This document shows positions 1-64,000 of a DNA stretch of 64,000 nucleotides, piece by piece. The DNA comes from Stenotrophomonas raiganjensis (SeqCode) (GTDB lineage Bacteria; Pseudomonadota; Gammaproteobacteria; Xanthomonadales; Xanthomonadaceae). The notes under the pieces were generated by a model that saw nothing but the letters and a program-made list of their open reading frames with translations, was not told where the DNA came from and did not search any database. Location: NCBI RefSeq assembly GCF_030658505.1, contig NZ_JAUTXR010000125.1, forward strand, positions 41,149 through 105,148, read 5' to 3'. The position numbers were made by a program, and so were the translations under genes. Position 1 is the first letter of the stretch; the number at the start of each line of letters is the position of its first letter.

Positions 1-736
1 CCGCACGTAGGGCGACCTGCTCGGCGATGTTCTGCGCCAGGGTCGTCTTGCCCATCTTGGGTCGAGCGGCCAGCACGTACAGGCGTCCACCCAGCAAGCC
101 GTCCAGGATCTGGTCGAGGTCTTCCATGCTGGTGGACAGGCCGGTGATGCCATCGACCGTTTCGGCGGCGTGGGAAAGCTGGTCGAAAACGCGCGCCATC
201 ACCGGTGCCACCGGCTCCAGGTCGCATGGCTCGCTGTCCAGCAGCCCTCCGATGCGGGATTGGGCGTGCCCGATCAGGTCGAGCGCACTGCGGCCCTCGG
301 GGCTGTACGCGGCGTCGATCAGGTCGTGCCCGGCATCGATCAGCGCACGCAGCTTCGCCTTCTCGGCCACGATCTCGGCATAGGCCCGCACGTTGGCAGC
401 CGACGGCGTGTTGTTGGCCAGCTCGATGATGTACGCGCCATCGCCCACCAGCTCCAGCTGTCCTGCGGCCTCAAACCATTCTCCGATCGTCACCGCATCG
501 AACGGCTGGCGCTTCTCGGCCAGCTGCAGGATGCAGCGCCACAGGAGCTGGTGGTCGCGGCGGTAGAAGTCACCTTCCACCAGGACGTCCTGCACCTCGA
601 CCAGCGCCCGGTTGACCAACATCAGCCCGCCCAGCACTGACTGCTCGGCGTCGATGCTGTGCGGCGGGAGGCGCAGGGCCTGCTGGTCGCCGTACAGGCC
701 CGACAGGCGGCTCACTTCGTCACGGGCCGCGTTCAT
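1..736 (-). CDS. dnaB: Replicative DNA helicase DnaB, phage-encoded (C-terminus cut by window edge)
   Basis: The 245 codons present start with the classic DnaB N-terminal domain: the motif HSIDAEQSVLGGLM is at about residues 25-38, followed by a helical domain ending near residue 115. The Walker A motif (ARPKMGKTT) lies at the window edge, so most of the ATPase core is missing only because the window ends. Start ATG 736 overlaps the stop of the upstream O-like gene (ATGA), so the two are probably translationally coupled. It would be the replicative helicase loaded at the phage origin. A host dnaB is not expected beside a phage CII/Cro cluster. Confidence 0.93.
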   Translation of the reverse strand, partial: MNAARDEVSRLSGLYGDQQALRLPPHSIDAEQSVLGGLMLVNRALVEVQDVLVEGDFYRRDHQLLWRCILQLAEKRQPFDAVTIGEWFEAAGQLELVGDGAYIIELANNTPSAANVRAYAEIVAEKAKLRALIDAGHDLIDAAYSPEGRSALDLIGHAQSRIGGLLDSEPCDLEPVAPVMARVFDQLSHAAETVDGITGLSTSMEDLDQILDGLLGGRLYVLAARPKMGKTTLAQNIAEQVALRA

Positions 737-1617
737 TGGACCACCTCGGACAACGCCCGGTCGGCCAGCTTGGCGATGGTCTTCTCGCGCAGCAGGACTT
801 CGAAGTCGGGAACGTAGTTCTCATGACCTGGGCCGCCCTTCACCCGGCCCGAGTAGAAATCATCATCGGCCGCGGATTCGAAGTAGAGCTTCCAGAACTG
901 GGGCGTCACCCGCTCGCTGCCGAACAGCTGCTGGCAGAGCTGGCGCACGGTCGGCAGAGCGTTCTCGACCGCCTTCAGCCGCGGCTTGTTCAGCACGGTG
1001 CACTTGGACAGCAGGCCGTGCGGCTTGGCCATGGTCGCGTTGAACGCAGCCTGCGCATCGGCAGCGATCTCGCGGATGCGGTCGGCCTTGCGGGCCTTCA
1101 GGTCAGCCTTGGCGTCCTGCCCCTGCCCCTTGCCCTGGCCTGCGGCGTCGCCGAGCAGGTCCACGCCAGCGGCGTTGGACGAATCCGAGCGTAGCGAGGA
1201 TAGATCTTCTCCCTTCCCTTCCTCTCCACTCCCCTCCACTCCATTCCCTTCCGGGGGTGAGGACTCGTCGAGCCCTCGTCGAGCATCCTCCGAAAACGGC
1301 GGATGTTTAAACGTAGGACGGTCAATTTTCTGGTGCTTGCGCCAGCCAGTGACGTGCAGATATTCCTTGTCACCGTTGGTGTAGAAGGCGATCAGAGAAT
1401 TCGACGACAACTCGTCGAGCATTCGCTGCACATCCGACGAGCCAATGTCGTCGCCGGGGAAGATTTCGGCCTTCACGGTCTTGGCGCTGGCCACATGGTT
1501 ACCGGCGTCGTCGCAGAAATTCCACAGGCCGATGAAGAGCAGCCGAGCCATCGGCGAGCATTCCATCACCTGCTCGCTGGACCAGAACTCGGGCTTGATA
1601 GAGCGGATCCTGGCCAT
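733..1617 (-). CDS. Phage replication protein O-like (origin/helicase-loading, winged-helix N-terminus)
   Basis: A 294-residue product. The N-terminus (MARIRSIKPEFWSSEQ, then MARLLFIGLWNFCDDAGN) is the conserved start of a large phage replication-initiator/replisome-organiser family with a winged-helix domain in about residues 1-110. A Ser/Gly/Lys-rich linker follows (about 115-180), then a helical C-terminal part. ATG 1617 was chosen over an upstream GTG/ATG because it overlaps the stop of the 27-residue upstream ORF (TGATG) and begins the conserved motif. Directly upstream of DnaB, it probably binds the phage origin and recruits the helicase. The function is by family resemblance and context. 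Confidence 0.75.
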   Translation of the reverse strand: MARIRSIKPEFWSSEQVMECSPMARLLFIGLWNFCDDAGNHVASAKTVKAEIFPGDDIGSSDVQRMLDELSSNSLIAFYTNGDKEYLHVTGWRKHQKIDRPTFKHPPFSEDARRGLDESSPPEGNGVEGSGEEGKGEDLSSLRSDSSNAAGVDLLGDAAGQGKGQGQDAKADLKARKADRIREIAADAQAAFNATMAKPHGLLSKCTVLNKPRLKAVENALPTVRQLCQQLFGSERVTPQFWKLYFESAADDDFYSGRVKGGPGHENYVPDFEVLLREKTIAKLADRALSEVVQ

Positions 1618-1700
1618 CAGGAACCCCGCAGCAGCTGCAGGCAGCCAGCGATGAACCACAGCGAGCGAACGGCCAGCATGGCCTTCTCGGTAGCGTTCAT
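1617..1700 (-). CDS. Tiny hydrophobic ORF, 27 residues
   Basis: ATG 1700 overlaps the stop of the CII-like gene (ATGA), and its stop TGA overlaps ATG 1617 of the O-like gene (TGATG). This double coupling is the only evidence that it is translated. The middle (LWFIAGCLQLL) is hydrophobic and could be a short membrane segment. It may be a real micropeptide or merely a translational relay that carries ribosomes from one gene to the next. No family is recognisable. Confidence 0.5.
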   Translation of the reverse strand: MNATEKAMLAVRSLWFIAGCLQLLRGS

Positions 1701-2062
1701 GGCCACTTCGCTCCCAGGCTCTTGGCCAGCGGCTCCATCAGCGCGGCCAGCTTCGCGAACTGGGCCAGCGCCTCGGCGTGCTGTGCCTCGGGAGAAATCA
1801 GGTAGCGCTCGACCAGGTAGTGGATCGGGGTGACGTCCTTCGTCTCGGCGATGTAGCGCTCCAAGTCGTCGATCGACAGGCCGCGCGGCTTGCCGCCGCT
1901 ATCGCTGCCGGCCAGCTTCTCGCTCAACTTCGAAGGGGCCATGTCGAGCCGACCGGCAATCGCAGTCACACCCGCGCCGGCGTACACCTGGGCCGCGATG
2001 TGCTCACGCAACGACCTGTTGCGCGCGATGCCGTCATCGTAGGTAATTGTTAGGCTTTTCAT
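1697..2062 (-). CDS. CII/CP76-like phage transcriptional regulator
   Basis: A 121-residue protein with a helix-turn-helix-like N-terminal half (EHIAAQVYAGAGVTAIAGRL, about residues 20-40) and a C-terminal helical tail. Pattern and position, first in the minus-strand replication operon after cro, fit the phage CII / CP76 regulator family, which activates lysogeny promoters in lambda-like phages. A regulator of the same apparent family lies in the equivalent place in prophage 2 (43,043-43,573). Family assignment is by eye. Confidence 0.62.
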   Translation of the reverse strand: MKSLTITYDDGIARNRSLREHIAAQVYAGAGVTAIAGRLDMAPSKLSEKLAGSDSGGKPRGLSIDDLERYIAETKDVTPIHYLVERYLISPEAQHAEALAQFAKLAALMEPLAKSLGAKWP

Positions 2063-2163
2063 GCAGTTATCCCGTGGGTGGGAATGCGGGGGTCAACGTG
2101 TTCCCCTGCGTTCCCCTGACTGGTTCTGAAAATGGCCGCATCCCCAAATCGGAGTGCAGCCCT

Positions 2164-2364
2164 GTGGCGAAAACGAATCAGCTGGCCGGAGCCAACGTCC
2201 TGACGCTCATGCGAATGGGTGGAAAGTGGTTCGTGTTGAAGCGGGTCGGCGAGCGGGTCGACGTGCGGCCGGTCGGCCAGGCGGTGCGGCCGCGGCGGCG
2301 CCGGAAGGTGCCCGGGGTCGTGATCCCCTTCCCTGCCCGACGAGCGGTCGGGGCTGACCGTTGA
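2164..2364 (+). CDS. Possible small ORF opposite the replication operon
   Basis: A GTG-started frame of 66 residues with a possible ribosome site (ggag) 9 bases upstream. Its first half (GGKWFVLKRVGERVDVRP) reads like protein, while the second half is Arg/Pro-rich and may be chance coding in GC-rich DNA. The stretch 2063-2427 otherwise holds no gene and probably contains the leader of the CII-like gene and a plus-strand promoter. Confidence 0.3.
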   Translation: MAKTNQLAGANVLTLMRMGGKWFVLKRVGERVDVRPVGQAVRPRRRRKVPGVVIPFPARRAVGADR

Positions 2365-2427
2365 ACGCTTCCCCAACCTGTGTACGGTCGGCCTGCAACA
2401 CCCGCCGAACCCACACAGGAGTTACCA

Positions 2428-2643
2428 ATGCGAGAAGCCCAATCGACCCGCGCCGTAGAGCGCGCCCAGCGGGAACGCCAAGAGCTGCAGCAGCAGCTGG
2501 CCGAGATCGAACAGATGTTCACTGGCGCCCCCACGCAGCCACAGCTGCTGGAGGAACTTCGCCGGGTTGCCAAGAACGGATCGCCGGCAGAGGCGAGGCA
2601 ACTGCTCGCAACAGTGCAGCGCGTGCTTGCGCCCCTGCAGTAG
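2428..2643 (+). CDS. Small Gln/Glu-rich helical protein of unknown function
   Basis: The product has 71 residues, mostly predicted alpha-helix (AQRERQELQQQLAEIEQ, residues 11-27). ATG 2428 has a good ribosome site (caggag) at the right distance. It runs plus-strand between the minus-strand cro and cII genes, so transcribing it opposes the early leftward operon. Prophage 2 has a similarly placed plus-strand helical ORF (43,726-43,920), which suggests a conserved role. No family is recognised. Confidence 0.6.
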   Translation: MREAQSTRAVERAQRERQELQQQLAEIEQMFTGAPTQPQLLEELRRVAKNGSPAEARQLLATVQRVLAPLQ

Positions 2644-2660
2644 CGCGGGAGGCGCACATG

Positions 2661-2894
2661 TCAGGCGGCGGCCCCGGTTTCCGGGGTCTGCTGCTCGATG
2701 TCGGTCGGCGCCGGACCGAACACATCGGTTCGGGTGACCCGCGTGTAAGGGGGGATGCCCCGGTACTTCCAGTTCTGTACTCGCTGGGTGCCCTTGGGCA
2801 TCGCGAAGCCCAGTCGTCGGGCCACTTCGGCGGGGCCACCGAGCTGGTCGATCAGCTCGGAATCCTTGTGCATGGTCGTGGTTGGCTGGTTCAT
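2661..2894 (-). CDS. Cro-like repressor
   Basis: A 77-residue protein with a helix-turn-helix: LIDQLGGPAEVARRLGF (about 14-30) followed by the recognition part KGTQRVQNWKYRGIPP. This is the Cro/YdaS-type pattern of antirepressor partners to CI. It is divergent from the S24 repressor at 2976, with three operator-like palindromes in the 81-bp gap between them. The Ala-rich tail is probably disordered. It should bind the same operators as the repressor and commit the phage to lytic growth. Confidence 0.78.
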   Translation of the reverse strand: MNQPTTTMHKDSELIDQLGGPAEVARRLGFAMPKGTQRVQNWKYRGIPPYTRVTRTDVFGPAPTDIEQQTPETGAAA

Positions 2895-2903
2895 GCCAAA
2901 GAT

Positions 2904-2956
2904 TAAACGCCATGTTTATTCGACAGTCAACATGGCGTGTAACAACGCCATGTTTA
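2904..2956. promoter_or_regulatory. Tripartite operator between cro and the repressor gene of prophage 1
   Basis: Three 15-bp sites fit the palindrome TAAAC-N5-GTTTA: 2904-2918 (TAAACGCCATGTTTA, the best), 2927-2941 (read on the minus strand, TACACGCCATGTTGA) and 2942-2956 (ACAACGCCATGTTTA). All share the core GCCAT. Related sites lie at 4233-4247 and 4256-4270 over the rightward promoter. The arrangement matches the CI/Cro operators of lambda-like phages. Confidence 0.8.
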
Positions 2957-2975
2957 GCCACAGGACAATGCCCCT

Positions 2976-3665
2976 ATGGCTGAAATGCACCCTTCGATGA
3001 AACGGCTCTACGCCGCCGCCGCTCACCTCGATTCGCCGATCCGAGGCCAGTCGGCTGTGGCGCGAGCCTTGGGCCAGTCGCCGCAAACGCTAAAGAACTG
3101 GGAGAGCCGGGCGACCGGAGTGTCTGCCGCTGGCGCGAACAAGGCGCAGCAGATGCTCGGCATCAGCTCCACTTGGATCCTTGAAGCCCAACCGCCGATG
3201 CTGATTGGTGGCCCCTCGCCGGTCTCCAGTTCTGCGACAAACTGTGACTATGTTCGCGTTCAGCAACTGGACGCGGAGGCAGGCATGGGCGAGGCAGTGG
3301 AAAACGTCGACTACCCGGAGGTGATCCGGGCTATCGATTTCGAACCCGGCTACATCCGGAGCATCGTGGGCTTCGTGCCAGCACCAGGTCGGTTGAGGCT
3401 CATCACGGGTAACGGAGACTCCATGCAACCCGTGATCCAACCCGGAGATGCGGTGGTGGTGGATACGGGAATCACCTCTTTCGACGGTGATGGCATCTAC
3501 CTGATCAACATGGGCAACGGCCAGCAGATCAAACGACTGCTGGACAGGGGTGTAATCCATGTCGCCAGCGACAACAAGAGCTACGGCGATCCCTTCCCGA
3601 TGCCAGATGGCACGTTAATTGGGGGGAAGGTGTATCTGCGAAATAGGATCGAGCGGTTCAACTAG
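2976..3665 (+). CDS. CI-type repressor, S24/LexA-like peptidase domain
   Basis: 229 residues. The N-terminal DNA-binding domain (about 1-70) has the helix-turn-helix SAVARALGQSPQTLKNWE. The C-terminal S24 domain carries the serine motif GDSMQP (Ser149) and the general-base lysine in QQIKRL (Lys186). An Ala-Gly pair at residues 102-103 is a possible self-cleavage site. It should hold the prophage silent by binding the TAAAC-N5-GTTTA sites and be inactivated through RecA-stimulated self-cleavage after DNA damage. It lies divergent from cro. Confidence 0.93.
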   Translation: MAEMHPSMKRLYAAAAHLDSPIRGQSAVARALGQSPQTLKNWESRATGVSAAGANKAQQMLGISSTWILEAQPPMLIGGPSPVSSSATNCDYVRVQQLDAEAGMGEAVENVDYPEVIRAIDFEPGYIRSIVGFVPAPGRLRLITGNGDSMQPVIQPGDAVVVDTGITSFDGDGIYLINMGNGQQIKRLLDRGVIHVASDNKSYGDPFPMPDGTLIGGKVYLRNRIERFN

Positions 3666-3691
3666 GGGTTTTGCGACACAAAGGGGGAGTT

Positions 3692-4156
3692 GTGAAGGAA
3701 AAGCTATGGATGGTTTTGGGAACGCTGCTGTTCGTGGGCGTGGGAATCGCAGCACTCTTCTTTACCGGCGCCCTTCTCAATCTGTTGCTATGGCTGAGTA
3801 GCCGCGGTGCTAGCTGGTTGCTGCTCGCGTCGATCGCCTATGTGGTTTTCAGCCTGATCGTGCTGCTGCCACTCGCTGCATTCCGCGGAACCAGGCGCTT
3901 CGCTGGTGGTGGGATGACCGTGGGCAAAGGCCTGTTCGGCTTCACGCTCTGGGTTCTCTGCATTGCACTGACCTTCGCCAAATGGGGGAAGACCGTTACG
4001 ATCGTCGGGCTTCTATTCTTCGGCGTGGGCATCCTCCCCATGGGCGTCGTTGCCGGTTTCCTGACCGAACCCTGGTATGGGGGATTTGTCCCAGTGCTGT
4101 TGATAGCGGCCTACCTTGGAGCGTCCGCTGCCGCGAACCACTTCCTCGAGGATTGA
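3692..4156 (+). CDS. Membrane protein cotranscribed with the repressor
   Basis: About 154 residues with four or five hydrophobic segments (VLGTLLFVGVGIAALFFTGA, WLLLASIAYVVFSLIVLLP, LFGFTLWVLCIALTF, VTIVGLLFFGVGILP and a last one near the C-terminus). It sits 26 bp behind the repressor gene with a terminator after it, so it is probably expressed in the lysogen. GTG 3692 or ATG 3710 could be the start. Superinfection exclusion is a common role for genes in this position but is only a guess here. Confidence 0.7.
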   Translation: MKEKLWMVLGTLLFVGVGIAALFFTGALLNLLLWLSSRGASWLLLASIAYVVFSLIVLLPLAAFRGTRRFAGGGMTVGKGLFGFTLWVLCIALTFAKWGKTVTIVGLLFFGVGILPMGVVAGFLTEPWYGGFVPVLLIAAYLGASAAANHFLED

Positions 4157-4177
4157 CCGGCTCATCGGTAGACCAAG

Positions 4178-4201
4178 ACCCCGCCCCGGCGGGGTTTTTT
4201 G
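4178..4201 (+). terminator. Rho-independent terminator of the repressor operon
   Basis: A GC-only hairpin (CCCCGCC paired with GGCGGGG, 4179-4194) is followed at once by six T (4195-4200). It lies 22 bp after the stop of the membrane protein gene and before the rightward promoter. Confidence 0.88.
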
Positions 4202-4232
4202 TTGGCGGCCCCGAAATTTTACACGCCAACAT

Positions 4233-4272
4233 TAAACATCGTGTTGACTTTCAAATAAACGCGGTGTTTAAA
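4233..4272 (+). promoter_or_regulatory. Rightward early promoter with two overlapping operators
   Basis: A sigma70-like promoter with -35 TTGACT (4244-4249), a 17-bp spacer and -10 TTTAAA (4267-4272). One operator-like site covers the -35 (TAAACATCGTGTTGA, 4233-4247) and a perfect palindrome TAAAC-GCGGT-GTTTA (4256-4270) covers the spacer and -10. Binding of the prophage 1 repressor here would block the whole rightward operon from 4315 to integrase. Confidence 0.8.
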
Positions 4273-4314
4273 TGATCCTCGTCGGCCCACCCGGGCCATA
4301 TGACGGGGTTCACC

Positions 4315-4638
4315 ATGGCAGTCCGCACCGCAAACGACTTGGCCCGCGCTGCCCAGCGCAGCCATGACGGCCGCGCACCGGCCGAACCGAACGACGAGGC
4401 CTTCCAATTCGCCTGCGACCACGTGGCGGCGGAGCTGGAGCGCGAGGGCGACGTCGCCCCGCTGGTCGAGAAGCTGAGCCAGGCCCGGCACGTGATGACC
4501 CACCTCCTGACGCAGGAGGTTCCGGCTCACCTGTTGCCCCACTTCCGCGAGCTGGCCGACCTGGTCCGCGACATGTCCCGCCGCGTGGACGCCTCGATGA
4601 GCGGTTTCGAGGCCGGGCACATGGAGGACGCCGCATGA
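4315..4638 (+). CDS. First gene of the prophage 1 rightward operon, unknown function
   Basis: A 107-residue, helix-rich acidic protein with no recognised family. ATG 4315 follows a ggggtt ribosome-site candidate; ATG 4300 is an alternative. It ends in an ATGA overlap with the next small gene. Confidence 0.7.
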   Translation: MAVRTANDLARAAQRSHDGRAPAEPNDEAFQFACDHVAAELEREGDVAPLVEKLSQARHVMTHLLTQEVPAHLLPHFRELADLVRDMSRRVDASMSGFEAGHMEDAA

Positions 4639-4751
4639 CCGCCGCCGAACGCGATCATCGCCACCACGTGGTGGCCGCTGTCGTCACGAATGCCCTGGCG
4701 TTCTGCCTGGGCGTGCTGGCCGCTGTGCTGGCGCAGGCGGTGCTTTCGTGA
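4635..4751 (+). CDS. Small single-span membrane protein, 38 residues
   Basis: Start ATG 4635 overlaps the previous stop (ATGA), and its stop overlaps GTG 4748 of the next gene (GTGA). The product has a His/Arg-rich N-terminus and one hydrophobic segment (NALAFCLGVLAAVLAQAVL). The double coupling supports real translation. Function unknown. Confidence 0.62.
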   Translation: MTAAERDHRHHVVAAVVTNALAFCLGVLAAVLAQAVLS

Positions 4752-5044
4752 GCGCCGGTCTGCTGGCAATCGGCGTGGATGCCGCCCTCGACAACTGCGC
4801 GCACTACCTGCGCGAGGAACAGGGCCTGGCTGACGCCGCTGCACAGATCGACGCCGTGCGCATGGCCTTCGCCAACGTCCGCGCCGCTGCCCGTGCCTAC
4901 CGCGACTCCAGCGACCTGGTCGACGTGATCACAACCGGCGATCGCTTGGACGCTGCTCTGGCGGCCTGCGAACCCGCCGACACCGATCACAACCGCGAGG
5001 CCGTGGACGGCCTGTGCGTGGAGGAAAGCAACGATGAGCAGTAA
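4748..5044 (+). CDS. Hypothetical phage protein, 98 residues
   Basis: GTG start coupled to the upstream mini-gene; its end overlaps the next gene by 11 bases. Mostly helical and acidic, no membrane segment. Not recognised. Confidence 0.7.
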   Translation: MSAGLLAIGVDAALDNCAHYLREEQGLADAAAQIDAVRMAFANVRAAARAYRDSSDLVDVITTGDRLDAALAACEPADTDHNREAVDGLCVEESNDEQ

Positions 5045-5369
5045 GCACTGGAAAGTCGGCGAAGTCGAATGCGTGGCTGGCTTTCGGATCATTCCCAAGG
5101 AAGGCGGGAGTAGTGTCGCCATCGCCATCCAGCGTGATCCCAACGCTCATGGTCTGCACGGAATCACCGTCAGCGAAGCACTGGGTCACGCCCGCCTGAT
5201 CGCTGCCGCGCCGGAGATGTTTGAGGCCCTGGACACCATCGGCGGCCTCTCGCGTGCGCTTCGCCAAGGCGGTCCAGATCCGATGGATCTGCAAGGGCTG
5301 TCCGATGCGCTGGAAGAGGCAGTCGACTTGGCAAACAGCTTGGTCGCACAGATCGAAGGCCGCGCCTGA
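5034..5369 (+). CDS. Phage early-operon protein with an ARLIAAAPEM motif
   Basis: 111 residues: a beta-rich first half and a helical second half beginning HARLIAAAPEMFEAL (about 53-67). The same motif (ARLISAAPEM) occurs in a 95-residue protein of prophage 2 (46,650-46,937), so both belong to a small-protein family common in phage early operons. Role unknown. Confidence 0.72.
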   Translation: MSSKHWKVGEVECVAGFRIIPKEGGSSVAIAIQRDPNAHGLHGITVSEALGHARLIAAAPEMFEALDTIGGLSRALRQGGPDPMDLQGLSDALEEAVDLANSLVAQIEGRA

Positions 5370-5488
5370 TGCGCCTCCTGACCTTCCTCGGCTGCAGCAG
5401 TTGGCGCGACTTCGCCGCCTTCCTCGCCTGCTACGCCATCACCGCCTTGCTCGCAGCCGCCATGTGCTGGCCGCTGGCCTGGTCCTGA
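5369..5488 (+). CDS. Small membrane protein, 39 residues
   Basis: ATG 5369 shares its A with the previous stop (TGATG). The hydrophobic stretch DFAAFLACYAITALLAAAMC suggests one membrane span. The neighbouring small genes and the tight coupling support it; function unknown. Confidence 0.58.
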   Translation: MRLLTFLGCSSWRDFAAFLACYAITALLAAAMCWPLAWS

Positions 5489-5529
5489 CTTCCCGCCGGC
5501 GCGGCCGGCTCCTACGAGAGGCACCACCG

Positions 5530-6048
5530 ATGTTCCAACTCGATCAACACGATGCGGTGTTCTCGCATCTGAACCTGCGGAAGGAAAGGCACGGCGACGA
5601 AGACGCGGCCGCTGCTGATCTGAAGTTCTCGCTGAACGCTCCGAACACGATCCTCAACACCATCGACCCGGCCATCCTGCCGGCGTTCTGGAAGAAGGCC
5701 GACAAGGGCCAGCAGCAGAACCTGCCGATGGAAGGCAGCACGGACCTGGTGGCGCTGAATCTGCCGCTGCTGGGCGAGCAGGACATCACCGGCAAGTTCG
5801 AAGGCTACGAGCTGTCGATCGGCTCCCTGATGGACCACATCGATCCGGTGTTCTTCGCCGACGCCAAGGTGAAAAAGATCACCTGGAAGCCGCTCGAAGG
5901 CGGCAGCGTGGCCATGGGCTTCACCTGCTCGGTGCTGCTGGACGAAGACGAAGCGGCAGAGCTGCTGTCGGCATGGATCCGCGGCGAGGTGCGTCTGACC
6001 CTCACGCCGCCGAGCGCTGCCGCGCAGCAGGCCGACCTGGCCGCGTAA
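5530..6048 (+). CDS. Hypothetical phage protein upstream of the recombination genes
   Basis: 172 residues, acidic, with a well-mixed composition typical of a globular protein. It precedes the coiled-coil protein and the Bet/exonuclease pair, so a part in phage recombination or DNA handling is possible but not shown. No motif recognised. Confidence 0.75.
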   Translation: MFQLDQHDAVFSHLNLRKERHGDEDAAAADLKFSLNAPNTILNTIDPAILPAFWKKADKGQQQNLPMEGSTDLVALNLPLLGEQDITGKFEGYELSIGSLMDHIDPVFFADAKVKKITWKPLEGGSVAMGFTCSVLLDEDEAAELLSAWIRGEVRLTLTPPSAAAQQADLAA

Positions 6049-6131
6049 CGCATTCCCCCGCCCTCACGGGCCCCGCGCCGGCCGGGATTCCACGACGCCG
6101 GCATCTATTCCCATCCGACAAAGGAACTGCC

Positions 6132-7070
6132 ATGTCCGAAGCCCTGATTCCACTCGAATCCGTCAACGCCGTCGAGGTCTTCACCGGCGGCGGACTGGAC
6201 GACCTGCTGGCCCGCATCCGCGCTGAGGCCGTCACCCTGGTACCGAACGTCAAGACGGTTGCCGGCCGCAAGGAAATCGCCTCGATCGCCTATAAGGTGT
6301 CGCGCTCCAAGACCGCCATCGATGACGCCGGCAAGGCGCTGGTGGCCGACCTGAAGAAGCAGACCGGCGACATCGACTCGGCCCGCAAGAAGGCCCGCGA
6401 CACCCTGGACGCGCTGCGCGACGAAGTGCGCAAGCCGCTCACCGACTGGGAAGAAGAGCAGGCCCGCATCGAGCGCGAGCGCGCCGAGGCCGAGGAACGT
6501 GCCCGTGCTGAGGCCGAAGCGGCCCGCCTGGCCGAGATCGCCCGGAAGGAAGAAGAGATCCGCGCCCGCGAGGAAGCCGTGCGCGCCGCTGAAGAGGCAG
6601 AGCGCCAGCGCGTTGCAGCTGAGCAGGCCGAGCGTGAGCGCGTCGAGCGCGAGGCCCGCCTGCAGGCTGAGGCCGCAGAGAACGCGAAGCGCGAGGCAGC
6701 TGCTGCCGTGGAGCGTGCCGAACGTGAGGCGCGCGAAGCCACCGAGCGCGCGGCCCGTGAGGCAGCCGAAGCCGAGCAGCGCGCCAAGGATGCCGCCGAC
6801 AAGGCCGAGCGCGAAAAGGCCGAGGCCGTCGCCGCTGCCGAGCGCCGCGCCCACGAAGAAGCCGACCGCGCCGAACGCCAGCGCCAGGCCCAGGCCGATG
6901 CGCAGCGCAAGGCGGACGAGGCCCGCGCCGCCGACGTCGAACACCGCCGTTCGATCAACCGCGCCGCCATGGCCGCACTGATCGCACAGGGCATCAGCGA
7001 AGACGATGCCGCCACCGTCATAACCGCCATCGTGCAGGGCAAGGTCCCGGCCGTGGCCATCCGCTACTGA
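6132..7070 (+). CDS. Long coiled-coil phage protein
   Basis: 312 residues. A globular N-terminal part (about 1-110) is followed by about 160 residues rich in Ala, Glu and Arg with heptad character (for example EEEIRAREEAVRAAEEAERQ), then a short C-terminal domain ending in ITAIVQGKVPAVAIRY. ATG 6132 has the ribosome site aaggaa. It precedes bet by 7 bases. Automatic annotation may call such proteins TolA-like because of composition alone; a structural or recombination-accessory role is equally possible. Confidence 0.75.
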   Translation: MSEALIPLESVNAVEVFTGGGLDDLLARIRAEAVTLVPNVKTVAGRKEIASIAYKVSRSKTAIDDAGKALVADLKKQTGDIDSARKKARDTLDALRDEVRKPLTDWEEEQARIERERAEAEERARAEAEAARLAEIARKEEEIRAREEAVRAAEEAERQRVAAEQAERERVEREARLQAEAAENAKREAAAAVERAEREAREATERAAREAAEAEQRAKDAADKAEREKAEAVAAAERRAHEEADRAERQRQAQADAQRKADEARAADVEHRRSINRAAMAALIAQGISEDDAATVITAIVQGKVPAVAIRY

Positions 7071-7077
7071 GGCACCC

Positions 7078-8040
7078 ATGAACCAGATGACCAGCCGCGC
7101 CGCTGCCGGCGCCCTGATGACCAGCGAGCAGGCCGAAGCCATCCGCGGCGCGTTGAAGTCGAGCCTGTACCCGGGCGCCAGTGATGCGTCCATCGACATG
7201 GTGCTGAGCTACTGCCAGGCGGCCGGGCTCGACCCGATGACCAAGCCGGTGCACATCGTGCCCATGAAGGTGAAGATCGGCGAGAACCCCGACGGCACCG
7301 CCGTCAACGGCATGCGCGACGTGGTCATGCCCGGCATCGGCCTGTACCGCATCAACGCCTCCCGCACGGGCCAGTACGCCGGCTGCAGCGAACCCGAGTT
7401 CGGGCCGACCTGCACCATGGAGTCGGTGCGGGACGTGTGGTCGGATGGACCCAATGGGCGCAGGCAGAAGACGCAGAAAGCCTTCCAGCTGCACTACCCG
7501 GAATGGTGCCGCGTCACGGTACGCAAGCTGCTGGGTAGCCAGGTGGTCGAGTTCTCGGCCAAGGAATACTGGCTGGAGAACTACGCGTCCAAGAGCGATG
7601 GCAGTCCCAACGCCATGTGGGAAAAGCGCGCCTTCGGCCAGCTGGCGAAGTGCGCTGAGGCCCAGGCGCTGCGCAAGGCGTTCCCGGAAGCGGTCGGCTC
7701 CCAGCCCACCGCCGAGGAAATGGAAGGCAAGGACATCATCGATGCCGAATCTGTGCGCGCTGATCGCCGCCCCTCGACCGCTGGCGCCATCACCCGCCAG
7801 CAGCAGGCCGAGCCGCAGGACACCCCGGAGCGGCAGGCCCTGTACGCCAGCCTGCAGGAGTTCGCGGAGTGCGGCATGGAGGAATACCAGGGCGCATGGG
7901 GCCGCCTGACCAAGGAACAGCGGCAGCTGATCGGCACGGCCGGCCACGAAACCCTGAAGGGCATCGCCGACCGCGCCAGCGCCACTGTGGTTGAAGAAGG
8001 CGGCCAGCAGACCGCAGCCGATGAAGAGGTGCCGCTGTGA
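7078..8040 (+). CDS. bet: Single-strand annealing protein Bet (RecT/Red-beta family)
   Basis: 320 residues. The core (about 20-215) matches lambda Bet-like proteins, including AAGLDPMTKPVHIVPM and the GMRDVVMPGIGLYRINA stretch, with a conserved EKRAFGQLAKCAEAQALRKAFPE segment near 195. The C-terminal third is variable. It anneals complementary single strands made by the exonuclease encoded next to it (GTGA overlap at 8037). Together they give the phage RecA-independent recombination. Confidence 0.92.
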   Translation: MNQMTSRAAAGALMTSEQAEAIRGALKSSLYPGASDASIDMVLSYCQAAGLDPMTKPVHIVPMKVKIGENPDGTAVNGMRDVVMPGIGLYRINASRTGQYAGCSEPEFGPTCTMESVRDVWSDGPNGRRQKTQKAFQLHYPEWCRVTVRKLLGSQVVEFSAKEYWLENYASKSDGSPNAMWEKRAFGQLAKCAEAQALRKAFPEAVGSQPTAEEMEGKDIIDAESVRADRRPSTAGAITRQQQAEPQDTPERQALYASLQEFAECGMEEYQGAWGRLTKEQRQLIGTAGHETLKGIADRASATVVEEGGQQTAADEEVPL

Positions 8041-8816
8041 TCGTCATCGGGTGCGACCAGGGCAGCGAGGCGTGGCACCGCGCCCGCGCCGGCATCATCA
8101 CGGCCAGCATGTTCGCCACCGCGCGCTCGCGCGTGGGCGAGCTGACCGACCAGCAACGCACCTATGTGGACGCGGTGCTGTCCGGCCTGGCCGAGAGAAC
8201 CGCCATGGAGCGCGCCGGCTACAAGGCCGTGCCGCGCTCGGCCATCATCGAGAAGGCCATCGCCGGCGAGCCCATCGGCGACTTCAGCGAGGCCTCGAAG
8301 AACTACGCCTTCCGGCTTGCCATCGAACGCATCAGCGGCGAGCCGCTGGACGAGGGATTCGAGACGTTCGCCATGCGACGGGGTCATGAGCTGGAACCGC
8401 AGGCACGCGCCGAGCATGAGGTGCAGTCCGGGCTGCTGGTGAAGCGCGCAGGTTTCGTCCTGAGCGACTGCGGCGACTACGGCTGTTCGGCAGACGGCTT
8501 CATCGGCGAGGACGGCGGCAGCGAATACAAGTGCTTCATCAACCCCGAGAAGCTGCGTGCCTTCCACATCGACAACGATGCGAGCGAGGTGTTCGAGCAG
8601 GCCCAGGGCTGCATGTGGCTGACCGGCCGGCAGTGGTGGCACATCGGCCTGTACTGCCCGGCGCTGGCCGCCGTCGGCAAGCAGCTGTGGTGGCGCCGCT
8701 TCGACCGCGACGAGGCGTTCATCGCCAAGCTGCGCGCCGACCTGGAGCCATTCCGGCAAATGGTGGTCGGGTTCGAGCAGAGCCTGCGCGCTGACGACCA
8801 CCAGGAGGCGGCATGA
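8037..8816 (+). CDS. YqaJ/lambda-exonuclease family alkaline exonuclease
   Basis: 259 residues, GTG start overlapping the bet stop. Family features include QGSEAWHRARAGIITAS near the N-terminus, GHELEPQARAEHE (acidic metal ligand, about 120-132), and the catalytic pattern SADGFIGEDGGSEYKCF (about 150-167: D, E and K), followed by a Q-G-C-M-W helix. It digests one strand of duplex ends to feed the Bet protein. Confidence 0.92.
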   Translation: MIVIGCDQGSEAWHRARAGIITASMFATARSRVGELTDQQRTYVDAVLSGLAERTAMERAGYKAVPRSAIIEKAIAGEPIGDFSEASKNYAFRLAIERISGEPLDEGFETFAMRRGHELEPQARAEHEVQSGLLVKRAGFVLSDCGDYGCSADGFIGEDGGSEYKCFINPEKLRAFHIDNDASEVFEQAQGCMWLTGRQWWHIGLYCPALAAVGKQLWWRRFDRDEAFIAKLRADLEPFRQMVVGFEQSLRADDHQEAA

Positions 8817-9034
8817 AGGGCCTGAACTACTTCTACCCGCACCGGGGAACGATCCGTGGTGGCAAGGCCAAGGCGGCGCTCTTCGCCCGAGTGGTCGAGG
8901 GCAAGAGCTACACCATGCGCCAGATCGCCGAGCAGCTGGGCGTTTCGCTCACCACCGCAGACAGCCGGGTGAAGCGTGGCCCCTACCCGCTCACCTGGGA
9001 GAACCTCAGCAAGTCGCGCCTGGAGCAGCCATGA
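8813..9034 (+). CDS. Small helix-turn-helix protein
   Basis: 73 residues; MRQIAEQLGVSLTTADSRVKRG (about 35-56) is a helix-turn-helix resembling a MarR/sigma-like motif. Coupled to the exonuclease gene by an ATGA overlap. Probably a DNA-binding regulator; target unknown. Confidence 0.7.
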   Translation: MKGLNYFYPHRGTIRGGKAKAALFARVVEGKSYTMRQIAEQLGVSLTTADSRVKRGPYPLTWENLSKSRLEQP

Positions 9035-9252
9035 AGACCTGCACGAAGTGCGCGGCCCGGCTGCCGCTGCGGTTCTTCCCGCTGATCAACGGCAAGGCAA
9101 CCGCCGCGTGCGCGCCCTGCCGGAACACCGAGCGCCGCCTGCACGACCCGCTCCGGCCCCTGCGCCGCGATCCGCTGCAGGTCCGCCTGAACAACCTCAC
9201 CAACCTGTGGCACGGGCCAGTGCGCCGCGTGCCGCTTCGGAGCCACGCATGA
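9031..9252 (+). CDS. Small zinc-ribbon protein
   Basis: 73 residues with CTKC near the N-terminus and CAPC about 27 residues later, a four-cysteine zinc site, followed by a basic tail. ATGA coupling on both sides. Likely binds nucleic acid; no specific family. Confidence 0.7.
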   Translation: MKTCTKCAARLPLRFFPLINGKATAACAPCRNTERRLHDPLRPLRRDPLQVRLNNLTNLWHGPVRRVPLRSHA

Positions 9253-9650
9253 CCATCGACGTTATCGACAAGTGGGCGCGCGAGCTGCTGGCCGCGCAGT
9301 ACCGGGGCTATGGACGGAAGGCGAAGGCCATCCGCATCGCGCACAAGTCGCTCACCGAAGAAGACAACCGCGCACTGCGCGCTATCGCCGCGGCGCTCAC
9401 TTCCCATTGGCTGCCAATCAGCACGGCGCCGAAGGACGGAACCGGAATCCTCCTTTCCAACGGCAAGGACGTGGCTGAGGGACATTGGTACTTCGAGGAA
9501 GGCGGCACCACTGAGTATCGGGATCTGGATGGCCGCTACATCGGCCAGACGGATAGCGACGGCTACGCAGGCTGGCTCGATTGGGATGGCGGCATGCAGC
9601 CGGACCCTACCCATTGGCAGCCGCTGCCAGTAGCACCGGAGGTCGTATGA
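9249..9650 (+). CDS. DUF551-like phage protein
   Basis: 133 residues. The second half has the pattern WLPISTAPKDGTGILLSNG ... GHWYFE ... DPTHWQPLP typical of DUF551-type phage proteins, which share a W-x-P-I-x-x-A-P-x-D-G core and a terminal THWQPLP. A protein with the same core occurs in prophage 2 (39,690-39,980). Function unknown. Confidence 0.78.
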   Translation: MTIDVIDKWARELLAAQYRGYGRKAKAIRIAHKSLTEEDNRALRAIAAALTSHWLPISTAPKDGTGILLSNGKDVAEGHWYFEEGGTTEYRDLDGRYIGQTDSDGYAGWLDWDGGMQPDPTHWQPLPVAPEVV

Positions 9651-9937
9651 CCCACCACCGCTACGACCGCCGGCTGCCGAAGCGCACCGAGGGCTTCGCC
9701 TGGGGCCGGTCCATCGACAAGGTGCTGGGCGGCCACGTCCTCACCTACCGCCTGTTCCGCCGCGACCTGGCCGGAAAGCTGCACATCGAGACGCGGACGT
9801 TTCAGCTCAACGACCACCGCCGGCACATCGCGCTGCAGCTGCTGATCGCACGCCGCCAGCTGCGCGACCGCGTCGAAGCCATCGGCTATGCCCTGATCGA
9901 GGCCGAACAGGCCTCCCAACTGCAGGAGGTTGCATGA
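9647..9937 (+). CDS. Hypothetical basic phage protein
   Basis: 96 residues, Arg/His-rich, with a helical second half (HIALQLLIARRQLRDRVEAI). ATGA overlaps join it to both neighbours. Not recognised. Confidence 0.68.
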   Translation: MTHHRYDRRLPKRTEGFAWGRSIDKVLGGHVLTYRLFRRDLAGKLHIETRTFQLNDHRRHIALQLLIARRQLRDRVEAIGYALIEAEQASQLQEVA

Positions 9938-11124
9938 ACGATATCGACCAGACCGCGCTGGAAATCGCGCGAGCATTCATCCCGGTGGACGTGGTTGGCC
10001 AGCAGCGCGCCAACCTGCAGGTGGCCATCATCGAGGCCATCAAGAAGCACGCGAACCCGAAGACCCTGGCGGACGTGCAGCCCGGTGGGAGGGTGAGGCT
10101 GGGGGATGCGCCCTGGCCGGAGATCGACGCCATCCTGGCTGATGCATATTCCGCAGGCGCAGTGGGTCTGCCATTCGAAGGCGTCGCGCGCCGCCATGCT
10201 GTGCGTGCAGCCGTCGCCGCCCTCTCCGCCCAGCCATCCCCGGGTGGTCAGCGCGATTCGGACGAGGATGCCTATGTCATCGAAAGGCTGTCGGGTTTGC
10301 TGGCTGAAATCGCGGTGATCATCAACGGGCCGCAGCCCGCTGGCACTCGATGGAGCTACCACGATCTGCCCGAGAAGGTGCGTGCACTCGCCGCCCGCCA
10401 GCCGGTGGGGGAGCCGGTGGCAGCAACCGACGCAATGGTTGAGGCCGCACTTCAGTCCACCGTGGCGAACAACGCATCGCCATGGCGCCAGGTCGTATCT
10501 TCTGAGGATCATGCCGACTTCATCTCGGATATGCGGGCAGCAATCAACGCGGCTCTCGCTGCACGCCCCTCTCCAATTACGGCTGAAGCAACCACCACCT
10601 CAACGCAGACGGTTCCGGATCACTGCGACCGCATCTTCTGGCAGCACAACTACTATCAGCTCCCCATTGGTCCCACTGACCAAAAGAAGCCGACGAAGCG
10701 CAGGCAGGCTGCTGTGGAAACCGTGCTGAGCTTGGGCTACTTGTGGCGCAACGACGAATGGACCGCCCCGCCCGCGCAGGCCGATCAGGAATATCTGGAG
10801 AGTTTGGATCGCGCCCTGGAAGGTGTCATCGACCAGCGCGACCGCTGCGAAGAAGTAGCCGACGAGCTGGCCGACCACATCGCTCGGATCACTGGCGTAG
10901 ATATCGGCGAGCACAGCAGCGCCAACTGCCCGTGGCAGAACGCCATTGAGGCAGCCGAGGAGTACAAGCCCGCGCAGGCCGTGGAGCTGGGGCAGTTCCG
11001 TGCGCTCGCCGAGTTTGGCGAGGAGTTCGCGCTCAGTGCCGAGAAGCAGCCGCAGTCCCGTGTGATCTATGCACAGGCACGCCGCCTGCTGGCCCTGATC
11101 GACAGCCAGGCGGTGGGCGAATGA
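9934..11124 (+). CDS. Large mosaic early-operon protein, paralogue in prophage 2
   Basis: 396 residues without a known domain. It looks modular: a short LADVQPGGRVRLG motif (about 48-60), Pro-rich linkers, and a block from about 165 to 242 that is almost identical to a block of the 370-residue protein at 50,192-51,304. At DNA level 10,423-10,658 and 50,585-50,820 differ at about four of 236 bases. The last third is helical. Sharing of segments between the two prophages indicates recent recombination. Confidence 0.75.
   Translation: MNDIDQTALEIARAFIPVDVVGQQRANLQVAIIEAIKKHANPKTLADVQPGGRVRLGDAPWPEIDAILADAYSAGAVGLPFEGVARRHAVRAAVAALSAQPSPGGQRDSDEDAYVIERLSGLLAEIAVIINGPQPAGTRWSYHDLPEKVRALAARQPVGEPVAATDAMVEAALQSTVANNASPWRQVVSSEDHADFISDMRAAINAALAARPSPITAEATTTSTQTVPDHCDRIFWQHNYYQLPIGPTDQKKPTKRRQAAVETVLSLGYLWRNDEWTAPPAQADQEYLESLDRALEGVIDQRDRCEEVADELADHIARITGVDIGEHSSANCPWQNAIEAAEEYKPAQAVELGQFRALAEFGEEFALSAEKQPQSRVIYAQARRLLALIDSQAVGE
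10423..10658 (+). repeat. 236-bp segment nearly identical between the two prophages
   Basis: It matches 50,585-50,820 with about four mismatches and no gaps, in the same orientation, 40,162 bp apart, inside paralogous genes. It is the longest near-identical stretch seen between the two prophages and could support recombination between them. Confidence 0.9.
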
Positions 11125-11645
11125 GCCCCGCCCATCCATATGCTGCCCGGCCGGAGGCAGTCACTCACACGTGGCTGACTCCTCCAGAGATCATCGCGGC
11201 ACTCGGCGCGTTCGACCTGGACCCGTGCGCTGCGCCATCACCGCGTCCGTGGCCGACCGCCATCCGACACATTGAACTGCCGGAAGATGGCCTGACTGCG
11301 GAGTGGCATGGCCGGGTGTGGTGCAACCCGCCGTTCGGTCGTCACACCGAGGCATGGCTGGCGCGCATGGCGGACCACGGAAACGGGATTGCGCTGGCGT
11401 TCGCCCGCACCGAGACGGCCATGTTCCAGCATTACGTGTGGCGTCGCGCCAGTGCCGTTCTGATGCTGGCAAACCGGCCTCACTTCCACCGGCCAGACGG
11501 CACCCGCGCACGTGGCAATAGCGGGGGACCGATCTGCCTGATCGCATATGGCGACGCAAACCGCCGCGCCTTGATCGACAGCGGCCTACCCGGCGCGGTC
11601 ATCGTCGTGCACCACTTCCAGCAGAAGGAGTCGCCCCATGGCTGA
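11121..11645 (+). CDS. Phage DNA N6-adenine methyltransferase (Dam type)
   Basis: 174 residues. HTWLTPPEIIAALGAFDLDPCA at the N-terminus and the catalytic motif NPPFGR (about 69-74), then a SAM-fold region ending ARGNSGGPICLIAYG, match the phage N6-adenine methylase family. It would methylate adenine in phage DNA, possibly against host restriction. ATGA overlap with the previous gene. Confidence 0.9.
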   Translation: MSPAHPYAARPEAVTHTWLTPPEIIAALGAFDLDPCAAPSPRPWPTAIRHIELPEDGLTAEWHGRVWCNPPFGRHTEAWLARMADHGNGIALAFARTETAMFQHYVWRRASAVLMLANRPHFHRPDGTRARGNSGGPICLIAYGDANRRALIDSGLPGAVIVVHHFQQKESPHG

Positions 11646-11790
11646 CCAGCTGCTCACCGCTGCAATGGTCCACGTGCTCGCCCTGGCCGGGTTTGCGGCC
11701 GGCATCGCCACCCTGTGGGCGATCAGCCGCGCATGCCGCGCCGCGCGCAATGGGCTGCGCTGGTGCTGGCGGAGGGGCGCTCATGGCTGA
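11638..11790 (+). CDS. Small membrane protein, paralogue of 51,297-51,446
   Basis: 50 residues with one hydrophobic span (HVLALAGFAAGIATLWAI) and a basic C-terminal tail. The gene overlaps the methylase stop by 8 bases. A near-identical protein is encoded in prophage 2. This conservation in two phages supports a real product; function unknown. Confidence 0.72.
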   Translation: MADQLLTAAMVHVLALAGFAAGIATLWAISRACRAARNGLRWCWRRGAHG

Positions 11791-12049
11791 GGCAATCGAC
11801 CACCGCGAGGTCGGCCGGCAGCTGGCCAGCATCGAAGGCGTGAACCTGGAATCCGCCTCGCCGGCAACGCTGCGCCTGTGGGATGCCCGTGGCCTCGCCC
11901 TGATGGCTCTGGCACGTGGCGACAAGGTCGAGGCGGAGAAGGTGATGCGCCAGTTCAAGCCGGCAACCCGGATGTGCGGCGGCTGCGGCGAGACGGACCC
12001 GAGCAAGCGCTGCCTCGGCTGCCTTCACGACTTCGGGGAGCCGCGATGA
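11783..12049 (+). CDS. Small protein with C-terminal zinc ribbon
   Basis: 88 residues; a helical N-terminal part, then CGGCGETDPSKRCLGC near the end, a four-cysteine zinc site. Overlaps both neighbours. Not recognised beyond the metal site. Confidence 0.7.
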   Translation: MAEAIDHREVGRQLASIEGVNLESASPATLRLWDARGLALMALARGDKVEAEKVMRQFKPATRMCGGCGETDPSKRCLGCLHDFGEPR

Positions 12050-12228
12050 ACGCCCAGCTCTTCCCCCGCGAACCGCGCCGCATGAAGCAGCCGGCCAAGG
12101 ACGTGCTGCGCGAGCAGCTGGTGGTCGCGGCCGATGAAGTGATCCGCCTGCGCGCAGAGGTTCTGCGCCTGCGCGATGCAGCAACCCAGGCCACCGAGCA
12201 GCTGCGCGCTGCGCTGGCCACGAACTGA
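12046..12228 (+). CDS. Small helical protein, 60 residues
   Basis: Mostly coiled-coil-like sequence (LRAEVLRLRDAATQATEQLR). ATGA overlap with the previous gene. Function unknown. Confidence 0.62.
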   Translation: MNAQLFPREPRRMKQPAKDVLREQLVVAADEVIRLRAEVLRLRDAATQATEQLRAALATN

Positions 12229-12239
12229 AGGAGGACAAC

Positions 12240-12455
12240 ATGGCCGACAGCCCCTACCTGTCCCGTGACGATATCAAGGCGCTCTGCCGCACACCGCGGC
12301 GCAAGGGCCAGGCCGAGTTTCTGCGCAACAACGGGATCCGGCACTATCTGGACGCCCACGGGTGGCCAGTGGTGCTGTGGTCCGCGATCGAGGGCAAGCC
12401 GGAGCCGAAGACGCCGCCGGCGACGGACTGGAAACCGAACAAGGCAGCAGCGTAA
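12240..12455 (+). CDS. DUF4224-like protein, excisionase candidate
   Basis: 71 residues beginning LSRDDIKALCRTPRRKGQ, then a conserved NGIRHYLDAHGWPVVLW core, the DUF4224 pattern. These small proteins sit immediately upstream of phage integrases and are likely directionality factors or their relatives. A ribosome site (ggagg) precedes ATG 12240. The stop overlaps the integrase start (TAATG). Confidence 0.78.
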   Translation: MADSPYLSRDDIKALCRTPRRKGQAEFLRNNGIRHYLDAHGWPVVLWSAIEGKPEPKTPPATDWKPNKAAA

Positions 12456-13483
12456 TGGGAAGGAAACCGAAGAAGCCGGGGGCTATCCCCCGGTTCCGCC
12501 CGCGCAAACAGAAATCCGGCGTGGTGCACTACTACTACGACCACGGCGGCAAGCCGCGCAAGGAAACTGCGCTGGGCAGTGATTACGGCCTGGCCATCCA
12601 GAAGTGGGCCGAGCTCGAGCGCGCGGCGACGATCCCGACCGATGCGAAGTTGACGTTCCGGCAGGCCGCCGAGCGCTACCGCATCGAGGTGATTCCGACC
12701 AAGGCCGAGGGCACGCGCAAGGCGAACCTGCGCGAGCTGGACACGCTGCTGAAGTTCTTCGACGATCCACCGGGACCGCTCGATGCCATCCGGCCGACGC
12801 ACGTGTTCAATTATCTGCAGTGGCGCCGCGCTGCGCCGGTGAGCGCGAACCGCGAGAAATCGCTGCTGTCGCACCTGTGGAACTGGTGTCGCAAGAAGGG
12901 CTACACAGACCTGCCGAACCCATGCGCGGGCGTGAACCGCAACCGTGAGGACGGCCGCGACGTGTACGTGGAGGATGACGTGTTGCAGCGCGTGTACGAC
13001 GCCGCCGACCAGGTGCTGAAAGACGCGATGGACCTGGCCTACCTGACTGGCCAGCGGCCGGCGGACGTGCGCGAGCTGGACCGCCGCAACATCAAGGACG
13101 GAGTGCTGGTGTTGCGCCAGAGCAAGACGAAGATGCAGATGCGCATCGCCATTACCGGCGAGCTGAAGGTGTTGATCGACCGCCTGCTGTCCAGGAAGCG
13201 GCCGGACGATGCGCCGATCAGCACGCGCCTGCTGCTGGGCGAAGACTGGCTTCCGATCGGCAAGGACGCGCTGCGCTACCGCTTCGATCGGGCACGCGAA
13301 CGTGCTGGCATCCCGAAGGACCAATTCCAGTTCAGGGATCTGCGAGCCAAGGCCGGCACCGACAAGGCCGATTCGGCAGGCGACATTCGGAAAGCACAGC
13401 AGCAGCTCGGCCACCAGTCGGTGACCACGACAGAGATCTATGTGCGGAAGCGCCGCGGTGCGTTGACCAGCCCGACGAAGTGA
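12455..13483 (+). CDS. int: Tyrosine integrase of prophage 1
   Basis: 342 residues. Arm-type N-terminal region (about 1-55), SAM-like core-binding domain (about 65-155) and catalytic domain (about 165-335). Catalytic residues visible: Arg201 (TGQRPAD), Lys in QSKTK (about 226), Arg297 in FRDLRAKAGT where the usual His is Arg294, His320 (QLGHQS) and the nucleophile Tyr329 (EIYVRK). ATG 12455 was chosen because it overlaps the upstream stop. It integrates into the 3' end of tRNA-Lys, whose 48-bp fragment lies 60 bp downstream. Confidence 0.95.
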   Translation: MGRKPKKPGAIPRFRPRKQKSGVVHYYYDHGGKPRKETALGSDYGLAIQKWAELERAATIPTDAKLTFRQAAERYRIEVIPTKAEGTRKANLRELDTLLKFFDDPPGPLDAIRPTHVFNYLQWRRAAPVSANREKSLLSHLWNWCRKKGYTDLPNPCAGVNRNREDGRDVYVEDDVLQRVYDAADQVLKDAMDLAYLTGQRPADVRELDRRNIKDGVLVLRQSKTKMQMRIAITGELKVLIDRLLSRKRPDDAPISTRLLLGEDWLPIGKDALRYRFDRARERAGIPKDQFQFRDLRAKAGTDKADSAGDIRKAQQQLGHQSVTTTEIYVRKRRGALTSPTK

Positions 13484-13484
13484 A

Positions 13485-13510
13485 TTGCGGAGCGGTCTAT
13501 ATTTTGCGGA
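13485..13510 (+). promoter_or_regulatory. Candidate integrase arm sites right of int, prophage 1
   Basis: Two TTGCGGA repeats (13,485-13,491 and 13,504-13,510), 19 bp apart, lie between the integrase stop and the att core. The same repeat pair with the same spacing follows the integrase of prophage 2 (53,873 and 53,892). Confidence 0.5.
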
Positions 13511-13542
13511 GCGAGGGAGAAGGGTTGAAACCCTTGGTGCAT

Positions 13543-13590
13543 ATGGTGGGCCGTGAAGGATTCGAACCTTCGACCAAAAGATTAAAAGTC
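13543..13590 (-). repeat. att site between the two prophages (48-bp fragment of tRNA-Lys)
   Basis: It is identical to 53,943-53,990, covering the 3' end of tRNA-Lys from CCA through the T arm to the anticodon stem. The sequence diverges at 13,591, so the tRNA here is incomplete and cannot function. It is the right end of prophage 1 and the left end of prophage 2. Confidence 0.95.
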
Positions 13591-13630
13591 AAGAGAACAA
13601 TTCTTTCATTTCAAAGGCTTAGGCGGAAAT

Positions 13631-13714
13631 CCGTTCCGCATGGGTTCCCGAAACTGAGCCCTAGAACCTATGCGCCGCAAGGGGTTCGGAGAAATTGCGG
13701 AACGGGTTCTAGGC
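13631..13714. repeat. Nested inverted repeats next to the left att of prophage 2
   Basis: CCGTTCCGCA (13,631-13,640) pairs with TGCGGAACGG (13,696-13,705), and CCTAGAACC (13,660-13,668) with GGTTCTAGG (13,705-13,713). The TTGCGGA element recurs at 13,695-13,701. They are probably arm sites for integrase or excisionase of prophage 2. The region 13,591-13,723 holds no gene. Confidence 0.55.
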
Positions 13715-13723
13715 CCGAAAGGG

Positions 13724-14245
13724 TCACACGGTAGGGCCAGTTTTCCATCGTCCCGGCACCAACCGCCCCTTCCTCGGATCCTTCGGCCTGGGCTTGATCT
13801 CCGCCGGCGGCCGGATCGGCTCCAGCGCCGCCATCACCCGGGCGGACGCGGCAGCAGCCGCCTCGTCCAGCCGCTGGGCCTGCTGCTGTTGCTCGCGGGT
13901 CGGGGGCAAGGCTGGAAGCGGCGCAGTCGGCTCGATGGGCGTGCTATCGGTCAGGCGGTCCACGGCCTCGCGCAGCGGAAGGCCAGGGTAGAGCCGGACC
14001 GCGCACCAGCGCTCAGCGAAGCGCTTTCCCTGGCGCACGCTGGCCACCCTCGCCTCCTTCACCTGCCACATCTTCTGGCCTTGCATCCACAGGCGAAGCC
14101 CCGGCCGGCCATCAGGCGCGACGCTGGCCGTCTCTCGGCCGTTGTACCAAAGCGACCAGCGCTCGCCCGACTGCACCCACCCCGATGGGATAGGTGCAAC
14201 GCGGAAACCCTGGTAGCTGGAGGACGGGAGCATGCCCGGGAGCAT
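13724..14245 (-). CDS. Hypothetical protein at the left end of prophage 2
   Basis: About 173 residues. A Trp/Tyr-rich, apparently globular first half (GERWSLWYNGRE ... GQKMWQVKEARVASVRQGKR), then a Pro- and Gln-rich tail. ATG 14245 or 14233 may be the start; neither has a strong ribosome site. It diverges from the SRAP gene, with 14,246-14,468 as the shared upstream region and no other gene seen there. Not recognised. Confidence 0.6.
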   Translation of the reverse strand: MLPGMLPSSSYQGFRVAPIPSGWVQSGERWSLWYNGRETASVAPDGRPGLRLWMQGQKMWQVKEARVASVRQGKRFAERWCAVRLYPGLPLREAVDRLTDSTPIEPTAPLPALPPTREQQQQAQRLDEAAAAASARVMAALEPIRPPAEIKPRPKDPRKGRLVPGRWKTGPTV

Positions 14246-14468
14246 ACGCGCGGTCGTCGCAGATCCTGCGAACACGGCCAGCACCTGGCTGAATCGTTGC
14301 CTGCGCGGCGCTGCTCAGGCGCCACCCGGGCAGAGCGGCCGGTGGCCCCGGGTCCGGCACGACCAGAGTGCGCCGGCCTGCCGCCGGCCGCCATCGGGCA
14401 ACCGCGCGACACCGGGTCAGCATGCCCCTACACGCGCCAGCCACGGGCGGCAGGGTTACCCTCCGGCC

Positions 14469-15134
14469 ATGTGCGGCCGATTCGTCCAGCTCCCCATTGT
14501 CGACTTCGGCCTGCCCGACCTGGCGGACCTCGCCCCGGGCCTTGCCGAGATCCAGCCGAGCTTCAACCTGGCGCCCACTCAGCGCGCCGCGGTCATCCTC
14601 GACCGCGGCGAAGGCCGCCAAGTGACCCGCATGGCCTGGGGCCTCTTGCCCTTCTGGGCAAAGGCCAAGGGGCTGCAGGGCTCCACCATCAATGCCCGCA
14701 TCGAGACGGTGGCCTCCAAGCCCGCCTTCCGGACGGCGTTCAAGAAGCGCCGCTGCGTCATTCCCATGGCCGGGTACTACGAGTGGTCGGTGAGCCCCGA
14801 GGACGGGAAGAAGGATCCGTGGTTCATCCACGCCACAGGCCCGCTGCTGGCCGCCGGCCTGTGGGAAGACACCAGCCCCCTGCTGCCCGACGGCAACCTG
14901 GGCACCTTCACCATCATCACCGGCGACAGCAGCGGCGTCTCGGCGGAAATCCACGACCGCATGCCGGTGTGGCTGCAGGCCGGCCAGATCGATGACTGGA
15001 TGGCCGCCGGCCCAGACGAAGCGATGACGATGCTGCTGGGCAGCACGCCCCCATCCATGAAGGCGTACAGGGTCAGCCGGGCGGTGAACACGCCGCGCAA
15101 CAACTCCGGGACGATACTCGAGCCTATTAACTGA
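14469..15134 (+). CDS. SRAP-domain protein (YedK/HMCES family), abasic-site DNA-protein crosslinker
   Basis: 221 residues. Cys2 (MCGRF) is the invariant nucleophile, exposed after Met removal; family motifs LAPTQ (Asn/Pro region near 35), GLLPFWAK (about 58-65), NARIET (about 77-82), and CVIPMAGYYEW with the catalytic Glu follow. The closing motif near DRMPV is also present. SRAP proteins form a thiazolidine link with abasic sites in single-stranded DNA and so shield them. Why the phage carries one is unknown; it lies among accessory genes at the left end. Confidence 0.93.
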   Translation: MCGRFVQLPIVDFGLPDLADLAPGLAEIQPSFNLAPTQRAAVILDRGEGRQVTRMAWGLLPFWAKAKGLQGSTINARIETVASKPAFRTAFKKRRCVIPMAGYYEWSVSPEDGKKDPWFIHATGPLLAAGLWEDTSPLLPDGNLGTFTIITGDSSGVSAEIHDRMPVWLQAGQIDDWMAAGPDEAMTMLLGSTPPSMKAYRVSRAVNTPRNNSGTILEPIN

Positions 15135-15223
15135 GCACCTGATTTAACTACCTCAACCCCATCCCGGGCAACCAATATCCTGCAAAACCAGCAATCGAGC
15201 AAACATAGCGACACTCAAAATAG

Positions 15224-15817
15224 CTAACTAATAACTGGGACCCCGCTAATATGAGGCGGCAAGCCTTCTGCGTAGCGCCGTGCGGACGAGGCGATGTTCC
15301 GTGCAAATATTTCGTTACCTTCCATGCTCTTCAACCATGCCCTTGCACCCTCCAGAACTTCCGAGCAGAACATCGGAAGATCTAATATCAGACTATTGTC
15401 CGACATTGAGTTATGGATCGTGACACTACTTGTTCGCGGCTCGATGAACATTATCCTATCAAACGGGCTCGACTTTCTGATAGTTGAACTTTGATGAAGC
15501 AAAGAACAGCGAAACTGGTAGCAAGCCGCCCCATCCAATGGCCCAAGTATCTTAGGCCCCATCCTCTCCCGCACATCCAAGGGAAGACGCGCAAGAACTT
15601 GGTCACCCATTCGAGGACGCACCCAAGCATCGAACCAAGCAACATACTTATCCTGAGTCGCCCAAAAATTCTCGGACTCGAGCGCTCCTGCCGCGTCAGG
15701 AACAGTGAGGGTGGCGTACAAAGAAAGAAAGTAAAACTTGTGCTCTAGAGAATTCTCAATCTGGTCCAGTAGCTCATTCACAACAAACCATCCATGTGTT
15801 TTTTGAATGCTGCTCAC
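15224..15817 (-). CDS. Accessory gene with a HEPN-like RX4H motif
   Basis: 197 residues encoded in DNA clearly more AT-rich than the rest of the prophage. The pattern YQFRCSLLHQSS (about 100-111) fits the R-x4-H motif of HEPN-type proteins, which often are RNases in toxin or anti-phage systems. It lies downstream of the tail spike gene on the same strand, a usual place for cargo genes. No antitoxin partner is obvious next to it. The HEPN assignment is by motif only. Confidence 0.6.
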   Translation of the reverse strand: MSSIQKTHGWFVVNELLDQIENSLEHKFYFLSLYATLTVPDAAGALESENFWATQDKYVAWFDAWVRPRMGDQVLARLPLDVRERMGPKILGPLDGAACYQFRCSLLHQSSTIRKSSPFDRIMFIEPRTSSVTIHNSMSDNSLILDLPMFCSEVLEGARAWLKSMEGNEIFARNIASSARRYAEGLPPHISGVPVIS

Positions 15818-15867
15818 ACTGTAGTCGATAGACTAGCGTCGAACAATGCGGCCAGCTAGCTTGCAGT

Positions 15868-18492
15868 TCACTCAAACGACTCTGGCAGATCGATTCTTAT
15901 CCTCTCAAACATCTTCGCATTGCCAGCTACGTTGGGGTGGACGTTGTCTCCGACCTGCATGCTCGGTGCCCAGGCCGCACCGTCGTTTGCATCAGAAAGC
16001 GCCAGGTCGAACCGAACCGGAGGCAGCAGGTCAGCACCGAAGTACCCGGCAAGAATGTCATCGTTGTACTGGGCACGCAGCGCGGCCGCCGTTGGGAGAG
16101 GCGGCAAACAGGCCAGGGATATTCTCGACGTGCGACCGCGCAACTGGCTCAGCAATGCCTCGACGTTCGCCCTCCATGCTGCCCTGGTAATGCCACCAAG
16201 AGCATCGTTGGTGCCGATCAAGATCACCACCACGGTGTTCCTATCACACAGGCCCAACGCTTCGCTTCCGGCCGCCCGAAGGTGGTCAGAGCGCTGCCCA
16301 CCACGGGCGATGATTGCGGTATCGATCGCGCCGGCTTCGACCCGCTCATCCTCCAGCATGTAGGACCAGGTCTTGCCATAGTTGGCGGCGCCGATCTGCG
16401 AGCCCTCGGTGATGCTGTCGCCCATCAACAGCACCCGGGCAGCACGCGCGGTCGGGAACGGGTAGTCAGCAACCATCCGGACGCGGTCAACCTTCACGCC
16501 GCCGGCGGTGGTGCCGGGGAAGACCACGCACGGCGTGCCCCACGGCCTACCACTGTTCGCGCCAGTGCCGGCCCCATAGTCCAGCACAAGCTGCACATTC
16601 TGGCCGCTGACCAAGTTGGTCAAGGTTATGTAGGTGGCAAACCGCACACGTTTCACATCGAGACGAACTCGAGAGCCGGTCAAGGGCCAAGGAATCGAAA
16701 TCTCGGCGACAGCTGCGGGCGGCGTTGTGGTGCCATCCCAGCGATAGACCCGCAGCTGCCCGGTCACCCCGTCTACGATCGCAGCAGGCGTGTCCAGCAC
16801 GGTGCCGCTGGTCTCGCGGATCCAGCCGAGACCCCAAACCTGGTCGGCAGCAACGATGTCCGCTACTGCCGACAGGGTGCGCCGGCTCAGCTGCGACTTT
16901 CCGTAGGACGCGGGGTAACTCTTGCTGGCCCAAGTGGATGATACCTGGCTCACCAGTGCCCCATCAGCCAGCGTCGAGCCATTGAGCACCCAGCCTGCGG
17001 CCGAGCCATTGAAGCGCTCGTCGATAAGCGCGGGGGCCACGACAGGATCGAGTACATCTGCGATGGTTTTCGACAGAACCTGGAACTCCACGCGCATCGC
17101 CACGTTGATCGGCGACACCTGCCAGTCCTGGACCTGACCCAGCCCGTTCGCCTGCGTGAATCCGGAGGTCGAGAGGCCCGGGCCGGCGCCCGCTGACCCG
17201 TCGTACCTGACGTTATTGCCACTGATCGATCGCATGTACACGTGGCCGCCGGCAGGAACGAATGTCTGTGGGAAGCTCTCGCCCGCCAGCCACGTATTGG
17301 TTCCGTTTCCGAACTCTACCTGATGACGCGCGATCACCACCTTGTTCGCATCCTGCGCCTCAATGATGGCTTGCCCGGCGCCGGCGAAGACCGCTTGTAC
17401 TTGGCTCATGTACCCACCCGGCGAGGGCTGCGCGATGCCGTATCCGTTCGCAACGTTGGCATTGCCGGTGTAGGTGGAAGAGACGGATCCCAACGGCACG
17501 ATACTGGCGTCCACATCCTCGAGCCCCAAATAGCGGGATGCAAGGGTTGCATTTGCTTCGGCACTTGATGCCGCAGTCTCCGCGCGCTCGACACGTTCTG
17601 CCAACGGCGGCGAGTCTTGCCCTTGATAGTCAACGCGAAGCGATATTCGAATTGCCGGACCAATGACAGGAGAGCCCTGAATGTCTCCAATGTTCACCGA
17701 GTCACCTACCAGCCAGCGGGCCGAGCCCGGAGGGGTTCCACCTGGCTCGTCAAAGCAAATGTTCACGCCTGAAATCGGCTTGTACACGATGTAGGAGCCG
17801 GCCTCTGCCGTGTACTCAGGCGAGATGGTCACAACGCCTGCGGAGGTGATCGATACGGGCAAGATGGCGGCAGTGTACGTGCCGGCGCCATTCGCGCGAG
17901 GCGACAGTACATGGAACTGCCCAGCAGCCGGCCCCAAGAAGCGCGCGGAGATTCGTAGCAACAGCGCGCGGAATGGAAGCGTCACGGCATTGCCGAACAT
18001 GGACGCAGCTACGGCGGGGCCACCGGCGGCGGTGGTGGAGCCGAGCACTGCACTTTCAAGCTCTCCCGTGTCACCAAGCAAATACCCCAGCGCAGCCACG
18101 GAATCGCGACTGGCCTTCTCGGTGATCGTATCCGCGCGTAGCCATTGCCAGCCGGTGCCGCTCCAACGGTACTGTCCACTGTTGCTCACGGACTGACCTG
18201 AGACAGGATCTACATGCGTGCCCGGATCGCTGATCACGTCTGCAGCAAAGCCCACGCCACGGCTGGTATCAGCTTGCAGTGCGGCCCACGATGGATAGCG
18301 CTTAAGCCCGTTGGCGCCGACAAACTGATCGAACTCCGTGAGGATCCCGTTCCAGCTACGTCGAGACCGGCCAAGCCGATCATTCCAGGTGGGCCCAGCC
18401 CCGTTGATGCCGGCATCAAGGTTCTCGGCGTTGTCGTACAGATCAAGGGGTGAACTCGACCCCACCGGGTTGCCGGTGCTGTATCTGGTCAT
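15868..18492 (-). CDS. Tail spike/fibre with C-terminal SGNH hydrolase (acylesterase) domain
   Basis: 874 residues. The first 680 form Gly/Ser/Asn-rich, beta-rich fibre segments. The C-terminal 190 residues are an SGNH hydrolase: block I GDSI (Ser693), GGQ near 731, GTND (760-763) and GDNVHPN (Asp849, His852). It is the last gene of the tail operon, directly after the TipJ-like protein, as expected for a receptor-binding spike. The enzyme probably removes acetyl groups from host surface polysaccharide during adsorption. Confidence 0.88.
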   Translation of the reverse strand: MTRYSTGNPVGSSSPLDLYDNAENLDAGINGAGPTWNDRLGRSRRSWNGILTEFDQFVGANGLKRYPSWAALQADTSRGVGFAADVISDPGTHVDPVSGQSVSNSGQYRWSGTGWQWLRADTITEKASRDSVAALGYLLGDTGELESAVLGSTTAAGGPAVAASMFGNAVTLPFRALLLRISARFLGPAAGQFHVLSPRANGAGTYTAAILPVSITSAGVVTISPEYTAEAGSYIVYKPISGVNICFDEPGGTPPGSARWLVGDSVNIGDIQGSPVIGPAIRISLRVDYQGQDSPPLAERVERAETAASSAEANATLASRYLGLEDVDASIVPLGSVSSTYTGNANVANGYGIAQPSPGGYMSQVQAVFAGAGQAIIEAQDANKVVIARHQVEFGNGTNTWLAGESFPQTFVPAGGHVYMRSISGNNVRYDGSAGAGPGLSTSGFTQANGLGQVQDWQVSPINVAMRVEFQVLSKTIADVLDPVVAPALIDERFNGSAAGWVLNGSTLADGALVSQVSSTWASKSYPASYGKSQLSRRTLSAVADIVAADQVWGLGWIRETSGTVLDTPAAIVDGVTGQLRVYRWDGTTTPPAAVAEISIPWPLTGSRVRLDVKRVRFATYITLTNLVSGQNVQLVLDYGAGTGANSGRPWGTPCVVFPGTTAGGVKVDRVRMVADYPFPTARAARVLLMGDSITEGSQIGAANYGKTWSYMLEDERVEAGAIDTAIIARGGQRSDHLRAAGSEALGLCDRNTVVVILIGTNDALGGITRAAWRANVEALLSQLRGRTSRISLACLPPLPTAAALRAQYNDDILAGYFGADLLPPVRFDLALSDANDGAAWAPSMQVGDNVHPNVAGNAKMFERIRIDLPESFE

Positions 18493-18513
18493 CTTGGTGC
18501 GTCTCCAGTGGTG

Positions 18514-21500
18514 CTACGGCGCGGTCGCGTCGTCGTATTGGTAGAAGGCGGGGTCGTACTGCAGGGCGGTCAGCTCCACCGAGCCGTCTTCGCCGGGCGT
18601 GAGTTCGGCCAGCACTGCGTCGTACCCAGCGCGCGTGCTGTCGCAGAAGATCAGCTCGGGCGGGTCAATCGTTGGGTCGTCCATGATCCAGGTGTTGAAC
18701 GCGTGCTCGCCGGGCAGTGCCGAGGCGGCGATAGTCAGACGATGGTCGTCCACACGGGTGGGCACCATCACGCCGGACAGCGTTCCGTCCTGAAATCGGA
18801 CCAGGCACCGCGGCGCTGGCAGGCTCCAGTCCAGGTACTCGCCCACCTCGATCAGAAGCCGGGTTCCATCCAGCCGCGCCGACTCAATCATGGTGCTGGT
18901 GGTGCTCGAACCCGGAATGTCATCGAACAGCTTCACCCGGTCGCCGTACTGGTAGACCAGGCCCATCATCTCGGTCTTGGTCTTATAGGTCAGGCGCTGG
19001 CCTTGGTGCTTCATCAGCCGGCGCATGCCGATCCGGTACGCGCGATCGCGCGTGCCGACACCCTGCAGCTCGTAGGTCTCCACCTTCCACGGCTCGGTCA
19101 CACCCGGTAGTCGGCACTCCACCGTCTCGGCCGCCCACGTGACCTCGTCGACGTAGGTCACGTCCACGCCGTCGTAGTCGTCCGGGCCCGGCGAAATGAA
19201 CGACGTGCTGAGCGGCTCAAGCTGGCGCTGCGGCGAGATCCCGCCTCGCCACCCCTTCACCCCTTCGCGGCCTGCCGAACACATCGAATCGATCAGCAGG
19301 AAGTAACCCATGCCCGCCTGCGCCGCCATCTGCAGCATGTCCAGTGCGCTGGTGCCGGACTTCTCCGCGCTGAAGTCGAAGAATTCCCCTCGTGGCGTCC
19401 AGTAGGTGTCTTCCAGATGCTGCAGCGTGTCCGTATCGATCTGGTCCGCCGGCAGGCCAAGGGAGCGCATGACGTGGATCATGGCGCCGCTGATGCTGCG
19501 TGCAGTGCCTTGGTCGTAGAGCCGTGTAGCCTCTACATTGAACCGGCGGTCGGTCTGCGCTGCCAGCTTCGTCCCGGTGGTAACCGTCAGGCCGATGGTC
19601 GTCAGGTCGTCGTAGCGTGTCGGCCGCTGCGACAGGCGCGCGCGCAGGCCCTGCCAGTAGCAGGCATCCCGTGCCGAATTGCCCCCGCGCTCTGTCACCC
19701 GCCTGATCCGCACCTCAACCTGCCCAGGTGCGCCGAGGGTGATGCGCTCGGTGAAGCCCACCGCATCCTCGGAGTATCCGGTGTACGTGTGGGTCCGAAC
19801 CGTCCAGGGCGCGCCCGAGCCATACACCCGATATCCAACGCGGATGCTGACCGTAAACGTGCGCTTGTTGCCCTTGCTGGTGTACCAGATCAGGCCGCTG
19901 GGGAAGTTGAAGTCGTATTCAAACGCATCGGTGGTTTCGCCGTTCGGGCACACCAGGAACGGTCCCAACCACTCCTCGCCCTCCTGGAACCCGGTGGCGC
20001 TGTAGTCAGTGGCCGTCCGGCTGGTCCAGCCCGGCCAGCTCGTATCGACCACGCCAGCCTCTGTAAGCCGTTCCACCGCCAAGGTGAGCCCGGACACGGC
20101 CGCAATCCGATAGTCACTTTGGCCGCGCGACATTGCCAGAGACACCACACCAGGCGGCAGGCCTCCAAAAGCAGTTCCGGTCGGGCCGTCATAGGCCAAC
20201 GTCACACGGGGCTGCGTCGCAGGTGTTCCACCGCTCGTGGCCACACCCACCGTGGACGTTGGGCTGCTACCGAAGACAGACGCCGGCAGTCCGCTGTAGG
20301 TGATGCTCCCGCCAGCAAACGGGCTGGCCGCCTCAGCAATCGTCACCACACCGCCGGACTGGGTCGCCACCAAGCCGCTATCCACCAACTGGTCGTTGAT
20401 GGCAGTCAGCAGCACGCCCAAAGTGATGTAGTTGGCCACCAGCGCCACGCTGTAGGTGGTTCCCCGCCAGCTGATCCCGAAGGTGACCGGAGAACCGCTG
20501 AAGTCGAAGTTGCTCGCAGCGGCCGATCCCGTCACACGGGCAGCGCTGCCACCAACACCGGGCACTGCGGGCGAGCCAGGGACGTAGCTGGCCACGAACA
20601 ACGCGTAATCGGCTCCGTTGTAGGTCAGCAGAACCGGCATGCCCACGTAGGGTGCCAATTCCGCCACAGCACTGCCGGCGATGATCGAGTAAAGGCCGCT
20701 GGTGGTCGCGGTGAAGGAAGCCGCAACCTTGAGCGTGAGCACGGCGCCGACAACCCAGCTGCTGGGCACGGAGCTGGTCGGCCGCTCGTTACCGTTCGCG
20801 TCGGTGACTGTCGCGTTGTTCAGGGTGATCACATTCCCCGATACCGTCACCGAGTCTGCGTTGATGCCCGTAGACACGTCTGCCGTGTCGCTCAGGTCCA
20901 GGCCGGCTGTGCCAGAGGCGGTAGCGCCCACCTCGGTGGAGTTCACCCAGTTCTCGGAGCGCACGTCGCCACCGACATCGGCGCCCGGTGGGTAGATGGT
21001 CATCTGCACGTCACTGCCGAACGAGCTGATGGGCGTGTTCCCCAGCCGGGCCGAACCCACCGGGATGATGTGCCGCCCCTTGCCCACGCACACGAACATG
21101 TGGGTTCGATAGGATTTCTCCCCCACGAAGCGGGACACCGGCTGCACCAGGTAGTCGGCCCAAACGCGGCACCGCCCCAGAACCTCGCGCACGGGGCTTC
21201 CGAGCCGCGCAGTGTTCGCCCGCGCCGTGTCGAGGCTGAGGCTATCTCCCTGCCCGTTTCGACTGCCGGGCAGGTTGTTGGCCATGTAGATGGCATACGC
21301 AGCCACCACCGCAACCACGACCCAGTAGATCACTGCGGCGATGCCCTCGTAATGAGGGACCGGGTAGATGCGCACGTCGCTGCCGTGGTCGATCCAGGTG
21401 GTTGCCCACGCACCTGGCGCAACCGGCGCGCCGTCCACCTCCAGCTCGATTGGCTGCTCACCCTCTCCGGTGTAACCACGCACGTTCGCCCGCAGCCATC

Positions 21501-21576
21501 CATCCACCGTCATCCGGCCATGCTGGTGGGTTTCCAGCGCTTCACCCGGCATGCGGGAAGGAAACACGCGGATCAC
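18514..21576 (-). CDS. TipJ-family tail tip / host-specificity protein (lambda J-like)
   Basis: 1020 residues. The N-terminal part contains a hydrophobic segment (YWVVVAVVAAYAIYMA, about 84-99) and the conserved RQ-like stretch ARLGSPVREVLGRCRVWADYLVQP seen in phage tip proteins. Ser/Thr/Gly-rich beta repeats fill about 190-470, and the rest resembles the J-like hub/tip region (for example TYVDEVTWAAETVECRLPG). It follows the NlpC-like gene with a 4-base overlap and precedes the spike. It forms the tail tip that contacts the cell. Confidence 0.88.
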   Translation of the reverse strand: MIRVFPSRMPGEALETHQHGRMTVDGWLRANVRGYTGEGEQPIELEVDGAPVAPGAWATTWIDHGSDVRIYPVPHYEGIAAVIYWVVVAVVAAYAIYMANNLPGSRNGQGDSLSLDTARANTARLGSPVREVLGRCRVWADYLVQPVSRFVGEKSYRTHMFVCVGKGRHIIPVGSARLGNTPISSFGSDVQMTIYPPGADVGGDVRSENWVNSTEVGATASGTAGLDLSDTADVSTGINADSVTVSGNVITLNNATVTDANGNERPTSSVPSSWVVGAVLTLKVAASFTATTSGLYSIIAGSAVAELAPYVGMPVLLTYNGADYALFVASYVPGSPAVPGVGGSAARVTGSAAASNFDFSGSPVTFGISWRGTTYSVALVANYITLGVLLTAINDQLVDSGLVATQSGGVVTIAEAASPFAGGSITYSGLPASVFGSSPTSTVGVATSGGTPATQPRVTLAYDGPTGTAFGGLPPGVVSLAMSRGQSDYRIAAVSGLTLAVERLTEAGVVDTSWPGWTSRTATDYSATGFQEGEEWLGPFLVCPNGETTDAFEYDFNFPSGLIWYTSKGNKRTFTVSIRVGYRVYGSGAPWTVRTHTYTGYSEDAVGFTERITLGAPGQVEVRIRRVTERGGNSARDACYWQGLRARLSQRPTRYDDLTTIGLTVTTGTKLAAQTDRRFNVEATRLYDQGTARSISGAMIHVMRSLGLPADQIDTDTLQHLEDTYWTPRGEFFDFSAEKSGTSALDMLQMAAQAGMGYFLLIDSMCSAGREGVKGWRGGISPQRQLEPLSTSFISPGPDDYDGVDVTYVDEVTWAAETVECRLPGVTEPWKVETYELQGVGTRDRAYRIGMRRLMKHQGQRLTYKTKTEMMGLVYQYGDRVKLFDDIPGSSTTSTMIESARLDGTRLLIEVGEYLDWSLPAPRCLVRFQDGTLSGVMVPTRVDDHRLTIAASALPGEHAFNTWIMDDPTIDPPELIFCDSTRAGYDAVLAELTPGEDGSVELTALQYDPAFYQYDDATAP

Positions 21577-21950
21577 GCGTAGTACTCCACACGATTGAAG
21601 CGGCGCTCAAAGCGCGCCACAGGCAGGACGGTCACGTTGCGGCCGTCGTTACATTCGAGCGTGCACATGCGGCCATCTACCTCTACCAGCACGGCAACGT
21701 GGGTCACCATGCTGCCCTCGTAGCAGAACGCCACGGCACCCTCCACCAGGTCGCTGCCGGCGTGCTGCAGAACCGCCTGCTGTGCCAGCTCGGGCAGATC
21801 GTCACGGGTAGCCCCAGGGTGCTCATCCCACGGCGGCAACCCAAGGTCCCGCCGCACCTCATTGACCACGCCATAGCAGTCCAGTTCGGGGAACACGCGG
21901 CCGCCACTGACCCAGACAACGTCCAGGTATTTTTCAAGGTCGATCGTCAT
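21573..21950 (-). CDS. NlpC/P60-like tail tip peptidase
   Basis: 125 residues. LDCYGVVNEVRRDLGLP places a cysteine at the start of a helix, as in NlpC/P60 enzymes (about residues 22-25), and THVAVLVEVDG supplies the histidine on the next strand. This is the C-terminal peptidase half of lambda K-like proteins. It may cut peptidoglycan during DNA entry. ATG 21950 was chosen since upstream codons lie inside the preceding gene. Confidence 0.83.
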   Translation of the reverse strand: MTIDLEKYLDVVWVSGGRVFPELDCYGVVNEVRRDLGLPPWDEHPGATRDDLPELAQQAVLQHAGSDLVEGAVAFCYEGSMVTHVAVLVEVDGRMCTLECNDGRNVTVLPVARFERRFNRVEYYA

Positions 21951-22429
21951 GAGATGTAGCGCAGTCCGGGGTGCTTGGAGAGATTGAAGCGATCGCGCGG
22001 CCAGGCCGTGTCGAGGATGTTCATGAAGCCGGCCGTGATCTGGACCTCTGTGGCCGACCACTGGCCGCCCTTGATGACCATCGAGAGCGGACGCTTGATG
22101 GGTGCCAGCAGATCACTGCTCAGGTAGACCCGCAGGGTTACCGTCATCTCCTGCCGCGCGGCCAGCGCGGCACGGATCTTGGTGCTCACCACGCCATCAA
22201 TGTTGGTCAGCGCGAAGCGCAGATCCTGTACGCCGTCGGCATTGCGAGCCGGCTTGGCCACGTCCATGCCGCAGGCCTTGAAGGTCACCGTCTGGCCCGT
22301 CTCCAGAACCGCAGTCAGGTCCTCCCAACCCTTGGTCAGGTAGTGGGTTTCACCACCGACGGTGATGGCCAGCGTGTCGTGCTCGATCTCGCTGCCACCG
22401 GAAGCATATAGCCGTTCAAGGATGCTCAT
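21947..22429 (-). CDS. DUF1833 minor tail protein (L-like position)
   Basis: 160 residues starting MSILERLYASGGSEI, typical of DUF1833. It is placed between the minor tail and NlpC-like genes, matching the L position of lambda-type tail tips. Overlaps both neighbours by 4 bases. Confidence 0.85.
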   Translation of the reverse strand: MSILERLYASGGSEIEHDTLAITVGGETHYLTKGWEDLTAVLETGQTVTFKACGMDVAKPARNADGVQDLRFALTNIDGVVSTKIRAALAARQEMTVTLRVYLSSDLLAPIKRPLSMVIKGGQWSATEVQITAGFMNILDTAWPRDRFNLSKHPGLRYIS

Positions 22430-22884
22430 GGCTGAGGCCACTCCCTGTTTGCGGCAAGGTCCACGACATTGGCCTGCAGGAAGCCTTCCGGGTACTCAGA
22501 CCAACCATCAGCCAGCAGCGGCCGGAGGTACAGCTCCAGCTGCGCGGTGAACATCCACAGATTGCCGTTGGTCAACGTTGGACCGTCGTAAATGTCGGTG
22601 AACCGCGCCTTGTAGTAGTCCATGCCCAGCGGGCTGCGAAGGCGGCAGGCAAACCAGGACACGCCATCGAATAGCTTCTCCTGGAACCACTTCTCGAACA
22701 GAGCAGCCTGCTGATCATTCAGCAGCCATCGCACCTCGGTCTGGCTCGGGGTGGCGGTGTAGGCCCGGCGTGGAAGGGACCGTCCGCTAACGAAGGTGGA
22801 CCGCGTCTGCGGTGACACGTGGCGCAGCCCATAGCCCTCGCGCAGCGGTTCGGGCAACCACTTCGGCTGCATGATGAGCGCCAT
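22426..22884 (-). CDS. Minor tail protein (M-like position)
   Basis: 152 residues with W/Y-rich beta pattern (LRSPLGMDYYKARF, WMFTAQLELYLRP). It directly follows the tape measure gene (1-base overlap at 22,884). The position matches lambda M-type tip proteins; the family is not certain. Confidence 0.75.
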   Translation of the reverse strand: MALIMQPKWLPEPLREGYGLRHVSPQTRSTFVSGRSLPRRAYTATPSQTEVRWLLNDQQAALFEKWFQEKLFDGVSWFACRLRSPLGMDYYKARFTDIYDGPTLTNGNLWMFTAQLELYLRPLLADGWSEYPEGFLQANVVDLAANREWPQP

Positions 22885-25481
22885 TACCCGACCTTCCTTC
22901 TGACATTCCAGTTCGATCGCATCGCGCGTGATTGCGGGCCGGTGCCGGACGTGGTGTCCGCCACGCGGTCCTGCCGCGCCAGGGTCACTGCGCGCCGCAC
23001 CGTCTGCTCCTGCATCAACCGCTCTCGCTCGCTGATGGACCCATTCACGTTGAAATGCATCTCAAAGCTGTCGCCGCGGCCTCCACCGCCAGAATCGCGT
23101 GACACGCGGTCCAGCGTTGCGTCCAACTTGGCGCTGGTGGCCGCGGTGGTGACCCGCTCGCCCTTCTGCAGTAGCCAGGTGCCCGTCTCGGGGACGTTTT
23201 CGATGCCGTCATGGGCCATACCAGCGATGGATCCCGCGGTGACCATCGCAACCATAGGCGCAGTCGCGGCCATAGCTGCGGAGGCGGCCGCCGGTGCGAG
23301 AGCCGGACCAACGATTGGGATCGCAGCCGTAGAGGCGAAGGCCGCCAAGGACGCCTGGGCCTGCGTTGCAATCGCATTGCCGACCAAGCCCGCTGCGCCG
23401 GCACCCGCAGTGCTCTTTCCTACAAGCAACTGGACGCCCTGATACACCAACCACTGCGCAGCCATCTGGGCAAGTGTGTTGATCACTGTTTCGCCCATCG
23501 ATACCGCAAGGTTCTTCACAGAATCAAACAGCGACTCGTTACCCTTCACCAGATCTGCGATCGACTGCGCCACCGCGCCGGTTGTTGAATCCAGGAACCC
23601 TGTAGTGGCCTCATAGGCCTGCTTGTTGTAGTCGGATGCATCGGAAGCGTAGTTGGCCCAGGCATCTGACATTCTATCGCGCCAGTTGTCTCGTTGCTCG
23701 TCCGTCTTTCGGTAGTACTCCTCCTGCATTCGCAAGCGCTCGGCTAGAGCTGACTCAAGAGCCTGCGTCTCCTTTGAGTAGAGTTCTTCCGAAATATCAG
23801 CCGCTTGCATCTGAGCTAGGAGGTCATCCCTCTTCGACTGATAGTCGCGCTGAATCGACAGCAGATCTCGCGCGCGCCTACGTGCCTCTTCCCCGGCACC
23901 AGCCCCAACAAAATCGACGTCCAAGGTATCCTGGGCGTTGCGGAGCTGCTTCTTAAGGTTTGCCGAGAACTCAGTCGACTTTGCCTCCTCTTCGTTCGCT
24001 CGCTTCAGCGCAAACACCTCATCAGCAGCCTTAGCGGCCTCGACCAAGGTGCGTTTGTGCTCGTCGTTCAATCCCTTCAACGCACCCTTGGTGGTGTCGA
24101 AGATCGCTTCCTGCTCTTTCGTCGTCAGTGAGAGCTTTCCCGACTCGGTGTTCGTAACAGCGGCCAGGCGCTGGTACTTCAGGAGCTCAGTGTTGTACGC
24201 CTGCTGCAGTTGCTTCTGTGTGGCAAGACGCTTCTTGGCGTTCTCTGCGTCCGCGGCTGCGGCGGCGGCAGCCTCTCTGGCCGCACTGTCGCTGGACTTG
24301 GCCGTGCTATCTACTGAACCGGTGACGCCCTTGAATGCCTCCGCCGCCCGCTGGTACTTGTAGCGCTCAGTCAGCTCCCGCTGGATGCCGATACGCTGCT
24401 GGGTCAGATCGTTGATCTGCTTGAGCCTGGCAGCCTCCTGGGAATCAGTCAGGGGGATCCCGAGGAGACCTGTCTTGTTCTGCTTCGCGTAGTTGATCAA
24501 CCCGTTCAGTCGGGCCATCTGCTCGTTGAGAGCAGCCTCACCGGCATCCTGTACGCTGCCGCCAGCGTCTAGATTCGCGAGATCCCGGACCTTGGTAATG
24601 AAACCGGAGATCTGAACAACACCATTCGCAAGCTCACTGGACAGATTGGCCACCAGCGTGACAATGCTGTCGAATCCCTCCTTGACCTTCGGGTCCTTCA
24701 GTGTGTCGATGAGGTCGTTGACGGCAGCGGTTGCCCCTTTGAGGCTTCCGTCTTTGGCTGTGGTGATGTCATCCAGTGTATGGCCGAGTGCGGTCAGCGC
24801 ACCTCCGAAGGTGTCGCGCGCCGCCAGTGCGGCGCCGGCATACGATTCCTCAAGGATCTCCAGGATCATCACCTGGGCCTCGCCTTCCTTGCCGGCCTTC
24901 ACCAACTCGTCGATCGTGCCGCGCACCTCCTTAGTGAAAGCCGCGCCGAAGCCCTGCTGCGCTAGCGCAGCTGCTGCCTTGCTCGGCGATTCCAGCGCTC
25001 GACCGATGGTCTCCGCCGACTGGCTGACACTGATCCCGAGACGGGCAGACTGGTCAATCACTGCCTGCATCGCGCGAGGAATGTTGGAGGACAGAATTCC
25101 CGAATAGGACAGAAGCCGGGTCTGCGCCTCGACAATCTCCCCGCCGCTGAAGGTGGACTTGTCGGCAAGCGTATCGGCCATGTCCAGCAACTGCTGGCGG
25201 GTGTAACCGGCAGCACCGCCGGTTGAGCGGATAATGGCGTCGAGCTGAGCCACCTCCTTCTCGGCAGCAATGCTGTTGCGCCCGAACTTCACCGCAACTG
25301 CGGACAACGCGGCGACACCGACAGCAACACCAGCGGCAAGCGCCGCGCCCGCCATTCTTGCCTCGGCCTCGACCTTCTTGCGCCACTTCTCCGCCCGGCG
25401 CTCGGACTTGTCCAGGCCGGATGCGAAGCCGCCGACCTCGGCGATTACGTCGATGGTCAGCGTACCAAGGGACCGGGACAT
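22884..25481 (-). CDS. Tail tape measure protein
   Basis: 865 residues. N-terminal amphipathic helix and a hydrophobic patch (AGAALAAGVAVGVAALSAVAV, about 44-64), central long coiled coil (about 390-640) and a hydrophobic Ala/Gly-rich region (about 700-790), ending in a soluble C-terminus. It follows the G/GT frameshift genes, as in most siphoviruses. At roughly 0.15 nm per residue it would set a tail of about 130 nm. Confidence 0.93.
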   Translation of the reverse strand: MSRSLGTLTIDVIAEVGGFASGLDKSERRAEKWRKKVEAEARMAGAALAAGVAVGVAALSAVAVKFGRNSIAAEKEVAQLDAIIRSTGGAAGYTRQQLLDMADTLADKSTFSGGEIVEAQTRLLSYSGILSSNIPRAMQAVIDQSARLGISVSQSAETIGRALESPSKAAAALAQQGFGAAFTKEVRGTIDELVKAGKEGEAQVMILEILEESYAGAALAARDTFGGALTALGHTLDDITTAKDGSLKGATAAVNDLIDTLKDPKVKEGFDSIVTLVANLSSELANGVVQISGFITKVRDLANLDAGGSVQDAGEAALNEQMARLNGLINYAKQNKTGLLGIPLTDSQEAARLKQINDLTQQRIGIQRELTERYKYQRAAEAFKGVTGSVDSTAKSSDSAAREAAAAAAADAENAKKRLATQKQLQQAYNTELLKYQRLAAVTNTESGKLSLTTKEQEAIFDTTKGALKGLNDEHKRTLVEAAKAADEVFALKRANEEEAKSTEFSANLKKQLRNAQDTLDVDFVGAGAGEEARRRARDLLSIQRDYQSKRDDLLAQMQAADISEELYSKETQALESALAERLRMQEEYYRKTDEQRDNWRDRMSDAWANYASDASDYNKQAYEATTGFLDSTTGAVAQSIADLVKGNESLFDSVKNLAVSMGETVINTLAQMAAQWLVYQGVQLLVGKSTAGAGAAGLVGNAIATQAQASLAAFASTAAIPIVGPALAPAAASAAMAATAPMVAMVTAGSIAGMAHDGIENVPETGTWLLQKGERVTTAATSAKLDATLDRVSRDSGGGGRGDSFEMHFNVNGSISERERLMQEQTVRRAVTLARQDRVADTTSGTGPQSRAMRSNWNVRRKVG

Positions 25482-25500
25482 AGCTCTCTCTGCTGCAGGG

Positions 25501-25520
25501 GCTGGCCGGTGGCCAGCCAG
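25501..25520. repeat. Stem-loop between GT and the tape measure gene
   Basis: GGCTGGCC and GGCCAGCC flank a 3-base loop just upstream of the tape measure start. There is no T run, so it is not a terminator; it may affect mRNA processing or translation. Confidence 0.45.
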
Positions 25521-25544
25521 GTTGATCCGTACCCTAGGCGCCAG

Positions 25545-26227
25545 CTACCACTGCTTCATCGCCTCCTCGAGGCTGATGGGCTCGGCGTCCGCGTAGGGAA
25601 TGAAGTCGGCAGGCTTGAATGGGGTCGAGCCAGGCTTCTTGTTGGCGTTGACGAACAAAGCGGCCAGCATCCCTGCAGCTGCATCCATCCGCCCGCCCAA
25701 GTTCAGGCTGCCGCGCTTGGCGCGGTACACGCTCCAGAGCTGGAACTCCCGGATGGAGAGGCGTTCCTTCGCCTCACCGATGCTGCGGCCGCCGATCCCG
25801 TTCAGGACCAGCTCGCACCACAGCTCATCCTCCGGGGTCAGCTCGTAGCTTTTCCCAGGTTGTTCACCTCGCCAATGGCCATCAGCAGCGCCACCGACAG
25901 GTTGCCGTCCAAGGCGCCGCGGTCCGGATCGGCCTCGCCGGTGATATCAGCAACGGTGAACACCGCGTTGCCATCCTGGTCGCAGATGCTGGCCGCGATG
26001 CGGCCGGCCACGCCGTCGTGCTTGTTCGTGGCCGACAGCACATCCGACACCGCCGCCTGGAAGCCCAGCGGCCGCACATAGACAGTGGCTGTCAGCTCTT
26101 CGTCGCCCTGCTTCCAGCGGATCTCCTTCTCCACTGGCCGGCCAGTGAACGCACCGGCCTTCTGCAGGCCGGCCACGCTCAGGCTCACCGCACGCGCGGT
26201 GGCCGGCTTCTTGGCAGCCCGGCTCAC
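25545..26227 (-). CDS. Tail assembly chaperone GT, made by -1 programmed frameshift
   Basis: The upstream frame would join the downstream one at the slippery heptamer G-GGA-AAA (25,856-25,850 on the minus strand). Reading then continues [17 protein letters not shown] and on to the end at 25,545, giving about 126 + 101 = 227 residues. The T part has no good start of its own. Position before the tape measure gene and the G/GT pairing are conserved in siphoviruses. The frameshift is inferred from sequence. Confidence 0.82.
25838..26227 (-). CDS. Tail assembly chaperone G
   Basis: 129 residues, the unshifted product. It begins [21 protein letters not shown] and ends LGKATS four codons after the slippery site. 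It binds the tape measure protein during tail assembly in the lambda model. Confidence 0.85.
25850..25856 (-). promoter_or_regulatory. Slippery site for -1 ribosomal frameshift
   Basis: GGGAAAA reads G-GGA-AAA in the G frame, a canonical X-XXY-YYZ heptamer, seven codons (counting the stop) before the end of G. A -1 shift opens the T frame for 101 more codons. Confidence 0.82.
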
Positions 26228-26943
26228 GGCGTGGCCGCCTTACGCAGCCAGACGCCCGGACCGCTGCGCTGCATGGTGGCCGCGGTGGTGACGACGGTGT
26301 TGCCCTGGAAGTCGAACGGGAAGTCGCTGACGTAGGCCTGGAAGGTGTACCAGGTGCGGGTGTTCGGCAGGACCAGCTCGTCTACCGTGGAGCGCTCGGC
26401 CGTAGCCGCGGCGCCGGTGCCAGCGCCGCCGGTGAAAGCGACAGTCGGCGTGCCGGTGTAGCCGGTGCCAGGATTGGTGATGTTGACGCCGATCACCGAG
26501 CCAGAATCGACGATGGCCGTGGCCGTTGCACCGCTGCCACCGCCGCCGGTGATGGCCACGGTCGGCGCCGACGTGTATCCGGTGCCGCCGTTGGTCACTT
26601 CGATGTTCGAGATGCTGCCGACCGGCTGCACGGTGGGCTGGATGTCCACGCCATCGGACCAGCCGATGGCCCATTGGATCGGCTCGCCGCCGTCCACCTG
26701 CTCGGCCAGCTGCCACATCAGGTAGTGGCTGTCGTTCTTCGGGTCGGCGTTGATACTCACAGAAGCTTGGCCGGGCGTGCGCAGGCCCTTCTTGTAGGTG
26801 CGCGTGTTGGTCTCGGACAGGCACGTGTCGTCGATCTGGTCCGCCGGCGCGGTGCCGGGGTTGAAGGCCGTAATGCACTCGATCTCGCGGACAACGCCGT
26901 TGATCAGGCCGTACAGCTGGGTTCCTTGGGTCAGGGCGCTCAT
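26224..26943 (-). CDS. Major tail tube protein
   Basis: 239 residues. The N-terminus ([20 protein letters not shown]) and the middle match tail tube subunits of lambda-like phages. Residues about 120-185 contain two copies of a Gly-rich unit ([16 protein letters not shown] and [15 protein letters not shown]) that is common as an inserted surface module in phage head and tail proteins. The end ([18 protein letters not shown]) returns to the tube fold. Polymerises around the tape measure. Confidence 0.85.
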
Positions 26944-26959
26944 CGTTTCTCCTGCGGGC

Positions 26960-26985
26960 AATAAAAAGCCCCGCAGTGCGGGGCG
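26960..26985 (-). terminator. Hairpin with T run upstream of the tail tube gene
   Basis: Read on the minus strand, GCCCCGCA and TGCGGGGC form a perfect stem followed by TTTTTATT. It lies between the tail completion gene and the tube gene. It may partly end head-gene transcription, be bypassed by Q, or protect mRNA ends. Confidence 0.72.
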
Positions 26986-27006
26986 TGGGTGGGGATGTAG
27001 AAGGTG

Positions 27007-27372
27007 CTACCGAGGGACCAGCCAGTCCAGATCAAATGACAGGCGCAGCAGCTTCGTTTCGGGATCAAGCATCTGGCTGCCCCAGCGGGTGATGTACCCA
27101 CGGGGTTCGAAGGCATCACGCAGTGCGGCGGCCCCCTGAATCAGGGATGCTTCGTTCTTTGCATAAACGTCCACCTGCGTGGTCAGGGCGTCCACGTCAG
27201 GGCGCTGGGCCAAATAGTTCTCGGGGCTACCACCGACCGTCTGCCAGACCGCATAGGGAAGTGCAGGCGGCTTCTCGATCAGTCCGAACGGATAGACACG
27301 GGTCGGAGCGTCGCCAAAGGCCAGCAGCACCGCTGGTGATGCGATGCAAAGCGGGAATATGGGCGGGATCAT
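27007..27372 (-). CDS. Tail completion/terminator protein (DUF3168-like)
   Basis: 121 residues. LPYAVWQTVGGSPENYL and DVYAKN are typical of DUF3168 proteins, which cap the tail (gpU-like). It lies between the gp10-like gene and the tail tube gene, as expected. Confidence 0.84.
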   Translation of the reverse strand: MIPPIFPLCIASPAVLLAFGDAPTRVYPFGLIEKPPALPYAVWQTVGGSPENYLAQRPDVDALTTQVDVYAKNEASLIQGAAALRDAFEPRGYITRWGSQMLDPETKLLRLSFDLDWLVPR

Positions 27373-27851
27373 GCTGCCCCCTGCTTTGCCAGCACGCGGT
27401 CGAGCGCCTGGTTGAAGCTTCGCGCGAACACGTCGACGGCCTTCTGGCCGGCTTGGTCCGGCACCGGCCGGAAGATCGGTTGCGCAGCCATCTTCGAGGT
27501 GCCGAACTCCAGCAAGCGCCAGTACCAGGTGATGCCACCGGGGTTGCTCGTCCCCTGCTGAGCGGCGCGGCCGGCCTGGGCACCGCCCAGAACGCCAACA
27601 CGGAACGCCAGCACGCCATCCTGCTTGAACGCGCGGCCATTCCAGCGCACCGCGACGTTCTTCCAGATGGCTGTCTCGGTTTCGTGGTCGTCCACCCGGC
27701 GGGCGTTGCTCTGCGCCTGGTCGCGCAGCACGTTGGCCGCCCGGCGCAGCGCGGCCCGGCCACCCCTGTAGTTCACCTCGCGCTTCACCTGCGCCATCTT
27801 GTTGCGGATGCCGTCCAGGCCGCTCACGTCGAATCGGATGCCATCAGCCAT
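27369..27851 (-). CDS. HK97 gp10-family head-tail protein
   Basis: 160 residues, with an N-terminal helix-rich part (LRRAANVLRDQAQSNARR) and a WYWRLLEFGTSKMAAQPIFRP motif diagnostic of the gp10 family, then a C-terminal helix. It acts at the head-tail junction. ATG 27851 fits the family start (MADGIRFDVSGLD). Confidence 0.87.
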   Translation of the reverse strand: MADGIRFDVSGLDGIRNKMAQVKREVNYRGGRAALRRAANVLRDQAQSNARRVDDHETETAIWKNVAVRWNGRAFKQDGVLAFRVGVLGGAQAGRAAQQGTSNPGGITWYWRLLEFGTSKMAAQPIFRPVPDQAGQKAVDVFARSFNQALDRVLAKQGAA

Positions 27852-28179
27852 CGTTGACACCCTCGCTACACGGAAGCGTGAGGTATTCCAGGCCGCTCAC
27901 CGGGTCGGGCAGCACACCATGGATGTTCAGGATCTTGCCGCGGAACAGCACCCGGCATTTGTCGGTCACGTCGTCGCGGTGACGGATGGTCACCCGCAAC
28001 GTGACCTCGCTGTCCACTGCCTTGGCTGCCACGAATTCGCGGGCCGACAGCGGCGCCACTTCGGCCCACACATCGGCCAGCGGCTCCCAGCTGACGGTCT
28101 GAGCACCGGTCGCAGGCGACTGCCCGTAGACCTGACGCTGCAGCTGCACCCGATGTCGCAGGCGGCCGGAGGCGATCAT
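27844..28179 (-). CDS. Head closure protein
   Basis: 111 residues: GRLRHRVQLQRQV at the start, SWEPLADVWAEVAPLSAREF, and RVLFRGKILNIHGVLPD match the phage head-closure (head-tail joining) family. Seals the portal after packaging. Confidence 0.87.
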   Translation of the reverse strand: MIASGRLRHRVQLQRQVYGQSPATGAQTVSWEPLADVWAEVAPLSAREFVAAKAVDSEVTLRVTIRHRDDVTDKCRVLFRGKILNIHGVLPDPVSGLEYLTLPCSEGVNDG

Positions 28180-28382
28180 CGCGGCTTCCCGCTCAGGTAG
28201 TTGCTCGGGCTGTCCGGCTCCACGTTGCCACCCTCACTGTCACAGAGGTAGTCCACCAGCCGGTTAACCGCCTTGGCGTTCTCCTGGTCGGCCTTGGTCT
28301 TTTCCTGCAGCGCCGCCACCAGCTGGTGCGTCGCCTCGGTCTGGGCGCGCAGGGCGGCCAGCAATTCGCTTTGCTCGTTCAT
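28176..28382 (-). CDS. Small coiled-coil protein between head genes
   Basis: 68 residues, mostly helix (LLAALRAQTEATHQLVAALQ). ATGA overlap with the head closure gene. Function unknown; conserved placement suggests a virion or assembly role. Confidence 0.65.
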   Translation of the reverse strand: MNEQSELLAALRAQTEATHQLVAALQEKTKADQENAKAVNRLVDYLCDSEGGNVEPDSPSNYLSGKPR

Positions 28383-28444
28383 TCGCTTCTCGCATCCATT
28401 TCATGAGCCAGGCGCGCCGGCGCGCGCAGCCGGAGCAGGCCACG

Positions 28445-28789
28445 TCAGACGCCGAGGCCGACCCGGTGCGGCCACAGCAGGCTGTGCGCACCCATCGGGA
28501 TCTTCACCGTGGCTCCTGCACTGGACTGCACGTCCTCGCGAGTCATGTAGAGGTGTCCCAGCATCAGCAGAACCGCAGCGCGTACGGCGTCGGTAACCAC
28601 CATCGGGTCGCACCCTGCAGTGCCGGCCAGCACAGCGGCGGCCATGCTGGCGGCATCAGGGAACACCTTCCGGTTCATGAACTCCTGTGCAGCCTCCTCG
28701 GCGGCGCCACCGTAGAGCTCCAGCATGGCGTCGTCGGCGCTATCGGCCCGGCAGTGCTGCCGGGCCTGCTCGATGGTGATCAGCTGCAT
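28445..28789 (-). CDS. Head-tail connector (gp6-like)
   Basis: 114 residues. The N-terminus MQLITIEQARQHCRAD and the helical core (AAEEAAQEFMNRKVF) fit phage gp6-like adaptors that form a ring below the portal. Confidence 0.83.
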   Translation of the reverse strand: MQLITIEQARQHCRADSADDAMLELYGGAAEEAAQEFMNRKVFPDAASMAAAVLAGTAGCDPMVVTDAVRAAVLLMLGHLYMTREDVQSSAGATVKIPMGAHSLLWPHRVGLGV

Positions 28790-28792
28790 GGC

Positions 28793-29152
28793 TCAGGCCT
28801 GGGCCGGCGTCGCCGCCTTGATAGCGGTTTCGATGGCTTCGATAACGGTGGCGCGGGCTTTTTCACCCTTGGCGGTCTCTGCCTTCAGTGCAGCACCCAG
28901 CAATGCGAGGTCGGTCACCGACGCAATCGCCGCGATCGCGTCGGCAGCCTTCTGGCGGACCAGGTCAGCGCCATCGCTGGTCCCGCCAGCAGGCACGACC
29001 GGGCCACCGCCAGCATCGGCAGATTGGCCAGCCAGCTTCACGAGACCGCGCTTTTCCAGCAAGTCCGCGTGTTGGGTGGATACATCGAACTCCGCGCCGC
29101 GGCTACGGCTTCCGTGGTGTTCGAACGAGGTGAGTGCAATGACCTTGGCCAT
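28793..29152 (-). CDS. Head protein of unknown role after the capsid gene
   Basis: 119 residues: a beta-rich N-terminal part (KVIALTSFEHHGSRSRGAEFDVS) that may bind DNA or capsid, and an Ala-rich helical C-terminal half. It lies between capsid and connector genes. Not recognised with certainty. Confidence 0.7.
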   Translation of the reverse strand: MAKVIALTSFEHHGSRSRGAEFDVSTQHADLLEKRGLVKLAGQSADAGGGPVVPAGGTSDGADLVRQKAADAIAAIASVTDLALLGAALKAETAKGEKARATVIEAIETAIKAATPAQA

Positions 29153-29206
29153 CATCTGATTCCTTCGTCATGGGCAGCGCCCGGCAGTGCCGGGCGCCAC
29201 GTGATA

Positions 29207-30418
29207 TCAGCCGCCGGCGCCAGCGCCGTCGGTGACCGGCAGACCGTCGAAGCCACCCTTCACGAATGCCTCGGGGCGGAAAACGGTCAGGCCCACGTCC
29301 TCTTCGCAGAGGATGGTGACCATGTTCTTGACGAAGTTGTCTCGGTCCTGGTTGGAGACCGTGATGTTCGCCTGCTCGCGGTCCCAGCCCTGGGCGCCCA
29401 TCTTGAAGGCACCGGTCAGGAAGTCGCCCAGATCCATAGCCTTGGTGGCCACAACCGGACGCGCCCACAGGCCGGGGACAGCCAAGCCACGCGGCGTGGC
29501 GAACAGGTAGGCATTCTCGGTGGTCTTCGACAGCTCGATGGTGGTCCAGTCGATCGGGTTCAGCACGATGCCATCGGCTTCGTACTCGGCCAGGGTCACC
29601 TGCAGCATGGCGATGCGCAGACGATCGATGGCCGTCTCGTTCTGCACGGTCACGCCCGGATTCGCATAGGTCGTGGCCTGGGTGTAGAGGCCGTTGATGT
29701 TCAGGCCTACGCCCGAACCCTTCAGCAGCTGCGCTTCTTCCTTCAGCTTCAGGCCGTACATCAGGCGGCCGTTGATGTAGGCCTGCAGCATGCTGGCATC
29801 GCGCAGCACCTGCTTGGATGCGCGGATCCAGTGGGCGATGGTGGCGATCTTGGCCGAGTCCAGCTCGAACGACAGATCAGATTCCGGCTTCGGATTGGTC
29901 GGGTTCTCGGCCACCACGTCCGCGTTGTTGGTGAAGCCGGTCTCGCGGACGTACTCGATGCTGTCCGAGGAGGTGGGGCCCCAAGTCAGAAGATCGCGGA
30001 TGAAAAGCCGCTGGTTCGGCGTTGCAACCACGCCGGGCACGCGCTGCGGCTGGATCAGGGTGCCGGCCGAGGCGTCTTCGCGGGTGATAGCCGCCTTGAC
30101 CGTGAAGCTGCCCTGCATACCCGGGTTGAAGTTCTTGCAGGCATCGGACGCGGCAACCACTTCGCCGATGGTCAGGGCCTTGGCCGGGGCGCCACCACCC
30201 TGCTCCAGCTTGGCAATGACCTGCTGGGCAGCCTGCAGGTTGGCCTGCAGCTCGCCCTGGGTGACCAGCAGCTGGTCGACTTTGGCCTTGGTTTCTTCGG
30301 ACAGCTGCGCATGCGCGCTGATATCGGCCTTCGCCTGCTCCGCGTGCTTCTTCAGCTGCTCGTTCACCTTCTCCAGGCTGGAGTTGATGCTCTTGATGTC
30401 TTCGTCGATCTGAGCCAT
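29207..30418 (-). CDS. Major capsid protein, HK97 fold
   Basis: 403 residues. N-terminal delta/scaffold coiled coil (about 1-75), then the HK97 fold starting near residue 90 (GSFTVKAAITREDASAGTL, LFIRDLLTWGPTSS) and ending with AFVKGGFDGLP. The delta domain is probably cut off by the protease encoded just upstream (30,430-31,296). Confidence 0.92.
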   Translation of the reverse strand: MAQIDEDIKSINSSLEKVNEQLKKHAEQAKADISAHAQLSEETKAKVDQLLVTQGELQANLQAAQQVIAKLEQGGGAPAKALTIGEVVAASDACKNFNPGMQGSFTVKAAITREDASAGTLIQPQRVPGVVATPNQRLFIRDLLTWGPTSSDSIEYVRETGFTNNADVVAENPTNPKPESDLSFELDSAKIATIAHWIRASKQVLRDASMLQAYINGRLMYGLKLKEEAQLLKGSGVGLNINGLYTQATTYANPGVTVQNETAIDRLRIAMLQVTLAEYEADGIVLNPIDWTTIELSKTTENAYLFATPRGLAVPGLWARPVVATKAMDLGDFLTGAFKMGAQGWDREQANITVSNQDRDNFVKNMVTILCEEDVGLTVFRPEAFVKGGFDGLPVTDGAGAGG

Positions 30419-30429
30419 GTGGATTTCCT

Positions 30430-31296
30430 TCAGAGGTGGTTGGTGAGGGAGGCGGCGAGTGCCGCGTTTGCTTTGGTCTGCGGCGCCGATGGCGCCCCAG
30501 GATCGGTGGGATCGCCCTCACCGCTGCCAGCGGGATCACCCGCGCTGGACTTGAACTGGCTGATCAGCCGCATGGCCTCGGACTTCGGCATGCCAGAGGC
30601 CCGCAGAGCGGCCTCCATACGGCGCACCGCAGAGGCGTTCTTGCTGTCATCGGCCTTGCCGATCTCGTCGGAATCGAGCAGCGAATCTGCAAAGCCCTGG
30701 GAAACGGCAGCGCTGCCGCCGATGTAGGACTCGCGATCCATGAGCTTCTGCATGGCCTTGAGGTCTTCGCCAGTCCTGGCCGCGTACACGTCGGCCATTG
30801 CCTGGTCGAATGGCTCCAGCTGGTCAGCGATCTCGCGCAGCTCGTGGCGGTTTCCTGCGGCCAGGAGCCAGCAGTTGTGGATCATCAGGAAGCCCGCCCG
30901 TGCAATCTGCACGTGGTCGCCGGCCATGGCGATGATGGAGGCGGCAGAGGCCGCGATACCCATCACCTTCACCGTGACCTCGCCCGGATGCTCGCGAAGC
31001 ATCGAGTACATGGCCAGGCCTTCGAACATGTCGCCGCCCGGAGAGTTGATTGCGACGGTGACCGGCCCCTTACCCAGCGAACGCAGTGCCGCAGACATGC
31101 GCTTGGCAGTGAAGCCGCCACCGGTCCACCAGTCCTCGCCGATCACATCGTAGATGCCGATGGTCCGGTCTTCCTGATCCTCAGCCGCCGCGCGGATACT
31201 GGAATCCCATCGATCAAACGCCGACGGTGCGATGTAGCTGCGCACATCCATCTGCGGCCGTCCGCTCGGAACGCCCGGGGTTGCACGGATGGTCAT
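30430..31296 (-). CDS. Head maturation protease, ClpP/S14 type
   Basis: 288 residues. SPGGDMFEGLAMYSML (about 85-100), the nucleophile in GIAASAAS (Ser117), His140 in FLMIHN and Asp187 in LMDRES complete the ClpP-like triad. The C-terminal 70 residues are a Pro/Gly/Ala-rich tail. It trims the capsid scaffold domain. ATG 31296 follows the portal gene by 3 bases. Confidence 0.92.
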   Translation of the reverse strand: MTIRATPGVPSGRPQMDVRSYIAPSAFDRWDSSIRAAAEDQEDRTIGIYDVIGEDWWTGGGFTAKRMSAALRSLGKGPVTVAINSPGGDMFEGLAMYSMLREHPGEVTVKVMGIAASAASIIAMAGDHVQIARAGFLMIHNCWLLAAGNRHELREIADQLEPFDQAMADVYAARTGEDLKAMQKLMDRESYIGGSAAVSQGFADSLLDSDEIGKADDSKNASAVRRMEAALRASGMPKSEAMRLISQFKSSAGDPAGSGEGDPTDPGAPSAPQTKANAALAASLTNHL

Positions 31297-31299
31297 CGA

Positions 31300-32592
31300 T
31301 TACTCCTTGCTGGCGGCGTCGGAAACGCCAAGAAATGCGCGCATCGACGCGCGAGCGGCATTGCCGTCTTCGGACTGGCCAAGCTTGTCCAGCGGTGCAA
31401 GTGCGGTCTGCACGGTCAGCACCGCGGCGTTGCCTCCCATGGGCTCGCGGTCCTCCAGCTCACGCACTTCGTCGCGGGTCAGGATGCCGTTGTTGACCAT
31501 AGCTGCGTAGAAGGCCGCTCGACCCGCGCTGTCCGCGCGAAGGAGCCCCTCTACCGCGAACTTCGGGTAGTACTTGGTGCGCTCAGACGGCGACAGAAGA
31601 TCTTTACTGATCGCCTGTTCAATTCGACGAAGCCAAGGTCCGAGGGTGAACGTCAGGAAGCCGATCATCTGCTGCTCGATCCCTGTGCCCCAGCTCGTCG
31701 ACTTCTCGGCATGGCCAACCATGAACGGAGGAACACGGAACCACCGGCAGATTTCCTCCACCGAGAACGCGCGCGACTCAAGCAACTGGGCATCGGCGGG
31801 ATTGATGCCGATCGTCTTGATGTCAGAACCTGCTTCCAAGATGACCGGACGGCCGGCATTCACGGCTCCGCTCAGTGTTTCCAGCGTTTCTCGCGCCTCT
31901 TTACGCTGATCGGGCTTAAGCGTGCTCGGGTAGGAAATCGCCGTGGTCGGCATCAGCCCCTTGGAGAATGTTGAGCTTGCCGCCATGTCGGCGCCGATGG
32001 CGGCGCCGAACACCTCGGCACCGTAGCCGATGACAGAGACGCCCTCCTTCCCGTCGAGGGAGAAGCCTGGGATGTTCCAAACGCGGTCGTTTGGTATCTC
32101 CCTCTGCAGGCCGTCTTCATCCGTGTACCGCCACACCTTCACCCCGTCGCGGCGGAACCAGGTCAACCTGTCGGGATGAAGGAACTGTAGGCCAACCACC
32201 CGGCCTCCGATCATCAGCTTCTCGCAGCGCGCATTGCCACGCAGCAGCATCGCTGCCACGTTGGCTTCCCAATGCACGGCGGCAGTGGTATCGGAGTTCG
32301 GCTGATCGTGCAGGATGAACTGCAGCGGATGGTGGCTCGCCACGCGCTTGCCCGTGCTCGTCTTTTCGTACATCGAAAGGGGCAGCGTGGAGATGGTCTC
32401 CGAGATCAAGCGAACGCAGGACCAGACCGCCGACAACTTCAGCACGGTCTGATGGTTGACCGGCACACCCGCCGCCGAGTTCGAACCGAAGAAATCCGAC
32501 CAGAAATCGCCGTCAGTCAGATGGATGGGAACGCCAAGCCACTTGAGCGCCGCTGCACGCAGCCGCCCGGGCTTCTTCGCCGCGGGCTTCAT
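31300..32592 (-). CDS. Portal protein, HK97 type
   Basis: 430 residues. VLKLSAVWSCVRLISETISTLPL (about 45-67, abridged here) and FRVPPFMVGHAEKSTSWGTG (about 300-320) are characteristic of HK97-type portals. The 12-mer ring is the DNA channel and docks terminase. Coupled to terminase by a 4-base overlap. Confidence 0.93.
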   Translation of the reverse strand: MKPAAKKPGRLRAAALKWLGVPIHLTDGDFWSDFFGSNSAAGVPVNHQTVLKLSAVWSCVRLISETISTLPLSMYEKTSTGKRVASHHPLQFILHDQPNSDTTAAVHWEANVAAMLLRGNARCEKLMIGGRVVGLQFLHPDRLTWFRRDGVKVWRYTDEDGLQREIPNDRVWNIPGFSLDGKEGVSVIGYGAEVFGAAIGADMAASSTFSKGLMPTTAISYPSTLKPDQRKEARETLETLSGAVNAGRPVILEAGSDIKTIGINPADAQLLESRAFSVEEICRWFRVPPFMVGHAEKSTSWGTGIEQQMIGFLTFTLGPWLRRIEQAISKDLLSPSERTKYYPKFAVEGLLRADSAGRAAFYAAMVNNGILTRDEVRELEDREPMGGNAAVLTVQTALAPLDKLGQSEDGNAARASMRAFLGVSDAASKE

Positions 32593-34304
32593 CCGATCAC
32601 CGGGCTGGCAATGAAATCACCGACATCGTCACCTTGCGAGGCCGCCGGCATGCTAAGCCCGATGGCCATCAACAGGGTCGACATGTCGTCGATCTTGTCC
32701 GGCGAGCGCTTCTTGTCAGGCTTCATGTTCAGGTTTCCGTCCTTCACAGCAATGAGGTTCGACGCACACCAGTTCAGAACCGGGTCGTTTCCGTGCCGGA
32801 TCTTCTTGCTGATGTAGGCGCGCTCGAGCTCTTGCATCGCCGGGTGATAGTTCTTCGTGGTCTGGCCGAACTCGATCAGCGGATGCCCCTCCGCCAGCAG
32901 CCGCTGGGTGATCTCCTGGGCGTTCCACTTGTCGAAGCCGATCACCAGGGGATTGAACCTGGCAATGTCCTCCCTCATGCGCGCCTCTACCACCTGATAG
33001 TCGGTGACTTCGCCTTCAGTCACTTCGATCAGGCCGGCCGCGACCCAGCCCGCGTAGGGCACGACCCCACGCTCTGTTCGAGCGCGAACTGCATCCTCTG
33101 GAACAAACCTGCGGCCCCAGGTGTAGTAGATCTCGTCAACCTTCCACACCATCCGCCAAGAGGTCAGGTCCAGATTGCTGGCGAGGTCCAGACCCGCCCA
33201 GCAGGGATGGCCGGCGAGCCAATCCAGATCGACCTCCCCACCACACTTCTGCCACTTCGTCAGGTCGACCCAGCCGGTTGCAGAGGACGCCGGGCGGTTG
33301 AGCCGCTTGATCTTGAATTCGGCCAGCTTCGATGGCATCTGCCGCGCTTCTACAGCCTCCTTCCGGATGGCTTTCAGCAAGTGCGGGTTGGCGTCCATCA
33401 GCGGGTTGGCCTTCGGCCACGCCGATTCGTCGAACTCGTCGTCTTCCTCGTCGACCGCGTAGAACACCACCAGGAAGTGGTCGGCCGAATCGCTGAGGAT
33501 GCCCCGCAGCACCTGCTTGGCGAACTGCCGAATTTCTCCCCATGGGCCGGGGTTCGTGTACCCCTCTGTCGTGGTGTACAGCCACAGCGGGTTGCTGCGA
33601 GCACCGGCTGCTGAGGTCAGCACGTTCAGCAAGTCGGCAGACTTGTGGGCATGGATCTCGTCCAAGCCCACATGGGACGGATTCAGGCCGTCCTGCGTGC
33701 TGGCCTTGGCGTTGATCGGCTTGAAGCTGGCCCCGGTCTCCATCCGGCTGATCGAGTTGGCCCAGCAGGCCAAGCCGAAAGCCTCCTGCAGGTCCGGTGT
33801 CTTCTCCGTCATCCGCTTGGCGACGTTGAAGATGATGCGTGCCTGGCTGCCGGTGGTGGCAGCCGAGATGATCTGGGCGCCCTCCTCCTCCTCACAGCAC
33901 TGGCAGTACAGCAGGATCGCCGCCGCCAAGGTTGACTTGGCGTTCTTGCGCGCCACCGCAAACAGAGCGGAGGTGAAGCGCCTGCTGCCGTCCAGGTTGC
34001 GGAACCCGAACAGCTGCACGACAAAGAACACATGTGACCGATGTAGCTCGATCTCAGGCCGCGCCCACTTCCCTTCGACGTGCGGCAGCTTCTCGATGAA
34101 GTCGCACGGGTCGCACGCATGCCACTCGTCGAAGACAAACGGCGGCCGCTTCCGCCTCGCTCGCTTCAGGTCCGCAAGGAAACGTTTCGCGGCCAGACGC
34201 ACCCACTTCCCGAACTTCCGGCCCTTCTTGTCAGCTACGGCCTCTTCTGCATAGGCCGTGGCGATGCCCACGTAATCACGCACGGGGCTTCCGCTTCGCA
34301 CCAT
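32589..34304 (-). CDS. terL: Terminase large subunit
   Basis: 571 residues. The ATPase part has a Walker A-like VARKNAKST (about 117-125) and a Walker B in HVGLDEIHAH (Asp215, Glu216). The nuclease half starts near 355 (WAGLDLASNLD) and has VIGFDKWNA and DDMSTLLMAIG. This is the phage terminase family paired with P27-type small subunits. It cuts and packages DNA into the head. Confidence 0.94.
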   Translation of the reverse strand: MVRSGSPVRDYVGIATAYAEEAVADKKGRKFGKWVRLAAKRFLADLKRARRKRPPFVFDEWHACDPCDFIEKLPHVEGKWARPEIELHRSHVFFVVQLFGFRNLDGSRRFTSALFAVARKNAKSTLAAAILLYCQCCEEEEGAQIISAATTGSQARIIFNVAKRMTEKTPDLQEAFGLACWANSISRMETGASFKPINAKASTQDGLNPSHVGLDEIHAHKSADLLNVLTSAAGARSNPLWLYTTTEGYTNPGPWGEIRQFAKQVLRGILSDSADHFLVVFYAVDEEDDEFDESAWPKANPLMDANPHLLKAIRKEAVEARQMPSKLAEFKIKRLNRPASSATGWVDLTKWQKCGGEVDLDWLAGHPCWAGLDLASNLDLTSWRMVWKVDEIYYTWGRRFVPEDAVRARTERGVVPYAGWVAAGLIEVTEGEVTDYQVVEARMREDIARFNPLVIGFDKWNAQEITQRLLAEGHPLIEFGQTTKNYHPAMQELERAYISKKIRHGNDPVLNWCASNLIAVKDGNLNMKPDKKRSPDKIDDMSTLLMAIGLSMPAASQGDDVGDFIASPVIG

Positions 34305-34704
34305 TGCTGGCGAACGCGTTCCCCGACTTCTCGATCTCGCTGGCTGGCTTCACCTTGCCCTGGGCAACCGGCGTCAGGCCAAAGTCGTTCATCAGCCCTC
34401 GCAGCTGGGAGACCATCGACGCCACGGGCGCCAGCCCGGCGGCGTACAGCTGCACGGTGTTACCGTGCAGCGCGCATAGCTGCCCAAACGCCGAAAGCCC
34501 AGCCTCGGTGAGCAGTTTGTTTGCGTGGAGAATCGGCGCCAACCGGTCCCACTCCTTGATGGCGTGGGCGTTCGGCAGCCAGTCCGGTGCCGGCGGAACG
34601 TCCGACACCAGCGGAAGATCAGCAGCTGGCGCCGGCGGCGCGCGGTCGGGGCGATCCGTGCCGGCCACCACTTTCAGCGATGTCGGTTTGCGCGGGTTCG
34701 CCAT
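34276..34704 (-). CDS. terS: Terminase small subunit, P27 family
   Basis: 142 residues: MANPRKPTSLKVVAGT start, DWLPNAHAIKEWDRLAPIL, and a C-terminal basic end match the P27 family. It recognises the packaging site. The end overlaps terL by 29 bases. Confidence 0.9.
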   Translation of the reverse strand: MANPRKPTSLKVVAGTDRPDRAPPAPAADLPLVSDVPPAPDWLPNAHAIKEWDRLAPILHANKLLTEAGLSAFGQLCALHGNTVQLYAAGLAPVASMVSQLRGLMNDFGLTPVAQGKVKPASEIEKSGNAFASNGAKRKPRA

Positions 34705-34847
34705 GGGTAGTCCAGGGGCGGCACGCTGGCCGCGAAAAAATGGTTTTTCTCAACTGACGGTGCAAAAAAAGGCCTGGGCGCACGGTCAGGGAGGCGAACC
34801 GCCCCAACTTTTGACCCTCCCCCCGCCCGATCTGCCGTTGTTGCGAT
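34705..34847. other. Gene-free gap between HNH and small terminase, candidate cos region
   Basis: 143 bp with runs of A and of C (for example AAAAAAA near 34,765 and CCCTCCCCCCGCCC near 34,813). In HK97-like phages with the same gene order the cohesive end site lies between HNH and terS. No overhang can be pinned from sequence alone. Confidence 0.4.
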
Positions 34848-35216
34848 TCATTCGCGTCCACGCGCGCATTTCGGGGTCGCCTTGGCACCTCGGTGCCAGT
34901 TGCCGAACCCGCCGTCCTCGGTCGCGGTCTTGCGGTCGTGGCAGGGCTTGCAGAGGGGCTGCCAGTTGTCGGTGTCCCAGAACAGCGCCTGGCTGCCCTT
35001 GTGCGGGGTGATGTGGTCGACCACCGTCGCGACCGTGACGTGCCCCGACCGATGGCACTCAGCGCACAGCGGGTGCCTCAGCAGGTAGGTCGCGCGCGCT
35101 CGCTGCCATCGGCTGCCGTAGCCGCGCTCGGCTGTGGTCTGCCTCACCGCTGCAGCAGGAACGTGCACGACCGCCTGCCGTGGCATGGCGTTGTGCTTCG
35201 GTGCTCGCTTAGGCAT
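34848..35216 (-). CDS. HNH endonuclease next to terminase
   Basis: 122 residues. Zinc and HNH motifs: CAECHRSG, VVDHITPHKG (first His), NWQPLCKPCHDRKT (Asn and last His). HNH proteins beside terminase in HK97-like phages help cut the cos site for packaging. Confidence 0.9.
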   Translation of the reverse strand: MPKRAPKHNAMPRQAVVHVPAAAVRQTTAERGYGSRWQRARATYLLRHPLCAECHRSGHVTVATVVDHITPHKGSQALFWDTDNWQPLCKPCHDRKTATEDGGFGNWHRGAKATPKCARGRE

Positions 35217-35367
35217 CTTTCACATCGAGAACGATGCCCCTCTTGATCCAGGCATCAAGCTTTTCCCAGTCAGGCTCCAGGCCAGTGACCCGCGAACAGA
35301 TAACCACTGCGCCGAGGTAGTACCTCAACCACCAGGCCAAGCGAACGCGGACTCGACAGGTCTTCAT
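35209..35367 (-). CDS. Small protein, 52 residues, between spanin and HNH genes
   Basis: ATG 35367 overlaps the previous stop (ATGA) and its end overlaps the HNH start by 8 bases. Sequence has a basic N-terminus, a Trp/Tyr-rich hydrophobic patch (LAWWLRYYLGAVVIC) and an acidic tail. The coupling supports translation. Unknown function. Confidence 0.6.
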   Translation of the reverse strand: MKTCRVRVRLAWWLRYYLGAVVICSRVTGLEPDWEKLDAWIKRGIVLDVKDA

Positions 35368-35573
35368 GACCCTTCCCGCATTGGAATTACCTCGACTCGG
35401 CCGTGAATGGTCTTGTGCACTACCTCGCCGTTCTCGACACGAAGAGGCAATTCGTGGAAGCGGACCTCGCCCGTGAGGGTGTTGGCGTAGAAGGCCATGT
35501 CGATCTTCTTGCCATCTACCAGGACAGTCCGCCGGCCACGGCCATCGTCAGGAGTGTGCTCGTGCCTACTCAT
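35364..35573 (-). CDS. Small hypothetical protein, 69 residues
   Basis: MSRHEHTPDDGRGRRTVLVDG start; beta-rich, with no domain known. Overlaps the o-spanin gene by 8 bases and the next gene by 4. Confidence 0.65.
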   Translation of the reverse strand: MSRHEHTPDDGRGRRTVLVDGKKIDMAFYANTLTGEVRFHELPLRVENGEVVHKTIHGRVEVIPMREGS

Positions 35574-35862
35574 CGGACGATCCACGCTGACCAGTTGGGA
35601 CCGGCTTCCCCTGCACCTGCTCGATGGCATCGAACTGAGCCTCGTACAGATCGAGGCACCGCTTCCTGCCGTTGCTCACCTCGAACACAACAGACGGCTT
35701 GCCGGCACGGGCCCAGCTGCAGCGCTTCGTCAGCGCCGCATCGATGGGAACGAACGTGGCAACAGGGACACGGATGACAGCCGGTGCTGGCGGGCTGGGC
35801 TTGGGCACCGACGACTGGCACGACGCCAGACAGAAGGCCGTAGCCAGGACGATCAGTCGCAC
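35566..35862 (-). CDS. Outer-membrane spanin lipoprotein (Rz1-like)
   Basis: 98 residues. A short signal peptide ends in the lipobox LASC (Cys15), then a Pro-rich linker (SVPKPSPPAPAV), typical of o-spanins. It starts 1 base after the i-spanin stop rather than being nested inside it. Together they fuse inner and outer membranes in the last lysis step. Confidence 0.82.
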   Translation of the reverse strand: MRLIVLATAFCLASCQSSVPKPSPPAPAVIRVPVATFVPIDAALTKRCSWARAGKPSVVFEVSNGRKRCLDLYEAQFDAIEQVQGKPVPTGQRGSSDE

Positions 35863-35863
35863 G

Positions 35864-36346
35864 TCAGTACCCCTTCAAGGCTGGGCAGGCAGAGTCGAGC
35901 AGCTCCAGGGCGGCTTTGCATGTATCAGGCCGCTGCTCGTAGCGGCCGCGCCAGGTAGCTGCGTCCTTCTCGGATGACTCGATGCGTCCAGCCAGCGCCT
36001 GCAGAGCTGCCGCGCTTTCAGCCTTCAACGCCTCCAGCTTCACGGCCTCATCGCGAAGAGCATCAGCGACCTCGGCCAGTCGTTGGTCACGGGTATCCAC
36101 ATCGGCCTGCAGGCGCTCGGCATCAGCCTTCCAATCAGCCTTGACCCTTACCACCTGCGCACTCAGATCGCGGATGCGCTGCTCCTTCTCATAGGCCGAG
36201 AGGCCAGAGACCAAACAGCCGAAGGCCAACACTGCGCATACGAGCTTGATCTTGCTGCCCGGCTTTCGAAGCCACTGGAAAGCATCAGCCGCGGCGCCGA
36301 TGACCATCTCCCATACCGCGCGCAGAAACCTCAGCAGAACGCTCAT
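35864..36346 (-). CDS. Inner-membrane spanin (Rz-like)
   Basis: 160 residues. One membrane segment (KLVCAVLAFGCLVSGLSA, about 34-51) is followed by a long periplasmic coiled coil (EKEQRIRDLSAQVVRVK and on). Size and topology match i-spanins, and it lies between holin and the lipoprotein gene. Confidence 0.82.
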   Translation of the reverse strand: MSVLLRFLRAVWEMVIGAAADAFQWLRKPGSKIKLVCAVLAFGCLVSGLSAYEKEQRIRDLSAQVVRVKADWKADAERLQADVDTRDQRLAEVADALRDEAVKLEALKAESAAALQALAGRIESSEKDAATWRGRYEQRPDTCKAALELLDSACPALKGY

Positions 36347-36798
36347 GGCTTGTCGCCTCCGATTGCGCCAGTGGCCTTCTCGACCAGGCGCACATAGCCG
36401 GGCAGCAGCCGGCGGATCAGGACGCCGGACAGGCCAGCCAGCGGCAGCTGCGGCGCGCCAGCGAGGGTCGGCCAGATCGACGCGGCAACGGCGATTACCC
36501 AAGCTGCAACGATGGCGTACGCCAGGACCGCCACACCCAGGGCCGCCCACCGGGCCGCCGTCTGCAGGAGGCGATGGCCGCGGCGACGGCTTGCATCCGC
36601 TGCCACGCGTTCCGCATCCTTTTCCGGCAGCAGCAGGACGCCGATCAGCGCGCCGGCCATGGCCACCAGAAGCACCGACTGGGGGACGCCCAGGATGATG
36701 CGCTCTGCTGCACGCAACGCGTCGGCGGTAGCCGGGGCCACGACTGCCGCGGTGAACGTGCCGACGATGGTCTTGAGGGTGCTCACGGGCTCAGTCAC
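36343..36798 (-). CDS. Probable holin
   Basis: 151 residues with about three hydrophobic segments (SVLLVAMAGALIGVLLL at about 41-57, AALGVAVLAYAIVAAWVIAVAA at about 84-106 and one near 120-130) and charged ends. Between endolysin and spanins, it should release the endolysin to the cell wall. Assignment is by topology and place. Confidence 0.72.
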   Translation of the reverse strand: MTEPVSTLKTIVGTFTAAVVAPATADALRAAERIILGVPQSVLLVAMAGALIGVLLLPEKDAERVAADASRRRGHRLLQTAARWAALGVAVLAYAIVAAWVIAVAASIWPTLAGAPQLPLAGLSGVLIRRLLPGYVRLVEKATGAIGGDKP

Positions 36799-37460
36799 GC
36801 GGCCAGCACCTTCAGCGCGCGCGCATAGCGCGCCCTGCGATCAGCGGCACCGGTCTGGCCGCCGTTCACTCGTTCGGTGATCTCGTCGAATCGCCCGGCG
36901 TCAGCCAGCTTGTTCAGGGATCGGGCATCCCAGAAGGCACCGGCCGCCAGCGCGCCCCACTTGGGCTGCTCCAGAGCCTCGGGCTGCGCCTCGAAGTCGG
37001 GCACACCCTTGATGCCCTTGGCACGCAGCGCGTCCCGGATCGCGGCGTAGTTGGCCCGGCCAGTGTTCTGGATCGGGCCACGCCCACGGAATCGGTAGCC
37101 ATCGCCGCTCGCCTCGGAGCCGTTGCCCAGGCGGTTGGCGTAGGCGTTGTTACCGATCGCTACCGGCTTCCGCTCCAGCGCGCGCGCCAGACCGTTCGGC
37201 TTCCTCGGCTTTGCCTTGGGATCAACCGCGTAGCGGCCGGGCCAGGTATCGGCCATGCCCTGCGCGCCGTAGTTCAGGTTCTCAACGGTCCGAGTCAGGC
37301 TCGCCGACTCGTGACCAACCTGCGCCAGGAAGGCCGCCACCCGCTTCGGGGTGCAGATGCCGAACGCCGTGCAGGCGTCGGTCAGGGGCTGGGCCCACTG
37401 GGCGGCGACGGCGGCACTGCAGCCGACCGCCTGCTGGATTGTCGAGGCGGTCAGGATCAT
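36795..37460 (-). CDS. Endolysin, glycoside hydrolase family 19 (chitinase/lysozyme-like)
   Basis: 221 residues. The motif AQVGHESASLTRTVENLNY holds the two acidic residues (Glu51 and Glu60); YRFRGRGPIQNTGRANYAAI is the other family hallmark. There is no signal peptide, so it depends on the holin. It cuts the glycan strand of peptidoglycan. Confidence 0.92.
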   Translation of the reverse strand: MILTASTIQQAVGCSAAVAAQWAQPLTDACTAFGICTPKRVAAFLAQVGHESASLTRTVENLNYGAQGMADTWPGRYAVDPKAKPRKPNGLARALERKPVAIGNNAYANRLGNGSEASGDGYRFRGRGPIQNTGRANYAAIRDALRAKGIKGVPDFEAQPEALEQPKWGALAAGAFWDARSLNKLADAGRFDEITERVNGGQTGAADRRARYARALKVLAA

Positions 37461-37474
37461 GGTCGGTCCGGAAA

Positions 37475-37501
37475 TGAAAAACCCCGGCTGGTTGGCCGGG
37501 G
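37475..37501 (-). terminator. Terminator before the lysis genes
   Basis: On the minus strand a perfect 7-bp stem (CCCCGGC/GCCGGGG, 6-base loop) is followed by five T. It sits just upstream of the endolysin start and just after the YfbU-like gene, where a Q-controlled late terminator is expected. Confidence 0.85.
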
Positions 37502-37540
37502 TCGGGTCGTGCGCGATGGTAGTGAATCTACCCTCAAAAG

Positions 37541-37561
37541 TGCGGGAGTGTCACTCCCGCA
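37541..37561. terminator. Second hairpin after the YfbU-like gene
   Basis: A perfect palindrome (GCGGGAGTG/CACTCCCGC, near-zero loop) immediately after the stop, followed on the minus strand by ACTTTTG. It probably acts with the hairpin at 37,475 as a double terminator. Confidence 0.6.
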
Positions 37562-37562
37562 G

Positions 37563-38102
37563 TTACTTCGCGGTGAGGATCTTTGCGAGCTCGTCCGCAT
37601 TCAACTCCCGAGCACCCAGAAGATCGTCGCGAATGGGCTCAAACACAGAGTGCATCGACGCGTAGCGAGCTGCTCGCATCGAATGGGAATTGAAGCTCCG
37701 GCCCTTGAACTCGCTGAAACGATTCAGATCGTCCACCAGCAGGCGCGTGTAAGCCATGAGCTCGGTCTCTCCATTTCCATCGAACCCATCGAACTTGGCA
37801 GTCAACGCGAACTTGCCAGCAGCAGCTTCGAGCGCGGCGCGGCCAGTCGCATCGAGGTTCTTCAGACCATCCTCAACGAACGACCACATGTCGAGCACGT
37901 CGATGACGAACTTGAAATCCTCCGGCAGTTCATCGTCAGAGGAACGGAACGCGCCGCTATGCTCAAAGGGAATTGCGAACTCATGCCCGTCGATAGCCAC
38001 CTTCTTGATGAAATCCGGATCAAACTCTCCTCGGACCTTCATCGATTTCTGGATATCTGCCAGCATGATCACGATCAGACGCTGCTCGTCGGTGAACTTC
38101 AT
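37563..38102 (-). CDS. YfbU-like protein
   Basis: 179 residues. MKFTDEQRLIVIMLADIQKSM at the start and the helical body match the YfbU family of uncharacterised enterobacterial and phage proteins. ATG 38102 has a strong ribosome site (GGAGGAAAG). The DNA is less GC-rich than its neighbours, and the gene sits between Q and the lysis terminators, suggesting an inserted cargo gene with its own promoter. Function unknown. Confidence 0.75.
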   Translation of the reverse strand: MKFTDEQRLIVIMLADIQKSMKVRGEFDPDFIKKVAIDGHEFAIPFEHSGAFRSSDDELPEDFKFVIDVLDMWSFVEDGLKNLDATGRAALEAAAGKFALTAKFDGFDGNGETELMAYTRLLVDDLNRFSEFKGRSFNSHSMRAARYASMHSVFEPIRDDLLGARELNADELAKILTAK

Positions 38103-38118
38103 TCTTTCCTCCATGATC

Positions 38119-38139
38119 AGCGCGCCGACATGGCGCGCT
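38119..38139. promoter_or_regulatory. Stem-loop in the leader of the YfbU-like gene
   Basis: AGCGCGCC and GGCGCGCT form an 8-bp stem with a 5-base loop 16 bp upstream of ATG 38102, within 5 bases of the ribosome site. It could regulate translation or act as an upstream terminator for Q transcripts. Confidence 0.45.
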
Positions 38140-38164
38140 TTCACATGATTCTAACCATTTAGCC

Positions 38165-38860
38165 TCACGCCGCTCTGCTCAAGGCGCTGGACAGTGCCCA
38201 GCAAGCCTCCTGTTCTGCCTCGGTCATACGCTGCAGCAGCCACTCGTAGACGCCCCGCCACTTCGAACGATAGGTGGATTCATCGCGGCCAATGGCCGCC
38301 GCGCGCCGGCGGTCACTGACCTGGCCGAGCCCCGACCCGCCGCAGCCCTTGCACGTCATCAGCAGCTCACCCGACACCGTCTGGCCCCTTCCCTCGCAGC
38401 TGGCGCAGTGCGGCCGGTGCGCAATCTCGCTGATCACTGCCATCGCCAACGTCGGCAGCGACTCCAAGGTGCTGATCGGCCAGCACTGAGCCTTCACCCG
38501 GCCCAGCCGCTGCTGGGCCGCATCGCGGTTGGCCCGCTGCTCCGCCGTCGCCGCGCCGCCCCATCCGATGCACACCTCGGCCAGGCCAAGATCCGTGCGC
38601 GCCTCAGCCAGCCGTCGCTGTTGCCGCTGCAGCTCCGGAGTGACCAGCGCGATGACCGCGTCCCGCAGCTTGTGCCGGCGCAGCGCGGCGCCGTCCGGCC
38701 ACCAGCACGCCTCCAGCAGCTCCCGGCCAAGCCCTGCCGGCACCATGCCCAGCGCCGCGGCAATGTCCTGGTTCGTCAGGTCGGGCTTCCCGCCTCCCCG
38801 ACCGATGTCGAACTTCACCGTGCTCGGCCCAAGCCGTCCCATCGCCTCACGTGGATTCAT
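38165..38860 (-). CDS. Antitermination protein Q-like
   Basis: 231 residues. The N-terminal half is helical and the C-terminal half holds a CASCEGRG ... CKGCGGSG zinc finger (about 152-178) followed by a helix-turn-helix-like end. This is the pattern of lambda/P21-type Q antiterminators. Position, last in the early leftward operon just before the lysis genes, supports it. It would let polymerase read through the late terminators. Confidence 0.78.
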
Positions 38861-39273
38861 GCCCGTTCCCCTGTCGTTGATTCGCCGGCCGCCGTCGGCC
38901 CGCCCGTAATCCGCACCACCACCTGGCCGCCGGGCCGGCGCTCGCTGCTCACAACCGGGTGGCTGATGAACCGCTTGTCGTCGATGCCCAGCACTTGGGC
39001 AATTCCGTCCCGGTACGCCTTGAATCGCCCCAGCATGTTGTCGTCGTCCGGCAGCGCCTTCCCCGGCGCCTGGTGGAAGCTCACCCACAGGTGCAGCTTC
39101 CCCGCCGGCAGCTGCAGCGCGCGCCAGCCCGCCTCGTGCGCCAGCACCACCGCAATTTGCCGGGCATGCTTCGTGGCCTTGGCCTTCCTGCTCCAGTGCA
39201 CCCGTCCATTCGGAGACAGGTCCTTGCTCGGCCAGGGCAGTACCAGCTTCGGTACGCGCGACTCAGTAGCCAT
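38857..39273 (-). CDS. rusA: RusA-like Holliday junction resolvase
   Basis: 138 residues. [16 protein letters not shown] at the start and the metal motif [20 protein letters not shown] followed by DDKRF match the RusA family. It resolves junctions in replicated or recombined phage DNA. ATG 39273 overlaps the stop of the previous gene. Confidence 0.88.
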
Positions 39274-39460
39274 TGCGATTCGGGTCCAGTGGAAGGATGG
39301 CAAACCCCCTGCTCTCCAGCTCTCTCAGCAGGACAAGCCCACGGTCGATGTGGTCCCCTGCCGACGCCTTCGAGGCTGTCGAGCAGGCCTCGCCGATTCG
39401 CCACGCATCCAAGTTGCCTGGCTGCCGCTGGGTGTAGGTATACGGCTGATCTCGGCTCAC
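39263..39460 (-). CDS. Small hypothetical protein, 65 residues
   Basis: GTG 39460 overlaps the stop of the upstream HTH gene (GTGA). The sequence ([21 protein letters not shown]) reads as a globular helical protein. Same frame continues as an open run upstream, but the GTG fits the coupling. Unknown function. Confidence 0.62.
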
Positions 39461-39693
39461 GCGCTCACCTCGGCCTGCCCCTGCATCTGCAGTGATTCCC
39501 TGAATGCGGCTCGCCATCGGAACGCCGTCGCCCGGCTGATACCGAAGTCCGTGCGCAACTGGACAACCGAAGGCATGCGGTCCCCGTACATGCGGACCAT
39601 CCGCAGCGCGACGGTCAGCGTAAGGTTCTGCCGGCCCCAGTCCGGCCACCCGGGCTCGCGGTTGTGGTGGTGATCAGCTGGCTGACGGTTCAT
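39457..39693 (-). CDS. Small helix-turn-helix protein
   Basis: 78 residues. VVQLRTDFGISRATAFRWRAAF (about 43-64) is a strong helix-turn-helix. Likely a DNA-binding regulator of the early operon. Confidence 0.72.
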   Translation of the reverse strand: MNRQPADHHHNREPGWPDWGRQNLTLTVALRMVRMYGDRMPSVVQLRTDFGISRATAFRWRAAFRESLQMQGQAEVSA

Positions 39694-39980
39694 GGCACCT
39701 CCGGGCCGGACGGCTCGGCCGCAAAGTGCGTGATCTTGGGGTTATCACACCGCCAGCTGCCGAACACCGGCCGCTCGCTCACCGAGTCCCACAGCAGCAG
39801 CCGCCGCCCATCCTCCGGCGCGCCAGCGATTGGCTTCCAGTCGACGGCAGCTGCGGCGGGGCAATAGGGGATGGCCCTCTCGCCATCCTTGAACACCTGG
39901 CTGGGCGGCTCCGATGTTGCCACAGCGAACGCTCGACCCTTTGCGTTCAGCACAACCCACACGCGTGCCGGGCCGCTCAT
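39690..39980 (-). CDS. DUF551-like protein
   Basis: 96 residues. DWKPIAGAPEDGRRLLLWDS carries the DUF551-type core also seen at 9,249-9,650. ATG 39980 overlaps the stop of the shifted reading frame upstream (ATGA). Function unknown. Confidence 0.72.
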   Translation of the reverse strand: MSGPARVWVVLNAKGRAFAVATSEPPSQVFKDGERAIPYCPAAAAVDWKPIAGAPEDGRRLLLWDSVSERPVFGSWRCDNPKITHFAAEPSGPEVP

Positions 39981-40484
39981 GCTGCCTGCTCCCAGCTGGC
40001 CGTCAGGCGCTGCACCTGTCCGCCCCGCGCCTCGAACTCCTCCACCGTCTCGGCCAGCCGCTGGCCGCCCTTCTCCTTGCCCCACGGCTTGGCCGGCGCC
40101 AGGGGGGCGATGCTCCAGCTTGGCCCGGTTGATCGTCATCTTGTCCGGCGCGCGAGGGCTGGTGCCAGCACGCTTCGATGCGCGATAGGCCGCCTGCTTC
40201 ACGGCCTTGTCTGCCCTGCACTGCTCCCGCTGCTCGTCGGTGACAACGAAGGTGCGGCGCATCCCCTGCCCGGAATTCCGGTACTCGGCACGCTGGCCGC
40301 TGCCCTCCTTCGTCAGGAAGCCTGACGCGACCAGGTCGCGGACGGCGCTTCGAATCCGGGAGCGCAGCTCCACGGTGTCAGCCTTAGCCAGCGCGCACAG
40401 ATCGCGCATCCTCAGCCGTGCTTGGGGATGGGATTCGAAAAGCCGGCGCACCGAGCCTGCGTAGGTGTTGGCCCTGTCCATCAT
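39977..40484 (-). pseudogene. Gene with a one-base frameshift in a run of six C (winged-helix-like protein)
   Basis: The frame from ATG 40484 encodes MMDRANTYAGSVRRLFESHP and a winged-helix-like region up to MTINRAKLEHRP. After the six G (40,102-40,107 on the plus strand) coding sense moves to another frame, LAPAKPWGKEKGGQRLAETVEEF and on to a TGA at 39,977, which overlaps the next gene's ATG. With five C the frame would be unbroken (about 168 residues). Either a real disruption, a sequencing error in a homopolymer or rarely a programmed shift. Confidence 0.72.
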
Positions 40485-40858
40485 GCTGCTGCCCTCAGTT
40501 CGTTGATGTAGGTCTGGTTTGCAATCAGCTCGTCGTCGGAGCCGTACGTCTCGTGGAAGGTCCGCGAGCCATCCATCAGGCTCGGGCCGTAGATCTGGCG
40601 CATCGTCGCGAAGGTGTTCCCCTCCATCGGGTAGCGCTGGTGGTGCCATTTGCAGAGCGCGTAGCCGAACATGTGACCGCGCCGCAGGTTCCCGCTCTTG
40701 GCGTGGTTGTAGTCGCAGCCGTAGACCACCAGCTCGGGCTCCAGCAGCTCCTGCATCTGCAACGCCAGGCAGGCCATGCAAGGGCCCGTCTTTGCCAGCT
40801 CCATCCGGGCCCTTTCCTCCTTCGTAGGAGGCGGCCCGAGTGACATTGACCACCACAT
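40481..40858 (-). CDS. Ref-like HNH nuclease
   Basis: 125 residues. Motif CMACLALQ then GCDYNHAKSGNLRRGHMFG and LCKWHHQRYP, matching the zinc/HNH fold of RecA-dependent nuclease Ref-like phage proteins. ATG 40858 overlaps the previous stop (TGATG). It may cut DNA in recombination or repair. Confidence 0.72.
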   Translation of the reverse strand: MWWSMSLGPPPTKEERARMELAKTGPCMACLALQMQELLEPELVVYGCDYNHAKSGNLRRGHMFGYALCKWHHQRYPMEGNTFATMRQIYGPSLMDGSRTFHETYGSDDELIANQTYINELRAAA

Positions 40859-41076
40859 CAGCGCGCGGCCTCGTCGGCCAGGCGCCAGCCGTGCTGCCAA
40901 GCTTCGGCCTTCTCGCTCAGCGGGCCGGCGCGGCGGTTGGCGCCGTCCTCGGTCTCGCATTCGATCCAGACCAAGTGCGGGTTGTCGCTCAGGCGCAGGC
41001 CGTTGAGCCGAGCCGAGTAACCGGCGTTGATCTCCTTGGCGAACCTGCTGCGCGTGCTGTAGTTGGTGAAGTCCAT
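40858..41076 (-). CDS. Small hypothetical protein, 72 residues
   Basis: MDFTNYSTRSRFAKEINAGY start and a charged WIECETEDGANRRAGPLSEKA middle. Coupled to both neighbours by TGATG. Not recognised. Confidence 0.68.
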   Translation of the reverse strand: MDFTNYSTRSRFAKEINAGYSARLNGLRLSDNPHLVWIECETEDGANRRAGPLSEKAEAWQHGWRLADEAAR

Positions 41077-41276
41077 CAGCGTCTGTTCCTCGTCGTGCTG
41101 CGCCGTGCGGCGCTCAGTTCCTGGTCCCGCTTGTCCCACCCGGTCTGCCAGCGGCGACGCCGCGTCACACCGTCCTGCCCCATCTCGTACCGCGGTGCCG
41201 ATTCCCGGCTGCGGCAGGCATCACGCGCCCAGCGCCCGGCCTGCTCGGCTAGGGCCAGCTCCGCTTCAGTCACCAT
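41076..41276 (-). CDS. Small basic protein, 66 residues
   Basis: Arg/Trp-rich, with a TRRRRWQTGWDKRDQ segment. Overlaps the P-like gene by 11 bases. Not recognised. Confidence 0.6.
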   Translation of the reverse strand: MVTEAELALAEQAGRWARDACRSRESAPRYEMGQDGVTRRRRWQTGWDKRDQELSAARRSTTRNRR

Positions 41277-41979
41277 CGAAGTTCAGCTCGGCCGCTGCCC
41301 GCTCCATCGCCGCGCGCGCCGATTCCCGATCACGCACTGGCCGAACGCCGTGCTTCTCCTGTTCGATCGCCAGCACCGGCTCCGGCACCGGCTTGCCGGC
41401 GACCACGTGCTGGACAGCGCGCATGTAGGCTTCCTCCAGCATTCGGCGCTGCTGCGATCCATGGTCGGCCGAGGCATAGACGTGCAGGTCCAGCAGCGAG
41501 CGCACCAGCACCGTGAAGCCGCTCTGCGGCCGGCCCGGCGCCATCTCACGCTCCACCGCCGCCATGACCGGAATGTCCAGGCACATCGTCAGGAACCGCG
41601 GCGGGTTCGGCGGCCACTCCCGGCCCTCGGTCAGGCAGCAGGCCATGCCGCGCGCGTGCTGTGCCCGGCTGCGCCCCTTCAACACCTGGAACCATGTGCC
41701 CGCCGCGATGGTCAGGCTTCCGTCCTTCTTGAACGGCGCAGCGCCGTTCTCGCGCTCCCACTTCCCCGGGAACATGGCCGTCATCTGCTTCCAGAACTCC
41801 CACAGGTAGGCCGACTGCGCCTCGCTCAGCGGCTCAGCCGACGACGGCAAACTCGGCGTCGACGACATCGCCTGGCTCGAACCCAGCGCCGCCACCGTGG
41901 CCACCGCCTCGGCGTTGGGCGTAGAACTGCTGCTCGAGCTGCTCGGTGCGGTCGGCAGAACCGTGTTGAGGGCTTGCAT
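41266..41979 (-). CDS. Replication protein P-like (helicase loader)
   Basis: 237 residues. After a Ser/Ala-rich N-terminus the region from about 58 (YLWEFWKQMTAMFPGKWERE) to 140 (WPPNPPRFLTMCLDIP) follows the lambda P family pattern. ATG 41979 has a strong ribosome site (AGGAG, 7 bases upstream), so the gene overlaps the end of the O-like gene by 146 bases. It should bring host DnaB to the origin. Confidence 0.78.
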   Translation of the reverse strand: MQALNTVLPTAPSSSSSSSTPNAEAVATVAALGSSQAMSSTPSLPSSAEPLSEAQSAYLWEFWKQMTAMFPGKWERENGAAPFKKDGSLTIAAGTWFQVLKGRSRAQHARGMACCLTEGREWPPNPPRFLTMCLDIPVMAAVEREMAPGRPQSGFTVLVRSLLDLHVYASADHGSQQRRMLEEAYMRAVQHVVAGKPVPEPVLAIEQEKHGVRPVRDRESARAAMERAAAELNFDGD

Positions 41980-42730
41980 GGGTTGCTCCTGCGGATGGCT
42001 GGGCGACAGGGATCACGGGCAGCGACAGGCCGGCGGCCATGGTCTGCTTCAGGGATTCGTTGGGGTCGTGACCGGCGGCGATCAGGTCCAGCAGCTGCTG
42101 GCGCACCTGCAGCCAGCCCTGGACCGACAGCGGGCGGCGGATCGCGGCGCGGTGGCGGACGAACCGGGCCAATTGCTCGCGGTCGACGCCGGTCGGCGTG
42201 CTGCCGAAACCGGCCAGTTCGCGGTCGACCTGCTCGCCGGTCAGGGCCAGCGGATCGGCCTCGCGCTCACACTCGCGGGGTGAGGGTTGCTCTTGGTTGC
42301 TTTTGGTTGCTCTTGGTTCGGGTGCAATAGCTGTTGCACCCTTTTCGACGCCGTTTTGCACCCTTTCCTGCGTCGTTTTGCACCCTTCGGAGGCCTTTTT
42401 TGCACCCTTTGCAAAGGGTGCAATTTCTGCACCCTTCATCCATTCGGGGTTGATCCGGTACTGGCGGGTACGGCCGCCCTCACCGAACCCGCTGCGACGG
42501 CCACCGATGCCGGCGTTTACCAGCAGCAGCCAGCCGGATTGCTCCATGCGGCGCAGCTGGTACTGCACCGAACGCTCCGACTGCCGGGTCTTCTCGGCCA
42601 GCCGTGCGATCGACGGGAAGATGTGCGTACCGTCGTCGTGCGCGTGGTCGGCCAGCGCCAGGGCCAGCAGCATCTCGCCGCCACCGTTCGGATAGCGGTC
42701 GAAGACCATGCCTGTAACTCGTGCGCTCAC
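41834..42730 (-). CDS. Replication initiator O-like, winged helix, carries the origin iterons
   Basis: 298 residues. The N-terminus has a winged helix (MLLALALADHAHDDGTHIFPS, SIARLAEKTRQSERSVQYQL, about 20-65). A low-complexity middle (about 95-145) coincides with the DNA iterons at 42,320-42,434. The C-terminal part probably contacts the P-like loader. Same logic as lambda O with the origin inside the gene. Confidence 0.82.
   Translation of the reverse strand: MSARVTGMVFDRYPNGGGEMLLALALADHAHDDGTHIFPSIARLAEKTRQSERSVQYQLRRMEQSGWLLLVNAGIGGRRSGFGEGGRTRQYRINPEWMKGAEIAPFAKGAKKASEGCKTTQERVQNGVEKGATAIAPEPRATKSNQEQPSPRECEREADPLALTGEQVDRELAGFGSTPTGVDREQLARFVRHRAAIRRPLSVQGWLQVRQQLLDLIAAGHDPNESLKQTMAAGLSLPVIPVAQPSAGATHASPQHGSADRTEQLEQQFYAQRRGGGHGGGAGFEPGDVVDAEFAVVG
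42287..42319. repeat. Short T/G-rich direct repeats beside the iterons
   Basis: Three tandem copies of a GGTTGCTYTT-type unit (about 11-12 bp) lie next to the iteron block. They form an A/T-richer strip that could be the unwinding region of the origin. Confidence 0.5.
42320..42434. other. Replication origin iterons within the O-like gene
   Basis: TTGCACCC occurs at 42,334, 42,356, 42,378 and 42,400, exactly 22 bp apart, with a variant CTGCACCC at 42,427 and inverted copies GGGTGCAA at 42,320-42,327 and 42,416-42,423. The spacing puts the sites on one face of the helix, as for iterons bound by an initiator. Embedding in the initiator gene matches lambda oriO. Confidence 0.82.
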
Positions 42731-42731
42731 G

Positions 42732-43046
42732 TCAGATCCCCAAGGCCAGGTTTTGGCCCGGTGCGACCGGCCACCAGGTGCACGCCGTGCGGCCGCTGAC
42801 CGCGCACGGCTTGTTCGGGCCGCGATACACCCTGCCCTCCTTCATCAGCTCAGGAAGTCGGCGGGCGAGCATGTAGCGGTCCAGGCCAGTGGCCTGCGAC
42901 AGCTCGTTGCTGGTCATGCCGGCGTTCTGCGCCACCGCACGGGCGGCCTTGTCCTGCTGCACGGCCTGCAGGCCGCTGCTGACCACGTGCGCGGCAGCAG
43001 CGTGGCTGGTGTCGATATCGGCGCTGCGCGCCGGGAGGCTGTTCAT
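42732..43046 (-). CDS. Small winged-helix protein upstream of the O-like gene
   Basis: 104 residues. MTSNELSQATGLDRYMLARRLPELMKEG (about 44-71; first 20 being the helix-turn-helix) is a strong winged-helix/MarR-like pattern. Likely regulatory. Confidence 0.72.
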   Translation of the reverse strand: MNSLPARSADIDTSHAAAAHVVSSGLQAVQQDKAARAVAQNAGMTSNELSQATGLDRYMLARRLPELMKEGRVYRGPNKPCAVSGRTACTWWPVAPGQNLALGI

Positions 43047-43573
43047 CGCTTCGCCCTCCCCTTTCCTGCAGCGCGAGCCACGTTGCGCTCCAGGCGGTGC
43101 GCCATCGTGCGCAGGGCGCGGACCTCGCTCACCATCAGCTCGGCCTCGTCGCTGTCGATGCAGCGGTCGGACATGGCCTCCACGGCCGTGCCCGAGAGCT
43201 TGCCCACCCGCGAGGTAATCTCCAGCAGCTTCGTCTGGATGGCGCCGATCTCGTCCGACCAGCCGCCTTCCGGCGGGGGCGGGACCACGTCCACCGCCAT
43301 GCCGAACTGGCCGGCCAGCGCCTGCATCCACTCCAGCGCGTACTCGCAGCCGCCCGCCTTCTCCTGCATCCACTCGGTCAGCAGTTCGGCGTGCTCGATC
43401 GTCAGCGACTCACCCTCAAGGCCGCGCAGCTTCGCGCGCAGCGTCTCCGGGTGCATCGACTTGCCGCGGCGGTCGGCCAGGTAGGCAGCTGCATCGGCCA
43501 CGCCGCCGGGCGTCTTGCGCACGGAGTTGTAGAGCACGTCCAGCCAGTTCAAAGAAGAGGTTCGGCAAGTCAT
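43043..43573 (-). CDS. CII/CP76-like phage regulator
   Basis: 176 residues. LDVLYNSVRKTPGGVADAAAYL then HPETLRAKLRGLEGESLTIEH is the helix-turn-helix of the CII/CP76 regulator family, with a helical C-terminus (about 110-176). First gene of the leftward operon after the Cro group. It should influence the lysis-lysogeny choice. Confidence 0.78.
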   Translation of the reverse strand: MTCRTSSLNWLDVLYNSVRKTPGGVADAAAYLADRRGKSMHPETLRAKLRGLEGESLTIEHAELLTEWMQEKAGGCEYALEWMQALAGQFGMAVDVVPPPPEGGWSDEIGAIQTKLLEITSRVGKLSGTAVEAMSDRCIDSDEAELMVSEVRALRTMAHRLERNVARAAGKGRAKR

Positions 43574-43725
43574 GGGTCACCTTGGGGAGACAGGTGTTTC
43601 AAGGTTTTTCGGGGCATTGCGGCGGCGCATCATGTGCGCCATGGACAACTACTCAGGGACGACTGGCGCCGCCCTCCTTGCGCTACGCTGGATGTGCCAA
43701 CAACCAAGCCCACAAGGAGGGCGAC

Positions 43726-43920
43726 ATGGAGTCGTTGAAGCAGGTCATTACGGAAGTCAGGGCTTTGCAGGCGGTGGTCGGAGTGCTCACGCGTGCGAAG
43801 GCCGACGACGAACAGTTCCGGGACGAGGTCATCAAGCTGGTGAACCACATGGCCAAAGAGCTCACGCCCAAGGAGGGCGAGGACCTGCGGATCGCAGCGC
43901 AGATGCTCATCGACCAGTAG
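43726..43920 (+). CDS. Small helical protein opposite the leftward operon
   Basis: 64 residues, almost all helix (LKQVITEVRALQAVVGVL; EVIKLVNHMAKEL). ATG 43726 has a very strong ribosome site (aaggagg). It lies plus-strand between cII- and cro-like genes, the same place as 2,428-2,643 of prophage 1. Transcription would run against the leftward operon. The 152 bp upstream (43,574-43,725) hold no other gene and probably its promoter. Confidence 0.68.
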   Translation: MESLKQVITEVRALQAVVGVLTRAKADDEQFRDEVIKLVNHMAKELTPKEGEDLRIAAQMLIDQ

Positions 43921-44116
43921 TCGATTCGGTCAACAGCCGGGCCTCTTCGGCCACGCGACGGGCTTTCACTTCGTCGTTCTCTGCGCAGAACGCAGCCCAG
44001 GCGGCGTCTGATTTGGCCTTCGCTGCAGCTGCCCGCTCCTTCTCTGCACGGGAAGGAGCGTTCAGCCAGTCACGGAACCACACACGGAAATTCCACTTAT
44101 CGGACAGCGCGCGCAT
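43907..44116 (-). CDS. Small basic helical protein after cro
   Basis: 69 residues, starting MRALSDKWNFRVWFRDWLN, then a charged helix (AEKERAAAAKAKSDAAW). The gene starts one base after the Cro-like stop. Its end overlaps the stop of the plus-strand ORF by 14 bases. Unknown function. Confidence 0.62.
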   Translation of the reverse strand: MRALSDKWNFRVWFRDWLNAPSRAEKERAAAAKAKSDAAWAAFCAENDEVKARRVAEEARLLTESTTGR

Positions 44117-44117
44117 A

Positions 44118-44612
44118 TCAAGCCACCTCCAGGGGGGCGTAGCGGTTCTCGTCGGGGTCGTGCGGCGCGGGCTGCGCCTGCGGTTGTTCCTGCACACCCA
44201 GCAGGCGCTGGATCTCCGGCAGCGCCGGCAAGGCGCCCTCTTCCGGCCAGCCCTCAACCTGCTCCACTGGCAGCTTCAGCACCTTGGCCAGCTGCTTGTC
44301 GTTCGCCACGCCCAGCCGAGCGCGCAGAGCGCGCTTGCTCATGCGGCAGTCCAGCTCGCCACGGATCTGCTCAACCACGGTCGGCTGGGGTTGATCCTGC
44401 GCTTCAGAGGCCGCGCCAGGACCGAACACGTCGGGTCGAAGATCGTGCCGGGAGACGCCAGTCACCTTCTCAATGGCGATGCAGCGCTCGGCCGGCACCC
44501 TCTTGCGGTCGTACCAGCCAGAAACGGACGGGGCCTTGATGCCCAGGAGGCTGGCCAGCGCGAGCTGGCTGCCGGCTGCTGAAACGGCTTTATCGAGAGC
44601 GGTCATGTCCAT
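44118..44612 (-). CDS. Cro/YdaS-like repressor, extended
   Basis: About 164 residues. The N-terminal helix-turn-helix (ASLLGIKAPSVSGWYDRKR, about 20-38) with VPAERCIAIEKVTGVSRHDLRP is the YdaS/Cro pattern. A second helix-turn-helix-like half (SKRALRARLGVANDKQLAKV) follows, making it longer than a typical Cro. It starts 11 bp from the nearest operator and diverges from the CI-type gene. ATG 44612 or 44606 may be used. Confidence 0.78.
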   Translation of the reverse strand: MDMTALDKAVSAAGSQLALASLLGIKAPSVSGWYDRKRVPAERCIAIEKVTGVSRHDLRPDVFGPGAASEAQDQPQPTVVEQIRGELDCRMSKRALRARLGVANDKQLAKVLKLPVEQVEGWPEEGALPALPEIQRLLGVQEQPQAQPAPHDPDENRYAPLEVA

Positions 44613-44622
44613 GCGAGCCAAA

Positions 44623-44686
44623 TTAGCCTAAAGCTATCGGTCATGCAATAGCCAATGGCTAGTTGGCGAAATTAGCCATCAGCTTT
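44623..44686. promoter_or_regulatory. Tripartite operator of prophage 2
   Basis: Three 15-bp sites fit TTAGC-N5-GCTAA on either strand: 44,623-44,637 (TTAGCCTAAAGCTAT), 44,648-44,662 (ATAGCCAATGGCTAG) and 44,672-44,686 (TTAGCCATCAGCTTT), spaced 25 and 24 bp. They fill the gap between the Cro-like and CI-like starts. The core differs wholly from that of prophage 1. Confidence 0.82.
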
Positions 44687-44697
44687 TCAATACACAC

Positions 44698-45402
44698 ATG
44701 CGACCAGTCGACGAAATTCGCAGGGACAACCTGCGCGCCCTGATATCCCGCCACGGCGGCCAGAGAGCCTTTGGCGATGCAGCCGGCATCAAGAGCCCTG
44801 CCCAGATAAGCCAGTGGGTGAACGGCTCCAAGAACTCTGCGACGGGAAAGCCGCGCGTCATGTCGGGCGCAACCGCGCGGGCTATCGAGACCTCTCTGGG
44901 ACTGTCGCTGGGCTGGCTTGATACGGAACACGACTCTGACCAGGTCAAAGCGCCTCCCGTCCCATCACCTGAGACGACCCCGGGTTACGTTCGCTTCGAA
45001 CTGTTTGAAGGGGGCGCGGGAATGGGTGCGGGACTGGTGAATCAGGATTTCCCAGAGGTGGTTAAGACCATTGAGCTGGCCGAATGGGAAGTCCGCAGGA
45101 AGCTCGGCTACCTCCCCAGGCCCGGTCGAATCCAGCTCATCACTGGTCGCGGTCCATCGATGCGACCGAAGCTGGAGGACGGCGACATAGTCTGGATCGA
45201 CACCAGCTGTGACTACTTCGACGGCGATGACTACTACCTGATCAACATCGGCGGCGAAACCCAGATAAAGATGCTGCAAAAGCGCGGGGATGGTCTGTAT
45301 GTGGTCAGTGTCAATTCTGACTTCCCGGCCTATCGACCCGATCCTGGTGATGTAACCGTGCTAGGCAAGGCTCTGCTGCATGCCGGCGTGCGGAAGTTCT
45401 GA
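44698..45402 (+). CDS. CI-type repressor of prophage 2, S24 peptidase domain
   Basis: 234 residues. The N-terminal domain has the helix-turn-helix QRAFGDAAGIKSPAQISQWV (about 22-41). The S24 domain has GPSMRPKLEDGD (Ser154) and QIKMLQKRG (Lys191). It should bind the TTAGC-N5-GCTAA operators and be cleaved on SOS induction. It is only weakly similar to the prophage 1 repressor in the DNA-binding domain, in line with different operators. Confidence 0.93.
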   Translation: MRPVDEIRRDNLRALISRHGGQRAFGDAAGIKSPAQISQWVNGSKNSATGKPRVMSGATARAIETSLGLSLGWLDTEHDSDQVKAPPVPSPETTPGYVRFELFEGGAGMGAGLVNQDFPEVVKTIELAEWEVRRKLGYLPRPGRIQLITGRGPSMRPKLEDGDIVWIDTSCDYFDGDDYYLINIGGETQIKMLQKRGDGLYVVSVNSDFPAYRPDPGDVTVLGKALLHAGVRKF

Positions 45403-45444
45403 TAGCTTCACCCCCCGAAATCTTTGAACAGCGAATCTTTACGA

Positions 45445-45858
45445 ATGGATTGGAAGACGAGCATTGCCGTCGTGGGAGCTGCGGCAGCCATTGCGGCAGT
45501 CGGCTATTGGTCGCTTGGCCAGCGCAACGCCCGCGCAGAATTTGAGGCCAGCGTCCCCGTCTGCGTGACTGCAGAAGAGTGCGAAGCCGCCAGGAACGCA
45601 GCGCGGCATTGGGTGACCAGCAACACTGTCCTTCCCATACAGACCGATCTCCCCGTGTTGCTGCGCACTCAGCGCCCGAACCCGGAACTACACGGCGCAT
45701 CCGCTCCCGCAATGACTGTCACCTACGCAACGGACGCCGCGGGAAAAACCCGTATTGAGTTCGCTGCGGAATGCGGCTCTCCAACCGGTTGCTCAACCTG
45801 GGAGCTCGGCTCGGTCTTCAATGGCGCCGTGTCGCAGGCCATCCGAAGCGCGCAATAG
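45445..45858 (+). CDS. Membrane-anchored protein cotranscribed with the repressor
   Basis: 137 residues with an N-terminal membrane segment (IAVVGAAAAIAAVGYWSL) and a soluble, probably periplasmic domain with four cysteines (CVTAEEC; CGSPTGC). ATG 45445 or the TTG at 45424 may be the start. Its place 42 bp behind the repressor matches the membrane protein behind the prophage 1 repressor. Lysogenic conversion or superinfection exclusion is possible. Confidence 0.65.
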   Translation: MDWKTSIAVVGAAAAIAAVGYWSLGQRNARAEFEASVPVCVTAEECEAARNAARHWVTSNTVLPIQTDLPVLLRTQRPNPELHGASAPAMTVTYATDAAGKTRIEFAAECGSPTGCSTWELGSVFNGAVSQAIRSAQ

Positions 45859-45908
45859 CCAGCAATTAATGAATGGATTCAGTTTCGTTCATACTTTGCA
45901 TTAGATGA

Positions 45909-45951
45909 TTAGCTTTTGGCTATTGCCATCATCATAGCTTTAGGCTAATTT
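45909..45951 (+). promoter_or_regulatory. Rightward promoter with two operators, prophage 2
   Basis: Operators TTAGC-TTTTG-GCTAT (45,909-45,923) and ATAGC-TTTAG-GCTAA (45,934-45,948) lie 25 bp apart. A possible promoter, TTGCCA (45,923-45,928), 17-bp spacer, TAATTT (45,946-45,951), overlaps both. Repressor binding here would silence the rightward operon, including the DGR and integrase. Confidence 0.75.
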
Positions 45952-46001
45952 CACTCCGTCGCCCCAAGAAAGACCCATCCGGGTCGGAGCACGGAGAATT
46001 C

Positions 46002-46226
46002 ATGGCAACCCTCGTCCTCGGCTGCAGCCAGGCAGCCATCGCAGTCACCGCCGACGGCACCAGCGGCCGCGTCATCACCCACATGGGCAGCGCAAAGCTG
46101 CACCTCACCCCGTGGGAAGCCGACCAGCTGGCCCAGGAGCTGCAGCGCAAGGCGCAGCAGCTGCGCGTCGGCGCCGCCACCGCGCAGCAGTGCACCGATG
46201 CTCTGAGCGGCCAGGTTCACGCATGA
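46002..46226 (+). CDS. First gene of the prophage 2 rightward operon
   Basis: 74 residues, beta then helix (WEADQLAQELQRKAQQLR). Ribosome site cggag upstream. Not recognised. Confidence 0.68.
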   Translation: MATLVLGCSQAAIAVTADGTSGRVITHMGSAKLHLTPWEADQLAQELQRKAQQLRVGAATAQQCTDALSGQVHA

Positions 46227-46435
46227 TCGCTGCCGCCACCTACCCGCTCGCCCAGCGCGCGGCAGCTGCCGCCGGCATCGTCGACCGCGCCGGGCGCCGC
46301 TGGGGCCTCCTCCCCAACCAGGTCATCGCCGCCGCCAGCTTCGCCGCCAATGCCGTCCTGCGGCAGGGCAAGAGCGCTGCAGGCGCCGTCGCCGACGCTC
46401 GCCGCGCAGCGCGCGCACAGGCAGGTGCTGCATGA
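46223..46435 (+). CDS. Small Ala/Arg-rich protein
   Basis: 70 residues, helical. ATGA overlap on both sides. Unknown. Confidence 0.62.
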   Translation: MIAAATYPLAQRAAAAAGIVDRAGRRWGLLPNQVIAAASFAANAVLRQGKSAAGAVADARRAARAQAGAA

Positions 46436-46653
46436 GCGCCCATGTCGATGTGCTGGCGGTGATGGACATTGCCGCAACCTCCATTGAGCACAGCGGTGGC
46501 AATGTCGCGTACCTGCGACAAGCCCGCGCCGCAGTCGCCGAGCTGATCGAGGCATCCGGCGATGCCTTGCAGGCAACTCCGGGTGCCAGCCAGATCAACG
46601 CCAATACGCGGTTGATGGCCGCGCTGGCTCGTGTCAATGGCGGTGCCGCATGA
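46432..46653 (+). CDS. Small helical protein, 73 residues
   Basis: LRQARAAVAELIEASGDALQ and a short C-terminus. ATGA coupling on both sides. Unknown. Confidence 0.65.
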   Translation: MSAHVDVLAVMDIAATSIEHSGGNVAYLRQARAAVAELIEASGDALQATPGASQINANTRLMAALARVNGGAA

Positions 46654-46937
46654 CCGTTCGGACGCAAGGGCCCTGGGCATACCAGGAGCAGAGCGATGCT
46701 TACACGCACATCGTGCGCGGACCCAACAACCGTTTCATCTGCCAGCTTTCCCAAGACAGCTCGGGCGAGAGCGAGAGAACCGCACGCCTAATCTCTGCCG
46801 CGCCGGAAATGCGCGACGAGTTGCAGATGCTCTGCGACGTACTCGAAGCAGGGGCAGATCCTTTGCCAGTGGAGGTTGAGGCCCGAATTGCCTTCGCGCG
46901 AGCGGCCATCGCCAAGGGCAACGGCGAGCAGCCATGA
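46650..46937 (+). CDS. Early-operon protein with an ARLISAAPEM motif
   Basis: 95 residues. First half beta (QGPWAYQEQ, HIVRGPNNRFICQLS), second half helical after ARLISAAPEM; same family as 5,034-5,369 in prophage 1. Role unknown. Confidence 0.7.
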   Translation: MTVRTQGPWAYQEQSDAYTHIVRGPNNRFICQLSQDSSGESERTARLISAAPEMRDELQMLCDVLEAGADPLPVEVEARIAFARAAIAKGNGEQP

Positions 46938-47263
46938 CCGACCCAGACTTCTTCGCCGCCATGGCCGTCGGCATCCCGCCCATCACCCCGCCAGGAGCAA
47001 TCCCCATGACCCAGCTGAAAGCCTTCTACGTCGACGATATGCCGACCATCTACGCCGCCGAATCCATCGAGCACGCCGCCGAACTGTACGAAACCGATTG
47101 CGGCGAAGCGCCCGCAGATGGCTACCCCTATCAGGCATCGGAGCAGGATCTGGACATGCCGGTGCCGGAGACCGATGAGAACGAGCAGCCCACTGGCGTC
47201 ATGACCACAATGCGTGCATGGCTGGCAGAAGCCGAGCCCGGCTTCTTGTGTGGGGCCGAGTGA
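46934..47263 (+). CDS. Hypothetical acidic protein
   Basis: 109 residues. The core YVDDMPTIYAAESIEHAAELY is globular and acidic. Start ATG 46934 or 47007 is possible. Unknown. Confidence 0.66.
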   Translation: MTDPDFFAAMAVGIPPITPPGAIPMTQLKAFYVDDMPTIYAAESIEHAAELYETDCGEAPADGYPYQASEQDLDMPVPETDENEQPTGVMTTMRAWLAEAEPGFLCGAE

Positions 47264-47505
47264 TGCGCCACCTGGCCCTGCCCTTCTACTGCGCCGTCGT
47301 CGTCGGCCTCCTGATGGCGCTGCTCGCGCGCGCCATCTACACCGGCGCTGCCTCCTTCATCCTGATCGCCCTGGCCGGCATCGCCTACTTCGGCTGGCAC
47401 GGCTGGAACGACGCCCGCCGCGGCTGGCCCGCCTTCCGCGCCGAAATGCAGCGCCGCACCGATGAGCGCCGCCGCCGGGCCATGCCCGCCGACGACACGC
47501 ACTGA
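47263..47505 (+). CDS. Small membrane protein, 80 residues
   Basis: Two hydrophobic spans (LPFYCAVVVGLLMALLARAI; FILIALAGIAYFGW) and a basic tail. ATG 47263 shares a base with the previous stop (TGATG). The next 79 bp (47,506-47,584) hold no gene. Unknown. Confidence 0.66.
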   Translation: MRHLALPFYCAVVVGLLMALLARAIYTGAASFILIALAGIAYFGWHGWNDARRGWPAFRAEMQRRTDERRRRAMPADDTH

Positions 47506-47584
47506 GCAACCGCCCGGCCGGCGCAACCGGCCTCCCACGCCGGCGGGACTTCCACACAGCCGGCAACCCATCACAGGGAACCGC

Positions 47585-47779
47585 ATGCGCAACCAACTCG
47601 ACATTTTCGACCACGACCCGGCGCGCCTCGCAAAGGCCAACCGCGACGCAGCCGAGCATGCCCTGACTGACGTGCAGTTCTCCCACAAGGTCCGCCAGGA
47701 ACGAGCAGCCCACTACACCGCCGAGGCGGAGCGGTTGGAAGCCCTGGCAGCTCTCTGCAGTCCAACCCGCGCCGCCTGA
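47585..47779 (+). CDS. Small helical protein upstream of the DGR
   Basis: 64 residues, MRNQLDIFDHDPARLAKANR start, rest a charged helix. Ribosome site (aggga) present. Unknown; lies 27 bp before the DGR target gene. Confidence 0.65.
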   Translation: MRNQLDIFDHDPARLAKANRDAAEHALTDVQFSHKVRQERAAHYTAEAERLEALAALCSPTRAA

Positions 47780-47806
47780 CGGCGGTCACCACAGCAACGC
47801 GAGGAA

Positions 47807-48361
47807 ATGACGTTGAACGCCATCACCATCCGCACCAAGGGTGAAGCGGAGATCTTCATCTCCGGCGAAACCCTCCGCCCTGGGCACCTGATCGAGCTCG
47901 ATGCCGATCAGTCCATCCACCAGTACGCCACCGGCCACACGAAGCTGTTCGCCGACGGCAACAGCGCTGCGGGCACCGATCCGCGCACCGATCATGTCGC
48001 TCTGATCGATCACTCCACGGGCCTGATGTGGGCCGTGAAGTCCATCGGCGACAACGATGGCGATCCGATGAGCCAGGCCGACTGCGAGAAGGCCTGCAGC
48101 GAGCTGCGCCTGCTCGGCCACGACGACTGGCGCCCGCCCACCCGCGCCGAGCTGTCCGCACTGGTCGATGAAACCCGCCACGAGCCAGCCATCGATACCG
48201 CGCTGTTCCCCGGCGTGCTGTCCCGCTGGCACTGGACCAGCACGCCCTGCGCCTGGTCCTCGGCGTCCGCGTGGGGCGTCTATTTCGGCGACGGCTACGT
48301 CGGCTACCTCCACCGCGACGGCAGCGGGTTCGCGTTGGCCGTGCGTCGTGCCGGTCAGTGA
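47807..48361 (+). CDS. DGR variable protein, DUF1566/C-type-lectin-like fold
   Basis: 184 residues. Residues about 65-184 fit DUF1566: DHSTGLMWAV (about 68-77), ADCEKACSELRLLGHDDWRPP (abridged to the DWRPP core, about 105-109), ALFPGVLSRWHWTSTP (about 132-147). The last 36 residues are the variable repeat, beginning AWSSASAW and ending FALAVRRAG. DUF1566 domains take a lectin-like fold that displays variable residues. ATG 47807 is close to its ribosome site (gaggaa), so TTG 47813 may be the true start. What it binds is unknown. Confidence 0.88.
   Translation: MTLNAITIRTKGEAEIFISGETLRPGHLIELDADQSIHQYATGHTKLFADGNSAAGTDPRTDHVALIDHSTGLMWAVKSIGDNDGDPMSQADCEKACSELRLLGHDDWRPPTRAELSALVDETRHEPAIDTALFPGVLSRWHWTSTPCAWSSASAWGVYFGDGYVGYLHRDGSGFALAVRRAGQ
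48250..48355 (+). repeat. DGR variable repeat (VR)
   Basis: 106 bp, ungapped against the template at 48,893-48,998 with 90 identities. All 16 differences are at template A (changed to G, T or C). Invariant ends: 25 bp at the 5' side (48,250-48,274) and 31 bp at the 3' side (48,325-48,355), the latter playing the role of the initiation-of-mutagenic-homing region. The next base is C in VR and G in TR. VR ends at the gene's last codons. Confidence 0.97.
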
Positions 48362-48387
48362 TTTGATTTTCTGCTGAGGCTTTCTCG

Positions 48388-48831
48388 ATGACTTCCCGCT
48401 TCCAGCCCCCACCCATCATCAAGGCCGCCGAACGCATGGCGGTCGAGATCGAAAACGCCGTGCGCCGGTTCGCCCGCTACCACCGCTATCAGATCGGTAG
48501 CGACCTCCGCGCGCGTGCCCAGCAGGTGTTCATCAACGCCAACAACGCCTGGCGCGAACGCGCCGAGCAGGCGCGATGGGTGACGGTGCTGGTGCGGGAT
48601 ATCGATGCCCTCAAGCAGCTTCTGCAGATTGGCAAGGGGGTTGGCGCGTTCGCCAGCTTCCGCCAGTTCGAAGTGCTTATTCGCCTGGCAGAACAGCTGG
48701 GCTCCCAGGCTGGCGGCTGGCGCCGCCACCTGGCTGGTTCCTCCCATGCCCAGAATGCGCAAGCCGATGGCGCCGCGCAGCGTGGCAAGAAACTGAGTAC
48801 CCGTACCGCCCTCGCGGGGGCCAACTCATGA
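48388..48831 (+). CDS. avd: DGR accessory variability determinant (Avd)
   Basis: 147 residues, basic and mostly helical: MAVEIENAVRRFARYHRYQI (about 16-35), then long helices consistent with the four-helix bundle of Avd. In Bordetella phage DGR it forms a pentamer that binds reverse transcriptase and template RNA. It lies between target and RT as there. The stop overlaps the RT start (ATGA). Confidence 0.92.
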   Translation: MTSRFQPPPIIKAAERMAVEIENAVRRFARYHRYQIGSDLRARAQQVFINANNAWRERAEQARWVTVLVRDIDALKQLLQIGKGVGAFASFRQFEVLIRLAEQLGSQAGGWRRHLAGSSHAQNAQADGAAQRGKKLSTRTALAGANS

Positions 48832-50195
48832 CGAAGCCGCGCTATCCGCATCCGGGCTGCGCGGCCTGGTCGAAAGTGTATGGGGAGGCGGCCGCCTGGT
48901 CCTCGGCGTCCGCGTGGAACGTCAATTTCAACAACGGCAACGTCAACAACAACCACCGCAACAACAACGGGTTCGCGTTGGCCGTGCGTCGTGCCGGTGA
49001 GTTTCAGGGAGAGGTAGGCCTGCAGGAGTTGTATCAGGCATGGCGGCGCGCACGCCGCCAGAAGGTTCCTAGCTTCAACCAGCTGCGATTCGACCACCGC
49101 TGGGCAGACGGCCTGCTCCAGCTGCAGCGCGAGCTGCTGGCCGGCAGCTGGGCGCCGAGCCCGTCGACGTGCTTCGTGGCAACCCGGCCCAAGGCGCGCG
49201 AGATCCACGCGCCGGACTTCGCCGACCGCGTGGTGCACCACTGGCTGGTGCCCCAGCTGGAGGCGCTGTGGGAGCCGACGTTTATCCACGACAGCTACGC
49301 CAACCGCAAGGGCCGCGGCAGCCACGCGGCTGTGCGCCGGGCCCAGCAGTTCGTGCGCCAGGTGCACAGCGGCCAAGGCGGCGGCTGGTATCTGCAGCTG
49401 GACGTGGCCAATTTCTTCAACAGCATCCACAGGCCCACCCTGTGGCGGATGCTGCGCACGCGGCTGCAGCGCCAAGGCGCACCCAAGGTGGTCCAGCAGG
49501 CCACTCACGCGCTGCTGCGCCGCTCTCCGCTGCACGCGGGCGTGCAGTATCGGGCAACGGTCGCCGAGCAGGCTCAGGTGCCGGCGCACAAGCGCCTCGC
49601 CAATGCGCCGGTCGGGCGGGGCCTGCCGATAGGCAACCTGTCCAGCCAGTTCTTCGCCAACGTCTACCTGGACGCGCTGGACCAGTTCGCCAAGCACGTG
49701 CTGAAGGCAAAGCGCTACCTGCGCTACGTCGATGACTTCGTGCTGTTCCATCAGGACCGCGAGCAGCTTGCGTCCTGGCGCGACCAGATCGAGGCCTTCC
49801 TGAGCGACCAGCTCGGGCTGCGCCTGAAGGCCGAGCAGAAGCTCTGCCGCCTCACGGACGGACTGGACTTCCTTGGCTACGTGATCTACCCGACCCACAC
49901 CCTCGCTCGCCGCCGGGTGGTCGGACACCTGCACACCGCGCTGGCCGAGTGGGAAGGGAAGCACGTCGAGGGCGGCAAGCTGCGAGGCATACCGGCCAAC
50001 TTCCGCGACCTGGCCAACCGCATTGCCAGCTTCACCGGCCACCTACATCACGCAAGCAGCCATCGGCTGATGCGCCGTGTCCATGCCCGATTCCCCTGGC
50101 TGCGTTCTGCAGCCCGTCCGCGCCGGTTCAGCCACAGGGCAGAACGGCGCATCCATTCGATCAAGTGGCACCAGCACAAGGAGCAGCACGTATGA
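48828..50195 (+). CDS. DGR reverse transcriptase
   Basis: 455 residues from ATG 48828. Residues about 22-57 are the translated template repeat, rich in Asn. The RT domain starts near 65: conserved elements PKAREIHAPDFADRVVHHWL, SYANRKGRGSHAAV, LQLDVANFFNSI (catalytic Asp192), GLPIGNLSSQFFANVYLDAL (about 265-284) and RYVDDFVLF (Asp302, Asp303). The thumb follows to about 370. The GLPIGNLSSQ motif is typical of the DGR group. Starting downstream of the template (for example TTG 49028) is possible, but ATGA coupling to avd favours 48828. Confidence 0.95.
   Translation: MTKPRYPHPGCAAWSKVYGEAAAWSSASAWNVNFNNGNVNNNHRNNNGFALAVRRAGEFQGEVGLQELYQAWRRARRQKVPSFNQLRFDHRWADGLLQLQRELLAGSWAPSPSTCFVATRPKAREIHAPDFADRVVHHWLVPQLEALWEPTFIHDSYANRKGRGSHAAVRRAQQFVRQVHSGQGGGWYLQLDVANFFNSIHRPTLWRMLRTRLQRQGAPKVVQQATHALLRRSPLHAGVQYRATVAEQAQVPAHKRLANAPVGRGLPIGNLSSQFFANVYLDALDQFAKHVLKAKRYLRYVDDFVLFHQDREQLASWRDQIEAFLSDQLGLRLKAEQKLCRLTDGLDFLGYVIYPTHTLARRRVVGHLHTALAEWEGKHVEGGKLRGIPANFRDLANRIASFTGHLHHASSHRLMRRVHARFPWLRSAARPRRFSHRAERRIHSIKWHQHKEQHV
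48893..48998 (+). repeat. DGR template repeat (TR)
   Basis: 106 bp with 23 adenines, 22 of them in 11 AAY codons. Located 643 bp downstream of VR in the same orientation, inside the 5' end of the RT reading frame. It provides the RNA copied with errors at A into VR. Confidence 0.97.
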
Positions 50196-51304
50196 GCAAC
50201 GACAAAACAACCCTGGCGGACGTGCAGCCCGGTGGGAGGGTGAGGCTGGGGTATAGGCTGCCGGAAGCCGTGGCCCGAGCCCTCGCCACTGTGAACGAAG
50301 CAGCCAACGATGCTCGGCACGCTGGCAACTACAAGGTAGCGAATGCACTGGTCATCGCACGCGTCACCCTGAGCAAGCAGCTGCTCGCCCTCCACGCCCA
50401 GCCCTCCCCGGGTGGTCAGGATGCGCTGGCAACTGCACGCGAGCTGTTGGCCACTGAGTACGACAAGGCCGGCGAAAGGGTCTTCGCTGATCGTGCTCGG
50501 AAGGGGCAGTACGACAATGATCCGGACGTCCACGCCATCGTGGCCGCCCTCGCCGCCCGCCAGCCGGTGGTGGAGCCGGTGGATGCAACCGACGCAATGG
50601 TTGAGGCCGCACTTCAGTCCACCGTGGCGAACAACGCATCGCCATGGCGCCAGGTCGTAGCTTCTGAGGATCATGCCGACTTCATCTCGGATATGCGGGC
50701 AGCAATCAGCGCGGCTCTCGCTGCACGCCCCTCTCCAATTACGGCTGAAGCAACCACCACCTCAACGCAGACGGTTCCGGATCACTGCGACCGGATCTTC
50801 TGGCAGCACAACTACTATGAGCTACCCGTTGGGCCTACTGATCAGAAGAAGCCCACGAGGCGCAGGCAGACCGCGGTTGAAACCTTGCTGAATCTGGGCT
50901 TCATGTGGCGAAACGGCGCATGGATCGCCCCACCCGCGCAGGCCGTGGACCTGGGGCAATTCCGGGAGGCGGTTGCATATGCCGCTCGTTCGGCCGACTT
51001 CGCTACCCACGTGGAAATAGGGAGCAAGCTGCGCGAACTGCTGGCCCTGATCGACGGCAAGGCGGCTGGCAATGGGAAGTCAGTTCGAATCGCTGATCTG
51101 GAACAGATCCTTCTCGACCCGGAAAACCAGCCGAGCCAGTTCGGGACGGTCCCCACCGAGCTGCTGGAAAAGTGCGAGGAAATGATCTCGGATCTTGTAC
51201 ACCAGTTTGGCGACCGTGGATGCACCTGCACTTTCCCAGAGGCTGATTGCTGCGCCTACGCACGTGCCGAACACTATTCTCGCGATGGTGCCGCCCATGG
51301 CTGA
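50192..51304 (+). CDS. Mosaic early-operon protein, paralogue of 9,934-11,124
   Basis: 370 residues. Shares LADVQPGGRVRLG near the start and a block of about 80 residues (VEAALQSTVANNASPWRQVV and on) almost identical with the prophage 1 protein. A C-terminal Cys-rich part (CTCTFPEADCCAYARAEH) differs. It starts in an ATGA overlap with RT. Function unknown; a link to the DGR is not shown. Confidence 0.72.
   Translation: MSNDKTTLADVQPGGRVRLGYRLPEAVARALATVNEAANDARHAGNYKVANALVIARVTLSKQLLALHAQPSPGGQDALATARELLATEYDKAGERVFADRARKGQYDNDPDVHAIVAALAARQPVVEPVDATDAMVEAALQSTVANNASPWRQVVASEDHADFISDMRAAISAALAARPSPITAEATTTSTQTVPDHCDRIFWQHNYYELPVGPTDQKKPTRRRQTAVETLLNLGFMWRNGAWIAPPAQAVDLGQFREAVAYAARSADFATHVEIGSKLRELLALIDGKAAGNGKSVRIADLEQILLDPENQPSQFGTVPTELLEKCEEMISDLVHQFGDRGCTCTFPEADCCAYARAEHYSRDGAAHG
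50585..50820 (+). repeat. Copy of the 236-bp segment shared with prophage 1
   Basis: Nearly identical to 10,423-10,658 (about four mismatches, no gaps), same orientation. Confidence 0.9.
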
Positions 51305-51446
51305 CCAGCTGCTCACCGCTGCAATGGCCCACGTGTTCGCCCTGGCCGGGTTTGCGGCCGGCATCGCCACCCTGTGGGCTATCAGCCGCGCATGCCGCGC
51401 CGCGCGCAATGGTCTGCGCTGGTGCTGGCGGAGATGCGCAGCGTGA
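51297..51446 (+). CDS. Small membrane protein, paralogue of 11,638-11,790
   Basis: 49 residues with one membrane span and a basic tail, nearly identical to the prophage 1 product. Overlaps the previous gene by 8 bases. Confidence 0.72.
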   Translation: MADQLLTAAMAHVFALAGFAAGIATLWAISRACRAARNGLRWCWRRCAA

Positions 51447-51730
51447 TGGCGCCCGATCAGTTGCGGGCGTTCGCGCGCTCGATCCTCGAACGCAAGCTGC
51501 GTGCCGGCTGGCGTCGGGACCAGATCCTGCGAATCGAATACGAGGGATTCACGGGACCGGCGCACGCCGGCTACCTGATCTCGGCCGGAAAGATCTCGGT
51601 GTGCCAGGAAAACCAGTACCTGATCCGCCATACCGACGCGTGGGCCGTGACGTTCCGCATGGCTGACCTCCTGCGTGATGAACCCGCACCACTGCCGGCG
51701 CTGCCGGACCAACTGGACCTGTTCGCATGA
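51446..51730 (+). CDS. Hypothetical protein, 94 residues
   Basis: MAPDQLRAFARSILERKLRAG start, compact globular pattern, ends in DQLDLFA. ATG 51446 shares a base with the previous stop; ATG 51434 is an alternative. Not recognised. Confidence 0.68.
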   Translation: MAPDQLRAFARSILERKLRAGWRRDQILRIEYEGFTGPAHAGYLISAGKISVCQENQYLIRHTDAWAVTFRMADLLRDEPAPLPALPDQLDLFA

Positions 51731-52311
51731 CCGCAACACTGCCCATTTCCCCGGCCACGGCTGTCGAGGCCACCAAGGCATCGTCGCCTGTCGCTGCGGT
51801 CGTCACCACCATGCGCCGCCTGGGCGCCGCCGGCGCGCCAATCTCCGCCGACCAGGTTCGCGAGTGGAGCGACACCCTGCTGCAGGAGCTGTACTCGCAA
51901 CCGCCCGTGCGCTGGGAGTACCGCAACAAGAACGACGTGGGGCCCGGCTGCTGGGTGACTGCCACCCCTGAGCACTTCTATCACGCTGCGAAGCGCGGAT
52001 GGGTCGTGCGCGCTCTGTGGGAAACCCCGCGCGTCATCCAGCCGGAGCGCGACCACGCGTTCAAGGCAGGCGTGTGCATCAGGTGCGGCGATCCCGAGGA
52101 CTGGGCCGGCCCCGATTGTTCGCCGCTGGTCAAGAAGGTCGATCCGCGAACCCTGCTCCCGTTCGATCCGAAATGGCTGGTCGAGCCACTGGAGTGGCTC
52201 AGGGATGCGCCGCCCAACCTCAACGCCTACGACCGCCGCCACCGTGCAGCGCAAGCCGCCTTCCTCCTGGAAAAGCTCCAGGCCCACATCGAGGAGTGCA
52301 ACAAGCCATGA
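51727..52311 (+). CDS. Hypothetical protein, 194 residues, near integrase
   Basis: W/Y-rich middle (QPPVRWEYRNKNDVGPG), a CIRCGDPEDW cysteine pair and a helical end. ATGA overlaps on both sides. Not recognised. Confidence 0.7.
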   Translation: MTATLPISPATAVEATKASSPVAAVVTTMRRLGAAGAPISADQVREWSDTLLQELYSQPPVRWEYRNKNDVGPGCWVTATPEHFYHAAKRGWVVRALWETPRVIQPERDHAFKAGVCIRCGDPEDWAGPDCSPLVKKVDPRTLLPFDPKWLVEPLEWLRDAPPNLNAYDRRHRAAQAAFLLEKLQAHIEECNKP

Positions 52312-52598
52312 CCCAGGAACATATCAGCCACCCGGAAGGGTTGCCGAACTGCGCCGCTGGCCACCGCGCGCGCCATATCCACGATAAGCGCTGCGCCTCT
52401 GCCGGCGGCGGCCACCTGGTCGAGTGCGCCTGCAGGTCGACCAGCAAGCACGCGGAGCCCGACGCGGCCATTGCTGCATGGCGCAGGCTCAACCGCCCCG
52501 CGCGCAGCGCGCGCAAGGCGGAACCGGCTTTGCCAGAGAATGTGCTGCAGCTTCCACTGCTGGGCTCGCCGCGGGAGGTGCGCCGTGTCAGCGGCTGA
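52308..52598 (+). CDS. Hypothetical Cys/His-rich small protein
   Basis: 96 residues with several His and Cys (CAAGHRARHIHDKRCA, CACRS) that may bind zinc. Overlaps the next gene's GTG by 14 bases. Unknown. Confidence 0.66.
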   Translation: MTQEHISHPEGLPNCAAGHRARHIHDKRCASAGGGHLVECACRSTSKHAEPDAAIAAWRRLNRPARSARKAEPALPENVLQLPLLGSPREVRRVSG

Positions 52599-52818
52599 CA
52601 AGATCATGCGGCCTGGCGCGCACGGCGATGTGGCGGAGCTGACAGGCGCACACACCAAGCGCAGGCAGATCCAGAACCTGGCCCGGAATGGCATCCCCCA
52701 TACCATCAACGCAGCCGGTTGGCCCGTGGTGATGTGGTCGGCTGTCGATGGGTCTGCGAAGAAGGCGCCCGATGTTGACGGTGGCTGGTCAAGCAACGCT
52801 ATGAGGCCCGCAGCGTAA
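52585..52818 (+). CDS. Excisionase candidate upstream of integrase
   Basis: 77 residues from GTG 52585 (ribosome site gggagg, 6-base spacing). HTKRRQIQNLARNGIPHTIN and GWPVVMW echo the DUF4224-like protein before the first integrase (NGIRHYLDAHGWPVVLW). Stop overlaps the integrase start (TAATG). Probable directionality factor. Confidence 0.7.
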   Translation: MSAADKIMRPGAHGDVAELTGAHTKRRQIQNLARNGIPHTINAAGWPVVMWSAVDGSAKKAPDVDGGWSSNAMRPAA

Positions 52819-53870
52819 TGGGACGACGCTCTAAGGATCCTGGTGCCATCCCACACATGCGGAAGCGTGTGCGGGGCAAGACCACGTATTACTTCTTCGA
52901 CCACGGCGGAAGACCGCGCCGCGAAACGCCCCTGGGCAAGAGCTACCCGGAGGCGGTGCGCAAGTGGGCGGAGCTGATGGCCACCGAAGCAGCTGTACCG
53001 GAAATTGTCACCTTCAGGGACGCCGCCGCACGATACAAGCAGTTGGTGATCCCCAAGAAGCGCGCATCAACGGCCAAGGTCAATCTGGCAGAACTAGCAA
53101 AGCTCGAGGAATTCTTCTGCAATCCGCCGGCGCCGCTGGCCAAGATTCGGCCACTACATGTTCGGCAGTACCTTGATTGGCGAACCAAGAACGGGGCGGT
53201 CGCAATGGTCAGCGCCAATCGAGAAAAGGCGCTGCTGAGCCATCTGTGGAACAAGTGCAGGGAATGGGGCTTCACCGACGCGGAGAACCCTTGCAAGGGC
53301 GTGCGTGGTTACGGCGAAGCAGGCCGCGATGTGTACGTCGAGGACGACGTATACCGGGCAGTGTGGGATGCAGCAGATCAGCCGCTGCGTGACGCGCTGG
53401 ATCTGGCCTATCTAACAGGTCAACGCCCTTCGGACGCCCTCAGCATGGACAGGCGGGACGTGCGCGATGGCTTCCTGCATATCAGCCAGAGCAAGACGAA
53501 GCACAAGCTGCGCATTGCCATTGAGGGGGAGCTGGCCGAACTGCTGGTGCGCTTCGGCGCCAGGACGTTCAAGCGGCGCGGAAAGCAAAAAGGTGCGGTG
53601 ATTGTGCACACGGCGCTTCTGCTGGATGAGTACGGGCAGCCGCTGAGCAAGGGCCAGCTTCGAAGCCGATTCGATGCAGCGCGCGCACGTGCAGGCGTTG
53701 CCAAGGCGGCATTCCAGTTCCGGGATCTGCGGGCCAAGGCCGGCACGGACAAGGCAGATGCGGCGGCGGACATTCGCCAGGCGCAGCGACAGTTGGGCCA
53801 CTCGTCTGTGGTGATGACCGAGACCTACACGCGAAAGCGCAAGGGCGATCGGGTAACCCCTACGAAGTGA
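52818..53870 (+). CDS. int: Tyrosine integrase of prophage 2
   Basis: 350 residues, clearly homologous to the prophage 1 integrase throughout. Arg203 (TGQRPSD), Lys in QSKTK (about 228), Arg305 in FRDLRAKAGT, His328 (QLGHSS) and nucleophile Tyr337 (TETYTRK). ATG 52818 is coupled to the upstream gene. The gene ends 73 bp before the att copy in the intact tRNA-Lys, its target. Confidence 0.95.
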   Translation: MGRRSKDPGAIPHMRKRVRGKTTYYFFDHGGRPRRETPLGKSYPEAVRKWAELMATEAAVPEIVTFRDAAARYKQLVIPKKRASTAKVNLAELAKLEEFFCNPPAPLAKIRPLHVRQYLDWRTKNGAVAMVSANREKALLSHLWNKCREWGFTDAENPCKGVRGYGEAGRDVYVEDDVYRAVWDAADQPLRDALDLAYLTGQRPSDALSMDRRDVRDGFLHISQSKTKHKLRIAIEGELAELLVRFGARTFKRRGKQKGAVIVHTALLLDEYGQPLSKGQLRSRFDAARARAGVAKAAFQFRDLRAKAGTDKADAAADIRQAQRQLGHSSVVMTETYTRKRKGDRVTPTK

Positions 53871-53872
53871 TT

Positions 53873-53898
53873 TTGCGGAAAAGCCCAGCGATTGCGGA
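53873..53898 (+). promoter_or_regulatory. Candidate integrase arm sites right of int, prophage 2
   Basis: TTGCGGA at 53,873-53,879 and 53,892-53,898, 19 bp apart, as after the first integrase. Confidence 0.5.
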
Positions 53899-53942
53899 AA
53901 AACAAAAATGGCTTCGGATTGCTCCGAAACCCTTATGTAGCA

Positions 53943-53990
53943 ATGGTGGGCCGTGAAGGATTCGAACCTTCGACCAAAAGATTAAAAGTC
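53943..53990 (-). repeat. Right att site of prophage 2 inside tRNA-Lys
   Basis: The 48-bp core identical to 13,543-13,590. Here it is part of a complete tRNA, so integration has kept the gene whole. Confidence 0.95.
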
Positions 53991-54019
53991 TTCTGCTCTA
54001 CCGACTGAGCTAACGGCCC
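53944..54019 (-). tRNA. tRNA-Lys (anticodon TTT)
   Basis: 76 nt with encoded CCA. Acceptor GGGCCGT pairs with ACGGCCC, anticodon loop CTTTTAA gives anticodon TTT, and the T arm has GGTTCGAATCC. It is the integration target of both prophages. 54,020-54,198 holds no further gene, only a palindromic repeat. Confidence 0.97.
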
Positions 54020-54100
54020 GTTGCACTGCCCCAGCCTTTCGGCGGGGTGGGCATTCTACCCTACTTTGGCCGGTCGCGTGAAACCCTGGTGTGTCGAGGT

Positions 54101-54123
54101 TGCCGGCCAGCGGCCGGCACTAC
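54101..54123 (-). repeat. SMAG/REP-type palindrome
   Basis: GTAG-headed on the minus strand, stem TGCCGGCC/GGCCGGCA. Confidence 0.7.
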
Positions 54124-54198
54124 CTCCATCTGGGTCGCGGGCTTAAACCTTCCGGGCCAACGTCGCATCCCAGCTGTGATCCCACCGCGGAACTCCGG

Positions 54199-55152
54199 AT
54201 GCGCCTCCCCTTCAGCCTGCTTGCCGCCCTGCTGCCCTGTGCGGCCCTGGCCGCCCCGCCCCAGGTCGTCACCGACGACATCGCCCGCTTCTGGGCCACC
54301 TACGATGCGGTGCGCGCCGAGCCCGATGCCGAGCGCCAGGTGGCGCTGGTCCAGCAGCGCTACATTGATCCCGGCAGCCCCGGCCTGCATGCGCTGATGC
54401 AGGTACGCCACTACACCGCCCGCGAGTACGCCGAGGCCATGCAAGCGTGGCCGCGTTTCTGGTCTTCGATACGTCCGCTCACCACCAACGCACAGCGGGC
54501 CAGTGCCTCGCTGGAGCGCGACTTGGCCGCCTTCGGCGCGCTCTACCCGGCGTTGCGCCCGGCCACCATCACCTACGCGGTGGGCGTGCTGCGCACCGGC
54601 GGCACCACGCTGGGCGACAAGGTGCTGATCGGCGCGGAGATGGCGCTGGGCGATGAGCACGTGGACGTTAGCGAACTGCCGGCGAAGATGCGCGACCGCC
54701 TGCGGATCTTCTACGACAGCCGGCCGGGTGCGAACAACGCGCAGAACAACCTGCACGAGTACGTGCATACCCAGCAGCGCGAGACCACCGGCAGTCTGGC
54801 CCAGTACGCGGTGCGCGAGGGTGTGGCCGAGTTTGTGGCCGAGCGGCTGAGTGGGCGTCGGCCGGCGTTGCCGCTGTATGTCTACGGGCCCGCGCACGAG
54901 GCGGAAATCCGCGCGCGCTTCGTCGCTGAAATGGATGGCGAGGATCTGGGCAACTGGCTGTACAACAGCGCCCGCAATACGTTCGGGGTGAGTGATGTGG
55001 GGTACTACACCGGCTATCGCATCGCGCAGGAGTACATGCGGCAGCAGGCCGATGAGAAGGCGGGGATCGCGCGGATGATCGAGCTGGATTATGCCGATCC
55101 GAAGGCGGTGCGGGCGTTTATCGAGGCGTCGGGGTGGTTGCAGCAGCGGTAG
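54199..55152 (+). CDS. Secreted zinc metallopeptidase-like protein
   Basis: 317 residues. A clear signal peptide (LLAALLPCAALAAPP, cleavage near residue 19). HEYVHTQQ (about 197-204) is an HExxH zinc motif, with a downstream acidic helix REGVAEFVAE that may give the third ligand. Resembles DUF2268-type putative peptidases. It is the first chromosomal gene after the tRNA. Substrate unknown. Confidence 0.75.
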   Translation: MRLPFSLLAALLPCAALAAPPQVVTDDIARFWATYDAVRAEPDAERQVALVQQRYIDPGSPGLHALMQVRHYTAREYAEAMQAWPRFWSSIRPLTTNAQRASASLERDLAAFGALYPALRPATITYAVGVLRTGGTTLGDKVLIGAEMALGDEHVDVSELPAKMRDRLRIFYDSRPGANNAQNNLHEYVHTQQRETTGSLAQYAVREGVAEFVAERLSGRRPALPLYVYGPAHEAEIRARFVAEMDGEDLGNWLYNSARNTFGVSDVGYYTGYRIAQEYMRQQADEKAGIARMIELDYADPKAVRAFIEASGWLQQR

Positions 55153-55181
55153 CGCCGGGCTGTGGCTGACGCGTCAGGCAG

Positions 55182-55200
55182 TGCGAACCAACGGTTCGCA
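55182..55200. repeat. Palindromic repeat
   Basis: TGCGAACC/GGTTCGCA with a 3-base loop. With the palindrome at 55,234 it fills the gap between convergent genes and may end transcription. Confidence 0.6.
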
Positions 55201-55233
55201 CCCACCATCCGGGAATTCGCACCCATCGGGGAA

Positions 55234-55254
55234 GCCGGCCAGCGGCCGGCAGTA
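55234..55254 (-). repeat. SMAG/REP-type palindrome
   Basis: GCCGGCC and GGCCGGC stem, nearly the same unit as at 54,101. Confidence 0.65.
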
Positions 55255-55262
55255 CCTTGCAA

Positions 55263-55928
55263 TCAGGCGTACAGCGTCGGGTCGGCGACGCCGGCTTCGG
55301 CGAAGCCCTGCGCGCGCAGGCGGCAGGCGTCACAGTGGCCGCAGGCGGCGCCGTTGGCGTCGGCGTTGTAACAGGACACGGTCAGGCCGAAGTCCACGCC
55401 CAGGCGCACGCCTTCGCTGACGATCTGGCCCTTGCTGAGGAACTGCAGCGGCGCGTGTACCTTGATGCCCGCACCTTCCACGCCTGACTTGGTGGCCAGG
55501 TTGGCCAGCGCCTGGAACGCGGCCACGAACTCGGGGCGGCAGTCCGGGTAGCCGGAGTAGTCCACGGCGTTGACGCCGCAGAAGATGTCATTGGCACCGA
55601 GCACTTCGGCCCAGCCCAACGCCAGCGACAGCATGATGGTGTTGCGTGCCGGCACATAGGTGACCGGGATGCCGGCCCCGCCAGCCTCGGGCACGTCGAT
55701 GTCGTCGGTGAGTGCCGAACCGCCGATGCTGCGCAGGTCCACGTCCACGGTCTTGTGCGCGACCACGCCCTGGGCCTTGGCCACGCGGGCGGCGGCGTCC
55801 AGTTCGGAGGTGTGGCGCTGGCCATAGCGCACGCTCAGGGCATGCACGGCGAAGCCCTGTTCCTGGGCCATGGCGATGACGGCGGCTGAATCCATGCCGC
55901 CGGAGAGAAGCACGACTGCCTTCTTCAT
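55263..55928 (-). CDS. queC: 7-cyano-7-deazaguanine synthase QueC
   Basis: 221 residues. The ATP-binding loop SGGMDS (9-14), [24 protein letters not shown], and the C-terminal zinc cysteines (SCYNA ... [10 protein letters not shown]) are diagnostic. Turns 7-carboxy-7-deazaguanine into preQ0 for queuosine in tRNA. ATG 55928 is followed by the conserved [10 protein letters not shown]. Downstream of queE on the same strand. Confidence 0.96.
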
Positions 55929-56006
55929 GGGTAAAACATCCGGTTGGGAGGGGAAAGCCAGCACGCTGTCCCGCGCCGGAGTTACATCAGGGAACGTTGC
56001 CCGGGC

Positions 56007-56708
56007 TCATCGGCCCGGCTCATCGTTCCACAGGATTTTATGCAACTGCATCTGGAAGCGCACCGGCAACCGGTCTTCGACGATCCAGTCGGCCAGCTGG
56101 CGCGCAGTGATCTCACCCTTGCTGGGCGAGAAGAACACCGTGCAGCGCTTGACCAGACCGTGCTCGGCCAGCAGGGCCTTGGCCCAGTCGTAGTCTTCGC
56201 GGCTGCAGATGACGAACTTGATCTGGTCGCGGGCGGTCAGCAACGGCAGGTTGTCCCAGCGGTTGCGCGCCACTTCGGCCGAACCCGGGGTCTTGATGTC
56301 GACCACCCGCGATACGCGCGGGTCCACCGCGCTGACGTCCAGTGCGCCGGAGGTCTCCAGCGAGACGTCCATGCCGGCGTCGCACAGCTTCTGCAGCAGC
56401 ACCAGGCAGCGCTTCTGCGCCAAAGGCTCGCCGCCGGTCACGCAGACGTGGCGCACGCCCTGGGCCAGCACTTCAGCCACGATGTCGTCGATGTCCCACC
56501 AGGTGCCGCCGTGGAAGGCATAGGCAGTGTCACAGTACTGGCAGCGCAGCGGGCAGCCGGTCAGGCGCACGAACACGGTCGGCCAGCCAGCGGTATCGGC
56601 TTCGCCCTGCAGCGAGGTGAAGATCTCGGTGATCTTCAGGCGCGGCAGGGGCGACTGCACGATGTCGCTGGGGGTGGCGACGGCGTTGGACGGGGTAACG
56701 GCGGTCAT
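56007..56708 (-). CDS. queE: 7-carboxy-7-deazaguanine synthase QueE (radical SAM)
   Basis: 233 residues. EIFTSLQGEADTAGWPTVFVR and the CxxxCxxC cluster CPLRCQYC, then TGGEPLAQ (SAM binding) identify it. It makes 7-carboxy-7-deazaguanine, the substrate of QueC. ATG 56708 or 56732 is possible. Confidence 0.95.
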   Translation of the reverse strand: MTAVTPSNAVATPSDIVQSPLPRLKITEIFTSLQGEADTAGWPTVFVRLTGCPLRCQYCDTAYAFHGGTWWDIDDIVAEVLAQGVRHVCVTGGEPLAQKRCLVLLQKLCDAGMDVSLETSGALDVSAVDPRVSRVVDIKTPGSAEVARNRWDNLPLLTARDQIKFVICSREDYDWAKALLAEHGLVKRCTVFFSPSKGEITARQLADWIVEDRLPVRFQMQLHKILWNDEPGR

Positions 56709-56767
56709 GGCGGGTACTTCTTGGTGGGACACGTGGCGGGTGGGCTACCGTGGCCGGTAACGAAAAC

Positions 56768-56790
56768 AGCCGAGCATGGCTCGGCTCTAC
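56768..56790 (-). repeat. SMAG palindrome
   Basis: AGCCGAGC-ATG-GCTCGGCT with GTAG at its minus-strand head. Confidence 0.8.
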
Positions 56791-56830
56791 AACAGCAACC
56801 GGACGGGTTTGCTGGTCCGGAAACGAAAGC

Positions 56831-56854
56831 AGCCGAGCGTGGGCTCGGCTCTAC
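56831..56854 (-). repeat. SMAG palindrome
   Basis: AGCCGAGC-GTGG-GCTCGGCT plus GTAG; a near twin of the unit at 56,768, forming a dimer between cpoB and queE. Confidence 0.8.
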
Positions 56855-56884
56855 AGGGCGTCTATTGTACGCCCGGTCAGCGGA

Positions 56885-57703
56885 TCAGCGGATCTGCTTG
56901 CCGAGGCGGATGGACTGCAGCCGGTCCTGGGCGGTGCGCGCGGCGTCCGAGCCCGGGTACTGCGCCACGACGGTCTCCAGCGTCTGCTGGGCCTGGTCGA
57001 CCTTGCCCTCGCCGTACTGCGAGAGGCCAACCTTGAGCAGGCCGCCAGCGGCCTTGTCGTGGGTCGGATAGCGCGAGAGCAGTTCACGGAACTGGGTCTC
57101 GGCCATCGGGAAATTGCGGGTGGCGTAGTAGCTCTCGCCCAGCCAGTACAGCGCGTTCGGCGCATAGACGCCGTTCGGGTACAGCTGCAGGAAGCTCAGG
57201 AACAGCTGCGCCGAATCATCGTACTTGCCGGCCTTCAGCGAATCGAAGGCCACGTTGTACGAGGTGCGCTCGTCGCCGGTGGCGGCAAGGCTGCCCGCAT
57301 CACCGTGGACGGAGGGCGGCCGCTCGGAAGTGGCCGCCGCTGCGGGTTTTGCCGGGGCCGGAGCGGCCTTCGGCGCGCTCGCCGGAACGGGCGGCAGGGC
57401 CGGGGCAGCATTGCCCCCTTCCAACCGGTTCAGGCGGCTGTCCAGATCCAGGTACTGGTCCTGGGCGGACTGCTTGAGCTGGGCGTTGTCGTGCTGCAAC
57501 TGCTCGATCGAGGCCTGCAGGCTGGTGACCTGCTGCCGCAGCTGATTGATCTGGTTCAACAGGTCCTGGTTGGCACTGTTGTTGTACATCTGCTGCTCGA
57601 GCGCGCCGACCCGGTCGGCCAGGCTCTGTCGCTGTGCATGCGCCGGTGCGGCAGCCACGAGGGCTGCCGCAACGACCAGCATCAGTTTGATGCCAATGCG
57701 CAT
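56885..57703 (-). CDS. cpoB: Cell division coordinator CpoB / YbgF
   Basis: 272 residues. Signal peptide (MRIGIKLMLVVAAALVAAAP), trimerising coiled coil (about 25-90), Pro/Ala linker, and C-terminal TPR repeats from about 140 (SYNVAFDSLKAGKYDDSAQL; ALYWLGESYYATRNFPMAET). Links the Tol-Pal system with septal wall synthesis. Last gene of the tol-pal cluster. Confidence 0.93.
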   Translation of the reverse strand: MRIGIKLMLVVAAALVAAAPAHAQRQSLADRVGALEQQMYNNSANQDLLNQINQLRQQVTSLQASIEQLQHDNAQLKQSAQDQYLDLDSRLNRLEGGNAAPALPPVPASAPKAAPAPAKPAAAATSERPPSVHGDAGSLAATGDERTSYNVAFDSLKAGKYDDSAQLFLSFLQLYPNGVYAPNALYWLGESYYATRNFPMAETQFRELLSRYPTHDKAAGGLLKVGLSQYGEGKVDQAQQTLETVVAQYPGSDAARTAQDRLQSIRLGKQIR

Positions 57704-57706
57704 GGA

Positions 57707-58225
57707 TTACTGCGCGGTGTAGACGATTTCGACGCGACGGTTCTGCGACCAGCAGGACTCGTTCGACTCGGTGCAGACCGGACGCTCTTCACCGTAGGAC
57801 ACGACGGTCAGCTGCGAAGCCGAGCCACCGTTGGCCTGCAGGGCCGAGCTGACGCCGTTGCCACGACGCTCACCCAGTGCCTGGTTGTACGCGCGCGAAC
57901 CGCGCTCGTCGGTGTGGCCCTGCAGGGTGATGCGCGAGGACGGACGGTCACGCAGGTACTTGGCGTGGCACGCCATGATCGCCTGGAATTCCGGCTTCAC
58001 GTCTTCCTTGTCCAGGTCGAAGTAGACAACGCGCTGGCGCAGGCAAGCGTCGGTGTCCAGGTCGCCCGGGCCGTACAGGCCGGAGGTCGACGGAGCGGTC
58101 GGGGTGGTGGTCGAGGTGCCGGTGTCGACCGGGGCTGCCGGCTCTTCCTTCACCTTCTTCGAGCAACCGGCCAGGACGGCCACAGACAGCAGGGAAACAA
58201 GCAGAACGCGGGTGGACTTGTTCAT
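57707..58225 (-). CDS. pal: Peptidoglycan-associated lipoprotein Pal
   Basis: 172 residues. Signal peptide with lipobox LAGC (Cys21), Thr/Pro linker, and an OmpA-like domain (VYFDLDKEDVKPEF; TLQGHTDERGSRAYNQALGE). Anchors the outer membrane to peptidoglycan and binds TolB. Confidence 0.96.
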   Translation of the reverse strand: MNKSTRVLLVSLLSVAVLAGCSKKVKEEPAAPVDTGTSTTTPTAPSTSGLYGPGDLDTDACLRQRVVYFDLDKEDVKPEFQAIMACHAKYLRDRPSSRITLQGHTDERGSRAYNQALGERRGNGVSSALQANGGSASQLTVVSYGEERPVCTESNESCWSQNRRVEIVYTAQ

Positions 58226-58289
58226 GGCGATACCTTTGTGGCTCCTAGGCCGATGAGGGGTTCAAGACAGCGAAAATATTAACACTCTT

Positions 58290-59609
58290 TTAGCGCTGGG
58301 TACGGTATGGGGACCATGCCGGTTCGCGCACATCTCCGTCAGCCAGAACCAACCGCTGGCGCACGCGCGCATCGGCGGAAACGGCGTACAGCACACCACG
58401 GCCACCCTCGCGGGCGGCGTACAACACCATGCTTGCGTTGGGCGCAAAGCTCGGAGATTCGTCCAGCGAACCCGGGGACAGCGTGCTCCAGCGAGGCGAG
58501 CCCAGCGAGCTGTCCATCATCGCGATCTTGTAGCTGTTGCCCGAGCCCTGGGCGACGGCGATCTTCTTGCCGTCGTAGGAGACCGAGGGCTTGGCGTTGT
58601 AGTTGCCCTGGAAGGTCACGCGCTCGGCGCTGCCGCCGCCGGCACCGACCTTGTAGACCTGCGGGCGACCGCCGCGGTCGGAGGTGAAATACACCGCGCT
58701 GCCGTCCGGTGCCCAGGTCGGCTCGGTGTCGATGGCGAAGTGATTGGTCAGCTGGGTCAGCTGCTTGCTGCCCAGGTCCATCACATAGATTTCCGGGTTG
58801 CCCGAACGCGACAGGGTCAGGGCCAGCTTGCGGCCGTCCGGCGAGAACGCCGGGGCGCTGTTGATGCCACGGAAGCTGGTGACCAGCTCGCGCGCACCGG
58901 TGCCGATGTTCTGGATGTAGATCGCCGAATTGCCACGTTCGAAGCTGACATAGGCCAGCTTGCTGCCATCCGGGCTCCACGACGGCGACAGCAGCGGCTC
59001 GGCCGAGCGCACGATGGTCTGCGGATTGAAGCCGTCGGAGTCGGCCACCATCAGCGCATAGCGCATGGCATCGCCCTTGCCGCTGGCGGTCACGTAGGCG
59101 ATGCGGGTCCAGAAGGCGCCACGGATGCCGGTGATCTTCTCGTAGATGGCATCGGCCATCTGGTGGGCGACATCACGCATGGCGTTGCCGCGGGCGGTCA
59201 TCGCCAGGCCCAGCAGGCGCTCGCCCTTGGGCACGTCGAACAGTTCGTACTCGACGCGATACGCGCCGGCACCGGCATCGAGCACGCGGCCGACCACGAT
59301 GTAGTTCTGCTTCAGCGCGCGCCAGGTAGCGAACTGGATGTCGCCACCGCGGACCGGCTTCTCCACGATCTGCGCTTCCGGCAGCGTGCGGAACTGGCCC
59401 GAACGCTCCAGGTCGGCACGGACCACGCCGGCGACGTCGGTCTGCGGTGCAGCCGCCGAGCCCTGGTAGGGCATGGGCACGATGGTGATCGGCAGCGCGG
59501 AGGCATTGCCGCCGATGATGTCGATATCCAGCCCCTTCTGCTGCGCGACGGCAGCAAAGGGCAGCAACAGGGCCGCAAACACGGCAAGCCAGCGAGGCAT
59601 CTTTTTCAT
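58290..59609 (-). CDS. tolB: Tol-Pal system protein TolB
   Basis: 439 residues. Signal peptide (WLAVFAALLLPFAAVAQQ), N-terminal domain, then a six-bladed propeller with repeats such as SPSWSPDGSKLAYVSFE, APAFSPDGRKLALTLSRS and EPTWAPDGSAVYFTSD. Periplasmic partner of Pal and TolA. 59,610-59,893 upstream has no gene. Confidence 0.96.
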   Translation of the reverse strand: MKKMPRWLAVFAALLLPFAAVAQQKGLDIDIIGGNASALPITIVPMPYQGSAAAPQTDVAGVVRADLERSGQFRTLPEAQIVEKPVRGGDIQFATWRALKQNYIVVGRVLDAGAGAYRVEYELFDVPKGERLLGLAMTARGNAMRDVAHQMADAIYEKITGIRGAFWTRIAYVTASGKGDAMRYALMVADSDGFNPQTIVRSAEPLLSPSWSPDGSKLAYVSFERGNSAIYIQNIGTGARELVTSFRGINSAPAFSPDGRKLALTLSRSGNPEIYVMDLGSKQLTQLTNHFAIDTEPTWAPDGSAVYFTSDRGGRPQVYKVGAGGGSAERVTFQGNYNAKPSVSYDGKKIAVAQGSGNSYKIAMMDSSLGSPRWSTLSPGSLDESPSFAPNASMVLYAAREGGRGVLYAVSADARVRQRLVLADGDVREPAWSPYRTQR

Positions 59610-59893
59610 GGAGCGCTCAATAGGGGGAAACCGGAACGAGGGATAGCAAAGCGGGAGTGAACCGCTTCGCAATCATGAACCAAGGGTACGTGAATTCCGG
59701 GTCAGTTCCAGCCCGGCCTCTCACGCACCGTTAACGTCGTGGCTAACATCGCGCCCGCTTGCCCCGGCCACGCCGCCCGATGCGGCGGTGTTCGACAGCA
59801 AGCTACAGCCTGACCGGCCAGAACCGGTCCTGCCAGAGGCAAGCGCGACATCCAATGGCGCAGGGGACCCGAAGCCCCCCTGCCCTGCCCGCC

Positions 59894-60938
59894 TCAGCGA
59901 TCCTGGGCGGTAAAGGTGAAGTTGAGCGTGCGCGCGAACACCGACTCGAAGCCGCGATATGGCAGCGGCTGCGCGTTGAGCACGGCGGCCTCGATCGAAC
60001 GCTTGCCGGCCTCGTCGTACGGGCAGCTCGGGCTGACCTTGGCCTGCATCACCGTGCCCCCCGGAATCTGGGTGATGGTGATCTGGCAGCGCTGCCCCAA
60101 TGGCACCGTATCCGGACGCACCCACTGCGACAGCACCTTGGCCTGGATCGCGGCGGCGTACTTGGCCGAAAGATCGTCGCTGTTGCCACCTCCACCGGCG
60201 GCCGGCTGGGAGGCACCGCTGGCACCGGCCGCCGCACTGCCGGCGGCGTTGCGCGCGGCGGCAACCTGGCGCAGCTTCTGCTCGGCCAGCTTGGCTTCCT
60301 TCTCGGCCTGCTCGCGGCGGGCGCGGATCTCGGCGATCTTCTTCTGCTTCTCGGCCTCGGCCTTGTCAGCGGCCACGCGCTCCTGCTCGGCCTGCTTCTT
60401 CTTCTCGTCCGCTTCCTGCTGCTTGGCCAGGCGCAGCTTCTGCTCGGCTTCTTCCTGGCGCTTGCGTTCGGTCAGGTCGATCTGCTCCTGGCGGCGCTTG
60501 GCTTCCTGTTCCTGCTTGGCCTTCTCCTGCGAGATGGCCAGCGCACTCACCGCTTCCTGATCCTTGGTATCCGGCTGCGCGACACGCTCCTGCGCCTGTT
60601 GCTGCTGCGGCGTGGGGGCGTCCTGTGGGCGCGGTTCCGGGATCGGCTGCGGCGGCGGAATGGTGTCTTCCGGCACCGGGATGGGCTCGGCCACCGGCGG
60701 CGGCAGGTCTTCCAGCTTTTCCGACTGGCGCAGGGCCTGGCGCGCAGCGGAGGCCTCCGACGCAGACAGCGCCAGGCTGGCCTCGACCGACGGATCGCCG
60801 GCGGCGGCGTCGGTGTTGCGCTCGGGCGACCAGAACCAGGCCACGATGAAGACCAGCGCGACCAGCAGGTGCACCAGCAACGCCAATGCCAGGGGCAGGC
60901 CCCAGCCGGGTTCGCGCTGATGCGGGGGTGGCAGGGCG

Positions 60939-60949
<11 letters not shown>
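59894..60949 (-). CDS. tolA: Tol-Pal system protein TolA
   Basis: 351 residues. One N-terminal membrane span (GLPLALALLVHLLVALVFIV), a long Lys/Glu/Ala/Gln helix (about 120-235) and the C-terminal TolA domain (KYAAAIQAKVLSQWVRPD on). Spans the periplasm to link TolQR with Pal/TolB. Overlaps the tolR stop by 11 bases. Confidence 0.95.
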
Positions 60950-61367
<418 letters not shown>

Positions 61368-61391
61368 GGCTTGGACTCCCGGGTCAGGCGC

Positions 61392-62171
61392 TTACTCGTC
61401 GCCAGCGCTCTGGCGCTGCAGGATGGAGCTGAACTCTTCGGCGAAGGTCTCGAACCGCACCGACATGCGCTCTACGCGGGTGGTGAAGCGGTTGTAGGCC
61501 CACACCGCCGGGATCGCCACGAACAGGCCGATGGCGGTGGCAAACAATGCCTCGGAGATGCCCGGCGCAACGGCGGCGATGCCGGCCTGCGCACCGCTGC
61601 TGATCATGTCGTGCATGGTCACCATGATGCCGAACACGGTACCGACCAGGCCCACGTACGGTGCGGTCGAACCGATGTTGGCCAGCAGTTCCAGGTTGCG
61701 CTCGAGCTGGTCCACTTCGCGGGTATAGGTGGTGCGCATGGCGCGCTGCGCGCCTTCCAGCTGCGCGCGGCCATCCAGGCGGCGCTTGTCGCGCAGGCGG
61801 GTGTACTCGCGGAAACCGGCTTCGAAGATGGCTTCCAGGCCGCCGACATTACGGCTGCGGTCGGTGGCCGAGCTGTACAGCTTGCCCAGGTCGGCGCCGG
61901 ACCAGAAGCGGTTCTCGAACTCGTCGGCTTCACGGGTGGCCTGCTTGAACACGCGGGCCTTGCGGAAAATGATCACCCAGCTGACGAACGAACCGACCAG
62001 CAGCAGCAGCACGATGATCTTCACCGGCAGGCTGGCCTTGGCCATCAGTTCGAGGTAGTTGATGCCGCCGCCGGTGGTGGCCTGGGCAAGGGTCTGTGTC
62101 GCGGCGTTGCTGACGTCGGCCGGCAGTGCCTCGGTGACCGTGGCCTGCAGGGCCAGGAGCGTTGCGATCAT
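61392..62171 (-). CDS. tolQ: Tol-Pal system protein TolQ
   Basis: 259 residues, ExbB/MotA family with three spans (about 45-65, 155-175, 195-215). GTVFGIM and the GISEALFATAIGLFVAIPAV motif are conserved. Forms the proton channel with TolR. Confidence 0.95.
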   Translation of the reverse strand: MIATLLALQATVTEALPADVSNAATQTLAQATTGGGINYLELMAKASLPVKIIVLLLLVGSFVSWVIIFRKARVFKQATREADEFENRFWSGADLGKLYSSATDRSRNVGGLEAIFEAGFREYTRLRDKRRLDGRAQLEGAQRAMRTTYTREVDQLERNLELLANIGSTAPYVGLVGTVFGIMVTMHDMISSGAQAGIAAVAPGISEALFATAIGLFVAIPAVWAYNRFTTRVERMSVRFETFAEEFSSILQRQSAGDE

Positions 62172-62181
62172 CCGTTGTTCC

Positions 62182-62613
62182 TCAGTGTTCGGATTCGGGG
62201 TGGAGGTGGGGGTGCAGCACGGCAAGGACGGCCTCGTCCATGCCGCGCGGGCGGAAACTGGCCGCTTCCAGTGCGGCAATGCGGACCCGCGCCGACAGCA
62301 GCAGTTCGCCATCGCGCAGGATCTGCTGGTCGAAGACCATGCTGGCCTTCTTCAGCTGGACCAGGCGGGCGCTCACCAGCAGGGTGTCATCCAGCCGTGC
62401 CGGCTTGATGAAATCCATCTGCATCGAGCGCACTGCGAAGACCATCCCGTGCTCGGCGCGCATGCGCTCCTGGCCGTAGCCCAGCGCTCGCATCCATTCG
62501 GTCCGGGCCCGTTCCATGAAGGCCACGTAGCGGGCGTGGTAGACCACCCCGCCTGCGTCCGTATCTTCCCAGTAAATGCGTGTCGGCCAACTGAATAGTG
62601 GCTCAACCGACAT
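62182..62613 (-). CDS. ybgC: Acyl-CoA thioesterase YbgC, tol-pal associated
   Basis: 143 residues, hotdog fold. [21 protein letters not shown] holds the catalytic Asp; first gene of the tol cluster. Overlaps the ruvB stop by 11 bases. Confidence 0.93.
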
Positions 62614-63643
62614 CGGGAACCTCCGCGAACAGGTCCTGCGGCGGGTTCTTCGGCTTCAGGCCCATGTGCCGGTAGGCCTTGTGGGTGGCCATGCGGCCGC
62701 GCGCGGTCCGCACCAGGAAGCCCTGCTGGATCAGGTACGGCTCGACCACGTCTTCCAGCGTGCCGCGCTCTTCGGAAAGTGCTGCAGCCAGCGATTCGAT
62801 GCCGACCGGGCCGCCATCGAAGTAGTCGACCAGGGTCTTGAGCAGGCGCCGGTCGAGCTCGTCGAAGCCCTCCGGATCGACCTTCAGCATCTTCATTGCG
62901 GCCTGCGCGACGGCCTCGTCGATGTGGCCGCCGGCCTTGACCTGCGCGTAGTCGCGCACGCGGCGCAGCAGTCGATTGGCGATACGCGGGGTGCCACGCG
63001 CGCGGCGCGCGATCTCCCCTGCTCCATCGGCGGTGCAGTCGATGCCGAGAATCGTGGCCGAGCGGCGCACGATCCGGGTCAACTCTTCAACGCTGTAGAA
63101 CTCCAGGCGCTGGACGATGCCGAAGCGGTCGCGCAGCGGCGCGGTCAGCAGGCCGGCGCGGGTGGTGGCACCGATCAGGGTGAACGGCGGCAGGTCGATC
63201 TTGATCGAGCGGGCTGCAGGGCCTTCGCCGATCATGATGTCGATCTGGAAGTCTTCCATCGCCGGGTACAGCACTTCCTCGACCACCGGCGACAGGCGGT
63301 GGATCTCGTCCACGAACAGCACGTCGTGTGGCTGCAGGTTGGTCAGCAGCGCAGCCAGGTCGCCAGCCTTCTCGATCACCGGGCCGGAGGTGACCCGCAG
63401 GGCCACGCCCAGTTCGTTGGCGATGACGTGGCTGAGCGTGGTCTTGCCCAGGCCCGGCGGGCCGAAGATCAGCACGTGGTCGAGTGCGTCGCCACGGGCC
63501 TTGGCCGCTTCGATGTAGATCTCCAGCTGCTCGCGCACCGGGGCCTGGCCGAGGTAGTCGGCAAGGCGCTTGGGGCGGATGCTGGCGTCGGCGGCGTCAT
63601 CCTCGCGGGTGGCGCCGGCGCCGATGATGCGGTCGTCGGTCAT
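62603..63643 (-). CDS. ruvB: Holliday junction helicase RuvB
   Basis: 346 residues. Walker [10 protein letters not shown], Walker [10 protein letters not shown], sensor GATTRAG and the arginine finger region RDRFG are present, plus the C-terminal winged helix ([17 protein letters not shown]). Motor for branch migration with RuvA. ATG 63643 chosen for the conserved MTDDRI start. Confidence 0.97.
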
Positions 63644-64000
63644 GTGCTGATTATGCGGCAAAAGTACGGGTTTCGGCCGGGCTGCGCCCGGCACCCGCAG
63701 AGGCCGAAGCAACGGCAACAGCCGAAGCAAGAGCAGAAGCAGGGTTGCTGAGGGATGGCAGGGTGGGTCCGGCTGCGGGGGGCGCCGTAAATACGTCCAT
63801 GTAGGCTCGGTCGCGCCATCCATGGCGCTCACGCCCCCGCAACCTGAGCCACCCCGCCTTCGACAGGTTCCCGCGATCTGCCGGGACTGCGTACTGCACT
63901 GCTGTTGGTGGGTGTCGACCTTGGTCGACACAGTAGATCTACGCCATGCGTGGATGAGGGTTTTCAGCCACGCGGGAATGATTTTTCCTGTAGAGCCGAG
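63644..64000. other. Gene-free stretch upstream of ruvB with palindromic repeats
   Basis: 357 bp. A low-complexity run of GCAACGGC/GAAGCAAGAG-type units (about 63,700-63,745) and several palindromes, no convincing ORF. The ruvB promoter would lie in its left part if ruvB is not cotranscribed with ruvA. Confidence 0.6.
63912..63954 (+). repeat. SMAG palindrome pair
   Basis: GTGTCGACC/GGTCGACAC (63,912-63,931) followed by a GTAG-headed unit with ATCTACG/GCGTGGAT arms (63,933-63,954). Another GTAG unit begins at 63,990 and is cut by the window end. Confidence 0.75.

Follow-up and report, generated by a model that had tools for sequence, protein, structure and literature searches.

Closest described systems

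The mechanistic literature on diversity-generating retroelements (DGRs) that we found rests on Bordetella phage BPP-1, with its essential RNA 3' of the template. There, the template repeat (TR) is placed after avd and before the annotated reverse transcriptase (RT) gene brt, outside the latter, and the 144-nt spacer downstream of TR, according to the available text of PMC12875486, folds, recruits bRT-Avd and primes the cDNA; a hairpin follows the variable repeat (VR), as described in the accessible part of PMC3240598. Among the other closest known systems is the Group 3 DGR architecture of Schillinger et al. 2012, and the DGR of Stenotrophomonas sp. SKA14 (Yan et al. 2019) has, in the available portion of PMC6642488, DUF1566 targets and several VRs. 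In retrons, the two ends of the RNA can pair with each other, and the conserved priming G either is part of the 5' strand or follows it closely (PMC6868368).

The locus considered here is found in a window of 64,000 nucleotides of Stenotrophomonas raiganjensis DNA, to which all coordinates refer. It is probably an intact prophage DGR in which TR lies inside the RT open reading frame, directly behind a covarying RNA that is predicted to recruit RT and Avd and to start copying, after which the adenine-mutated copy would replace the variable end of the target. A preliminary description of this DNA had proposed that the Stenotrophomonas prophage contains a DGR that is complete and probably functional; this is supported, with the corrections to its architecture that are given below.

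The prophage, its genes and the repeats

The DGR-bearing prophage (13543-53990, no strand assigned) is about 40 kb long, of siphophage type by its structural genes, and lies at a tRNA-Lys gene, part of which forms the 48-bp repeats that bound it (13543-13590 and 53943-53990). All of the following features are on the + strand. The target gene is not located in the tail operon, but adjoins the CI-like repressor gene (44698-45402, on the left side of the DGR) and the integrase gene (52818-53870, on the right). It encodes 184 residues (47807-48361) with an Lcl_C (DUF1566) C-type-lectin-like domain (Pfam PF07603, 87.4 bits, cut-off 34.9), and its structure model (pLDDT 87) finds as top PDB match the C-terminal domain of Legionella Lcl (8q4e, E 9e-5); VR lies at the C terminus of this lectin fold, as in DGR targets. 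The avd gene (48388-48831, 147 residues) matches PHROG 3206, the Avd protein of DGRs (3.2e-15), the Pfam bAvd and NCBIfam DivGenRetAVD matches being both under cut-off. The RT gene (48828-50195, 455 residues) begins with an ATGA that overlaps the avd stop codon, matches PHROG 1423 (1e-99), has 30.5% identity with BPP-1 brt (E 1e-34, tblastn) and carries the GLPIGNLSSQ and YVDD motifs first reported for it. The three reading frames are open throughout. An RT matching at E <= 1e-30 was found in 4 of 91 genomes of the genus.

The assignment of this RT to the DGR clade, on which the preliminary description had staked its proposal, agrees with its position in a phylogenetic tree: the RT groups with those of BPP-1 and other DGRs, apart from three group II intron RTs, with a support of 100, in a tree in which long branches were flagged and no retron RT was included. 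Against the retron model NF038233 it scores 46 bits, the cut-off being 235, which does not class it with retron-type RTs.

VR (48250-48355) can be aligned with TR (48893-48998) over 106 bp without a gap, and their 16 differences (11 A>G, 4 A>T, 1 A>C) are all found at TR adenines, the pattern expected of a DGR and that originally noticed; with 23 A in TR, the hypergeometric probability of all 16 falling on A is 6.6e-14. The register is lost at the first base past the repeats (C48356 after VR, G48999 after TR). A search of the genome with the RT gene and TR (E <= 0.001) returned solely this RT and this VR. Comparison of 135 distinct VR flanks defined a VR 3' boundary motif (48356-48373; CAG, then T-rich), which is a candidate initiation-of-mutagenic-homing signal: CAG directly follows VR in 160 of 161 cases and GAG is at that place in TR, the TR boundary used in this comparison having itself been found by its GAGT. 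No hairpin of the BPP-1 type was detected after the 161 VRs of the clade (mean best stem 3.46, as opposed to 3.58 in shuffled sequences).

A structured RNA 5' of the template

The element captured by our covariance model R1 (48743-48893) overlaps the 3' end of avd and the RT leader and finishes at the start of TR. It contains helices P1 (48748-48750/48784-48786) and P2 (48756-48760/48775-48779), within 48748-48786, and P3 (48800-48806/48878-48884), P4 (48808-48811/48818-48821) and P5 (48836-48842/48859-48865), within 48800-48884. Double changes are observed at 20 of the 24 base pairs; 184 alignment cells carry them, a number reached in none of 500 shuffles (38.9 after shuffling), and 97.3% of cells are paired as opposed to 27-53% when the pairing is slid, bearing in mind that the helices, like P0 below, were derived from the very sequences that were then counted.

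An additional helix, P0, joins the element to the 3' flank of TR, by pairing GAAACU (48789-48794) with AGUUUC (49000-49005). Within the close clade three of its six pairs are fixed by anchor motifs, so that the count was made on the three free positions, at all of which pairing is found in 86 of 89 loci (2,000 shuffles: mean 39.5, maximum 53); distant loci support P0 too. Some natural relatives have other P0 pairs, namely GACACU/AGUGUC and GAUACU/AGUAUC. Immediately 3' of its 5' strand is a G (48795) that is invariant in 52 of 52 rows, and P0 thereby joins the ends of the RNA beside a conserved G, as in retrons. By this analogy, G48795 may be regarded as a candidate priming nucleotide. A CUGA/UCAG pairing, the first guess for the TR 3' flank, was abandoned in favour of P0.

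Model R1, which was trained on this clade alone, was applied to 63 DGR loci that are more distant: at E <= 0.05 it matches 26 and misses 37, and at E <= 0.001 it finds 16, in 13 of which the match ends no more than 9 nt from the TR start. Among 297 genomes of the family, the 14 matches at E <= 0.001 comprise 11 strong ones, that of this prophage included, each adjoining a DGR RT, and three weak ones without a DGR RT. The region 48350-49250 gave no Rfam match at E <= 1 (RF03018 included), neither RT-14 nor RT-15 reached the gathering score in the 24 distant R1-matched loci scanned, and no description of a 5' DGR RNA was found in a search of open-licence papers.

The difference at fourfold sites, about 0.55 in avd, falls to 0.19-0.32 in its last 30 codons and is 0.29 in the RT leader. 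Past TR and the P0 flank it is 0.62, the RT background; thus, beyond the first few bases flanking TR, no constraint on synonymous (fourfold) sites was found. A structured spacer of the BPP-1 type between TR and RT, which was considered, has therefore neither room nor synonymous constraint to speak for it, and with the missing hairpin after VR this does not support the earlier statement that no known component of a working DGR is lacking.

These values bear on a first alternative, namely that the system is a BPP-1-type DGR with its functional spacer RNA after TR, within the RT coding sequence, and that the conservation on the 5' side reflects only a stop signal for reverse transcription. A motif in the avd 3' end of BPP-1 does terminate reverse transcription, according to the available text of PMC12875486, and the element under study ends at the TR start, where the cDNA would stop. 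However, fourfold sites stay at background past TR, a stop signal has no need of P0 to link it with the 3' end of TR, and on the RT tree a branch with support 98 parts the loci with the 5' RNA from BPP-1 and BalMu-1, so that we consider this alternative unlikely.

The template repeat in the RT reading frame

The TR coordinates initially given stand, but the RT frame in fact opens at the ATG at 48828, ahead of TR, so that residues 1-21 form a leader, residues 22-57 are encoded by TR and the RT core begins at about residue 61. TR is read in the same codon frame in the RT as VR is in the target. In all of the 96 close loci having a TR, the repeat is within the RT frame, and an ATGA or GTGA start overlapping the avd stop is present in 88 of 89 distinct loci (counted as a start in the RT frame that ends an upstream open reading frame of at least 80 codons). 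A Shine-Dalgarno-like G run, which is also part of helix P4, precedes the leader ATG in 84 of 85 loci. In three relatives (L124, L155 and L160) TR is in another frame, yet the reading frame is open owing to compensated frame shifts, which the RT tree resolves into at least two events. The sequence of the TR-encoded tail itself seems unimportant, since most relatives have an Asn-rich tail and three a Thr-rich one.

The arrangement is not peculiar to the clade. Of the 58 distant loci that have a TR, 20 likewise show an RT frame open across it; in the unfused sister locus L026 an open reading frame from the corresponding ATG spans the whole TR; and the annotated RT genes of phages Magia, VP585 and phiARM81mr each include the TR. 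Distant loci in several cases have GAGTGA where GAGTnT is found here, making it plausible, as judged from these sequences, that the fusion arose by loss of a stop codon. Proof of leader translation by dN/dS was dropped: given the constraint on the leader at the RNA level, codon statistics cannot show translation through TR.

It could be argued that the RT starts inside or after TR and that the leader frame is incidental. Of 85 loci, 79 have a possible internal start (GTG, TTG or ATG) within TR and 44 have one in the 14 codons downstream of it (an ATG in only four), and the RT structure model has pLDDT values below 50 over residues 1-60, and high ones beyond, being ordered only from residue 61. 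Against this, the ATGA and the G run are conserved, the frame shifts are compensated, and six of the 85 loci lack any start codon in TR or in the next 14 codons, which makes an internal start doubtful.

We regard as still less probable a role of the 5' fold solely in translation, as a control of avd-RT coupling in which the RT ribosome site would be hidden in P4, and not as a part of the retroelement RNA. The P4 3' strand does overlap the G run before ATG 48828, and the ATGA overlap of avd stop and RT start would fit such a control, but the element abuts TR also in distant loci where TR is outside the RT frame (e.g. L026, L019, L018 and L021), and P0 extends to the TR 3' flank.

Divergence of the variable repeats and proposed mechanism

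Among relatives of this prophage VR diversifies while TR stays: 32 VR pairs with identical TRs differ at 451 adenine sites and at no other site. A decayed DGR, with TR and VR as relics and diversification absent, could be invoked on account of five pairs of viral contigs in which neither VR nor flanks differ (L122/L123 twice, L134-L136), but is scarcely credible in view of these adenine-only differences and of reading frames that are all open.

In the preferred reading, of a DGR with its guide RNA 5' of TR, ribosomes likely start at the ATGA at 48828 through coupling to avd, and likely pass through the RNA fold and TR to yield an RT with a disordered TR-encoded tail. One transcript would act as both mRNA and template, with P0 pinning the 5' fold to the 3' end of the template. 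Synthesis of the cDNA would begin at P0 and proceed back across TR toward the fold, and the adenine-mutated cDNA would be exchanged for VR at the C/G boundary base of the lectin-like target gene. The 5' fold is thus predicted to initiate copying from the side opposite to that used in BPP-1. Translation and reverse transcription would share a single RNA, a natural feedback, and P0 makes a retron-like start of the cDNA directly testable. Furthermore, in the transfer of DGRs to other hosts as mutagenesis tools, a construct modelled on BPP-1 would leave out RNA that is needed.

Comparison with known systems

The likeness to BPP-1 is superficial. The two systems share the order target-avd-TR-RT, which the preliminary description had rightly recognized, the adenine-specific TR/VR differences, a DGR RT and a C-terminal VR; the BPP-1 arrangement also claimed does not hold. 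Here, unlike in BPP-1, TR is in the RT reading frame, the RNA fold precedes TR, VR is followed by no hairpin and the target is outside the tail module, while constraint ends just past TR, at the position of the essential spacer of BPP-1. The DUF1566 target is in common with the SKA14 DGR, as far as the available text of its description goes.

Two Rfam families, on which no paper was found among those with open licence, are informative. RT-14 (RF02921), in Bacillus phage BalMu-1, adjoins a DGR TR as R1 does but is directly 3' of it, which is a BPP-1-type placement. RT-15 (RF03018; Pseudomonas, Burkholderia and Shewanella phages) was detected in four of eight DGR phages scanned and in all four ends at the TR start, a position like that of R1, with the same layout, in which a long-range stem comes after a short stem and a hairpin; a P0-like pairing, identified by eye, comprises six of six pairs in one phage and five of six in three, with a G directly after it each time. 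Nevertheless, R1 does not match the RT-15 loci at E <= 10 and their RTs form a separate clade. RT-15 lends itself to interpretation as a DGR 5' RNA, a role that the 5' layout suggests for the family, and its corresponding position in other phages makes a second DGR layout likely; a broad group of DGRs appears to have its essential RNA 5' of the template.

The succession of structured RNA, template and RT recalls retron msr-msd. Differences are the DGR-type RT, the TR/VR pair and Avd, as well as a closing helix of 6 bp rather than about 8-30 bases; the present system is known from sequence. Tentatively, and as a possibility that we do not yet favour, DGR guide RNAs might come in two mirror-image layouts, one with a 3' spacer (BPP-1, RT-14), the other with a retron-like RNA on the 5' side (this clade, its distant relatives and RT-15), in which P0 would close the RNA round the template, with the 2'-OH of the invariant G as primer of the mutagenic cDNA; in the clade of this prophage, the whole guide RNA and the template would have moved into coding sequence, making the RT mRNA its own template.

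The retroelement and its prophage

The diversity-generating retroelement (DGR) reported in the preliminary description is real, and is itself of a known type. What stands out is a structured RNA 5' of the template repeat (TR), with its closing helix, which is conserved beyond the clade of the window, and the absorption of both RNA and template into the reading frame of the reverse transcriptase (RT). No description of the 5' DGR RNA was found in the open-licence literature searched.

The TR (48893-48998) and the variable repeat (VR, 48250-48355) align over 106 bp without gaps, and the claim that they differ only at template adenines was borne out, with 16 of 16 differences falling there (P = 6.6e-14). 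The target was identified by domain search as an Lcl_C protein. Its predicted model (pLDDT 87) has the Legionella Lcl C-terminal domain as top structural match and, against viral models, gave eight matches at E ≤ 0.001, among them DUF1566 proteins and one tail fibre protein. The accessory gene avd matches PHROG 3206, with Pfam and NCBIfam scores below the cut-offs, the RT matches PHROG 1423 (E = 1e-99), and tblastn with the window RT finds brt, the RT of Bordetella phage BPP-1, at 30.5% identity. Downstream, an open reading frame (ORF; 50192-51304), the product of which matches PHROG 4023 only weakly (E 0.003), overlaps the RT stop codon with its ATGA start in the same way as the RT overlaps avd.

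The DGR lies in a 40.4-kb prophage bounded by a 48-bp repeat, part of tRNA-Lys, at 13543-13590 and 53943-53990. The minus strand carries the terminase, portal, head, tape-measure and tail genes, the plus strand the DGR, which is flanked by a CI-like repressor and an integrase and lies apart from the tail genes. Part of a second prophage is found in tandem with it (window 1-13543), with a CI-like repressor (2976-3665), RecT- and exonuclease-like genes (within window 1-13543) and, immediately ahead of the tRNA-Lys repeat at 13543, an integrase of its own (12362-13483).

A structured RNA 5' of the template

Relatives of the DGR were drawn from the best 80 of 552 genome contigs and the best 80 of 600 viral contigs. 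At fourfold-degenerate sites (3,440 pairs of 85 loci) the difference is approximately 0.55 in the avd body, 0.19-0.32 in the last 30 avd codons, 0.29 in the RT leader (the RT codons before the TR) and 0.62 beyond the TR and the few flanking bases that enter the closing helix, P0. Folding of 52 loci (less than 90% alike) yielded five helices, with 97.3% of 1,246 helix cells paired, as compared with 27-53% for slid partners; helix P3 pairs the avd 3' end with the end of the RT leader, and P4 covers the RT ribosome site. The helices derive from the same alignment in which covariation was counted (double changes in 20 of 24 pairs; 184 double-change cells versus 38.9 in shuffles, with none of 500 shuffles as high), so that the independent test in distant loci matters.

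The covariance model used for that test, R1, was built solely from the 52 folded loci. Of the 63 distant DGR loci, it matched 26 at E ≤ 0.05, always on the RT strand, with no match at this threshold in the other 37. At E ≤ 0.001 (16 distant loci), 13 matches end no more than 9 nt from the TR start and three, partial, end 70-249 nt before it. Across 297 genomes of the family, all 11 strong matches (the window's own among them) adjoin a DGR RT; none of three weak ones does.

P0 is formed between the TR 3' flank and the six bases that lead up to the invariant G in ACUG. The helix was first spotted by eye in the sequences later counted, where half of the six pairs are dictated by the anchors ACTGAG and GAGT, in place in 89/89 loci. 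Of these loci, 86 form every one of the three remaining, free pairs (mean 2.97 of 3; 2,000 shuffles: mean 39.5, maximum 53 loci), with A-U, C-G and U-A versions as well as other double changes. In a distant set of 30 loci with R1 hits (E up to 0.26), 27 have the motif, and 15 of these show 6/6 pairing inside a window of 28 bases at the TR 3' end. The corresponding means are 4.8 (highest 10) for swapped flanks and 1.2 (highest 5) for random stretches; where full pairing is lacking, the position of the TR end is in some cases uncertain.

The template within the RT reading frame

The close set comprised 98 loci with an RT-core score of at least 430 among the matches listed, the window being counted once by excluding its own copies, L001 and L002. 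The TR was found in 96 of these (not in loci L130 and L152), inside the RT ORF in 96/96. In 88 of 89 distinct loci, ATGA or GTGA lies in the RT frame and its TGA closes an upstream ORF of at least 80 codons, taken as avd; the exception, L142, has the ATGA and a short upstream ORF. The lengths of leader and linker are such that the frame is preserved. In L124, L155 and L160 leader and TR are in different frames, so that the TR is read as Thr-rich rather than Asn-rich, and the RT frame is regained by a compensating shift downstream of the TR; since L155 and L160 are sisters and L124 lies elsewhere on the RT tree, at least two such events are indicated.

With these three loci and the truncated L157 excluded, 85 loci were available for start-codon counts. 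Four have an ATG in the 14 codons following the TR and 44 have some start codon there; a start codon lies inside the TR in 79, and six have none in either place. A Shine-Dalgarno-like run, which also belongs to helix P4, precedes the leader ATG in 84. Residues 1-60 of the predicted RT model are disordered, so that the TR-encoded tail is probably passive.

Overlap of TR and RT ORF is already on record (PMC3521204). Counting against a special status of the fused clade, 20 of the 58 distant loci that have a TR also keep the RT frame open across it, without the leader of that clade. The TR likewise falls within the annotated RT genes of Vibrio phage VP585 (L186 2752-4029), Aeromonas phage phiARM81mr (L188 2773-4059) and Burkholderia phage Magia (L185 2815-4098), so that the arrangement may have had more than one origin. 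In the unfused sister locus L026 (5713-5986), an ORF from an ATG at 5713 within the RNA element crosses the whole TR and stops past the start of the RT frame, and looks like a possible intermediate of the fusion.

Variable repeats in relatives

Among relatives, 57 VR pairs with flank differences of at most 7% were compared, the window being in none; 11 without a difference in either VR or flank were set aside (six probably the same genome in two collections, five pairs of viral contigs lacking any divergence). In the remaining 46, mutually non-independent, pairs, adenine sites differ in 61%, other sites in 1.2% and flanks in 4.9%, and the 32 pairs with identical TR show 451 adenine differences and no other. 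The boundary triplet is CAG in the VR in 160 of 161 cases versus GAG in the TR, a C/G difference that is a one-base mark between donor and recipient. After the VR, where BPP-1 has a hairpin, this clade has instead a conserved T-rich motif, about CAGTaATtgGccTTTTTG (48356-48373 in the window; also in 135 distinct VR flanks), a candidate recipient signal.

Some relatives carry extra VRs within other Lcl-like genes, which lie upstream of the TR by approximately 4 kb (L005 2640-2747; L013 1996-2118; L015 1519-1620; L109 2579-2684), indicating that a single TR serves targets far from it. Two targets in tandem are found in many relatives, one in the window.

Comparison with known RNAs and reverse transcriptases

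On the RT tree (105 rows, the fused loci represented by 30 of 89; a quick tree with long branches) the fused loci group into a single clade (support 100). Another branch, with support 98, separates the 5'-RNA loci, a label that takes in weak R1 hits, from five loci labelled 3'-type; among the latter, BPP-1 and BalMu-1 carry the label on evidence for a 3' RNA, L186, L188 and L190 by assumption. With 33 rows unlabelled, the five labels need four changes, the minimum.

In BPP-1, 144 nt separate the TR from brt; bRT-Avd is recruited by this spacer, which also primes cDNA (PMC12875486). The Rfam family RT-14 lies directly 3' of the TR in BalMu-1 (L189 2834-2977), and RT-15, matched in four of eight phages scanned (L183-L185, L187), ends at the TR start in 4/4; thus, both families appear to be DGR RNAs. 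P0-like pairing, read by eye, is 6/6 in one RT-15 phage and 5/6 in three. RT-15 and the 5' RNA of the window are alike in place and layout, and it is on these that their kinship rests, as no Rfam family matched the window at E ≤ 1 and R1 found no match in the RT-15 phages.

In retrons the two ends of the RNA are paired, with the cDNA-priming G either inside the 5' strand or directly after it (PMC6868368). The invariant G of the DGR has the same position, beside its closing helix, from which it may be hypothesized, by analogy, that it would prime cDNA in a retron-like manner.
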